Origin: Fretibacterium sp.
GTDB lineage: Bacteria; Synergistota; Synergistia; Synergistales; Aminobacteriaceae
NCBI GenBank assembly: GCA_012520235.1
Contig: JAAYOR010000142.1
Span: 1-38,529, forward strand
Length of the DNA stretch: 38,529 bases
Direction of reading: 5' to 3'
How positions within the stretch are numbered: position 1 is the stretch's first letter; each line of letters begins with the position of its first letter. The notes beneath the pieces are model-generated. The model saw only the letters and a program-made list of their open reading frames with translations, was not told where the DNA came from and did not search any database. Positions 1 through 38,529 of the stretch are shown here, piece after piece. A program made the position numbers and the translations under genes.

Positions 1-188
1 CCGAGCCGATAGGTCTTCAGCTTGGGGTTGGCTCGCTCGACTATGCCCCTCTTTTCGAGCGCGGAGAGTATGTCATATACGCTTGTCTTGGGAATGTTAA
101 GGATGGACGTTATCTCTGTTAACGATAATTCGTCCTTGTGGTAAAGCACGGAAAGGATATCTACAACCCTGTTTGCAGCTCTGCTCAT
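1..188 (-). CDS. IclR-family transcriptional regulator, N-terminal part (runs off the window)
   Basis: The 62 visible codons form the winged-helix DNA-binding domain of an IclR-type regulator. The helix-turn-helix lies around residues 22-45, with the recognition segment LNIPKTSVYDILSALEKRG, followed by the start of the wing (KLKTYRLG). IclR proteins bind short palindromes and sense a small carboxylate or aromatic ligand through a C-terminal domain, which lies outside the window here. The start at 188 is supported by an AGGAGC ribosome site about 10 bases upstream. Transcription runs leftwards off the window, so the downstream targets are not visible. The dehydrogenase gene on its right points the same way but is separated by a terminator. 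Confidence 0.85.
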   Translation of the reverse strand, partial: MSRAANRVVDILSVLYHKDELSLTEITSILNIPKTSVYDILSALEKRGIVERANPKLKTYRL

Positions 189-206
189 GGCTTATCTGCT
201 CCTATC

Positions 207-222
207 GTTCGCAAATACGAAC
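207..222. promoter_or_regulatory. Inverted repeat, candidate operator of the partial iclR gene
   Basis: GTTCGCAAATACGAAC has perfect 5-base arms (GTTCG/CGAAC) around a 6-base spacer. It lies between the proposed promoter and the start codon of the iclR gene at 188. IclR proteins often repress their own gene from such a site. The assignment rests on position and symmetry only. Confidence 0.4.
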
Positions 223-245
223 ACAGTTCGGGTTTATGTCAGTCA

Positions 246-275
246 ATTGTAACACACCGTAGCTCTACTTTACAA
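246..275 (-). promoter_or_regulatory. Candidate promoter for the partial iclR gene
   Basis: Read on the minus strand there is a -35 TTGTAA (270-275), an 18-base spacer and a -10 TACAAT (246-251). TG one base upstream of the -10 gives an extended -10 (TGTTACAAT). The gene starts about 60 bases downstream. No mapping data are available. Confidence 0.45.
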
Positions 276-335
276 TAAAAAATCCAATAAAAATCTTCAG
301 TCAGGAATTGCAAATAAGATGATTCCCCAAAGGTC

Positions 336-371
336 AAAAAAGAGCATCTCAAACTGAGAATGCTCTTTTTT
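336..371 (-). terminator. Terminator downstream of the MDR dehydrogenase
   Basis: The arms AAAAAAGAGCATCTC and GAGAATGCTCTTTTTT pair apart from one bulged base, enclosing a short loop (AAACT). Because A-runs precede and T-runs follow on both strands, the element could work in either direction. On the minus strand it lies about 180 bases past the dehydrogenase stop and separates it from the iclR gene. Confidence 0.7.
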
Positions 372-547
372 GACAGCAGCAGAAGGACATATACTAAATC
401 CCGCTTTCCAGGGAGATAATGAGGGCTGTTGGAACGTATCTCAAATATTTTCTTGAACAATCTGAGGGCAGCCAAATGGCTGCCCCCTGTACAAAATACT
501 CCGCGCTTTCCGGAAAGCATTTCCGGGCTTCATTCAAGCGAGAAATT

Positions 548-1525
548 TTATTTGAAATCGTCTTCCGTTGTGTACATTACCAAGCGATCATCAGCCTCGC
601 CTTTTTCCAGCCGCTTAAGACCCTCCGCAACAGCGCTCAATGGAATTAACTCCACTCCGATTTTCAGTTTGCCTTCACTGATCAATTGGATAACGTCTGC
701 AATGTCCTCGCTTGTTCCGCCATGAGATCCCATAAGTTGAACTTCGCGAAGAATAAGATCGGCGCCATTGACAGGGATTTCAAGGTTGTGCATTCCGACC
801 AGAACCACTTTACCACCTGGTTTTACAGTCCCCATCGCTTCTCTGGTAGTGATCCCGGCGCCGGCGAAGTCAACTATGACATCTAATTGATCATCCTTAA
901 AGTCCTTTATGTTCGCAGCTACTTTGAATGCACCATGTTCCATAGCTTTTTTCTGGGCGGCTTCTTTTCTTGTAGCCACGTATACTTCGGCGTCTTTACT
1001 GATGGCCACATCCATCCCAACTGTTCCAAGTCCACCCAGACCGATAATGCCGACTTTAGTGCCTTTTTTCACTCCACCGTTGACGACGACAGCATGGTAG
1101 GATGTCATTCCTGCGTCGGTAGAAGCTGCTGCCTGATCCGAACTCACATTATCGGGGACCCTGATGAGCCTCTCTGAGTGTGCAGAGGTGATTGTTCCAT
1201 AGCCGCCATCCCGACCATATCCGGGGCCCCTGACTCCATTGTAGGCCATGGGACAAATTGCGACCCTTTCCCCAATCTTCCAGCCTTCAACATTTTTGCC
1301 CAATTCAATAATTTCGCCGGAAACTTCATGCCCCAGAATACGAGGAACGCTAATTATAGCCATCCAGCTCGGATCATGCAGGGCGCCAACATCAGAGGAG
1401 CATAAGCCTGTATTATGCACTTTTACTCGTACACAGCCTTCCTCCAATGGTTCCAATTCCTTTTCCACAAAAGTCAAAGGTTCATTTGTGCCGGTAAATT
1501 GCCAACCACGAGTAAACTTTGCCAT
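548..1525 (-). CDS. Zinc-type alcohol dehydrogenase (MDR superfamily)
   Basis: This 325-residue protein is an NAD(P)-dependent medium-chain dehydrogenase. The N-terminal GroES-like domain carries likely catalytic-zinc ligands C42 (GLCSSD) and H66-E67 (GHE), with D137 near the third-ligand position. The Rossmann domain has GLGGLG at residues 162-167. The four-cysteine lobe that binds structural zinc in many family members is missing: only C91 remains, in a glycine-rich stretch, so this is a single-zinc enzyme. The substrate cannot be told from sequence; the general look is of bacterial hydroxyacyl or sugar/alcohol dehydrogenases. The start at 1525 is set by an AGGAGG site 6-11 bases upstream. 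It appears monocistronic, between a 0.6 kb leader region and its own terminator. Confidence 0.85.
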   Translation of the reverse strand: MAKFTRGWQFTGTNEPLTFVEKELEPLEEGCVRVKVHNTGLCSSDVGALHDPSWMAIISVPRILGHEVSGEIIELGKNVEGWKIGERVAICPMAYNGVRGPGYGRDGGYGTITSAHSERLIRVPDNVSSDQAAASTDAGMTSYHAVVVNGGVKKGTKVGIIGLGGLGTVGMDVAISKDAEVYVATRKEAAQKKAMEHGAFKVAANIKDFKDDQLDVIVDFAGAGITTREAMGTVKPGGKVVLVGMHNLEIPVNGADLILREVQLMGSHGGTSEDIADVIQLISEGKLKIGVELIPLSAVAEGLKRLEKGEADDRLVMYTTEDDFK

Positions 1526-1757
1526 TTTTCCTGCCTCCTTGGGACTCCAAGCCCATACTAAAGAGTGAGCCCCCGGCTTTCACGGAGCAGCACGATTGAG
1601 CAGGTTGAGAGGCGAAGCAAAAGTTCGTCTGACAATGAGGTTGTGTTCCGGGATTACCGGGGTTCCGCCAGCGATTGACTTTTCTTAGCAGGTCTTTAGC
1701 TTCAATTGCGCCTGTACTGATAATTTTATATTTCCTATTCAAACAATAACATGTTTT

Positions 1758-1770
1758 TTGTAATTTACAA
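1758..1770. promoter_or_regulatory. Perfect palindrome TTGTAATTTACAA, possible operator
   Basis: Six-base arms (TTGTAA/TTACAA) flank a single central base. It lies about 230 bases upstream of the dehydrogenase start, in the most AT-rich part of the gap. On the minus strand TTGACT (1771-1778 region) sits just upstream of it, but no good -10 follows at a standard distance. A regulatory role is a guess from symmetry. Confidence 0.3.
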
Positions 1771-1979
1771 GAGTCAAACGACTGTGCGATTACCCGTAGC
1801 ATTCGGGTGGGTGACCAGCCGTCGCGCAAACTATGATCTCAAACTTCGAAGATGCCTTAGTAGCGTCAAGGGCTGGTGTGCCTTCCTTTTATAAGCATTG
1901 TATTTTTTCAGCGCAGAGCCCGTTTTGAGAAAATCGGAAGAAACTTTCGAGCATCCCCATCAAAATACTGTTTTCGGTA

Positions 1980-2114
1980 CCTGCAAACTGTGTTAGCTTT
2001 TCATGGCATGAGCTTCCAAGAGTTGAAGAGCGCTGAGAAGGATATACAGCAGCCCAAGTCCCAGCTTACCACCTGCATGGATTCATGGGAGAAGGTCAAG
2101 TGAAGGAACTATGA
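1980..2114 (+). pseudogene. Possible decayed gene tail (unidentified)
   Basis: One frame reads like real protein sequence (segments CVSFSWHELPRVEER and GYTAAQVPAYHLHGFMGEG) but is cut by a TGA at 2034-2036 and ends at 2112-2114, just before the HAD gene. It has no start codon or SD sequence. I cannot name the family. It may be the tail of a disrupted gene once upstream of the HAD gene, or chance. Confidence 0.25.
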
Positions 2115-2121
2115 GGGAAGT

Positions 2122-2595
2122 ATGAGTATGACTGTCGAGATTCCGGGATATAAGAGCGTTTCCCTATCCAATGTGGTAATGGATTTCAATGGCACGATCG
2201 CTGTTGACGGTAAGCTGAAGGCCACGGTAAAACCGCTTCTTGTCGCACTCGCGAAGCATTTGAATGTGTATGTTGCCACCTCTGATACGCAGGGAACCGC
2301 CGCTACAGAGATGAAGGATATGCCTGTTTCTCTTCTTATCTTTAATGCAATACAGGCCGGAGAAAGCAAAAAAACATTGGTAGAGGAACTCGGCGCAGAC
2401 CATTGTGCATGCATCGGGAACGGCAGAAACGACAGGCTGATGTTTCAGGTTGCCGCCTTATCAATCGCCGTATTAGAGGCCGAGGGATTATATGCGCCGC
2501 TCTTGCTGGACGCTGATTTGCTGGCACGCTCAAGCGAAGAAGCGATCGCTCTGCTGCTTGACCGAAAACGGCTGATTTCCGGTTTAAGAGGGTAG
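2122..2595 (+). CDS. HAD-fold protein of the soluble P-type-ATPase type (COG4087-like)
   Basis: This 157-residue protein has the HAD core without a membrane part. Motif I is DFNGT (D21), where most phosphatases have DxDGT and P-type ATPases have DKTGT. Motif II is around residues 53-59 (TSDTQGT), motif III lysine is K83, and motif IV is GNGRND (99-104), close to the P-type GDGxND. Small stand-alone proteins of this design are annotated as soluble P-type ATPases or HAD hydrolases, and their substrate is unknown. The second acidic residue of motif I, normally the acid/base, is Asn. The start at 2122 has GAGGGA just upstream; M3 at 2128 is the alternative. The gene stands alone between debris and a terminator. 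Confidence 0.8.
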   Translation: MSMTVEIPGYKSVSLSNVVMDFNGTIAVDGKLKATVKPLLVALAKHLNVYVATSDTQGTAATEMKDMPVSLLIFNAIQAGESKKTLVEELGADHCACIGNGRNDRLMFQVAALSIAVLEAEGLYAPLLLDADLLARSSEEAIALLLDRKRLISGLRG

Positions 2596-2660
2596 ATGGT
2601 CAAGCTAAAGGCAACGCTGAGATTACAAAAAGGCTTCTTCTGGGGCTTTTTGACAATTAA

Positions 2661-2690
2661 AAGGGCCCTCCTCAGGAGAGCCCTTCTATT
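2661..2690. terminator. Convergent (bidirectional) terminator
   Basis: AAGGGCCCTCCT and AGGAGAGCCCTT form a 12-base stem with one mismatch and a one-base loop. It is followed on the plus strand by CTATTTTT. It lies between the end of the HAD gene (plus) and the end of the long ureide operon (minus), and can serve both. Confidence 0.75.
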
Positions 2691-2704
2691 TTTGATCCGC
2701 TGTG

Positions 2705-3898
2705 CTACGAAAATATCTTGTCCGCCTCAATGATTGTCCGCGCCAGAACCTCGGCGCCACGGGCAAGGTCCTCCGGGGACGTGGCCTCCTCCTTCGAATG
2801 GCTAACTCCACGGATGCTCGGCACGAAGATCATCCCCGAAGGGGTGACATGAGCCATGGAGTTGGCGTCGTGGGACGCCCCGCTGGGCATACGCACACAA
2901 GGAATCCCCGCCGCACCGCAGGCTCTCTCCGCTGCGTCCTGCAACCCTGGGGCCAGATCCGTACCCCCCTTCCAGACGGTCCTCCTCACAGTGACCGGCA
3001 ACCCTGCCTCACAGTCACAGAGGGCTTTGAAGCGCTGGAAAGCCTCCTCCATGACGGCGTCCTTCAGGGAACGTATCTCCAAAATGAACTCCGCCGCACC
3101 TGGAACGATGGCCACGGAGCCGGGATGGAGGGAGAAGACCCCCACATTGCAGACGAAATCGTCCCTTGTGTCCACCCATGCGAACCATTTATTGAGGAGG
3201 TCCGTGGCGTGGCGCATGGCGTCCTTCCGCTCCTTCATGGGGGTGCTCCCCGCGTGGTTCGTCTCACCCTCCACGGTCACGGCGTACCGGCTGATCCCCA
3301 CGATGCCCGTGGGAATCCCTATGGGGATGCCCCGCCGATCGAGGTAGGGCCCCTGTTCGATATGGAGCTCCAGATAGCAGCACAGGGACGCCGGATCCCT
3401 GCGGGCCGCCTGGATCCCTTCGACGGTCAGACCGAACTGGTTCAGCACCTCCTCAGGGATCGGGTCCTTCACAAGTCCGGTGAGAGCTCGGCTTCCAAAA
3501 GTCCCCCCGAGGGGGCCTCCCTCCTCTGCGATGAACCCCACCACCTCAAAGGGGTGCCGCAGGGCGATCCCCCGCTCTCTGATGGCCCGAGCTGCCTCCA
3601 GGGCCGCCATGACACCCAGGGGGCCGTCGTATTTGCCCCCTCCCGGAACAGCATCCAGGTGGGATCCGGCCATGATGGCCGGGGCGCCCCCTTCGGTGCC
3701 CTCCATCCGACCGAACAGGTTACCCACCTCGTCCATGGAGGTGGAAAGCCCTGCCTCCTCCATCTTCTTCTGGACAAAGGTCCGGGCCTCCTCGTAGTTC
3801 TTGGAGTAGGCCGCCCGATCCATGCCGTGACCCTCCACCCAGCCTATGGTGCCCAAGGTTTCGAGGTCCGAAAGAAACCGTTCTCCGGATATCATCAT
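2705..3898 (-). CDS. M20-family N-carbamoyl-amino-acid / allantoate amidohydrolase
   Basis: This 397-residue di-metal hydrolase removes a carbamoyl group from an N-carbamoyl amino acid, or cleaves allantoate or ureidopropionate. Metal-binding motifs are in order: GSHLDAVPGGGKYDG (H80, D91), the EE pair at 125-126, and ELHIEQGP (H179). The dimerisation-domain signature GETNHAGSTPM (H215) and the late SGASHDA and VSHSKEE motifs distinguish the carbamoylase/allantoate-amidohydrolase branch from ordinary M20 peptidases. It is the last gene of the operon, 4 bases after the aldolase stop, with only a weak SD (AAGG), so translation is probably coupled. It follows logically after the ring-opening hydrolases upstream. 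Which ureido acid it uses cannot be told. Confidence 0.88.
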   Translation of the reverse strand: MMISGERFLSDLETLGTIGWVEGHGMDRAAYSKNYEEARTFVQKKMEEAGLSTSMDEVGNLFGRMEGTEGGAPAIMAGSHLDAVPGGGKYDGPLGVMAALEAARAIRERGIALRHPFEVVGFIAEEGGPLGGTFGSRALTGLVKDPIPEEVLNQFGLTVEGIQAARRDPASLCCYLELHIEQGPYLDRRGIPIGIPTGIVGISRYAVTVEGETNHAGSTPMKERKDAMRHATDLLNKWFAWVDTRDDFVCNVGVFSLHPGSVAIVPGAAEFILEIRSLKDAVMEEAFQRFKALCDCEAGLPVTVRRTVWKGGTDLAPGLQDAAERACGAAGIPCVRMPSGASHDANSMAHVTPSGMIFVPSIRGVSHSKEEATSPEDLARGAEVLARTIIEADKIFS

Positions 3899-3902
3899 GG
3901 CC

Positions 3903-4796
3903 TTAGACCGTTGGGATGTTCAGTTCTTTGAGAATCCGGGCGATCTCCCCCCGGGTCTCGACGCTCGCCGGAAGGATGGGAAGCCGGGGCAGTCCGCCCT
4001 TATACCCCACAAGGTCCATGGCTGCCTTCATCCCACCTATGCCAAAGCGGCTCGTCACAGCTGCGTTCAAGGGAAGGAGCGCCAGCTGCATCTTCCGGGC
4101 CGTCGCAAGGTCCCCCTTCTCGTAGTGTTCCTGGATCTCCGCGCAATAGTTCGGCACCACGTTGGCCACCGCCAGGGTGCCGCCCACGCCGCCGAGCATG
4201 AGGGTCGCCAGAAGGAAGCTCCCCGATCCGGCGAACATAGAGAAGCCCTCGGGAGCCTTTGCCAAAACTTCGGAGATCTGGACGATGTTGCCGCCGCTGT
4301 CTTTGATCCCCTTGATGTTCGGGTGTTTCGAAAGCTTCACCGTCAGAGACGACGGAATGTTGATCCCCGCGTTGCCCGGCATGTTGTAGAGCATCACAGG
4401 GATGGGAGAGGCGTCGGCCAGCATCGTGTAAAACTTCTCCAAAGCCCCCTCGTTCATGTCCCGCTTGTAGTAGTGGGGGGTCACCACGAGGGCGACCTCC
4501 GCCCCGACGTCGGCGCACTCCTTCGTGAGCTCCACGGTCTCCTTCAGGGATTCGCACCCCGTTCCGGCGATGACCTTCTTGTCCGCGGGCAGGTGCTTGC
4601 GGGCCACCTCCACGAGCTTCACCTTCTCCTCGTGGGAGAGCATGGTGAACTCGCCATTACTACCGAGGATCACAAGCCCGGCGAGCTTTGTCTTCCCGAA
4701 AGCCTCCACGTTCTCCACGTAGACCTTGTAGTCCACCTCTCCCGAGGCGTCAAAGGCCGTCGCAATCGGCGCAAAGATCCCCCGTACAGAACTCAT
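3903..4796 (-). CDS. Dihydrodipicolinate-synthase-family aldolase/lyase
   Basis: This 297-residue class I aldolase forms a Schiff base with pyruvate or a related 2-keto acid. The Schiff-base lysine is K165 (IKGIKDSGG) and the catalytic tyrosine is Y137 (LYNMPGN). The GTTGE motif of true DapA is GSNGE here (45-49), as in 4-hydroxy-2-oxoglutarate aldolase and related catabolic lyases, so a lysine-biosynthetic role is unlikely. SD AAGGAGTGG precedes the start. Its place between a TRAP transporter and a carbamoylase suggests it works on a product or substrate of the ureide route, for example joining or splitting glyoxylate and pyruvate. That is inference. Confidence 0.85.
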   Translation of the reverse strand: MSSVRGIFAPIATAFDASGEVDYKVYVENVEAFGKTKLAGLVILGSNGEFTMLSHEEKVKLVEVARKHLPADKKVIAGTGCESLKETVELTKECADVGAEVALVVTPHYYKRDMNEGALEKFYTMLADASPIPVMLYNMPGNAGINIPSSLTVKLSKHPNIKGIKDSGGNIVQISEVLAKAPEGFSMFAGSGSFLLATLMLGGVGGTLAVANVVPNYCAEIQEHYEKGDLATARKMQLALLPLNAAVTSRFGIGGMKAAMDLVGYKGGLPRLPILPASVETRGEIARILKELNIPTV

Positions 4797-4880
4797 GAGA
4801 CAACCACTCCTTTATGAGAATATGTTTTTTACGTTATCGAGCTTAGGTATCAGTATGCCTTCAAGCAGGCCTATCGGCCA

Positions 4881-6164
4881 TCACCTGAACAGCTTCAACG
4901 GCCAGAGGGACAGGATGGGGAAATAGGTTATCAAGAGAACCGCCACGAGATTCCAGAGCATGAAGGGTATGGAACCTTTCATAACCTGCTCGAACGGTCT
5001 CTTCGCTATATTGGCCGCCACAAAGAGGTCCACCCCCATAGGAGGCGTCACCATCCCCAGAGCCAGATTGGTGATCACGAAGATCCCGAAATGGATGGGA
5101 TCCACCCCTATCTTCACAGCCAGGGGGAGGAAAATAGGGCAGAAAATCAGGATGTTCGACAGCGTGTCGATGAACATTCCCCCCAGCAGGAAGACGATGT
5201 TGAACATGAGGAGGATGAGATATTTATTTGTCGTGACGTTGAAGATCAGGTTCGTTATCAGATTTGGCACGTCCTTCATGTGAAGAAGCTTCGCAAAGGC
5301 GCTCGCCGCTCCCATGAGAAAGACACAGGAACCCGTGATGATAGCAGCTTCGATGATGGCCTTGCAGAGCCCGTTTAAGGACAGCTCCCTGGTGAAAAAG
5401 CCATGGACTATGGCATAGGCCACGGCGACGATGCCGGCCTCCGTGGGGGTGAAGACTCCCGAATAGATGCCGCCAAGGATGATCACCGGCATGAGGAGCG
5501 CCGCCTTCGCATCCCAGACCCTTCGCATGACCCACGAGAAACCGCCCTCCCGGGGAGCCCCCGCATAACCTCTTTTCTTCGCAATTTGGACGGTGGGGAT
5601 CATCAGGAAAAGCCCCACGATGATACCTGGGGTGAACCCCGCTATGAAGAGATCCGTTATGGACACCGCGCAGTTCACTCCGTAGACGATCATAGGGACG
5701 CTCGGTGGGATGAGGACGCCGATGCCTCCGGCACACGCCATGAGCCCGGCAGCGTATCCGGCGTCGTACCCCCTGTCCAGCATCGCCGGAATGATGATGG
5801 CGCCGATGGCCGCCACGGTGGCAGGGCCGGAGCCCGAGACAGCGCCGAAGAACATGCACGCCACGATCCCCGCGATGCCGAGCCCGCCGGGGAAATCACC
5901 CGAAATAGCCTCCGCGAGGTCCGTGAGCTTCTTCGCTATACCGCCGTGGGACATGAGGGTCCCAGCCAGGATGAAAAACGGCAGGGCCAACAGGGTAAAG
6001 GAGTCCGCCGTGACCACCATCCGCTGACCGACGAAGAACATGGCCCGGTCAAGCCCGCCGGGCAGCCAGGGGATGAAGGCCAGACAGCTGAACCCTATGG
6101 ATGCGGCGATGGGGACCCCGAGAAGAAGGGCAAGAAACATTCCTCCAAAAACAGCTAGCAACAT
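4881..6164 (-). CDS. dctM: TRAP transporter large permease (DctM)
   Basis: This 427-residue polytopic membrane protein is the sodium-driven transport subunit of a TRAP system. It has about twelve hydrophobic segments and typical features such as GVPIAASIG near the N-terminus, FFGAVSGSGPATVAAIG around 115-130 and TPPMGVDLFVAANI near the C-terminus. The start at 6164 has a GGGGAG SD at 8 bases spacing, 18 bases after the dctQ stop. It works with DctQ and the periplasmic DctP encoded just upstream. TRAP systems mostly carry carboxylates, so the imported ureide or its product is probably anionic. Confidence 0.93.
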   Translation of the reverse strand: MLLAVFGGMFLALLLGVPIAASIGFSCLAFIPWLPGGLDRAMFFVGQRMVVTADSFTLLALPFFILAGTLMSHGGIAKKLTDLAEAISGDFPGGLGIAGIVACMFFGAVSGSGPATVAAIGAIIIPAMLDRGYDAGYAAGLMACAGGIGVLIPPSVPMIVYGVNCAVSITDLFIAGFTPGIIVGLFLMIPTVQIAKKRGYAGAPREGGFSWVMRRVWDAKAALLMPVIILGGIYSGVFTPTEAGIVAVAYAIVHGFFTRELSLNGLCKAIIEAAIITGSCVFLMGAASAFAKLLHMKDVPNLITNLIFNVTTNKYLILLMFNIVFLLGGMFIDTLSNILIFCPIFLPLAVKIGVDPIHFGIFVITNLALGMVTPPMGVDLFVAANIAKRPFEQVMKGSIPFMLWNLVAVLLITYFPILSLWPLKLFR

Positions 6165-6182
6165 GATCTTTTCTCCCCTCCC

Positions 6183-6680
6183 CTACGCAGCGGCTTCCGC
6201 GCCTGGGTCTTTTTTGACAAAGAACGGCAGAATATCCTTCTGGAAGATCCGGAAGGCCATCACGACGAACATCACAGGACCCCAGCAGAAATACGTCCAG
6301 GTCGGAATCTCCATGGCGGCGGTGGTCTGTCCGCTCTTATACTGCAGGACCGCGATGTCGTAGGCGTATTTCGCCACGAGGAGCGTGAAAAACAGAAACG
6401 CGAGGGAGGCGAAAAGCTCCAGGGCCCTGCCCAGTTTTTTCGGGAGGACCACCTGCAGGATCTCCACCTTCACGTGCTGTCTGTGCTTCGAACAGAGGGA
6501 GAAGCTGACCAGGCTCAGGGCAACGAAAAGAATCCGCATCATCTCCTCGGACCACGGGCGGACGAAGCTGAACAGGTATCTGCACACCACCTGATCCATC
6601 CCGATGGCCAGGATGGTGAGAAAGAAAAAGATAGCGAGCGCCTCTTCAAAATAGGCGTCCAGCAACCGAATGAATTTCAC
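6183..6680 (-). CDS. dctQ: TRAP transporter small permease (DctQ), GTG start
   Basis: This 165-residue protein has four membrane segments typical of DctQ, including LAIFFFLTILAIGMDQVVCRYLF and the following WSEEMMRILFV. An upstream ATG at 6752 leaves the frame open, but GGAGGTG lies 6 bases before the GTG at 6680. The extra N-terminal segment would have to be translated through a 16-base perfect stem-loop and reads as low-quality sequence. I therefore choose GTG. The partners are dctM downstream and dctP upstream. Confidence 0.88.
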   Translation of the reverse strand: MKFIRLLDAYFEEALAIFFFLTILAIGMDQVVCRYLFSFVRPWSEEMMRILFVALSLVSFSLCSKHRQHVKVEILQVVLPKKLGRALELFASLAFLFFTLLVAKYAYDIAVLQYKSGQTTAAMEIPTWTYFCWGPVMFVVMAFRIFQKDILPFFVKKDPGAEAAA

Positions 6681-6708
6681 GTTTGACACCTCCGAAGACG
6701 AAGTGACG

Positions 6709-6742
6709 CCAGGGGGACGGAGGAAATCCTCCGTCCCCCTGG
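6709..6742 (-). other. Perfect 16-base stem-loop between dctP and dctQ
   Basis: CCAGGGGGACGGAGGA and its exact reverse complement are separated by two bases. The element starts 16 bases after the dctP stop and ends 28 bases before the dctQ GTG. No T-run follows on the minus strand, so it is not a classical terminator. Stem-loops at this place in binding-protein operons are known to protect the upstream message and raise binding protein over permease levels. That role is inferred here. Confidence 0.8.
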
Positions 6743-6758
6743 TTGTCGCCATGATTTT

Positions 6759-7766
6759 TTAGCTGTTGGGAGCCTCTTCCGCGTAGGACTCCTGGAACTT
6801 CATGATCTTTTCGTAGAGCTCCAAGTCAATGGAATCCCTATACTCGTCGAAGACGGACTTGCTCGCCTCTCTGAAGGCCTGCCGTTCCTCGGCGGTGAGC
6901 TCGATGATCTCGGGGCTCCCGGCCGCCTTGAACTCGTCAAGGATCTTCTTGTTGTTCGCCAGAACGTTCTCCTGATCCCATGTGCACGCCTCGTCAGCGG
7001 CCTTCTGGACTATAGCTTTTTCCTCATCGGAGAGTTTGTTCCAGGTGTTATTCGAGATGACGAGGAGCATGGGGTCCATGATGTGCCCGTCGATGATGAT
7101 GTACTTCTGTACCGTGTGGAACCCCTGGGACTGAATGTTCTCAAGGGTGTTCTCCCCCGCATCGATGACGCCCTGCTGAAGCGACGTGAAGACCTCGCCG
7201 AAGTCCATGGGGATGGGGCTGGCTCCCAGAGCCTTGAATATGCCCATGCGGATGGGGGCCGGCTCCGTGCGGATCTTCACTCCCGCGAGATCCTCGGGCT
7301 TTCTGACGGGCACATTGCTGTGAATATGCCTCCACCCCATGATGAAGTATCCGAGGGGATGGATGCCCTTCTCGTTGAGAGGCTCAACGATCTCCATGGC
7401 GACATCGCTGTTCACGAAGTCAAGGACTGCCTTCTCGCTCTTGAAGAGGTATGGAAGGTCATAGACCGACACCGCTTTTGTGAATTGGGCGAGGAGCCCC
7501 GTGGAGATGATCCAGAAATCCGTGACTCCCTGCTGGATCTGCTCGATTCCCTCCCGGTTATTGCCGAGGGCGGAGGCCCCCATCGCCTTGACCGTCAGCT
7601 TTCCGTCGGAATGTTTCGCAAGAAACTCGGCAAACTTCTCCCCGGCCTGGGCGAAGGTGACCGAGGGCTGTCCGGTATGTCCCAGCACAAATTCCCTGGC
7701 CTGAGCGGCGGGGACAAAAACAAACAGCAACGCGACAGCCATCCAAAGCACTCTGAAACGTTTCAT
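6759..7766 (-). CDS. dctP: TRAP transporter solute-binding protein (DctP)
   Basis: This 335-residue secreted protein captures the substrate for DctQM. A Sec signal peptide spans residues 1-23 (MKRFR, hydrophobic core, AQA cut site). The mature part follows the DctP pattern: GNNREGIEQIQQG, the domain-crossing segment DLAGVKIRTEP with the arginine that normally clamps a substrate carboxylate, then MDFGEVFTSLQQGVIDAGEN. The SD is GGAGG 8 bases upstream of the start. It lies 81 bases after the racemase gene. The conserved arginine argues for an organic-acid ligand; identity unknown. Confidence 0.93.
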   Translation of the reverse strand: MKRFRVLWMAVALLFVFVPAAQAREFVLGHTGQPSVTFAQAGEKFAEFLAKHSDGKLTVKAMGASALGNNREGIEQIQQGVTDFWIISTGLLAQFTKAVSVYDLPYLFKSEKAVLDFVNSDVAMEIVEPLNEKGIHPLGYFIMGWRHIHSNVPVRKPEDLAGVKIRTEPAPIRMGIFKALGASPIPMDFGEVFTSLQQGVIDAGENTLENIQSQGFHTVQKYIIIDGHIMDPMLLVISNNTWNKLSDEEKAIVQKAADEACTWDQENVLANNKKILDEFKAAGSPEIIELTAEERQAFREASKSVFDEYRDSIDLELYEKIMKFQESYAEEAPNS

Positions 7767-7847
7767 GTTCTACCTCCTGACATGTTATGTCTCTATACTA
7801 CCTGTGAACCGCACCGCTTGAACACTGCTTTCCCGGATACACCTCCG

Positions 7848-8531
7848 TTATTTCCCGAAGGTGTTGTCGTAACGTCTCTTTTTGCTGATGGACGTACCGT
7901 ACCTCGCCAGCCCTGACGCGATGATGAGCGCGCAGATGACCCCGTCCAAGACCGGGACGTTCAGCTCCTTCTCCATGGCCTTGTCGAGCCCGGCAAACCC
8001 GGCGCACCCGAGGACCAGAACCTCCGCCATGTCCTCCTCCACTGCCCGCCGTCCGGCTGCCGTGAGGCGCTCCACATCAGTGGAACCCTTCTCCACGTTC
8101 GCCGGTCGGATGGAGGCCAGGTCCCTCGTGATGCCGTACTTGTCAATGAGAGCCTTCTTGTTCGGCATGGTGCGCTCCACGGGAGCGATCACGGAAAACG
8201 TGTGTCCCAGCATGGTGGCCATCTTCATGGACGCCTCTCCTATGCCGACCACCGGCTTGTTGGTCATCTCCTTCATGAGGTCCATGTTGGGATCCCCGTG
8301 GCAGGCGATGACGAAGGCGTCAAAGCTGTCCTCGTTCTCCCGGAGGAGCTGCATCATGCCAGGAGCCGCCACCGCATGATCCTCATAGGTCGCGATGAAC
8401 GGGGAGGTCCCAGGCGTGGGGACCGTGACGACCTCCATCTGGTCCCCCGCAAAGGCCACGGCACTGGCGTGGATGGCCTGGGTCATCTCCGTGCTGCTGT
8501 TCGGATTGATGATGAGGATCTTCGGCTTCAT
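7848..8531 (-). CDS. Asp/Glu/hydantoin-racemase family protein
   Basis: This 227-residue enzyme belongs to the cofactor-independent racemases that include hydantoin racemase and allantoin racemase. The two catalytic cysteines are C77 (VIACHGDPN) and C176 (LVLGCAGFAG), and the N-terminal INPNSS motif is typical. It would interconvert the enantiomers of a ring substrate so that stereospecific ring opening can go to completion. I start it at the ATG at 8531, which overlaps the stop of the preceding hydrolase gene (ATGA) with GGAG upstream, rather than at 8552. The overlap implies coupled translation. Maleate isomerase or arylmalonate decarboxylase functions are possible alternatives, but the neighbours favour a ureide racemase. 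Confidence 0.87.
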   Translation of the reverse strand: MKPKILIINPNSSTEMTQAIHASAVAFAGDQMEVVTVPTPGTSPFIATYEDHAVAAPGMMQLLRENEDSFDAFVIACHGDPNMDLMKEMTNKPVVGIGEASMKMATMLGHTFSVIAPVERTMPNKKALIDKYGITRDLASIRPANVEKGSTDVERLTAAGRRAVEEDMAEVLVLGCAGFAGLDKAMEKELNVPVLDGVICALIIASGLARYGTSISKKRRYDNTFGK

Positions 8532-9931
8532 GCTTTCGCTCCGTCCCGCCACTCGGGATAGAGGACTTTGCCCCAGCCCTGGGCCGTCTCATCAATAACC
8601 CGGTCCTTCATCACGACCCGGCCGCGCACGACAGTGTGAATGGGCTTACCCACCAGCTTGAACCCGTTGTACATGGGGGAGGTATCCCTGGATTGGGTCA
8701 CGAAATCCTTGTTATCAACCGTAAATTCATTCTTCATGTCGACGACGACGTAATCGGCATCGCCTCCGACCTGGATGGCCCCTTTTCTCGGCCAGAGGCC
8801 AAAAACTTTCGCCGTGTTCTCGGAGAGAAGCTCGACCATCCGCTTCATGGTGAGCTTTCCATCCCGAACGGCTGTGAGCATGAGGGGCAGCGTCATCTCG
8901 ATGCAGGCGGAACCCGCAGCTGCCGTGAAGATGTCCTTCATCCCCTTCTCCTTCTCGGAGACGAGAAAAGGACCGTGGTCGCTTCCGATGAAGTCCACGG
9001 AGCCGTCGTTGATGTAGTCCCACATCTTCTCCACGGACTGCCTGTCACGAAGTGGCGGGTTCCCCTTGGCGTAGGGGCCGTATTTGTCGACCGTCTCCAC
9101 ATCGAGGAACAGGTAATGAGGGCAGGTCTCAAGGTAGACGTCCATTCCTTCGAGCTTCGCCTGTTTGACAAGCTCTGAGGCCTCCGGCGTCGAGATGTGG
9201 GCAAAATTCACCCTCGTGCCCGTCTCCTTCGCAAACAGGATGAGCTTGGAGACGGTCTCTATCTCCGAGATAGGCGGGCGGGATTTGTAGTGGTACTCAA
9301 AGCCGACCTTCCCCTCGGCTCGGAACTGCCGGATCAGCCGCTGGATGATGTCGTTATTCTCGGCGTGGACGGTCAGGATCAACCCCGTCTTCGCCACAGC
9401 CTTGAAGCCGTCGAGCATCTCCCCGTCGTTGGCCATGGTGAGACCGCGAAACTCCTCATCCCGCCCCTCCGGCGCCTGATGGAGGAAGGTCTTGAAGGCG
9501 ACGATCCCTTCCTTCGCAACCTTCTCCACCTCTTCAGGGAACTCAGCACCGGCTGCCCCGAAAAATGCGTAGTCCACAAAGGCCTGAGGGGCCGCCACTT
9601 TGATCCTGTTCTGCAGGACCTCAGGGGAATAGGGAGGGGGTGAGGAAATGGGGTGCTCAAGGAAGCACGTCACACCGCCCGCCACCGCTGCCTTGGTCTC
9701 CGTGACAAAGGTTCCGCGCTCCCTGTGGCCCGGGTCACGCACGTGAACATGGCTGTCCACGACGCCCGGCAGAACGAGGTTCCCCCCCGCATCAAGGACT
9801 TCAGTCGCCTCGGGCAGATAGTCATCCTCGCAGATCAGGGCGGTCTTCCCGTCCCGCACCGCGATCCCACCCTTGAACAATTCGCCGTTGGCATACACCT
9901 GTCCGTTTCGAATCACCAAATCCGCCTTCAC
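8528..9931 (-). CDS. Allantoinase-type cyclic amidohydrolase (paralogue 1)
   Basis: This 467-residue amidohydrolase opens cyclic ureides such as allantoin, hydantoins or dihydropyrimidines. The di-metal site is complete: H61 and H63 (DSHVHVRDPGH), bridging lysine K147 (AFKTFL), H189 (VHAENN), H245 (AHISTPE) and D318 (GSDHGPF). The ETCPHYLF motif (268-275) is conserved. AAGGAGG lies inside the longer frame that begins at 9955, 5-8 bases before two consecutive GTG codons (9934 and 9931). Translation therefore starts at one of these GTGs and gives the usual VKADLVIRNG N-terminus. It overlaps the racemase gene by four bases. It shares about the whole fold and every metal ligand with the second hydrolase at 11605-12984. 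Confidence 0.88.
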   Translation of the reverse strand: MKADLVIRNGQVYANGELFKGGIAVRDGKTALICEDDYLPEATEVLDAGGNLVLPGVVDSHVHVRDPGHRERGTFVTETKAAVAGGVTCFLEHPISSPPPYSPEVLQNRIKVAAPQAFVDYAFFGAAGAEFPEEVEKVAKEGIVAFKTFLHQAPEGRDEEFRGLTMANDGEMLDGFKAVAKTGLILTVHAENNDIIQRLIRQFRAEGKVGFEYHYKSRPPISEIETVSKLILFAKETGTRVNFAHISTPEASELVKQAKLEGMDVYLETCPHYLFLDVETVDKYGPYAKGNPPLRDRQSVEKMWDYINDGSVDFIGSDHGPFLVSEKEKGMKDIFTAAAGSACIEMTLPLMLTAVRDGKLTMKRMVELLSENTAKVFGLWPRKGAIQVGGDADYVVVDMKNEFTVDNKDFVTQSRDTSPMYNGFKLVGKPIHTVVRGRVVMKDRVIDETAQGWGKVLYPEWRDGAKA

Positions 9932-9987
9932 CACAAAAACCTCCTTATTCGACAAATAAATACTCTATTCCCTATCTACCATCGGCT

Positions 9988-11418
9988 TCAGGCATTGATT
10001 TCAGGGCCAAAGAACCGGTCTATCACAGCCTCTGATGGCGGGGGTGTGTTGAGGCTCACGACAATGAGCGCGATAAGGCCGGTCACAAGGGACGGAAGGA
10101 TGGGGAACCATCCGAAGGGACGCTTCAGATACTCCCACACCAAGGCCGTTGCAAGACCGACGAGCATGGCCGCCATAGCGCCCTGGCTGTTCGCACGCTT
10201 CCATGCAAACGCTGCCAGGACGACGATGGAGAGCATGGAGCCCATGATACCCACCATGCCTGCCTGGATCCACATGACGCCCGACTCCATGTTGATCGTC
10301 GCGAGGATCGCTATGATCCCGATGATGAACGTCGTCACCCTGGCTATCTTGAGCAGCTGCCCCGAGGAGTACTCCCTTGGAGAGAGTTTCTGGAGGATGT
10401 CCCGAACAAACGTGGTGCCCGCGAGGAGCAGTACCGAGTCGGCTGTGGAAATAGCGGCGCCGAGCACTCCGGCCATGACCAGGCCTCCGATCCATGGGTT
10501 CATGAACTTCTTGATGAGAGTTGGGGCAACGCTGTCCGGACTCTCAATCCCCGGGACAAGGATGATGCCGGCAAGCGCGATGAGCATGAGGGGAAGATAT
10601 ATGAAGATGAACGTCACGGCGCAATAAGCTTGGCTCTTTGCTGCGGTATCCGCGTCCTTGGCAGCGTAAATTCGGGTGGAGAACTGGGGCGATCCGATAT
10701 TCCCGAGCCCCCAGGTGAAGAACCAGGACATGGCTACCCCTAAAGGGATGGCCCCGCCGGCAAAGGGATCCAGGGCAGTGGGTTTGACCTCCGCAAGTTT
10801 GCGGTGAATCTCCACAACTCCTCCGGCCTCACCGACGATGACATACATCAAGGCCCACACGCCGAGCAGGATGACGACGCTGCAGAACGTATCGGTCCAG
10901 GCCACGGACTCCATCCCGCCAAGGACCGTAAAGAGGATGAAGATAGCCCCTATGCCTACTATCGCAGCGGTCCTGCTGATAGCGGGAATGGTCGTGGTGA
11001 TGACGGCGGCGCAGCCCACAAGCTGGGCGCAGGTGAAGAAGATCATAGCGATGAGGATGACGACCCCGGCCAGGATGCTATGAGCCCTCCCGTATCGCGC
11101 TTCGAAAAGATCCGGAAGGGTGACCTGCCCGAAGTTCCGAAGTTTCCGGGCAAACCAGAGCGCGGAGATAAAGGAGGTCAATGCCGTCCCTGCCCAATTC
11201 CACCAGCCTCCCCATCCGTGGGCATAGTAGTATCCCATGTATCCCACGACGGAGACGGTGCTGATGATCGTAGCAAAATAGGTCCCGACCAAGGGCACAA
11301 CGCCGAGGTTTCTGCCGGCAATAAACCAGTCTTCCTCGTCCTTAACCCTTTTTGAAACGTAGACGCCGATCAAGAGCAGCAGCACAAGAAAAAGAGCAAT
11401 ACTTACTATCAGTTCCAT
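9988..11418 (-). CDS. Sodium:solute symporter (SSS family)
   Basis: This 476-residue protein has about thirteen membrane segments and SSS-family traits: the RNLG loop near residue 40, FGQVTLPDLFEARYG around 105-118, and AAISTADSVLLLAGT around 325-340, where the Na2-site serines lie. It should couple sodium entry to uptake of an organic solute, giving the operon a second importer besides TRAP. The SD GGGAGGATAT precedes the start. A 30-residue membrane peptide is encoded directly upstream. The substrate cannot be assigned from sequence; pyrimidine, ureide or amino-acid-like solutes are plausible. Confidence 0.88.
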   Translation of the reverse strand: MELIVSIALFLVLLLLIGVYVSKRVKDEEDWFIAGRNLGVVPLVGTYFATIISTVSVVGYMGYYYAHGWGGWWNWAGTALTSFISALWFARKLRNFGQVTLPDLFEARYGRAHSILAGVVILIAMIFFTCAQLVGCAAVITTTIPAISRTAAIVGIGAIFILFTVLGGMESVAWTDTFCSVVILLGVWALMYVIVGEAGGVVEIHRKLAEVKPTALDPFAGGAIPLGVAMSWFFTWGLGNIGSPQFSTRIYAAKDADTAAKSQAYCAVTFIFIYLPLMLIALAGIILVPGIESPDSVAPTLIKKFMNPWIGGLVMAGVLGAAISTADSVLLLAGTTFVRDILQKLSPREYSSGQLLKIARVTTFIIGIIAILATINMESGVMWIQAGMVGIMGSMLSIVVLAAFAWKRANSQGAMAAMLVGLATALVWEYLKRPFGWFPILPSLVTGLIALIVVSLNTPPPSEAVIDRFFGPEINA

Positions 11419-11452
11419 TTTTAATATCCTCCCTTCCTATCCACTCTGTCGT

Positions 11453-11545
11453 CTATCTCTTCTTTTGGAAGAAAATAACGGTGATGGGGAGCAGACATAA
11501 GAACGCGAAGAAGAGCCAATACAGAATGAGCGACTTTGGAATCAT
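11453..11545 (-). CDS. 30-residue single-span membrane peptide, possible symporter accessory subunit
   Basis: The frame MIPKSLILYWLFFAFLCL... runs 30 codons from an ATG at 11545 to a TAG at 11453. It has a strong AGGAGG site about 10 bases upstream. Residues 6-26 form one hydrophobic span, and the C-terminus is basic (QKKR). It sits 34 bases before the SSS gene in the same direction. Small one-span partners encoded next to sodium symporters are known (MetS of the MetPS NSS system; small proteins beside SSS genes), so an accessory role is likely by position. I recognise no named family in the sequence itself. Confidence 0.65.
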   Translation of the reverse strand: MIPKSLILYWLFFAFLCLLPITVIFFQKKR

Positions 11546-11604
11546 GGTTCCTGTACCTCCTTTAGAGATCGAACCGTCAAAGACGGCGCTTCTGCGAACG
11601 TCCT

Positions 11605-12984
11605 CTAGGGAAGGACGCACCGGCCCCATCCACTGGCCGACGGGACCTCCTCACTCGCCGAATAGACAATACGCCCACGCACAAGACAGGTCATAACTTG
11701 TCCAAAAACTCGCCTCCCTTCATAGAGTTTGGCAATTCCACGCCCTGCGGTCTTCATGCAGGACGCCCGGATAATGAAGTCACGTTCCGTATCTACCGCT
11801 ACCACATCGCCGTCCGCACCCACGGCGAGAGCGCCCTTTCTGGGGAAGAGGTCGAAAACCTTTGCCGCATTTGTGGAAAGCAAGTCCACCGTTCGTTGAA
11901 GCGTTATGCGCTTCTCCCGCACCGCTGTGATGAAGAGCGGAAGCCGTTCCTCGAAGCCGGTGGAGCCGGAAGGGCACGCAAAGATATCCTCCAATCCCGG
12001 TTCCTTTTCCGAAGGGAGAAAAGGCCCATGGTCACTGCCTACGTAGTCCACCGTTCCATCCAACACGTATTGCCAGAGCTTGTCGGAGGATTTTTGGGGT
12101 CGTATAGGCGGGTTGAACTTGGCAAAGGGGCCGAGGTGGGCCACGGACTCCTCGTCGCAGAAAAGGAACTGGGGGCAGGTTTCGGCGTATACCTGAACGC
12201 CCTGCCGTTTCGCCCTCCGTATGAGCTCCATCGCCTCAGGCGTGGAAACATGACAGATGCTGACTCGGGCGCCGGTGCTTTGAGCGTAGCAGAGGACCTT
12301 GCCCACTGCCGACACTTCAGCAATGGGAGGCCTTGCCTTGCCGTGGGCGAGAAAGTCTTTTTCGCCCCTTCTTTTCAGTGCCGCAGTGCACCGCTGAACG
12401 ATACTGTCGTTCTCGGCATGGACGGCGCATATCTTGCCCGTCCCCGCCACGGTCTCGAGGATCTGGAGCAGCGCCCCGTCATCCTCGGCACAGGTACCCT
12501 GAAACTCCCCTTCCCGCCCCGCCGATGGAGCGAAAAGAAAGGTTTTAAATGCGATAACGCCTGCTTTCGCCAAAGCAGGGATAAACTCCGCCCTGTTTCC
12601 GGCAGCGCCGTAAAAGGCAAAATCGACGGAAGAGCGTTCCGCGGCGCATCGCATTCTGTCGCGAAGAATTTCGGGTGAATATTGAGGAGGATCGGATATG
12701 GGCATCTCCAGGATGGTCGTGATGCCCCCAGCGGCGGCAGCGACCGTCTCCGTAGCAAAATCGCCCCGCTCCCGCCGCCCCGGGTCGCGCACGTGGACGT
12801 GAGTGTCCACGCCACCCGGCAACAGAAGGGCCCCCTGAAGGTCCAACTCCCTCCTCCCAACTGGGAGAAACGGGTTGGCTCCTAAGGATACGATTTTGCC
12901 ATCGGTGATGGCTAGGCCACCGTGAAATACTTCTCCGGAGCTGAACACTCGCCCGTTTCGAAGCACTATGTCGGCAGAGTTCAT
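11605..12984 (-). CDS. Allantoinase-type cyclic amidohydrolase (paralogue 2)
   Basis: This 459-residue paralogue of the hydrolase at 8528-9931 has the same ligand set: H62 and H64 (DTHVHVRDPGR), K148, H189, H245 and D318 (GSDHGPF). The widely conserved ETCPHY motif is ETCPQF here (Q272 for His), beside an otherwise intact active site, so substrate preference may differ. Its ATG overlaps the stop of the iclR gene (ATGA), making it the first structural gene of the operon and translationally coupled to its regulator. The reaction is hydrolytic opening of a cyclic amide or ureide. Confidence 0.86.
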   Translation of the reverse strand: MNSADIVLRNGRVFSSGEVFHGGLAITDGKIVSLGANPFLPVGRRELDLQGALLLPGGVDTHVHVRDPGRRERGDFATETVAAAAGGITTILEMPISDPPQYSPEILRDRMRCAAERSSVDFAFYGAAGNRAEFIPALAKAGVIAFKTFLFAPSAGREGEFQGTCAEDDGALLQILETVAGTGKICAVHAENDSIVQRCTAALKRRGEKDFLAHGKARPPIAEVSAVGKVLCYAQSTGARVSICHVSTPEAMELIRRAKRQGVQVYAETCPQFLFCDEESVAHLGPFAKFNPPIRPQKSSDKLWQYVLDGTVDYVGSDHGPFLPSEKEPGLEDIFACPSGSTGFEERLPLFITAVREKRITLQRTVDLLSTNAAKVFDLFPRKGALAVGADGDVVAVDTERDFIIRASCMKTAGRGIAKLYEGRRVFGQVMTCLVRGRIVYSASEEVPSASGWGRCVLP

Positions 12985-13766
12985 TTGTGCTCTCCCCTTT
13001 GTATACCGCCAATCATTTTTGACATGGCCTCCGCCGTACTCAAAACCTTCTGCACGATCCTCTGAAAGCCCTCCCCCTCCGCACGATGCTCGGGCATCGT
13101 TATCCCGACGCTGCCGTACATGTTTTCCTTGAAGAAAAAGAGCGGGGCGGCCACTCCCGTGATGCCCGGGTCAACGGCTCCCGTAGAGACCACGTATCCG
13201 GCCTGTTTCAACGTGCGATATCGTTCAAGCACCTTTTCAGGGTTCGTCTCAGTTTTTTCGGTAAAAGCAGCAAGAGGCTGTCGGAAGAGAAGGGATTGGA
13301 CCTCGTCCTCAGGCATACCGAGAAGGACAGCAAAACCTGTGCCTCCCGCATAAAAGGGGAAGCTTTGGCCAATCTCCGAGGAAATCTTGAGTTTTTGGGA
13401 CGACTCTATCTTATCCACACAAAGAACACTGTTGCCATCGAACATGGAAAGGATGGCCGTCTCCCCCGTCTCCACAGCGAGATCGTTCAGCAGAGGGCGG
13501 AGGATTTGGCAGGAGGACATCTCATCCTGGGCAAACTGCCCAAGAATTGCGACCTTTATTCCGAGGGTGTATTTTTCCGTATCGGGAATCTTACGAAGCC
13601 AACCGACGCTCTCAAGGGTGACTACCAAACGATGGACCGTGCTTCTATGAAGCCCAATCTCCTTTGCTATTTCCGGTATGGACAGGGTGGGGTGAGGCTG
13701 TGCGAAACATTCTAGTGTCTGAAGTGCTCGGAGGATGGATCGATTCAGATATCTTGAGGGATTCAT
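12981..13766 (-). CDS. IclR-family regulator of the ureide operon
   Basis: This 261-residue regulator has the IclR winged helix (helix-turn-helix around 28-50, EIGLHRSTVHRLVVTLESVG) and the GAF-like effector domain (around 85-250) with YVVSTGAVDPGITGVAAP. The frame opens at 13787, but AGGAGGG lies inside it and 7 bases upstream of the ATG at 13766, which I take as the start. It heads the long minus-strand operon and is four-base-overlapped with the first hydrolase gene. A near-consensus promoter with an overlapping palindrome lies 50-80 bases upstream, suggesting autoregulation of the whole unit. Confidence 0.9.
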   Translation of the reverse strand: MNPSRYLNRSILRALQTLECFAQPHPTLSIPEIAKEIGLHRSTVHRLVVTLESVGWLRKIPDTEKYTLGIKVAILGQFAQDEMSSCQILRPLLNDLAVETGETAILSMFDGNSVLCVDKIESSQKLKISSEIGQSFPFYAGGTGFAVLLGMPEDEVQSLLFRQPLAAFTEKTETNPEKVLERYRTLKQAGYVVSTGAVDPGITGVAAPLFFFKENMYGSVGITMPEHRAEGEGFQRIVQKVLSTAEAMSKMIGGIQRGEHK

Positions 13767-13808
13767 TGTGTGCCCTCCTTGTCTCATCTAATAAGACGAT
13801 GTCTGATT

Positions 13809-13824
13809 GTATAATGTATTATAC
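13809..13824. promoter_or_regulatory. Palindrome overlapping the -10 box, candidate IclR operator
   Basis: GTATAATGTATTATAC has perfect 7-base arms around a 2-base centre and covers the whole -10 hexamer (13818-13823). A protein bound here would block RNA polymerase, so it is a good candidate for the operator of the adjacent IclR regulator. No binding evidence is available. Confidence 0.55.
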
Positions 13825-13846
13825 CTTGAGAGAAGAATATCGTCAA
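13818..13846 (-). promoter_or_regulatory. Near-consensus sigma-70 promoter of the ureide operon
   Basis: On the minus strand the -35 is TTGACG (13841-13846), the spacer is exactly 17 bases and the -10 is TATAAT (13818-13823). The expected start of transcription is around 13811, giving a 45-base leader before the iclR ATG. Confidence 0.75.
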
Positions 13847-14011
13847 TATTTTCGCAACATATTTTCACAATGCGTACGAGGAAGCGCGGTCTTTTCCGCT
13901 TTGAAAGGCTTCTTCCGAAAGGATATGAAGCGCGGAGCTGCATGCATTTTGAAGGCCGTTTCTGGCAAAATGCAGAGGAGGCGAAGAACTCGGGGGGTAG
14001 ACTCGGCATGC
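13847..14011. other. Non-coding spacer between two minus-strand units
   Basis: Apart from the promoter on its left edge and the palindromic terminator on its right edge I see no gene or structure here. The open frames that cross it lack an SD sequence. Confidence 0.5.
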
Positions 14012-14012
14012 A

Positions 14013-14046
14013 AAGAGGCCTCCCGGGGTACCCCGGGAGGCCTCTT
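14013..14046 (-). terminator. 34-base perfect palindrome, probable terminator
   Basis: The sequence from AAGAGGCCTCCCGGGG to its mirrored arm is self-complementary over all 34 bases, centred on GGTACC. It lies about 30 bases after the stop of the C_GCAxxG_C_C gene on the minus strand. The minus-strand T-run is short (TTT). On the plus strand TATTTTT follows, so the element may work in both directions. Confidence 0.65.
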
Positions 14047-14077
14047 ATTTTTCATTGCAGCATATGGGTCAGGCAGG

Positions 14078-14524
14078 TCAGAGCGCTTCCCTGTTCTCCA
14101 TCTCCTCCAGAAGGGCGACGGCACCCTCCACGAGGGCGACGCATCGGGTCTCGAACAGGTTAAGCTCATTTGCACGGCTGCGGCCCTCCGGCGTGCTCGT
14201 GTCACACCCGAGAAGCTCCCTGCACAGCAGCGAGCCATGCCGTCTCCGAAACTCCTCCGAGAACTCCCGGACTGCCTTGTAGACCCGCGCCCTCTCCGCC
14301 CCTGTGGCGCACTCCCCATCCCCGTAGCGCATGCCGAGGGCCATAATCGCTCCGGTCACGGCCCCGCAGGTGCTTGCCGTCCTCATCCCCCCGGCGAACC
14401 CCGAGGAGATGCGCAGGGCCAGCTCCCTCGGTACTCCCAAGGGTTCCCCACAGGCCACAAACACCGCCTGAGAACAGGCATAGCCGCTCAAAAGCAGCCG
14501 GGACGCTTCCTGAATCGCACTCAT
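14078..14524 (-). CDS. C_GCAxxG_C_C family protein
   Basis: This 148-residue protein matches the C_GCAxxG_C_C family of anaerobes, named for its spaced cysteines. Here they appear as C17 (GYACSQAV), the GGMRTASTCGAVTGA segment around 45-60, LCRELLGCD around 100-108, and a late RC. Members are thought to bind a metal or a redox cofactor; no reaction is established. The second family residue set reads STCGAVTG, a normal variant. The start at 14524 has GGAGG 9 bases upstream. It is the last gene of the IclR / aminotransferase / CGGC unit, with a palindromic terminator just after it. Confidence 0.85.
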   Translation of the reverse strand: MSAIQEASRLLLSGYACSQAVFVACGEPLGVPRELALRISSGFAGGMRTASTCGAVTGAIMALGMRYGDGECATGAERARVYKAVREFSEEFRRRHGSLLCRELLGCDTSTPEGRSRANELNLFETRCVALVEGAVALLEEMENREAL

Positions 14525-14646
14525 CTCTCATCGCCTCCGCGGAAGTTCAACATCCTTACGATCATGGGCTTTGATACGGAAACCGCGTCTTCGCTCAGCT
14601 CTCTTCCCGGCTGATCATACCACGAATAGCCGAGCCTCCAATGACA

Positions 14647-14680
14647 GCGGCCCCCCGGAGCACAAAGTCCGGGGGGCCGC
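14647..14680. terminator. GC-rich 13-base perfect hairpin between the two Cys-rich genes
   Basis: GCGGCCCCCCGGA and TCCGGGGGGCCGC enclose an 8-base loop. It lies 16 bases after the CGGC gene stop on the minus strand. A T-run (TTTT) follows only on the plus strand, so on the minus strand it may be a partial terminator or an mRNA-end stabiliser within the operon. Confidence 0.55.
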
Positions 14681-14695
14681 CTGTTTTCCGTCAGG

Positions 14696-15142
14696 TCAGT
14701 TATAGGCCAATCGTATCTCAGGGTCACAGGCTATGTGGGCAATCCGCTCCTGCCACTGCGGGGAGTCCCAGGTTCCCAACGCCGTGTGGATGGTCCAGTA
14801 CTTCTCCGGGATAGGATGGGTCCCCACCACCACGGGAAGGCCGTAGGCCTCCTGGATGTACTTCCTGAAAGCGTCAATCCTGTGGCACGGCGGGTATCCC
14901 ACGGTCATTCCCGTGGCGAGGTGGATCACCGTTGCGCCGTTTTTCTTCATCTCCGCGGGGGCGTATTCGACATTCCCCCCAGGACAGCCATCGCATGTGG
15001 TGAACCCCACAAGCTCCACTTCCTTGCCCTTGTACAGGGAGAAGGCTCCCTCCCTGTTGCGCAGGGCCTTAAGGCATTTTCCTCCGGCACAGGTGTGGTA
15101 CCGGTTACAGATGAACACTCCTACCCGAACGATCTCGCTCAT
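14696..15142 (-). CDS. CGGC-domain cysteine-rich protein
   Basis: This 148-residue protein carries the CGGC domain of anaerobic bacteria and archaea, with clustered cysteines proposed to bind metal. Seen here are C10 (FICNRYHTCAGGKC), TTCDGCPGG around 49-57, the H/P-rich GYPPCHRIDAF around 82-92, and a late HIACDP. Biochemical function is unknown. The frame is open further upstream, but the ATG at 15142 has GGGGGAG just before it and the upstream segment reads as untranslated leader. That SD lies inside a hairpin (15152-15174). It follows the aminotransferase gene by 67 bases. Confidence 0.83.
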   Translation of the reverse strand: MSEIVRVGVFICNRYHTCAGGKCLKALRNREGAFSLYKGKEVELVGFTTCDGCPGGNVEYAPAEMKKNGATVIHLATGMTVGYPPCHRIDAFRKYIQEAYGLPVVVGTHPIPEKYWTIHTALGTWDSPQWQERIAHIACDPEIRLAYN

Positions 15143-15151
15143 GATGCCACT

Positions 15152-15190
15152 CCCCCTCTGATGGTCTGAGGGGGCCGGCCAGCCGACCCC
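15152..15190 (-). promoter_or_regulatory. Two mutually exclusive hairpins before the CGGC gene
   Basis: In the minus-strand leader a central CCCCCTC can pair with an upstream GGGGGTCGGC (GGGGGUCGGC / GCCGGCCCCC, 10 pairs with one G-U and a tight loop). It can instead pair with the downstream GAGGGGG, which is part of the SD of the CGGC gene. The second pairing would hide the ribosome site and the first would free it. No known riboswitch class is recognised. Confidence 0.5.
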
Positions 15191-15209
15191 CTTCATGAGA
15201 CCTGTTTTT

Positions 15210-16367
15210 TTACTCCGTCACAAGCCCCTTCTGCAGGACACCGAGGGCCTTGCCGAATTCCACTTTATATCCGCTCTTCACACAGGCCCGCTCCACCGCA
15301 GCGATGGCCGAGACCAAGGTGTGCTTGTCGATGTTCCCCATGTGGCCCATGCGGAACCCCTTGCCGGCGAAAGAACCGAGGCATCCCGCCGTCTGAGCAC
15401 CCTCTTCGGCAAGGTTCGCTCGGAACTTGGCGTCGTCGATGCCGGAACCCTCAGGATAGAGATACACCGAGAGGGTGGGACCCCGATGAGCTTTCTCGGC
15501 AGCCACCTTGAAGCCGATGGCCTCCATAGCGTCGTCCACCATGGCCGCCTGACGGCGATGCCTGGCATAACGCTCCTCAAGCCCCTCTACTTTCATGATC
15601 CGCACGGCCTCTTTCAGCGCCCAGACCATGTTGATAGCGGGGGTGCCCCAGTACTTCGAGGGGTCATGCATCACGGGCAGCCACTTGTCGAAGTCGATGT
15701 AGGACTCGGGGATGGAGCCGAGGCTGGCGCGCCGCTCCATGGCTTTCTTGCTCGCCCAAACCATGGTGAGCCCGGGCGCCACACCGAAGACCTTCTGGGT
15801 GCAGCTGAGGATCACGTCGATCCCCATGGTATCCATGTACTCCTCCACGCCACCGGTGGCCGCTACGCCGTCCACGATGTAGATGACCTCGGGGTGCTTC
15901 TTCATCACTTCGCCGATGGCTGCGATGGGAGCCTCCACTCCCGTGGAGGTCTCCACGTGGGTCACCGTCACGACCTGGTACTTTTTCTCAGCGAGCTTCT
16001 TTTCTACCTGCTCCGGCGTGACAGAGGTGCCCCAGGGAGCGGAGATCACATCAGTGTTAAGCCCCTTCTTGGTGCACATGTCGATGAACCGGTCGCCGAA
16101 GAAGCCGTTGGAGCAGATGAGGACATTGTCCCCTCGCTTCGTGGTGTTGGCGAGGGCCATCTCCATGCCCATGGTGCCGGAGCCGGCCACGACGAACACC
16201 TCTCCGTCGCACCGCCACATGGCCTTCAGGTCAGCGATAACCTCCGAAAAGTCCTTGACGAACTCGGGGTCGCCAAAGGCCACCGTTTCTCTTGCCATCT
16301 GGTCCTGGATGGAGCGCACTACCGGGGTGGGGCCTGGGATCATGACGAGTTTCTTTGTGGGAATCAT
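15210..16367 (-). CDS. Class V aminotransferase (alanine-glyoxylate / serine-pyruvate type)
   Basis: This 385-residue PLP enzyme belongs to the class V group that includes alanine-glyoxylate, serine-pyruvate and ureidoglycine-glyoxylate aminotransferases. The N-terminal IPGPTPV motif (10-16) is typical. D166 (YIVDGVAATGG) should bind the pyridine nitrogen and K192 (SCTQKVFGVAPGL) forms the internal aldimine. The AGSGTMGME stretch (61-69) binds the phosphate. The frame is open to 16490 but AGGAGG lies 8 bases upstream of the ATG at 16367, which fits the family N-terminus. It follows the IclR gene by 71 bases and probably shares its transcript. Phosphoserine or 2-aminoethylphosphonate aminotransferase activity is less likely but cannot be excluded. 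Confidence 0.87.
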   Translation of the reverse strand: MIPTKKLVMIPGPTPVVRSIQDQMARETVAFGDPEFVKDFSEVIADLKAMWRCDGEVFVVAGSGTMGMEMALANTTKRGDNVLICSNGFFGDRFIDMCTKKGLNTDVISAPWGTSVTPEQVEKKLAEKKYQVVTVTHVETSTGVEAPIAAIGEVMKKHPEVIYIVDGVAATGGVEEYMDTMGIDVILSCTQKVFGVAPGLTMVWASKKAMERRASLGSIPESYIDFDKWLPVMHDPSKYWGTPAINMVWALKEAVRIMKVEGLEERYARHRRQAAMVDDAMEAIGFKVAAEKAHRGPTLSVYLYPEGSGIDDAKFRANLAEEGAQTAGCLGSFAGKGFRMGHMGNIDKHTLVSAIAAVERACVKSGYKVEFGKALGVLQKGLVTE

Positions 16368-16438
16368 TCTGCTGCCTCCTTTAGAATTTGTTTCCTGACG
16401 AATTATGACTATATGAACTACTTTGAACCTGACGCGCG

Positions 16439-17176
16439 CTATCGGGCGAGCACTCCTTCGACCTGGGCAATGCTCTTGCCAATGGCCCATGCCGTCTGAG
16501 AGACAAGAGAACCGTACTCCCCTATCAGCTTTTCAGTAAACCGATACACTGGAGCCGAGACGCTCACCGCACCACGGACAATCCCCTTCCCGTCGATGAT
16601 GGCCGCTCCGACGCACCGCAGTCCAGGTTCGTTCTGCTCATCGTCAACAGCGTAACCTCTGTCGCGGATGGCGGGGAACTCCTCGGCGACCTCATCAGGA
16701 ATCCCCTCATGAAGCTCCTGCTGCTGGTCCTTCGACAGGTTCGCAAGGACCGCCTTTCCAGCCGAGAGCAAGGTCAGGGAGGCTTTGGCCCCGACCCGAG
16801 AGTACATTCGCACCTGGTACGGGCTCTCCATCTTGTCGAGGTAGTAGAATTCCCCCTTCTCGTAGATGAAGAGGTGCACCGTCTCCTTCGTCGCATTCCG
16901 AAGCTCAAGAAGATGGGTTCTGGCTGCCTCCGTAAAACCCGCTTGAGAGCGATAGGCATCCGCAAGGAGAAGAGCTATAGGGCCCATCTCATACTCCCCG
17001 CCACGGTTCAAAACCGCCCGCTCCCCCTCAAGGCTGTCCAGAATTCTGTAGACCGTTGCCTTGGGCAGGGAGACTCCCGTCGCGATTTCAGTGACGCCCA
17101 TGGGACGCCCCCCCTCCGCCAGATAGCGGAGGATTGAAAAAGCTCTTGAGAGGACCCGTATCGAACCGTCTTTCAT
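16439..17176 (-). CDS. IclR-family regulator of the aminotransferase unit
   Basis: This 245-residue protein has the IclR winged helix (residues 7-66, GVSLPKATVYRILDSLEGERA) and effector domain (85-240) with VHLFIYEKGEFYYLDKMES and YAVDDEQNEPGLRCVGAAI. GGAGTG lies about 8 bases before the ATG. It heads the unit aminotransferase - CGGC - C_GCAxxG_C_C. A near-consensus promoter and an inverted repeat lie just upstream, so autoregulation is likely. The ligand is unknown. Confidence 0.9.
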   Translation of the reverse strand: MKDGSIRVLSRAFSILRYLAEGGRPMGVTEIATGVSLPKATVYRILDSLEGERAVLNRGGEYEMGPIALLLADAYRSQAGFTEAARTHLLELRNATKETVHLFIYEKGEFYYLDKMESPYQVRMYSRVGAKASLTLLSAGKAVLANLSKDQQQELHEGIPDEVAEEFPAIRDRGYAVDDEQNEPGLRCVGAAIIDGKGIVRGAVSVSAPVYRFTEKLIGEYGSLVSQTAWAIGKSIAQVEGVLAR

Positions 17177-17196
17177 GTTGTTTCACTCCGTAGATT

Positions 17197-17215
17197 TTTT
17201 ATCCGTCAGATAAAA
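17197..17215. promoter_or_regulatory. Inverted repeat, candidate IclR operator
   Basis: TTTTATCCGTCAGATAAAA has perfect 7-base arms and a 5-base spacer. It lies directly downstream of the -10 box (they abut at 17215) and so covers the predicted transcription start of the iclR gene at 17176. Confidence 0.5.
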
Positions 17216-17243
17216 TGATACCTGTATTCTCCTCCATTGTCAA
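17215..17243 (-). promoter_or_regulatory. Sigma-70 promoter of the iclR-aminotransferase unit
   Basis: On the minus strand the -35 is TTGACA (17238-17243), a perfect match, followed by 17 bases and a -10 TATCAT (17215-17220). The leader to the ATG is about 30 bases. Confidence 0.7.
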
Positions 17244-17349
17244 GCGCACTCTGCAAAAATGTGAACTTAATTACAAATCACAGACTGTACCCAGATGCAC
17301 TCCCACATCTCTTGTAGGTGGACAGTTCAGGAGCTCATGTACGAGCAAT

Positions 17350-17370
17350 AAAAAATGGGCTTACGCCCCT
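17350..17370 (-). terminator. Terminator of the YbaN-like gene
   Basis: On the minus strand GGGC-GTAA-GCCC is followed by ATTTTTTATT. It lies about 35 bases after the stop of the gene at 17402. The stem is only four to five pairs but GC-only. Confidence 0.55.
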
Positions 17371-17401
17371 TTCTTTTTCACACACGGACATAGTGAATCC
17401 C

Positions 17402-17773
17402 TCAAGAAGAATCCCTCGGGGGGCACTCCTTCCAGCAGAGCACGATGAGGCTTGCCACCACGAAGATTCCCATGGCGGTCCACTTCATCCATCCGCGAGG
17501 GATGAAGAGACAGGTGGAGCTCCCGCCGCCGAGAAGCGTCATGGTCACCCCCCAGAACTTCGTCCTGCGCGAGATGCAACGATGTTCCTCCCAATCCCGC
17601 ACCGCGGGGCCGAATTTCGGGTTCTGGCGTAGCCAGCGGTGCCACTTTCGCGAGGATCTGGCAAAACATCCCGCGGCCAGGAGCACGAATGGAACGGTGG
17701 GCATAATGGGAAGAGCCGTCCCCACAATAGCAAGAAGAAGAAAAAACGCACCGAGCAAAAACCAGAGGTTCAT
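17402..17773 (-). CDS. YbaN/DUF454-family inner-membrane protein
   Basis: This 123-residue protein matches the small YbaN family of unknown function. It has an N-terminal membrane segment with GTALPIMPTVPFVLLAAGCFARSS, the conserved KWHRWL and PKFGPAVRDWEEHR stretches, and two C-terminal membrane segments. The frame can be opened at a TTG at 17809, but the ATG at 17773 (MNLWFLLG) matches the family start; no strong SD supports either. It stands alone between the IclR unit and the second TRAP operon and has its own terminator. Confidence 0.78.
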   Translation of the reverse strand: MNLWFLLGAFFLLLAIVGTALPIMPTVPFVLLAAGCFARSSRKWHRWLRQNPKFGPAVRDWEEHRCISRRTKFWGVTMTLLGGGSSTCLFIPRGWMKWTAMGIFVVASLIVLCWKECPPRDSS

Positions 17774-17888
17774 CAAGAGTTCCCGCCATTTCGATGAGAT
17801 ATCCAGCAAAGAAACAATACCATAAAACAGTCCGTTCCGTGGAGTTCAAGCATGAGACGACGATCTCCACAGGAAAAAGGTAAAAAAA

Positions 17889-17927
17889 CTCTCCCGGAAA
17901 CGGACTTTCCGTCCGCCTCCGGGAGAG
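17889..17927 (-). terminator. Terminator of the second TRAP operon
   Basis: CTCTCCCGG and CCGGGAGAG form the outer stem and CGGAC/GTCCG an inner stem. On the minus strand a run of seven T follows directly. It lies about 27 bases after the dctM stop at 17954. Confidence 0.85.
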
Positions 17928-17953
17928 CGTCTTGAAAAACTGCCGGGTCTTTT

Positions 17954-19297
17954 TTAGCCCCCTCCGATCATCTGTTCGGGCAGCCAGGTGATGATTCCGG
18001 GGAAGATAGAGCAGAGGACCAGCACGAGCATGATAATCAGGATGAACGGGATGACGCCCTTGATGATGTCCCACATGGTGACTCCAAGCTCCGCGGGAGC
18101 CGTGCCCTTCAGGACAAAGATGGACATGGCCATGGGCGGTGTCTGGAAAGCCATCTGCATGTTGATGCAGATCATCATGCCGGACCACAGGGGATCGAAG
18201 CCAAGGGAGGCGAGGATCGGAGAGAATATAGGGACGACGATGAATACGATTCCGATCCATTCGATGAACATCCCCAGGAGAAACACGATGAACATGATGA
18301 CGAAGAAGGACATCCATTTCCCACCGGGGAAGGAGAGGATGAACCGTGCCACCACATCGCCCGCACCGGCGTTCATGAAGATCCCCACGTAGGCGTAGCA
18401 GAGCGCGGCGATCATCACGACAAAAGCGCTCACCTTCATGGTCTCAAGGGACGCCCTCTTCAGCAGGTCCCAGGAGAGTCTTCTGTAGGCCAGAGCAAGG
18501 AGAATGGACGCGGTACACCCCACGGCAGCCGCCTCCGTGGGAGGCGCTATGCCAGAGAAGATGATCCCCAACACCGCTGCAATGAGGACCACGGGGGGAA
18601 CGAGGGACTTCAGCAGCCGCACAAGTTTTTCCCCCGTAAAGGGGGTGACCTGGTCGGCCGGTATGGCGGGCCCCAGAGAGGGCTTCAGAGAACAGGCCAC
18701 TACCACGTAGAGAATATACAGCGCGGAGAGCAGCAGGCCGGGGAAGATGGCCCCCATGAACATCTGTCCCACGGAGAGACCCGCCTGGGGGGCATAGACC
18801 ACCAGCATGATGCTCGGCGGAATGAGGATGCCGAGGGTTCCCGACGCCACAATGGAACCCGCGGCAAGGGACTTGTTGTACCCCCTGGTGATCATAGGAG
18901 CGAGGGCGATAAGGGTGAGGATAGTCACCGAGGCGGCGATGACGCCAAGGCAAGCAGCGAGGATGGTCCCGAAGATGATGGTCACCACGGCGAGGCCGCC
19001 CCGCAGATTGCCCATCGCCTCGTACAGACAGTCATAGAGGTCCTTGGTCACTCCGGAATGTTGGAGGATGACCCCCATGAACGTGAAGAGGGGCACCGCA
19101 AGATACGGATAGTTCAGCGAGAGGTCGTAGAACCTCGTGTACAGAATATGAAACGTGGTGGTCGGGCCGAACACCAGGAGCCCCACGATAAAGGAGACGC
19201 TCCCGATAACGAAGGCGATGGGGAACCCCGTCATCACCAGAAAGAACACGCCACCGAGCATGAGATAGGTGACCACTTCTGCAGAGAGTTCAATCAA
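17954..19297 (-). CDS. dctM: TRAP transporter large permease (DctM), second system, TTG start
   Basis: This 447-residue membrane protein is the transport subunit of the second TRAP system. It shows typical DctM stretches such as GFPIAFVIGS, GTLGILIPPSIMLVVYA and FQTPPMAMSIFVLKG. The frame is open upstream into the dctQ gene. GAGGTGATC lies 4 bases before a TTG at 19297, whose product matches the family start, and this TTG overlaps the dctQ stop by 8 bases. A GTG at 19306 is the alternative. A terminator follows. Confidence 0.9.
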   Translation of the reverse strand: MIELSAEVVTYLMLGGVFFLVMTGFPIAFVIGSVSFIVGLLVFGPTTTFHILYTRFYDLSLNYPYLAVPLFTFMGVILQHSGVTKDLYDCLYEAMGNLRGGLAVVTIIFGTILAACLGVIAASVTILTLIALAPMITRGYNKSLAAGSIVASGTLGILIPPSIMLVVYAPQAGLSVGQMFMGAIFPGLLLSALYILYVVVACSLKPSLGPAIPADQVTPFTGEKLVRLLKSLVPPVVLIAAVLGIIFSGIAPPTEAAAVGCTASILLALAYRRLSWDLLKRASLETMKVSAFVVMIAALCYAYVGIFMNAGAGDVVARFILSFPGGKWMSFFVIMFIVFLLGMFIEWIGIVFIVVPIFSPILASLGFDPLWSGMMICINMQMAFQTPPMAMSIFVLKGTAPAELGVTMWDIIKGVIPFILIIMLVLVLCSIFPGIITWLPEQMIGGG

Positions 19298-19808
19298 GGG
19301 GATCACCTCGCATGACAAAATAGACGTCGCGAACGAACTTCGCGCACCCCTGGAGCAGGAGGAGCACAAGTCCTACGGCAAAGATCGTCCGGTAGGGCCA
19401 TGCAGGAGGATACCAGAAGCTGTTGTAGAACACCTCGTTGATCTTCCATGCCCGAACCGCCCAGGAGATAGCAAGCTTGGTCATGATGCCGACAAGAGGA
19501 AGAAAGAGAAAGAGAAAACAGACGGCGTCCATCAACGCCTTCCACCTGGAGGAAAGCATGCTGTAGAACATGTCCACCCGCGTATGGGCATCGTGCAGGT
19601 AATCGTAGGAGGCGCCGAGCATATACAGAGCGCCTCCCGCCATGCAGAGCACATCGTAGGACCACGTCGTGGGAGCGCCGAAAAAATGTCGGGATATGGT
19701 TTCATAGGTCCCCACAAGCACAAGGAGAAGGGCAAGCCATTTTGCGACCGCTCCCGACATCTCGCTCATCCTGTCGATGTATCGTAGTGTCTTTCGTACC
19801 TTATCCAT
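19290..19808 (-). CDS. dctQ: TRAP transporter small permease (DctQ), second system
   Basis: This 172-residue protein has four membrane segments and the DctQ hallmark order: VGTYETISRHFFGAPTTWS after the first segment, then HTRVDMFY and WRAWKINEVFY-like loops. The start at 19808 is favoured over the GTG two codons upstream because AAGGAGAG lies 6 bases before it. It is 36 bases after dctP and overlaps dctM. Confidence 0.88.
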   Translation of the reverse strand: MDKVRKTLRYIDRMSEMSGAVAKWLALLLVLVGTYETISRHFFGAPTTWSYDVLCMAGGALYMLGASYDYLHDAHTRVDMFYSMLSSRWKALMDAVCFLFLFLPLVGIMTKLAISWAVRAWKINEVFYNSFWYPPAWPYRTIFAVGLVLLLLQGCAKFVRDVYFVMRGDPLD

Positions 19809-19844
19809 GTCCACTCTCCTTGTACGGAGTACTTCTTCCCGAAT

Positions 19845-20897
19845 TTATTTTGCCGCTTTATAGGCCTCGCCGTAGGCTTTCATGGAGTTGTAGATCTCGC
19901 CAAAGATAGGTTTCTCGCTCTTCGACTTTTCCTCGTAGAACTTCTCGGCCTCTGCCGTCAGCGCATCTTCTATTTCCTTCGGGACCCGGATGACCTCACA
20001 GCCGGCCTCCTTAAACTTGTCCACTGCGAGGATGGATTCATGGACGAGGTACTCGTGCTGCGCCTGAGTAAAGCGATCCACCACCGTCTTAACGAGGAGC
20101 TGCAGGTCTGCCGGGAGTTCGTCCCAGGCCTTCTGGTTGACGAACACCACCTGAGGATCGCTGGGGGCACGACTGGGGGACATGTAGACATACTTGGCGA
20201 CCTCGCTGAAGTGCATGTCCCAGTTGGACGCGAGAGTAGAGTACTCAAAGGCGTCGATGGTGCCGCGCTTCATGGCCTCGTAGAGCTCCCCTCCCGGGAT
20301 GATGACCGTGGCAACTCCCATGCGCTTCATGATCTCGCCGCCGTCACCCATGCAGCGGACCTTGAGCTTTTTGAGGTCCTCAAGAGTCTCGAACTTCACC
20401 TTGGAGTGGAAGAAAACCTCTTCAGGAAGAGGAGACAGAGCTCCGGGGAAGGTCATGACGCCGTACCCCTCCATCATCTTGTTCATGAGATCCGCACCGC
20501 CACCGTAGTTGAACCACGCCCTGAGCGCCTCTCCCGCGAGGGCTCCCGGCCTTGAGCTGATAAGCCCTGCGGCCGACCACTTGTCGAGGTTGTACATCGG
20601 GCAGGTATAGCACATCTGGAGCACGTTCTCGCTCACAGCGTCCAGCTCCTTGTACGCCGGGACGATGGAGCCTCCCACAAAGGGCTTCACTTCGAGGCGT
20701 CCGCCCGACGCCTCCGTGATGGCTTTGCACATCTCGTCGTGATAGATCTGCGAAGGATCCGATGCCGGGCCGTGCCCCGAGGATTTCCAAACGATCTTCT
20801 TCGGCGCTTCGGCCCCCTGAGCCACGGCAGGCGTCAAAACACCAATCACAAGGCAACAGATCACCGATACAAATGCCACTTTCTTGAGAAACCGCAT
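19845..20897 (-). CDS. dctP: TRAP transporter solute-binding protein (DctP), second system
   Basis: This 350-residue secreted protein has a signal peptide (residues 1-28, ending AVAQGAEA) and the DctP fold. It is of the longer, TakP-like type: SGGRLEVKPFVGGSIVP, KLKVRCMGDGGEIMKRMG with the conserved arginine, and GTIDAFEYSTLASNWDMHFSEV. Members of this branch often bind keto acids or amino-acid-like carboxylates together with a metal ion. It is distant from the DctP at 6759-7766, so the two systems probably differ in substrate. GGAGGAGGGG precedes the start. Confidence 0.9.
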   Translation of the reverse strand: MRFLKKVAFVSVICCLVIGVLTPAVAQGAEAPKKIVWKSSGHGPASDPSQIYHDEMCKAITEASGGRLEVKPFVGGSIVPAYKELDAVSENVLQMCYTCPMYNLDKWSAAGLISSRPGALAGEALRAWFNYGGGADLMNKMMEGYGVMTFPGALSPLPEEVFFHSKVKFETLEDLKKLKVRCMGDGGEIMKRMGVATVIIPGGELYEAMKRGTIDAFEYSTLASNWDMHFSEVAKYVYMSPSRAPSDPQVVFVNQKAWDELPADLQLLVKTVVDRFTQAQHEYLVHESILAVDKFKEAGCEVIRVPKEIEDALTAEAEKFYEEKSKSEKPIFGEIYNSMKAYGEAYKAAK

Positions 20898-20971
20898 TCA
20901 GTACCCCTCCTCCGATAGATTCTTCAATAGCTCTTTGAAATACAGTAACGCCGTGTGATAGCCTTTGGGAA

Positions 20972-21805
20972 TCATTCCAGAAAGATCGAACTGCCCGTGC
21001 CGTTCCATGTCAACAGGCTATCCCTCAATTGCGCGTCCTCCAGCACCTCCTTTCCTGTGCAGTGAGAGATGCTCACCACCGCTCCTCTCGAATTCAGAAG
21101 CTGCAGATACTCCAGAGATTCCTCCAGTCTCTTCCCGTGCGCCTCCACTAGGTGCGTCCCCCCCAAAACAGCCCGGATAGGGGCGTCCAGACGCTCCTGC
21201 ACCGCATCAAGCATGTTACGCATCCCGGGGTGGGAACACCCGAGGAGCACGACGCTCCCCTGAGCCGTTCGAATGACAAGAGCAATCTCATCCGCAAAGC
21301 TGTCCTGTTCAAAAGTACCCTCCCGCCGAAGGACGAAGCGCTGCGGTATCGTCTCATCTTCATGGAGTCTCGGGAAACCGGAGAGCAGGAAAATATCCGG
21401 GGCAATCTCTCGAATGGGTTCGCTGATGACGGTCCAGGGAATGGTTTTTTTCTTAAGGAATGTTTCATCGAAGCTGTTTCCCAGAAAGTCGCAGGCCCTC
21501 CCCCTCAAGGCGTATTTCTCCTCAAAAAAACCGGGGCCTACAAACAGCTGAGGAATGAAAAACCGCTCCGCCAGGTGACGGAACCCGCCCGTGTGGTCAT
21601 AGTGCCCGTGGCTCAGGACGACGAAATCGACCGCACCGAGGTCCACACCCAGCTGCACAGCATTGTGTATCAACGCATCGGACTGCCCTGTGTCAAATAG
21701 GAACCGCACTTCCCCCTTCTCGACGTACAGGGAAAGTCCGTGTTCGCTCCTCAGTCCGTGGTGCTCCCCATCCCTATTCTCTACGAGCGTGGTTATCCGA
21801 AGCAT
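20972..21805 (-). CDS. Metallo-beta-lactamase-fold hydrolase
   Basis: This 277-residue protein has the complete metal motif SHGHYDHTGG (H66, H68, D70, H71), plus later GCSHPGM, GGTHL and SHCTG motifs. The pattern fits the MBL subgroup annotated as methanopterin-biosynthesis-like (RFAP-synthase-related) hydrolases, whose real substrates are mostly unknown. Its SD GGAGGTG and start lie inside the end of the gntR gene (32-base overlap). It sits between a GntR regulator and a TRAP system, so it may process the imported acid or a thio- or lactone derivative. That is inference. Confidence 0.85.
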   Translation of the reverse strand: MLRITTLVENRDGEHHGLRSEHGLSLYVEKGEVRFLFDTGQSDALIHNAVQLGVDLGAVDFVVLSHGHYDHTGGFRHLAERFFIPQLFVGPGFFEEKYALRGRACDFLGNSFDETFLKKKTIPWTVISEPIREIAPDIFLLSGFPRLHEDETIPQRFVLRREGTFEQDSFADEIALVIRTAQGSVVLLGCSHPGMRNMLDAVQERLDAPIRAVLGGTHLVEAHGKRLEESLEYLQLLNSRGAVVSISHCTGKEVLEDAQLRDSLLTWNGTGSSIFLE

Positions 21806-22526
21806 TCCGCACCTCCGACTCCAAAGATATATCTTCAGCCGACCGCCGGATGTCCTCCATGGCGTTCAGCAGATGTCTCTCCATGGATTCCTTTGCGCGT
21901 TTCCCTTCCCTTTGTCGGATAGCGTCCAGCACCGTACCGTGCTCCAGGACGGTTTTCTTCCACCTCGCCGGAACATGGAGGCTGGTTACCCACCCTTCGG
22001 AAAGGGACGTGGTCATGGTCTTCATGAGGCTGTACATCGTCCTGTTCCCCGTGGCCCTGGCGACACAACGGTGAAACACCTTGTCCGCCCCGATGAGCGC
22101 CGTGACGTTTCCGGTGGCCAGGTCCTGAGAAAAAGCGGTATGGGCCCGCTGTATCACCTCAATGTCCTCGTCGGTAGCGTGAGATGCGGCCCGCTCCGCC
22201 ATCTTCGGCTCAAGGATGAGGCGAACCTCGAAGTGATCCCGCAGGGAGTCCTCGTTGTCCTCCACCCAGCGGGTGAAAGGAGGGTTCTCCTCGTATCGCG
22301 ACGAGGGGCTTATGAAGATGCCCTTCCCCTGGAGGACGGACACCTTTCCCCGCACCTCAAGGATGCGTACCGCCTCGCGGATGGAGGACCTTCCGACTTT
22401 TAGGATCTTCACAAGCTCATTTTCCGAATAGAATTTGTCGCCCGGCAGAAATCCCTCTTCGGCCACCATGTCTTCGATAGCCTTCACTATACTGTCGGAC
22501 AGGCGAATCCGTTTAATGGGTCTCAT
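21774..22526 (-). CDS. GntR-family regulator with FCD effector domain
   Basis: This 250-residue regulator has the GntR winged helix (residues 5-75, SENELVKILKVGRSSIREAVRILEVRGKVSVLQGKG) and an all-helical FCD domain (95-235) with the metal/ligand residues typical of that class (R109, HRCVA and the HLLNAM segment). FCD regulators usually bind carboxylic acids. The start at 22526 has GGGGAG 6 bases upstream; the longer frame from 22559 is not supported. It heads the operon with the MBL hydrolase and the second TRAP genes, and is probably their local repressor. Confidence 0.9.
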   Translation of the reverse strand: MRPIKRIRLSDSIVKAIEDMVAEEGFLPGDKFYSENELVKILKVGRSSIREAVRILEVRGKVSVLQGKGIFISPSSRYEENPPFTRWVEDNEDSLRDHFEVRLILEPKMAERAASHATDEDIEVIQRAHTAFSQDLATGNVTALIGADKVFHRCVARATGNRTMYSLMKTMTTSLSEGWVTSLHVPARWKKTVLEHGTVLDAIRQREGKRAKESMERHLLNAMEDIRRSAEDISLESEVRNASDNHARRE

Positions 22527-22546
22527 TAAATCTCCCCATCCTTCTC

Positions 22547-22567
22547 CTTGTCCGCTCATCAGACAAG
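22547..22567. promoter_or_regulatory. Inverted repeat CTTGTC-N9-GACAAG, candidate GntR operator
   Basis: The perfect 6-base arms lie between the -10 box and the gntR start codon. A GntR/FCD dimer site at this place would repress its own operon. The TTGTC/GACAA half-sites resemble operators described for this class. Binding is not shown. Confidence 0.4.
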
Positions 22568-22580
22568 CTGCAGTATAAAA

Positions 22581-22609
22581 ATACTACCATTTTGCAAGAA
22601 TTCAGTCAA
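22581..22609 (-). promoter_or_regulatory. Candidate promoter of the gntR operon
   Basis: On the minus strand the -35 is TTGACT (22604-22609), the spacer is 17 bases and the -10 is TAGTAT (22581-22586). Short AGTAT/ATACT arms at 22572-22585 make a second small inverted repeat over the -10. Confidence 0.6.
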
Positions 22610-22850
22610 GCAACCGGATGCTGCCACAAAACCGCAGGAGCGCAGAAATGGAAGACTCCTCCCCCTCCTTTTTTTCACTTTCCATAGTACCGCGTACCGC
22701 CCTCAGTCAGCCCCGGGAGTCCGGGCTCCCACCTCAGTGGCAACGAGACCTGACCTCTTGGCTTCAGAAAAATCTCCTCATTCTTTTACCTCTTTCATGT
22801 ATATTAGGGTCATGCGCTACAAAACCTCATCGAAGGGACGGAACCGGAAC

Positions 22851-24041
22851 ATGAATCTTAAAAAGGAAGCGCAGGCGCTGAACGATTACGCGCAGGCGCT
22901 GCGACGTGAGTTGCATAGCCATCCGGAGCTGGATCACGACCTCCCCCTCACGGAGGGCGTGATCGTCCGGGAACTTGAAAAATTGGGCTTGGATGAGCTC
23001 AAATCCGGACAGGGCAAAGGGCACGGGGTCTGGGCCACCCTCAGGGGCGACAGGCCGGGAAAGGTCCTGGCCCTGCGCGCCGACATGGACGCCCTCCCTG
23101 TCCGGGAGGAGACGGGCCTTCCCTACGCAGCCACAAACGGCTGCATGCACGCCTGCGGACATGACGCCCACGTCGCCATGCTGTTGGCCGCAGCCAGGCT
23201 GCTGGCCGGAGCACGGGCCGAGTTGGCCGGGACGGTGCGCTTCATCTTCCAGCCAGCCGAGGAGACGACGGACGGAGCCCTCTCGATGATCCAAGCCGGG
23301 GCCCTCGAAAACCCCTCAGTCGACGCGATCATCGGGATCCACACCGGCTCGATCTGGGACGGGCTGAGGCCCGGACAGATAGGCTGGAAGTCCGGCCCCA
23401 TGATGGCCGCCACCACCACCGTTCTGGCAGAGCTGCGGGGAAAGGGCGGGCACGGCGCCACCCCTCACCTCACGGTCGATCCCATCGTCATGGCGGCAGA
23501 GGTCCTCTCCCAGCTTCAGACCCTCGTCAGCCGGGAGACAAGCCCTTTTGAGCCTGCCGTCGTCACCTTTGGGAAGATAGAGGGCGGCCGCCAGCACAAC
23601 ATCATCGCCGACTCCTGCCGCCTCTCCGGCACCATGCGCACCTTCAGCCACGAGACCAACTCCTTCCTGCAGGAACGCCTCAGAGCCACGGTAGAAGGTG
23701 TGGCCGCCTCCATGCGCGGACACGGCACGGTCGAGTACGTCGGGCAAACTCCCGCGCTCCTCAACGACCCCGCGCTCAGCTTCAGGATGCGGGACATCCT
23801 GACCTCGGTCCTGGGCCCGGACTCCGTTCAGGAGCTCTCCCTACCCTCCACGGGGGGCGAGGATTTTGCCGAATACCTGCAAAAAGTTCCCGGCGCGTTC
23901 TTCTACCACTGCTCCACCTTCGGAGACGAGCGCGACCAGCCCCATCACAACTCCAGGTTCGACGTGAACGAATCCGTCCTCTGGACCGGCGTCGCGGCCC
24001 TGGCCGCGTTCGCCCTTCACTGGCAGGAGGTTTCCCAATGA
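22851..24041 (+). CDS. M20D-family amidohydrolase (N-acyl-amino-acid / peptide type)
   Basis: This 396-residue di-metal amidohydrolase belongs with aminoacylase, hippurate hydrolase and IAA-amino-acid hydrolase. Key motifs are DMDALPVREETGLPYA, the metal-binding MHACGHDAHVAMLL (Cys-x-His, around residues 100-110), QPAEET, the dimer-domain GKGGHGATPH, and the late GGEDFAEYL. The family start fits the ATG at 22851 (GGACGGAACCGG upstream) and not the long N-terminal open frame from 22548. Its stop overlaps the pepA start (ATGA), so the two are translated together. It likely releases amino acids from acylated amino acids or dipeptides in the cytoplasm. Confidence 0.87.
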   Translation: MNLKKEAQALNDYAQALRRELHSHPELDHDLPLTEGVIVRELEKLGLDELKSGQGKGHGVWATLRGDRPGKVLALRADMDALPVREETGLPYAATNGCMHACGHDAHVAMLLAAARLLAGARAELAGTVRFIFQPAEETTDGALSMIQAGALENPSVDAIIGIHTGSIWDGLRPGQIGWKSGPMMAATTTVLAELRGKGGHGATPHLTVDPIVMAAEVLSQLQTLVSRETSPFEPAVVTFGKIEGGRQHNIIADSCRLSGTMRTFSHETNSFLQERLRATVEGVAASMRGHGTVEYVGQTPALLNDPALSFRMRDILTSVLGPDSVQELSLPSTGGEDFAEYLQKVPGAFFYHCSTFGDERDQPHHNSRFDVNESVLWTGVAALAAFALHWQEVSQ

Positions 24042-25498
24042 ATGACGTCATCTTCTCCTCACGCGCTCTCTCGCAAACTCAGGTCCTGGGTCGGCTGGTC
24101 TTTGAGGACGACCTCGACTCCGAGGGCAGGCCCCTGGGCCTCAAGGGAAAGAAGGGGCGCTTCACCGCCTGCACCTCTCCCGCTGAAGCGCACATCTCCC
24201 CCCTGCCGCCAGAATGTTTTTTTGCGCTCGTACTCGTGGGCGCGGGACGCCGAGCGGACCTCACGCGTGACGTCCTGCGCGACGTCACGGCCGCTTTTGT
24301 CCGGCACTGCCTTGATCTCTCCCTCGTCCACATCGCCCTGCAGCTCCCGGACGCGGAGGGCAACACGAGCCAGCTCGCCGAGGCGGAGAGCTGCTCCATC
24401 GCCGTGGGGACACTGGCCGGGAATTACCGATTTGACCGCTACCTAAGCCCAGAGCGCAGGAGCGTTCGCGCCTGTCTTGAGTCCTTCACCCTTCTGGGCG
24501 GTGACGAAGGGGGGCTGGAACAGGGCAAGACCGTCGGCTCCTCCCTGGCCTTCGCCAAAGACCTCTGCAACGAGCCGGGCAACGTCCTGAACCCTGTGAC
24601 CTTCGCCGAGGCCGCAGAACGCCTGGCTCATTCCTTTGGACTGGACTGCACCATCTACGACGAGAAGGAGATGGCCGGCTACGGCATGAACGCCCTCCTC
24701 TCCGTCGGGCGGGGTTCTGCCGTGCCCCCGCGCCTGGTTCATCTGGTCTACAGGCCCGAGGGCCCGGTGCGGCGCCGCGTCACCCTGGTGGGCAAAGGCG
24801 TCACCTTCGACAGCGGGGGGCTCTGCGTGAAGACCCGCGAGAACATCAAGACGATGAAGCACGACAAGAGCGGCGCCTGCGTCGTGCTGGGGGCACTGCG
24901 TGCCGCCGCCGCCCTGCGACTCCCCGTGGAGCTTCACGGCATCGCGGGACTGGTGGAGAACATGCCGGACGGGGGCGCCTATCGCCCGGACGACATCATC
25001 CGAGCCATGAACGGAAAGACCATCGAGATCCAGAACACGGACGCAGAAGGGCGTCTGGTGCTGGCGGACCTCCTGACCTTCGCCTCGCGCCTCGCGCCCG
25101 ACGCCATCATCGACATTGCAACCCTCACCGGCTCGGCCATCCATGCTCTTGGGAAATACACGGCTGCCCTGGTGAGTGACGATGACGCTCTGAGCAAGAG
25201 CCTTGAGGCAGCCGCTCGGACCACCGGAGAGCGATTCCATCGCTTCCGCATGGACGATTCCCTCCTGCGCGAAGGCCTTAAGGGGCTGCACGCAGACCTC
25301 CGACAGTCCTCCCCGGACGGCGGAGGGACCCTCATTGGGGGGATGTTCCTCCGTGAGTTCGTGGGCGAGGGCATCCCCTGGGCTCACCTGGATATCGCCG
25401 CGACCGGCTGGTATGACAAGGAGTTTGGCGTCTACTCCCAAGGTGCTTCCGCCTATGGGATGAAAACTCTGGTGGCATATATTTCGCAAATCTATTAA
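24038..25498 (+). CDS. pepA: Leucyl aminopeptidase (M17 family)
   Basis: This 486-residue cytoplasmic aminopeptidase has a divergent N-terminal macro-like domain and a clear M17 catalytic domain. The metal and active-site signature is complete: VGKGVTFDSGGL, MKHDKSGACVVLGAL, GGAYRPDDI and NTDAEGRLVLADLL, with the catalytic lysine, aspartates, glutamate and arginine present. M17 enzymes are hexamers that cut N-terminal residues from short peptides. The gene overlaps the M20D gene by four bases, with GGAGG 7 bases before its ATG. It precedes a dipeptide ABC importer by 143 bases, so it probably digests the peptides that importer brings in. Confidence 0.92.
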   Translation: MNDVIFSSRALSQTQVLGRLVFEDDLDSEGRPLGLKGKKGRFTACTSPAEAHISPLPPECFFALVLVGAGRRADLTRDVLRDVTAAFVRHCLDLSLVHIALQLPDAEGNTSQLAEAESCSIAVGTLAGNYRFDRYLSPERRSVRACLESFTLLGGDEGGLEQGKTVGSSLAFAKDLCNEPGNVLNPVTFAEAAERLAHSFGLDCTIYDEKEMAGYGMNALLSVGRGSAVPPRLVHLVYRPEGPVRRRVTLVGKGVTFDSGGLCVKTRENIKTMKHDKSGACVVLGALRAAAALRLPVELHGIAGLVENMPDGGAYRPDDIIRAMNGKTIEIQNTDAEGRLVLADLLTFASRLAPDAIIDIATLTGSAIHALGKYTAALVSDDDALSKSLEAAARTTGERFHRFRMDDSLLREGLKGLHADLRQSSPDGGGTLIGGMFLREFVGEGIPWAHLDIAATGWYDKEFGVYSQGASAYGMKTLVAYISQIY

Positions 25499-25641
25499 AA
25501 TAAAAGAGTTCAAGAGTTCCGACAGGACAAAAGCTGTCTTCAGATCTTTCGGATCCACTTCGCTGTCGTGTCCTGCTCGCAACTTCAGCCCTGTTACCAC
25601 ATTATCTGGCTCCGGCCAGTTTTTCAGAGGGGAGTGTCGCC

Positions 25642-26568
25642 GTGTTTGCTTATATCGTCAGGAAAATTTTATATACGATCCCGGTCCTCTGGGGCGTGGT
25701 GACCGTGGTGTTTTTCGTCATCAACATCGTGCCTGGTGACCCTGTTGCCATCATGACGGGACAGAGGGGGGACGAGGAGACCTTGGCAAAGATCCGGGCC
25801 GACATGGGGCTGGACCTTCCCCTGGGACAGCAGTACGTCCGTTTCCTCGGGCAACTCTGCCGGGGCGACCTGGGGACTTCCTACCGCAATAACGAGCCTG
25901 TGAGCTCGGCCATCTGGACGCGCCTGGGCGCAACGGCCCGTCTCGCCGCAGGTGCTCTGTTCCTCGGGACGGTCCTGGGAATCGCGGCCGGAGTGCTCTC
26001 GGCCGTCAAACGCTACTCCGTGTTCGACTACGGGGCCATGTTCGTTGCTATAGCAGGGGTGAGCGCCCCCGTGTTCTGGGTCGGTCTGCTGCTGCTGCTG
26101 TTCTTTGCCTACACTCTGGGCTGGGTGCCGGGCGTGGGCTACGGAGACGGTTCCTTCAAATACCTCATCCTACCCATGATCACCCTGGGCATCCGCCCCG
26201 CCGCTCTCACCGCGCGCCTCTCGCGGTCCTGTATGCTGGAGGTCCTGAGCCAGGACTACGTGAGAACGGCCAGAGCCAAGGGGCTGAAAAGGACGGCTGT
26301 GGTGATGAAACATGCCCTGAAGAACGCGATGATCCCAGTGGTGACAGTGATAGGCACTCAAATATCCTCGTTGCTCTCAGGGGCCGTCCTGACGGAGAGC
26401 ATCTTTGCCTGGCCGGGCATCGGGCGCCTCTCGGTGGACTCTCTACTGGCGCGTGATCTGCCGATGATCCGCGGGGTCGTGGTCTTCATGGCCGTCACTT
26501 TCCTGGTGGTCAACCTGCTGGTGGACATTTCCTATGCTTTCCTTGACCCGAGGATTCGCTATGACTGA
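25642..26568 (+). CDS. dppB: Dipeptide/oligopeptide ABC transporter permease (DppB type)
   Basis: This 308-residue inner-membrane permease starts with GTG at 25642, with GGGGAG 8 bases upstream. The N-terminal YIVRKILYTIPVLWGVVTVVFF segment and the PGDPVAIMTG loop are typical of DppB/OppB. The cytoplasmic coupling (EAA) loop reads VRTARAKGLKRTAVVMKHALKN. It pairs with the DppC-type protein, whose gene overlaps it by 8 bases. Confidence 0.93.
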   Translation: MFAYIVRKILYTIPVLWGVVTVVFFVINIVPGDPVAIMTGQRGDEETLAKIRADMGLDLPLGQQYVRFLGQLCRGDLGTSYRNNEPVSSAIWTRLGATARLAAGALFLGTVLGIAAGVLSAVKRYSVFDYGAMFVAIAGVSAPVFWVGLLLLLFFAYTLGWVPGVGYGDGSFKYLILPMITLGIRPAALTARLSRSCMLEVLSQDYVRTARAKGLKRTAVVMKHALKNAMIPVVTVIGTQISSLLSGAVLTESIFAWPGIGRLSVDSLLARDLPMIRGVVVFMAVTFLVVNLLVDISYAFLDPRIRYD

Positions 26569-27487
26569 CGTCCGACAGAACGCTTTCGACACGGCCCCAG
26601 AGGAGAACCCAAAGGCGCTCTCCTCCGGAAGCCTTTGGTATGAAGCCTGGCTGCGTTTTCGGCGCAACCGCCTGGCAATGTTGGGGCTCTTTATGATCCT
26701 GGCTCTCGTGGGCATCGCGGTCTTCGCTCCTCAGCTGGCACCCTTCGACCCTTACAAACAGCTTATCTGGACCGAGGGCTCCAAGGCCAAGCTGGCGGCC
26801 CCTTCATGGGCACATCTGATGGGCACGGACGCCTACGGGCGCGACATTATGAGCCGCGTCTTTTACGGCGCACGCCTCTCGCTCCAGATAGGCTTCCTGG
26901 CCACGGTGGTGTCACTGTTGATAGGGGTGCCCCTTGGAGCGATAGCCGGCTATTACGGAGGGTGGATTGACGATCTCATCTCTTGGCTCATCAACGTGAT
27001 CTTCGCCTTTCCCTTCATGCTCTTTGTCCTGGCTATCGTGGCCGTGCTCAACAACCCCAGCATGATCGCCGTCTTCACGGCTATCGGGCTGGTCAGCTGG
27101 GTCTCCATCGCCCGCGTCGCCCGTGCTCAGTTCCTATCCTTACGCGAGCGCGAGTACGTGGAGTCCGCCAGAGCTCTGGGGCTCCCGACCCGGACCATTT
27201 TGTTCAAGCACATCCTGCCGAACACCCTGGCCCCCATCATCGTGCAGGCCACTCTCGGGATAGGTAGCATTATCCTGATGGAGGCGGGGCTTGCGTTCCT
27301 GGGTTTTGGCGCTCAGCCTCCAGAGCCCAGCTGGGGCCTGATGATCTCGGATGGGCAACAGTACCTGACGACAGGGCAGTGGTGGTGGGCCTTCTTCCCC
27401 GGCATGGCGATCATGATCACTGTGCTGGCCTTCAACTTTCTGGGCGACGGCCTGCGCGACGCGCTGGACGTCCGCCTGAAGCGCTAG
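26561..27487 (+). CDS. dppC: Dipeptide/oligopeptide ABC transporter permease (DppC type)
   Basis: This 308-residue permease has an N-terminal cytoplasmic stretch, the first membrane helix LAMLGLFMILALVGIAVFAP and the conserved HLMGTDAYGRDIMSRVFYGARLSL motif of DppC/OppC. Its EAA loop is VESARALGLPTRTILFKHILPN. The start at 26561 has GAGGAT upstream and overlaps the dppB stop; the frame opening at 26534 is not used. It is the partner of DppB. Confidence 0.92.
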   Translation: MTDVRQNAFDTAPEENPKALSSGSLWYEAWLRFRRNRLAMLGLFMILALVGIAVFAPQLAPFDPYKQLIWTEGSKAKLAAPSWAHLMGTDAYGRDIMSRVFYGARLSLQIGFLATVVSLLIGVPLGAIAGYYGGWIDDLISWLINVIFAFPFMLFVLAIVAVLNNPSMIAVFTAIGLVSWVSIARVARAQFLSLREREYVESARALGLPTRTILFKHILPNTLAPIIVQATLGIGSIILMEAGLAFLGFGAQPPEPSWGLMISDGQQYLTTGQWWWAFFPGMAIMITVLAFNFLGDGLRDALDVRLKR

Positions 27488-27501
27488 GGAGGACACGGAC
27501 A

Positions 27502-28524
27502 ATGCATTCACACCACAACTCACAGCTCCGGGTCACCGACCTGAGGACGTACTTTGACACGGACGCCGGGCTCGTCCGGGCCGTAGATGGGGTCTCCTTC
27601 ACCCTGCAAAAGGGTCAGACCCTCGGCATCGTGGGCGAGTCGGGCTGCGGCAAGAGCGTCCTCTCCCTCTCTATCATGCGCCTTCTGCCCGAGCCCGTCG
27701 GCTTCGTGGCAGGGGGAAACGTCGTCTTCGAGGGCACGGAGCTGCTGGAACTCAGCGAATCCGCCATGTGCTCGGTCCGGGGCAACCGCATCTCCATGAT
27801 CTTCCAGGAACCCATGACCAGCCTCAACCCAGTCATGACGATCGGCGAACAGCTGATAGAGCCTCTCCGCCTCCATCAGGGCATGGGCACGCGGGAGGCG
27901 CGGGAGGCGGCCACGGAGATGTTGCGCAAGGTCCGAATCGCCGACCCGGAGCAGCGCCTGAAGGAGTATCCGCACCAGCTCTCAGGAGGCATGCGCCAGC
28001 GCGCCATGATAGCCATGGCGCTGATGTGTAACCCCTCTCTCCTCATAGCGGACGAGCCGACGACAGCCCTGGACGTCACAGTTCAGGCCCAGATCCTGCG
28101 GCTGATGAACGATCTCAAGGCCGACACCGGTACGTCCATCATCTTCATCACCCACGACCTTGGGGTCATCGCTCAGATGGCAGAGCACGTGATGGTGATG
28201 TACGCGGGACGCGCCGTGGAGCACCAGGACGTGGAGACCCTCTTCAAGAGCCCGGGACATCCCTATACCCGAGGGCTCTTGCGCTCCATGCCAGCTCTCT
28301 TTGGAGGGCAGAAGCGGCTCTCGACCATCCCGGGGATGGTCCCTAACCTGCTGGAGCCGATGGATGGCTGCAGGTTCCACAACCGATGCAGCTATGTCCA
28401 AGAGAGATGCCGCCATGAGGAGCCGCCTCTCTTCAACTTTGAAGGCGGCCTCGTCCGCTGCTGGCTGCACGAGGCAGGGCGCTACGAATTTGACGGGACG
28501 GAGGAGGCTCTGCACCATGACTGA
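27502..28524 (+). CDS. dppD: Peptide ABC transporter ATP-binding protein (DppD type)
   Basis: This 340-residue ATPase has Walker A GESGCGKS around residues 43-50, the Q-loop IFQEPMTSLNP, signature LSGGMRQR and Walker B LLIADEPTTALD. The C-terminal oligopeptide-transporter extension carries the cysteines CRFHNRCSYVQERC, a cluster found in this subfamily. The ATG at 27502 has GGGAGGACA upstream. The much longer open frame from 27379 is only overlap with dppC. Its stop overlaps the dppF start. Confidence 0.93.
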   Translation: MHSHHNSQLRVTDLRTYFDTDAGLVRAVDGVSFTLQKGQTLGIVGESGCGKSVLSLSIMRLLPEPVGFVAGGNVVFEGTELLELSESAMCSVRGNRISMIFQEPMTSLNPVMTIGEQLIEPLRLHQGMGTREAREAATEMLRKVRIADPEQRLKEYPHQLSGGMRQRAMIAMALMCNPSLLIADEPTTALDVTVQAQILRLMNDLKADTGTSIIFITHDLGVIAQMAEHVMVMYAGRAVEHQDVETLFKSPGHPYTRGLLRSMPALFGGQKRLSTIPGMVPNLLEPMDGCRFHNRCSYVQERCRHEEPPLFNFEGGLVRCWLHEAGRYEFDGTEEALHHD

Positions 28525-29494
28525 GACCCAAGACTTCATCCGCGTTGAACATCTGAAAAAACACTTCCCCGTCCGCAAGGGCGTCTTCCGAGCCACGAAA
28601 GGATACGTCCGGGCTGTGGACGACGTTTCCTTCTCCATTAAAAAAGGCGAGACTCTGGGTATCGTAGGCGAGTCGGGCTGCGGCAAGTCCACCATCGGAC
28701 GCACGATGATCCACCTGCTTAAGCCCACGTCGGGCTCCGTGCTGTTGGAGGGGCAGGACGTAGGAGCCCTGCTGGCTGAAAACCCCAAAGCTCTGCGCCG
28801 CCGCCTCCAGATAATCTTTCAGGACCCCTACGGCAGCCTGAATCCCAGGCTCACAGTCCGGGATATCGTGGGCGAAGGAGCCTGGTTCCAGGGACTGGCC
28901 AGGAACGCCCGGGACCTTGACGTGCTGGTCGTCGAGGCGCTGCGGCAGGCGGGCCTCCAGCCCGAACACCGGTTCCGCTACCCACACGAGTTCTCGGGCG
29001 GGCAGAGGCAGCGCATCTGCATCGCGCGGGCCATCGCCGTGCAGCCGGAGCTCGTCGTCTGTGACGAGCCGGTCTCGGCCCTTGACGTCTCCATCCAGAG
29101 CCAGGTCCTGAATACCCTCAAGGACCTGCAGGAGGCCCGGGAGCTCACCTACCTCTTCATCACCCATGACCTCTCGGTGGTGCGCTTCATCTCGACCCGC
29201 GTCGGCATCATGTACCTGGGGAAGCTTGTGGAGCTGGCGCCGACGGAGGAGATCTTTAACAACCCCTTGCATCCCTACGCGCAGGCGCTCCTCTCCTCCA
29301 TCCCTCTGCCCGACCCCACGAAGCGGACGACTCAGCCCCCTCTGGAGGGCGACGTGCCCTCCCCAATCAACCCGCCTTCGGGCTGCCGCTTCCACACGCG
29401 CTGCCCTCGCGTCATGGACATCTGCTCTCAGAGCGAGCCTCCCCTGACGGACCGGGGAGGCGGACACGAAGTGGCCTGCTTTCTGAAGGCTTGA
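28517..29494 (+). CDS. dppF: Peptide ABC transporter ATP-binding protein (DppF type)
   Basis: This 325-residue second ATPase has Walker A GESGCGKS, the Q-loop IFQDPYGSLNP, signature FSGGQRQR and Walker B LVVCDEPVSALD. Its C-terminal cysteine segment is CRFHTRCPRVMDIC. The start at 28517 has GAGGAGG upstream and overlaps the dppD stop, so translation is coupled. Together DppD and DppF power the DppBC pore. Confidence 0.93.
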   Translation: MTETQDFIRVEHLKKHFPVRKGVFRATKGYVRAVDDVSFSIKKGETLGIVGESGCGKSTIGRTMIHLLKPTSGSVLLEGQDVGALLAENPKALRRRLQIIFQDPYGSLNPRLTVRDIVGEGAWFQGLARNARDLDVLVVEALRQAGLQPEHRFRYPHEFSGGQRQRICIARAIAVQPELVVCDEPVSALDVSIQSQVLNTLKDLQEARELTYLFITHDLSVVRFISTRVGIMYLGKLVELAPTEEIFNNPLHPYAQALLSSIPLPDPTKRTTQPPLEGDVPSPINPPSGCRFHTRCPRVMDICSQSEPPLTDRGGGHEVACFLKA

Positions 29495-29589
29495 AGGGAG
29501 GTGAGAGAAGGACAAGGCGCCTGTCATGCCTCAGGATTTTTTTACGGGGCTTCAGAGTGTAGTTTAAAAAAAACAGGAGGTTAAGATCG

Positions 29590-31224
29590 ATGAAGAAAAT
29601 GATGCAGTTCATGGGAGTTCTACTGTTTGTAACCGCTCTTCTCCTGTCCGGCCCGGCCGCGTGGGCAGAGGAAGAGCCTCAGTACGGAGGCGTTCTGGCC
29701 TGGCGCATCACCAGCGACCCGCCCGCGCTTGACCCTGCCCATGCCAACATCGTCATCTCCGCGCGCGGAGCCAACCTCTACTGTGAAACTTTGGTGGAGA
29801 TCAGCAAGGATGGTCAGGAACTCCTGCCCATGCTGGCCGAGTCCTGGGAGGTCAACGAGGACTCCACCGTCTGGACCTTCCGGCTCCGTCCAGGCGTGAA
29901 GTTCCACAAGACCGGCTATCAGGGCAAACCCACGGCTAACGGTGGGCGCGAGGTGGTCGCGGCCGACGTCAAGTACTCCTTCGAGCGTCTGCTGCGGGAG
30001 AAGGCTGCCCGAGCCTACTTCCTGAACTCCATCAAGGGATATCAGGAGCTCTTTGACGAGAAGGCCGACTCCTGGGAGGGCATTGAGGTCCTGGACGACC
30101 GCACCGTGCGTTTCACCCTGTCCACCCCCTACGCTCCCTTCCTGGCTGCCCTCAGCTACACAGCCTTCAGCATCGTTCCCCATGAGGACGCGGAGAAGCT
30201 TGGCAAAGACTTCAACTTCCAACCCGTGGGCACAGGGCCCTTCATCCTCAACGACTGGAAGCACGACAACGAGGTCATCTTCCGCAAAAATCCCGACTAC
30301 TGGCGCAAGGACTCCGCAGGCCGGGCACTGCCCTACCTGGACGGCGTGAATCTGGTCGTCATCCCCGACAGCAGCGTGGCCTACCTGGAGTTTGGCAAGG
30401 GGAACATCGACGTCCTCTCCGACATCCCCAACGAGTTCTACTCGGAGATCCAGGAGAAGTACAGGGACCAATTCCAGTCCTGCCCCACGCTGGCAACCCA
30501 GTACTACGGCATGGCCGTGAACAAGGAGCCGTTTGACGACGTCCGGGTTCGCCAGGCCTTCAACTACGCCGTGAACCGCGAGGCCATCAACGAGCTGGTG
30601 CTGCACAACACCTTCATCCCCGGCAAGGGCGTGCTGCCCCCCGGGATGCCAGGCTACAACCCGGATCTGGAGTCCTACACCTACGACCCCGAGAAGGCCA
30701 AAACCCTGCTCAAGGAGGCCGGCTACGATAAGGGGCTGACCGTGACCCTGCAGTACAACAACAACCCCCGCCACAAGATGATCGGCGAGGCAGTACAGGC
30801 TCAGATGGCCGAGATCGGCATCAAGATGGAGCTTCAGGCCTCCGAGCTGGGCGCACACTACGACGCAGTGCGCCGCGGTGACGTTCCCTTCTTCCGGGCC
30901 GGCTGGTCCGGAGACTACCCCGACCCGGACAACTTTCTCTATAACCTCTTCTGCTCCGATAATTTCGGCCAAAAGGGCAACTACGCCCGCTACAAGAACG
31001 ACGACGTCGACGCCTGGCTGAAAGAGGCCCGCAGCATCTCCGACACTGATAAGCGCATGGAGCTCTATCGCAAGGCTGAGCAGCAGATAGTGAAGGACGC
31101 CCCGTGGATGTTCCTCTTCTACGACACCACCAACCTGGTGAGCAACGAGAAGGTCCGCAACATCCACCTGGCCTCCATGGGAGAGTACCAGACGCCCCTG
31201 ACTGAGGTCTGGAAGGTAAAATAA
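29590..31224 (+). CDS. dppA: Peptide ABC transporter substrate-binding protein (DppA type)
   Basis: This 544-residue protein has a signal peptide (residues 1-26, MKKMMQ, hydrophobic core, AWAEEE) and the SBP_bac_5 fold typical of dipeptide and oligopeptide binding. Examples are TWTFRLRPGVKFH, VAADVKYSFERLL, GTGPFILNDW and GDYPDPDNFLYNLF. AACAGGAGG is 8 bases before the start. It lies 95 bases after dppF, in a gap that has a weak stem with a T-run. It has a paralogue just downstream that is broken. A strong terminator follows. Confidence 0.93.
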   Translation: MKKMMQFMGVLLFVTALLLSGPAAWAEEEPQYGGVLAWRITSDPPALDPAHANIVISARGANLYCETLVEISKDGQELLPMLAESWEVNEDSTVWTFRLRPGVKFHKTGYQGKPTANGGREVVAADVKYSFERLLREKAARAYFLNSIKGYQELFDEKADSWEGIEVLDDRTVRFTLSTPYAPFLAALSYTAFSIVPHEDAEKLGKDFNFQPVGTGPFILNDWKHDNEVIFRKNPDYWRKDSAGRALPYLDGVNLVVIPDSSVAYLEFGKGNIDVLSDIPNEFYSEIQEKYRDQFQSCPTLATQYYGMAVNKEPFDDVRVRQAFNYAVNREAINELVLHNTFIPGKGVLPPGMPGYNPDLESYTYDPEKAKTLLKEAGYDKGLTVTLQYNNNPRHKMIGEAVQAQMAEIGIKMELQASELGAHYDAVRRGDVPFFRAGWSGDYPDPDNFLYNLFCSDNFGQKGNYARYKNDDVDAWLKEARSISDTDKRMELYRKAEQQIVKDAPWMFLFYDTTNLVSNEKVRNIHLASMGEYQTPLTEVWKVK

Positions 31225-31289
31225 AACAAAAATCCTCGGACACGCGTCGGACAAAGACCATTTGCGACGGGGAACTTGCCCGCCGTGAG

Positions 31290-31317
31290 AGACAGCCCCC
31301 TCCGGGGCTGTCTTTTT
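31290..31317 (+). terminator. Terminator after dppA
   Basis: AGACAGCCCC and GGGGCTGTCT form a perfect 10-base stem with a four-base loop, followed by TTTTATG. It is about 65 bases past the dppA stop. Confidence 0.88.
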
Positions 31318-31337
31318 ATGCTTTTTATGCCTATAAT
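31309..31337 (+). promoter_or_regulatory. Candidate promoter upstream of the broken dppA paralogue
   Basis: TATAAT (31332-31337) lies 17 bases after TGTCTT, which overlaps the end of the terminator stem. The -10 is a perfect match; the -35 is poor. The gene starts about 130 bases downstream. Confidence 0.35.
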
Positions 31338-31469
31338 ATAAGATGGATTCAGTAACAAAAGGACCTCAATGATTTTATATTTTTAGCTTTTTACGGAACT
31401 GCTAAGCCAACCTGCGCTTCCCTGGTTTTATTTGAGGTTTCGCCTTGTGTTGCAGGGAGATGAAAATAA

Positions 31470-33089
31470 ATGGATAAAATGCCCAACAAGTTTTTTCGAT
31501 TCGCAGCGCTGGTTATAGTGCTCTTTTTTCTGTCCCTCATTCCCGCCTCGGCGGAGCCCAGGTACGGCGGGACCCTTCGCTGGCGCATGGATAGCCTGCC
31601 GCAAACCCTTGACCCTGCTTCCGCCACTTTTATGACATCCATGCGCACACTCTCCCTCTGCGGTGAGGCCCTGGTAGGACTTCAGAAGGACGGGAGAAGC
31701 ATCGCCCCTCTCCTCGCCGAATCCTGGGAAACCAACAGGAATTCCACTGTCTGGACTTTCCAGCTGAGGCAGGGGGTGACCTTTCAGAAGACAGGGGCTA
31801 AAGGCAAGCCAACAGCCAACGGAGGCCGGGAGCTCGTGGCAGCCGACGTCAAATACTCCCTGGAACGTCTGGTCCGGAAGCATTCCCCGCGCATCTATTT
31901 CCTGAATCAGGTCAGAGGCTTCCAGGAGTTCTGGGACGGAAGGACAAAAGAATGGGAGGGCATTGAAGTCCTGAACGACCACACCGTGCGCTTCACTCTT
32001 TCTATCCCCTACGCGCCCTTTCTAGCCGCCCTCAGCTACGTCTCGTTCTGCATAGTACCCCATGAGGACGCCGAGGATGACTCGTTTCAGCTCTTCCCCG
32101 TCGGCACAGGCCCTTTTATCGTCAGAGACTGGCAGGAAGACCGGATCGTTCTGGAGAGGAACCCCGACTATTGGATACATGACACGAACGGGCGCACTCT
32201 GCCCTACCTGGATGGCGTTGAGCTGATCTCCATCCCCGAGAGTCCGGATGCTGTCACAGCCTTCCAGAACGCTTCCATCGACGTCCTGCCCGACGTGCCG
32301 AGCACCCTGCGCTCAACCTTCGAGGGCAAGGAGGGCTACCAATCCCGCGCCAGTCTTCTCACCTGCTACTAAGGCATGGCTGTCGATCAAAAGCCCTTTG
32401 ACGATCCCAAGGTCCGGCGCGCGTTCAACTACGCAGTGAATCGAGAGGAGCTCAACGAACGCCTGATGGAAGGCAGCCATATCCTCGCCAAAGGCGTCTT
32501 GCCCCCCGGGATGCCGGGTTTCAACCCGGACCTGAAGTCCTACACCTACGATCCGGAGAAGGCCAAAGACCTGCTTAAAGAGGCCGGCTATGAAAACGGG
32601 CTCTCCGTGACGCTCGCCTGCACGGAGAACAAGGCTCAGATAACCCTGGCCAAAGGCATCGCAGAGCAGCTGGCCCGGATAGGCGTCCAGGTGACCCTCC
32701 ATATCTCCGACGGCAACTCGCACTACACCGCCGTGAGAGCCGGTGAGCATGCCTTCTTCCACGCGATCTGGGCGGGAGACTACCCCGACCCGGACAACTT
32801 TCTCTACAACCTCTTCTCCTCCGACAACTTCGGCGCCAAGGGCAACTACACCCACTACAAGAACGATGAAGTCGACTCCTGGCTATGGGCGGCTCGACGC
32901 ACCCTCTCCCCCAAAGACCGCATTGAGCTCTACCGAAAGGCCGAACAGCAGATAGTGGACGACGCACCCTGGCTCTTCCTTTATTATGACAACACCGACC
33001 TGCTCGCCCTCCCCGAGGTGCAGGGGCTTAAGCTGGCTTTTTTGGGATACTACCTGACGCCCCTGACCGAGGTCTGGAAGACAGAATAA
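31470..33089 (+). pseudogene. Second DppA-type binding protein, interrupted by one in-frame TAA
   Basis: The full frame is 540 codons and aligns with the intact dppA along its length, but codon 301 (32370-32372) is TAA. The intact copy has TYR there (QYYGMAV against CY-stop-GMAV), so a single TAC-to-TAA change explains it. The first part has a signal peptide (residues 1-28) and the front of the SBP_bac_5 fold. The second part continues in the same frame to 33089 with GDYPDPDNFLYNLF and the usual end. There is no frameshift and no other stop, so the break is recent or is a sequencing error. TAA is not a known recoding codon for selenocysteine or pyrrolysine. The back half has an ATG at 32376, but no SD or signal peptide. 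Confidence 0.85.
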
Positions 33090-33157
33090 CGCCCACCGCA
33101 ACTTGGGAGCTCAAACTTCTCAGATACCTTAGCGTTATATGACATATTGAAAACAGA

Positions 33158-33229
33158 ATTAACCACGAAAGCTTATATGGCATGTTTTTCTTTTTTTCGT
33201 GTCTTTCGCGTGGTTCGCGGTTCATGAAA
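33158..33229. repeat. Degenerate 9-base repeat element (CACGAA-type)
   Basis: Read on the minus strand, four consecutive 9-base units run GAACCGCGA, ACCACGCGA, AAGACACGA and AAAAAAGAA. An inverted, single ACCACGAAAG copy lies at the other end (33161-33170). Similar arrays of ACCACGAA-like units are common as interspersed intergenic elements in many bacteria. Nothing here is coding. Confidence 0.5.
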
Positions 33230-33355
33230 TAAGTCCTTTTTTAGTCTGTGCGAAGTTTGAGTTAGGGGTCCGCCTGTCGCCCATAGAGCCTCCTAGGCAG
33301 GTCCCGTTTTATGCAGACTGCCCCACGGACCTTCATCAGCCCCCACAACAGACAT

Positions 33356-33386
33356 CCCCACCGGCCTCCGAGGTCGGTGGGGGTTT
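33356..33386 (+). terminator. Terminator after the broken binding-protein gene
   Basis: CCCCACCGGCCT and AGGTCGGTGGGG pair over 12 bases with one G-U pair and a three-base loop, followed by GTTTTCTTT. Confidence 0.75.
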
Positions 33387-33416
33387 TCTTTGGTGCCTTT
33401 GGATTCAGAAAGGCCC

Positions 33417-33445
33417 TGTCTTTTTGGGTGGCCTACGTTTATAAT
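33417..33445 (+). promoter_or_regulatory. Candidate promoter of the aldo/keto reductase gene
   Basis: TATAAT (33440-33445) lies 17 bases after TGTCTT (33417-33422). The same TGTCTTTTT-to-TATAAT spacing occurs at 31309-31337, again just after a terminator. The -35 is a poor match. Confidence 0.35.
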
Positions 33446-33616
33446 GAAAGGACAAAGGCTTTGAGGGAACAGTTGCGCTTGCGCGTCTCTTCTTAGTTTT
33501 GCGTATCGCACCTCCCCCCTTCCTGACGGGAGAAAGCCTCGGGGAAGGACTGTAAGGGAGGCTCTTTAGCGAACCGCAACTGAGTTTACAGAATTATTCA
33601 GAGGGGGAATGTTGAG

Positions 33617-34753
33617 ATGCTTCACCGCGAGATCCCGCGTCTGGGCAAAGAGTATTCCATCCTGGGCTTTGGCTGTATGCGCCTGCCCACGAAAGACGGC
33701 CTCATCGATGAGCCTAAGGCCGAGGCTCTGATGCGGGAGGCCTTTGAGGGTGGGATTAATTATTTTGACGCGGCCTGGCCTTATCACGGCGGAAAATGCG
33801 AGGAGTTTGTGGGCCGTGCCATGAAGCCCTGGCGCGACAAGGTGACCCTGGTGACAAAACTGCCGGTCTGGCTGCTGGAGAAGCCGGAGGACATGGAGAA
33901 CTTCCTGCACAAACAGCTGGAGTTCCTTCGCACGGACCACTTCGACATCTACCTGTTGCACTCGATGAACGCAGAGCGATGGGACAAGATGCAGAGAATG
34001 AACGCTCTGGACTTCCTGGAGAGAGCCCGGAAGGCCGGAAAGATACGGGGCATCGGCTTCTCTTTTCACGATGGCCTGAACTCGTTTAAGACTATTGCTG
34101 ATGCTTATCCCTGGGATATGTGCCAGATTCAGTACAACCTTCTGGACGACAACTTTCAGGCCGGTACGGAGGGCCTACGCTATGCAGCTTCAAAAGGACT
34201 CAGTGTCGTGGTGATGGAGCCCCTCAAGGGGGGCAACATAAGCTTACCCGTGCCCGAGGAATTGAAGTCCGAGGCTAAAGCGGCGGGCTACACCGCCCCT
34301 AATCTGGCGGACCTGGGCCTGCGTTGGGTTTGGGACCATCCGGAGGTCTCGGTGGTCCTGAGCGGCATGACAACCCCCGAGCAGCTGAGGCAGAACCTCG
34401 CCTCCGCCAAACGCGGTATGCCGGGCAACCTGAGCGACGCCGAACGGACGTTCGCCGCACAGGTCAGGAGTTTCTTTGTCGAGCGAATGAGGGTGCCCTG
34501 CACATCCTGTGCCTACTGCAAGCCCTGTCCTCAGGGCGTGGACATCCCTCAGTGCTTCACCAATCTGAACAACGCGGCTATCTCGGGCAACTGGGAGGCC
34601 CAGAAGGCCAACTACAACTACATCCTGGCCCCGGACCGGGAGGGAAAGAAGGCCTCGCACTGTGTGGAGTGCGGCGAGTGCGAGCCGAAATGCCCTCAGA
34701 GGATCCCCATCCGCGAAAAGCTCAAGGAGGTCGTCGCAGCCTTTGAAAGCTGA
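33617..34753 (+). CDS. Aldo/keto reductase with ferredoxin-like C-terminal domain
   Basis: This 378-residue protein has an aldo/keto-reductase barrel (residues 1-270) with the catalytic tetrad: D51 in YFDAA, Y56 in AWPYHGG, lysine in VTKLP and histidine in YLLHSM. A C-terminal domain has two cysteine clusters, CTSCAYCKPCPQGVDIP and CVECGECEPKCPQ, which should bind two [4Fe-4S] clusters. Such fusions are typical of anaerobes and presumably couple ferredoxin-type electrons to carbonyl reduction; substrate unknown. GAGGGGGAATG lies just before the ATG at 33617. It is monocistronic or leads into the NSS gene 139 bases away. Confidence 0.9.
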   Translation: MLHREIPRLGKEYSILGFGCMRLPTKDGLIDEPKAEALMREAFEGGINYFDAAWPYHGGKCEEFVGRAMKPWRDKVTLVTKLPVWLLEKPEDMENFLHKQLEFLRTDHFDIYLLHSMNAERWDKMQRMNALDFLERARKAGKIRGIGFSFHDGLNSFKTIADAYPWDMCQIQYNLLDDNFQAGTEGLRYAASKGLSVVVMEPLKGGNISLPVPEELKSEAKAAGYTAPNLADLGLRWVWDHPEVSVVLSGMTTPEQLRQNLASAKRGMPGNLSDAERTFAAQVRSFFVERMRVPCTSCAYCKPCPQGVDIPQCFTNLNNAAISGNWEAQKANYNYILAPDREGKKASHCVECGECEPKCPQRIPIREKLKEVVAAFES

Positions 34754-34774
34754 ATCCAGGGGCGCGGTTCTGAG

Positions 34775-34822
34775 CGGCGTGATTTTCGGGGAAGTGACAG
34801 ACCTTTTCCGAAAATCATGCCG
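34775..34822 (+). other. 20-base hairpin between the reductase and NSS genes
   Basis: CGGCGTGATTTTCGGGGAAG and CTTTTCCGAAAATCATGCCG pair over 20 bases, counting three G-U pairs, with an 8-base loop. The G-U pairs form only in plus-strand RNA, so the structure belongs to plus-strand transcripts. No T-run follows, so it may be a weak terminator or a leader structure of the NSS gene. Confidence 0.6.
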
Positions 34823-34892
34823 TTCTCCATAATGGGACCGTCAGCCTCGCTCCAAAATCTTCACATTTTGAAAATTTCAGGGGGAGTTACTA

Positions 34893-36275
34893 ATGGAAAA
34901 AGTAAATTCTCGGGAATCTCTGGCAAGCCGTCTGGGCTTCATCTTCCTGTCTGCGGGATGCGCCATCGGTCTGGGCAACGTCTGGCGCTTCCCTTACATC
35001 ACGGGACAATACGGTGGAGGAGCGTTCGTGGTGCTCTACCTCCTCTGCCTCTTGTTCCTGGCTCTGCCTATTATGGTGATGGAGTTCGCCGTGGGGCGCG
35101 CCTCCAGACAGAGTATCGTGGGGTCCTTCAAGGCGCTCCAGCCGAAAGGGACCTACTGGTCGCTCTTCGGGTACCTGGGGCTGGCCGGCAACTACATCCT
35201 GATGATGTTCTACACCACGGTCACGGGCTGGATGCTGGCCTATACGTGGCAGGCAGCTGCAGGCAGGCTCGCGATCCTGACCCCTGAACAGATAGGCGCG
35301 CACTTCGGCGCAATGCTTGCCGACCCCTGGACGATGCCGCTATGGCTCTTCCTGGCCATCCTCATCGGCTCGGCCATCTGCGGCATCGGCCTTCAGAGGG
35401 GCGTTGAGCGCATCACCAAGCTGATGATGGCCGGGCTTTTCCTCATCATGATCGCCCTGGCCTTGCGCTCCGTGACTCTGCCGGGCGCCGGGAAGGGACT
35501 GAGCTTCTACCTGAAACCCAACTTCGGCAATCTCGTCGCAAAGGGCCTGTGGACCAGCGTCTATGCGGCCATGGGACAGGCCTTCTTCACTCTCAGCATC
35601 GGCGTCGGCAGCATGGCTATCTTCGGAAGCTACATCAGCCGCGATCGGGCTCTTACGGGCGAGTCCGTCATCATCACGGCGCTCGATACCTTTGTGGCAA
35701 TCACCGCGGGCCTCATCATCTTTCCGGCCTGCTTTGCCTACAACATCGACCCCGGCGCAGGGCCGGGCCTCATTTTCGTCACCCTCCCCACCATGTTCAA
35801 CCACATGCCTCAGGGCCGTCTGTGGAGCGCTCTTTTCTTCCTGTTCATGAGCTTTGCGGCCATGTCCACAGTCGTGGCAGTTTTTGAGCACCTCATCGCC
35901 AGCTCCATGGATATACTGGGCTGGAGCCGCAAAAAGGCGACGACCGTCAACTTTTTCGCCATCTTCATCCTGTCGCTCCCCTGTGTGCTGGGCTTCAACG
36001 TCTGGAGCTCCTTCGCCCCTCTGGGCAAGGGCACCATCGTGTTGGACCTGGAGGACTTCATCCTCAGCAACAATCTGCTACCCCTGGGCGCCATCGTCTA
36101 CCTGCTCTTCTGCTGCTCGCGCTACGGCTGGGGCTGGGACAACTTCATCGCCGAAGCCGACGCGGGAGAGGGGCTGAAGTTCCCTCGCGCCCTGCGCGGC
36201 TACCTGCTTTATGTCCTGCCGCTTATCATGTTGGCCATCTTCGCCTTCGGATACTACGAGAAATTCTTCAAGTAA
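34893..36275 (+). CDS. Sodium-dependent amino-acid transporter (NSS / SLC6 family)
   Basis: This 460-residue protein has about eleven membrane segments and the LeuT fold. The TM1 signature GCAIGLGNVWRFPYI (residues 19-33) and the TM8 region FAAMSTVVAVFEHL with the Na2-site Ser-Thr are present. Family members import amino acids, often hydrophobic or aromatic, with sodium. GGGGGAG is 7 bases before the start. The C-terminus ends YYEKFFK at 36275, and a decayed copy of this end lies at 38095-38195. I found no MetS-like small partner next to it. Confidence 0.92.
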   Translation: MEKVNSRESLASRLGFIFLSAGCAIGLGNVWRFPYITGQYGGGAFVVLYLLCLLFLALPIMVMEFAVGRASRQSIVGSFKALQPKGTYWSLFGYLGLAGNYILMMFYTTVTGWMLAYTWQAAAGRLAILTPEQIGAHFGAMLADPWTMPLWLFLAILIGSAICGIGLQRGVERITKLMMAGLFLIMIALALRSVTLPGAGKGLSFYLKPNFGNLVAKGLWTSVYAAMGQAFFTLSIGVGSMAIFGSYISRDRALTGESVIITALDTFVAITAGLIIFPACFAYNIDPGAGPGLIFVTLPTMFNHMPQGRLWSALFFLFMSFAAMSTVVAVFEHLIASSMDILGWSRKKATTVNFFAIFILSLPCVLGFNVWSSFAPLGKGTIVLDLEDFILSNNLLPLGAIVYLLFCCSRYGWGWDNFIAEADAGEGLKFPRALRGYLLYVLPLIMLAIFAFGYYEKFFK

Positions 36276-36432
36276 ACAGTCGGTACGGATTGTCGCACGG
36301 AGATGCAAGGATGGCGCGGCCGAAAGTCGCACCCCCCTTATCACGTATATCCAGCCCTGTCCTGCCGGCTCCCCACCATGTTCCTCGGCCCGCAGGTCGT
36401 CAGGACATGGTAGACAGCAGGAGGTGCTACTT

Positions 36433-38037
36433 ATGAAGAACTTTGACCGGATACTGCGCAACGGGCGAATATGCGACGGAACAGGGAATCCCTCCTTCCA
36501 CGGCGATATCGGGATCTCAGGAGACCGCATTGAAGCCGTAGGGAGGTTGGACGCCGCTCAGGCTGCCGAGATCGTGGACATCTCGGGGCTCGTGGTCTCC
36601 CCCGGCTTCATCGACCTTCACAACCATGTGGACCATGGTATCCTCGCGTACCCCGATGCGGACAGCTACATCATGCAGGGGGTAACCACCTCCGTGGTGG
36701 GGAACTGCGGGCTCTCCATGGCCCCGGTCTCCGCCGCTTACAGGGAAGATGTCCGGGGATACCTGAAACCCTTCCTGGACAAGAAGGCCCCCTACTCCTG
36801 GGACTGGTCTAACCTCAGCGAATTTTTCTCCTGCGTTACCAAATCCGGCATTACCCAGAACCTGGCCCCCCTAGTCGGGCAGGGGACACTGCGCATCGCT
36901 GTGAAGGGCTTCGACCCCACTCCTGCGACGGACGACGAGATGAACGCCATGAAGGAACTTCTTCGTGCAGAGCTGGAGAACGGGGCTTTTGGTATGTCCT
37001 CGGGGCTCGTCTACCCTCCGGGTAGCTACACCGGAGCAGAGGAGCTCCGGGAGCTCGCCCGGATCGTGGCGTCCTATGGCGCCTTATACTCCACGCACAT
37101 CCGCAACGAGGCGGACCGGGTCATCAAATCAGTGGACGAGGCCATCGCCCTGGGCGAAGCCGGCGGTGTTTCCGTGCAAGTATCTCACCACAAGGCAGCA
37201 GGGCGAGGGAATTGGGGCAAGGTCCACGCAACGCTGCGCATCATGGAGGAGGCGAGAGCGCGCGGAGTGGACGTCACATGCGATGTCTACCCATACATCG
37301 CCGGCATGACCACCATCACCTCCCTCCTCCCTTCACGCGCCCTGGAGGGCGGCACGGCTAAAATGCTCGCTCGGCTGAAGGACCCAGAGGTGCGCAAAGG
37401 GCTCGCCGAGGAGCTCCATCAGGGGAGCATAGGGGAGGAGAATTGGATAAAGACCCTAGGCTGGGACAACATCGTCATCGCGGAGTCCGGGATCGCCCCC
37501 CAGTACGCCGGTATGTCCCTGGCCCGGATCATCAGCGAGCGAGGAGGCTCAGATCCCTTCGAGACCTTCCTCGACTGGTTCCTTGAGATCCGGGGCGAGG
37601 CCACCATGATCCTCTCTGAGATGGACGAGGCGGATGTCCGCACCGTCATCGCCCATCCTCTCTCCGCCGTGATCTCCGACTCCTGGGTGACAGCCCCTTC
37701 AGCCGGGGGACGTCCCCACCCGAGGGCATACGGCACCTTCCCCCGACTGCTCGGGAAGTACGTCCGGGAGGAAAAGGTACTCTCCCTGGAGGAGGGCGTG
37801 CGGAAGATCACTTCCATGCCGGCGAGAAAAGCGGGCATCAGGGGACGGGGGTTGATCGCTGAGGGGTTCTTCGCGGACCTCGTGGTCTTCGACCCAGAGA
37901 CCATACGGGACAAGGCAACCTTCCTGGACCCCCACCAATACCCGGAAGGCATCCGGCACGTGCTGGTGAACGGACAGGTAGTCGTGACGAACAACACCCT
38001 TCTGGGGGTGCGCCCCGGAAAGATTCTCAGAAAATAG
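36433..38037 (+). CDS. N-acyl-D-amino-acid deacylase (D-aminoacylase family amidohydrolase)
   Basis: This 534-residue zinc amidohydrolase has H63 and H65 (DLHNHVDHG), the zinc-ligand cysteine C92 (VVGNCGLSMAP), and the motifs GMSSGLVYPPGSYTG, YSTHIRNE, VSHHKAAG and VISDSWVTAP seen in D-aminoacylases. It would release free D-amino acids from N-acyl-D-amino acids; N-acyl-D-glutamate or dihydroorotase-like variants are alternatives. CAGGAGGTG lies 8 bases before the ATG at 36433; the open frame from 36211 overlaps the NSS gene and is not used. It follows the NSS transporter by 157 bases and ends in a hairpin terminator. The gene lies exactly between two copies of the NSS 3' end. Confidence 0.9.
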   Translation: MKNFDRILRNGRICDGTGNPSFHGDIGISGDRIEAVGRLDAAQAAEIVDISGLVVSPGFIDLHNHVDHGILAYPDADSYIMQGVTTSVVGNCGLSMAPVSAAYREDVRGYLKPFLDKKAPYSWDWSNLSEFFSCVTKSGITQNLAPLVGQGTLRIAVKGFDPTPATDDEMNAMKELLRAELENGAFGMSSGLVYPPGSYTGAEELRELARIVASYGALYSTHIRNEADRVIKSVDEAIALGEAGGVSVQVSHHKAAGRGNWGKVHATLRIMEEARARGVDVTCDVYPYIAGMTTITSLLPSRALEGGTAKMLARLKDPEVRKGLAEELHQGSIGEENWIKTLGWDNIVIAESGIAPQYAGMSLARIISERGGSDPFETFLDWFLEIRGEATMILSEMDEADVRTVIAHPLSAVISDSWVTAPSAGGRPHPRAYGTFPRLLGKYVREEKVLSLEEGVRKITSMPARKAGIRGRGLIAEGFFADLVVFDPETIRDKATFLDPHQYPEGIRHVLVNGQVVVTNNTLLGVRPGKILRK

Positions 38038-38050
38038 GAAAGAACACCTC

Positions 38051-38085
38051 GCGCGGGAGACGGGAACATACGTCTCCCGCGCTTT
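38051..38085 (+). terminator. Terminator after the D-aminoacylase gene
   Basis: GCGCGGGAGACG and CGTCTCCCGCGC form a perfect 12-base stem with an 8-base loop, starting 13 bases after the stop. Only three T follow. Confidence 0.7.
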
Positions 38086-38094
38086 GCAGTGCAT

Positions 38095-38195
38095 CCTGCC
38101 GCTCGTCTGCCCATCTTCGCCTTCAGCTGCTACGAGAAGTTTTTCAAGTAAACAACCCGGTGCGGGTTGCTGCACAAAAATGTAAGGGAGGCACG
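38095..38195 (+). pseudogene. Decayed second copy of the NSS transporter 3' end
   Basis: From CCTGCCGCT to the stop and about 40 bases beyond, this segment matches the end of the NSS gene (36215 onward), including CCATCTTCGCCTTC, TACGAGAA and TTCAAGTAAACA. The frame still encodes IFAFSCYEKFFK-stop, but a 4-base loss upstream breaks the reading frame. The likeness runs on into the 3' flank (TGCACAAAAATGTAAGG against CGCACGGAGATGCAAGG). Confidence 0.75.
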
Positions 38196-38249
38196 CCTCT
38201 CGGCCGCATCTCTGTTTTTTTGCAGCGGAGGGCTGTCGCCGGACTGTGA

Positions 38250-38310
38250 TACAATTTTACTTGAGAAGCCCCCCCTAGGAGGCCTGAGTGATGACAACCT
38301 CCGAAAAAAC
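38250..38310 (+). promoter_or_regulatory. Candidate extended -10 promoter and structured leader of the MNT gene
   Basis: TGATACAAT (38247-38255) forms an extended -10. A nested structure follows: CCCCCC (38269 region) with GGGGGG (38311-38316), and inside it GGAGG (38277-38281) with CCTCC (38298-38302). No known riboswitch is recognised. Confidence 0.3.
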
Positions 38311-38411
38311 GGGGGGAAATTTAAAAAATGGCCAAGTGGAAAAAATTGACTTGGTGTATGCTTTCGCGGAAAAAACATTTGCGGAAATTTGACTGCAGGG
38401 AGGTGTTTTTG

Positions 38412-38529
38412 ATGCCCTTAAACGAGAGAACGCTTTCCTTAATAAGAAAAAAAGCTGAAGAGTATAAAGTAAAGAAACTGATACTGTTTGGTTCCTGTCT
38501 TCATAATACGGAAGATGAGGCAGGAGATA
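38412..38529 (+). CDS. MNT-type nucleotidyltransferase, N-terminal part (runs off the window)
   Basis: The 39 visible codons give an N-terminal helix and the ILFGSC motif of the minimal nucleotidyltransferase (MNT) fold, followed by EDEAGDI, where the family's metal-binding GS...D-x-D pattern begins. The start at 38412 has GGGAGGTG 8 bases upstream; an in-frame ATG at 38328 lacks a good SD. MNT proteins are often the antitoxin partners of HEPN toxins and modify them; no HEPN gene is visible here. The region is much more AT-rich than its left neighbours, which suggests an acquired module. Confidence 0.72.
   Translation, partial: MPLNERTLSLIRKKAEEYKVKKLILFGSCLHNTEDEAGD

Follow-up and report, generated by a model that had tools for sequence, protein, structure and literature searches.

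An in-frame stop codon in an otherwise open bacterial gene may mark a gene that has been lost, a gene that is still expressed in some altered way, a codon read as an amino acid, or a flaw in the sequence itself. The question is raised here by a peptide-binding protein gene of Fretibacterium sp., which we call A2, in a stretch of 38,529 nucleotides (contig JAAYOR010000142.1) referred to throughout as the window. A first-pass annotation made from the letters alone had described a single in-frame TAA splitting a second dipeptide-binding protein, and had offered three readings: a very recent loss, a phase- or strain-variable allele, or a base-call error.

A2 follows a transporter cluster, the gene order being two permease and two ATPase genes, then the intact binding-protein gene A1, and then A2 (Table 1). 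Three further genomes from the family carry A1 orthologues that are 73 to 76% identical. Elsewhere in the window, the genes at 548-1525 and 2122-2595 have third-position G+C of 0.45 and 0.54, against a window median of 0.78, which suggests a foreign origin for these two genes. Plasmid origin was also considered, and no match was obtained. Judged from translations only, the region 2705-12984 holds two dihydropyrimidinase-like genes (8528-9955 and 11605-12984), a racemase-like gene, an amidase/carbamoylase-like gene, and a TRAP transporter, and looks like a cluster for the utilization of cyclic amides of the hydantoin type.

Table 1. Features of the A2 locus, in positions of the window
Feature	Position	Strand	Remarks
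Two permease and two ATPase genes, dipeptide/oligopeptide type	25642..29494	+	25642-26568, 26534-27487, 27499-28524, 28373-29494
A1, intact family-5 binding protein	29590..31224	+	Final gene in the transporter cluster
Terminator-like hairpin between A1 and A2	31287..31316	+	13 pairs; consensus match only
Weak promoter-like site 5' of A2	31352..31381	+	1 found vs 1.2 expected by chance
A2, second family-5 peptide-binding protein gene, interrupted	31470..33089	+	539 codons if read through; PF00496
A2 5' half	31470..32369	+	300 aa; signal-peptide-like N terminus (helix 7-22) and first part of domain
In-frame TAA, codon 301 of A2	32370..32372	+	A1 and most homologues have Tyr here, a few Ile or Trp
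A2 3' half	32376..33089	+	237 aa; starts at an ATG three bases 3' of the stop
Terminator-like hairpin 3' of A2	33354..33384	+	

The interruption itself is as first described. The TAA shares its frame with the ATG at 31470, and the two open reading frames called here (31470-32372, 300 amino acids, and 32376-33089, 237 amino acids) are one frame. Beyond the stop this frame runs on without a shift, as the first-pass annotation had it, for 238 sense codons to a terminal TAA at 33087-33089; the 239 codons originally reported include that terminal stop. From the frequency of stop triplets in the window, the chance of an open frame of 238 codons is about 0.002, and this one encodes the matching right half of the same family, with the conserved motif GDYPDPDNFLYNLF in both A2 and A1. 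The intact neighbor does carry TAC at the aligned site (30505-30507), so the difference between the genes is a substitution, and the alignment with A1 reveals no repeat tract at the stop. Because the change is a substitution without such a tract, the phase-variable allele lacks a signature and becomes the weakest member of what was otherwise the right set of readings.

Membership of A2 in the family is clear when the frame is read through the stop. In a whole-genome Pfam search, SBP_bac_5 spans the stop as a single domain of 301 bits with one TAA inside, and with an X at the stop, the A2 protein scores 300 bits to this profile (PF00496), for which the cutoff is 32.4 bits. The halves alone score 148 and 139 bits and match profile positions 2-193 and 209-366 of 368, in order. 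Neither A2 (201 bits) nor A1 (268 bits) reaches the curated cutoff of 1005 bits for NF043070, the NCBIfam equivalog of DppA, and on these scores both are relatives rather than equivalogs.

A structural model tells us what the stop would remove. The alignment-based model of read-through A2 has a mean pLDDT of 92 and a pTM of 0.87 (a single-sequence model was poor and was set aside), and its best PDB matches, with TM about 0.8, are DppA-type peptide-binding proteins: 6ofq (DppA of Helicobacter pylori), 3m8u (Haemophilus GbpA), and 1dpp (E. coli DppA). The two-lobed periplasmic binding-protein fold is predicted only for the frame read through. Residue 301, the site of the stop, lies within a long strand, 290-303, which from general knowledge of the fold we take to be the strand linking the lobes; a truncated product would therefore be without one lobe and the return strands. 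Translation would end inside this strand, and the 300-residue product, with the remainder of the fold missing, would be expected to lack activity or to be degraded. A2 has the premature in-frame stop expected of a nonsense pseudogene, at codon 301 of 539, and by the model this stop removes essential parts.

The alternative that this TAA encodes an amino acid, genome-wide or only at codon 301, has the open frame beyond the stop in its favor and nothing else. A survey of five families in this genome gave 132 matches, among which A2 alone has an internal stop (0 in the other 131), and TAA terminates 10 of the 32 genes in the window, A1 and A2 included. These two observations exclude TAA as a sense codon genome-wide and uphold, for this genome, the earlier statement that TAA is not a recoding codon; we give the amino acid reading practically no credence. 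We also rejected a regulatory RNA or a recoding element around the stop, since no Rfam match over its gathering score was found in 29000-34000.

Dating the stop depends on the history of A2, which the first-pass annotation had not addressed. A2 is no near-copy of its neighbor but a long-branch paralogue (55 to 60% identity). A tree of 32 proteins places it together with A1 and with A1 orthologues from three other genera (support, 100/99); its protein branch measures 0.94, roughly sevenfold the 0.14 of A1. Its exact place is unsure because the fork that excludes it from the A1 group has support of only 94/79. Recent wholesale gene conversion between the two genes is ruled out, as the longest run of equal bases that they have in common is only 32. 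A search of 188 genomes of the phylum returned paralogues and A1 orthologues and no orthologue of A2; the relatives searched included no other species of the genus, and a scan of genome contigs returned only relatives at 27 to 31%, in Bacteroidota. With no orthologue in the phylum genomes, only the lack of further damage limits how old the stop can be.

Signs of past constraint are found on both sides of the stop. At positions invariant in nine relatives, A2 keeps 93 of 116 before the stop and 82 of 108 after it, and A1 keeps 116 of 119 and 108 of 110. By these counts, A2 had already given up about a fifth of the positions that are invariant elsewhere. Under a codon model written for this analysis, omega on the A2 branch is 0.10 (0.05 before the stop and 0.22 after), values that are rough averages over a long branch with synonymous sites near saturation and that are silent on the time since the stop. 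A value of 1 is rejected for the branch as a whole, as well as before the stop (P = 5e-9) and after it (P = 0.003). We considered the higher omega of the 3' half as a sign of longer disuse and did not accept it, as the halves also differ fourfold in the length fitted to the A2 branch and synonymous sites are close to saturation. Qualitatively, A2 was for most of its history a coding gene under constraint, if a fast-changing one. A random substitution in A2 has a chance of about 3.4% of creating a stop, and more than about 87 neutral substitutions (5% of sites) since its loss are unlikely, as a second stop would probably have arisen. A2 has no further stops or frameshifts, and the nonsense change is therefore recent, polymorphic, or an assembly or base error.

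Past constraint on both halves also raises the possibility that A2 is still used, through low-level readthrough or through termination and reinitiation at ATG 32376, yielding a full-length protein or two halves. The ATG lies at a spacing from the stop where restart is conceivable, and it has been argued that many bacterial in-frame stops are no pseudogenes (PMC7918605). However, the Met at this position is a conserved one of the family, present in the near relatives, so a restart codon is present there by chance rather than by adaptation. The bases before it, CTACTAAGGC, contain no Shine-Dalgarno motif at a usable distance, while A1 has AGGAGG. In addition, the 3' half has no signal peptide, nor would a product restarted at this ATG, the cut is predicted to fall inside the linking strand, and no orthologue that keeps the stop was found in the 188 phylum genomes. 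Continued use thus seems to us quite improbable. Still more doubtful is a switch maintained in the population, in which readthrough or restart yields A2 at a low level while alleles with and without the stop alternate as the peptide supply changes.

An error in assembly or base calling, or an allele of a minority strain that has entered the consensus while the dominant allele is intact, deserves more weight, although we consider it unlikely. The assembly is in 196 contigs, one substitution is the only blemish in the gene, and an error would leave just such an intact frame 3' of the stop. Nevertheless, the 131 stop-free family matches argue that the assembly is not error-rich in that respect. 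We favor, as the probable explanation, that a single nonsense change has recently cut A2, a paralogue of the dipeptide-binding protein A1 that is specific to its lineage and evolves fast. This stop may be fixed in the lineage or be one allele in the population, and the loss would be tolerated because A1 would keep the transporter supplied. Most simply, the stop is an ordinary recent nonsense allele of a spare gene, or a strain or assembly variant, and calls for no new coding mechanism.

The locus is best annotated as a single interrupted gene rather than two proteins, with the peptide supply of the transporter credited to A1. Beyond annotation the case has little importance, but if reads were to show polymorphism, A2 would illustrate in a modest way how a duplicated binding protein begins to decay in an organism that has many transporters for peptides.

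In-frame stops are widespread in bacterial genes, where most are short-lived and persist about as long as a polymorphism in a population (Belinky et al. 2021, PMC7918605). A2 is like the genes of that set in that one nonsense codon interrupts a gene otherwise under constraint, but the set requires a stop common to two or more species, and the A2 stop has been seen once. Brucella dppA (BR1586) is a pseudogene in extracellular solute-binding protein family 5, a DppA-type binding-protein gene that in-frame stop codons have inactivated and that is intact in a relative (PMC2743711). There the loss is proven by intact orthologues in another species, whereas A2 has one stop only and no orthologue was found in the 188 phylum genomes. 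A second case comes from another genome of the order (G072), where a family-5 binding-protein gene has a TAG at 2092-2094 of locus L022, on the minus strand. This TAG sits at the Trp of a conserved LAESW motif and is followed by 458 open codons, and equivalents of the gene are intact in two other genomes of its genus. As in A2, a single stop interrupts an otherwise open family-5 frame; the stop codon, its position, and the branch of the family are different, and the event is an independent one.
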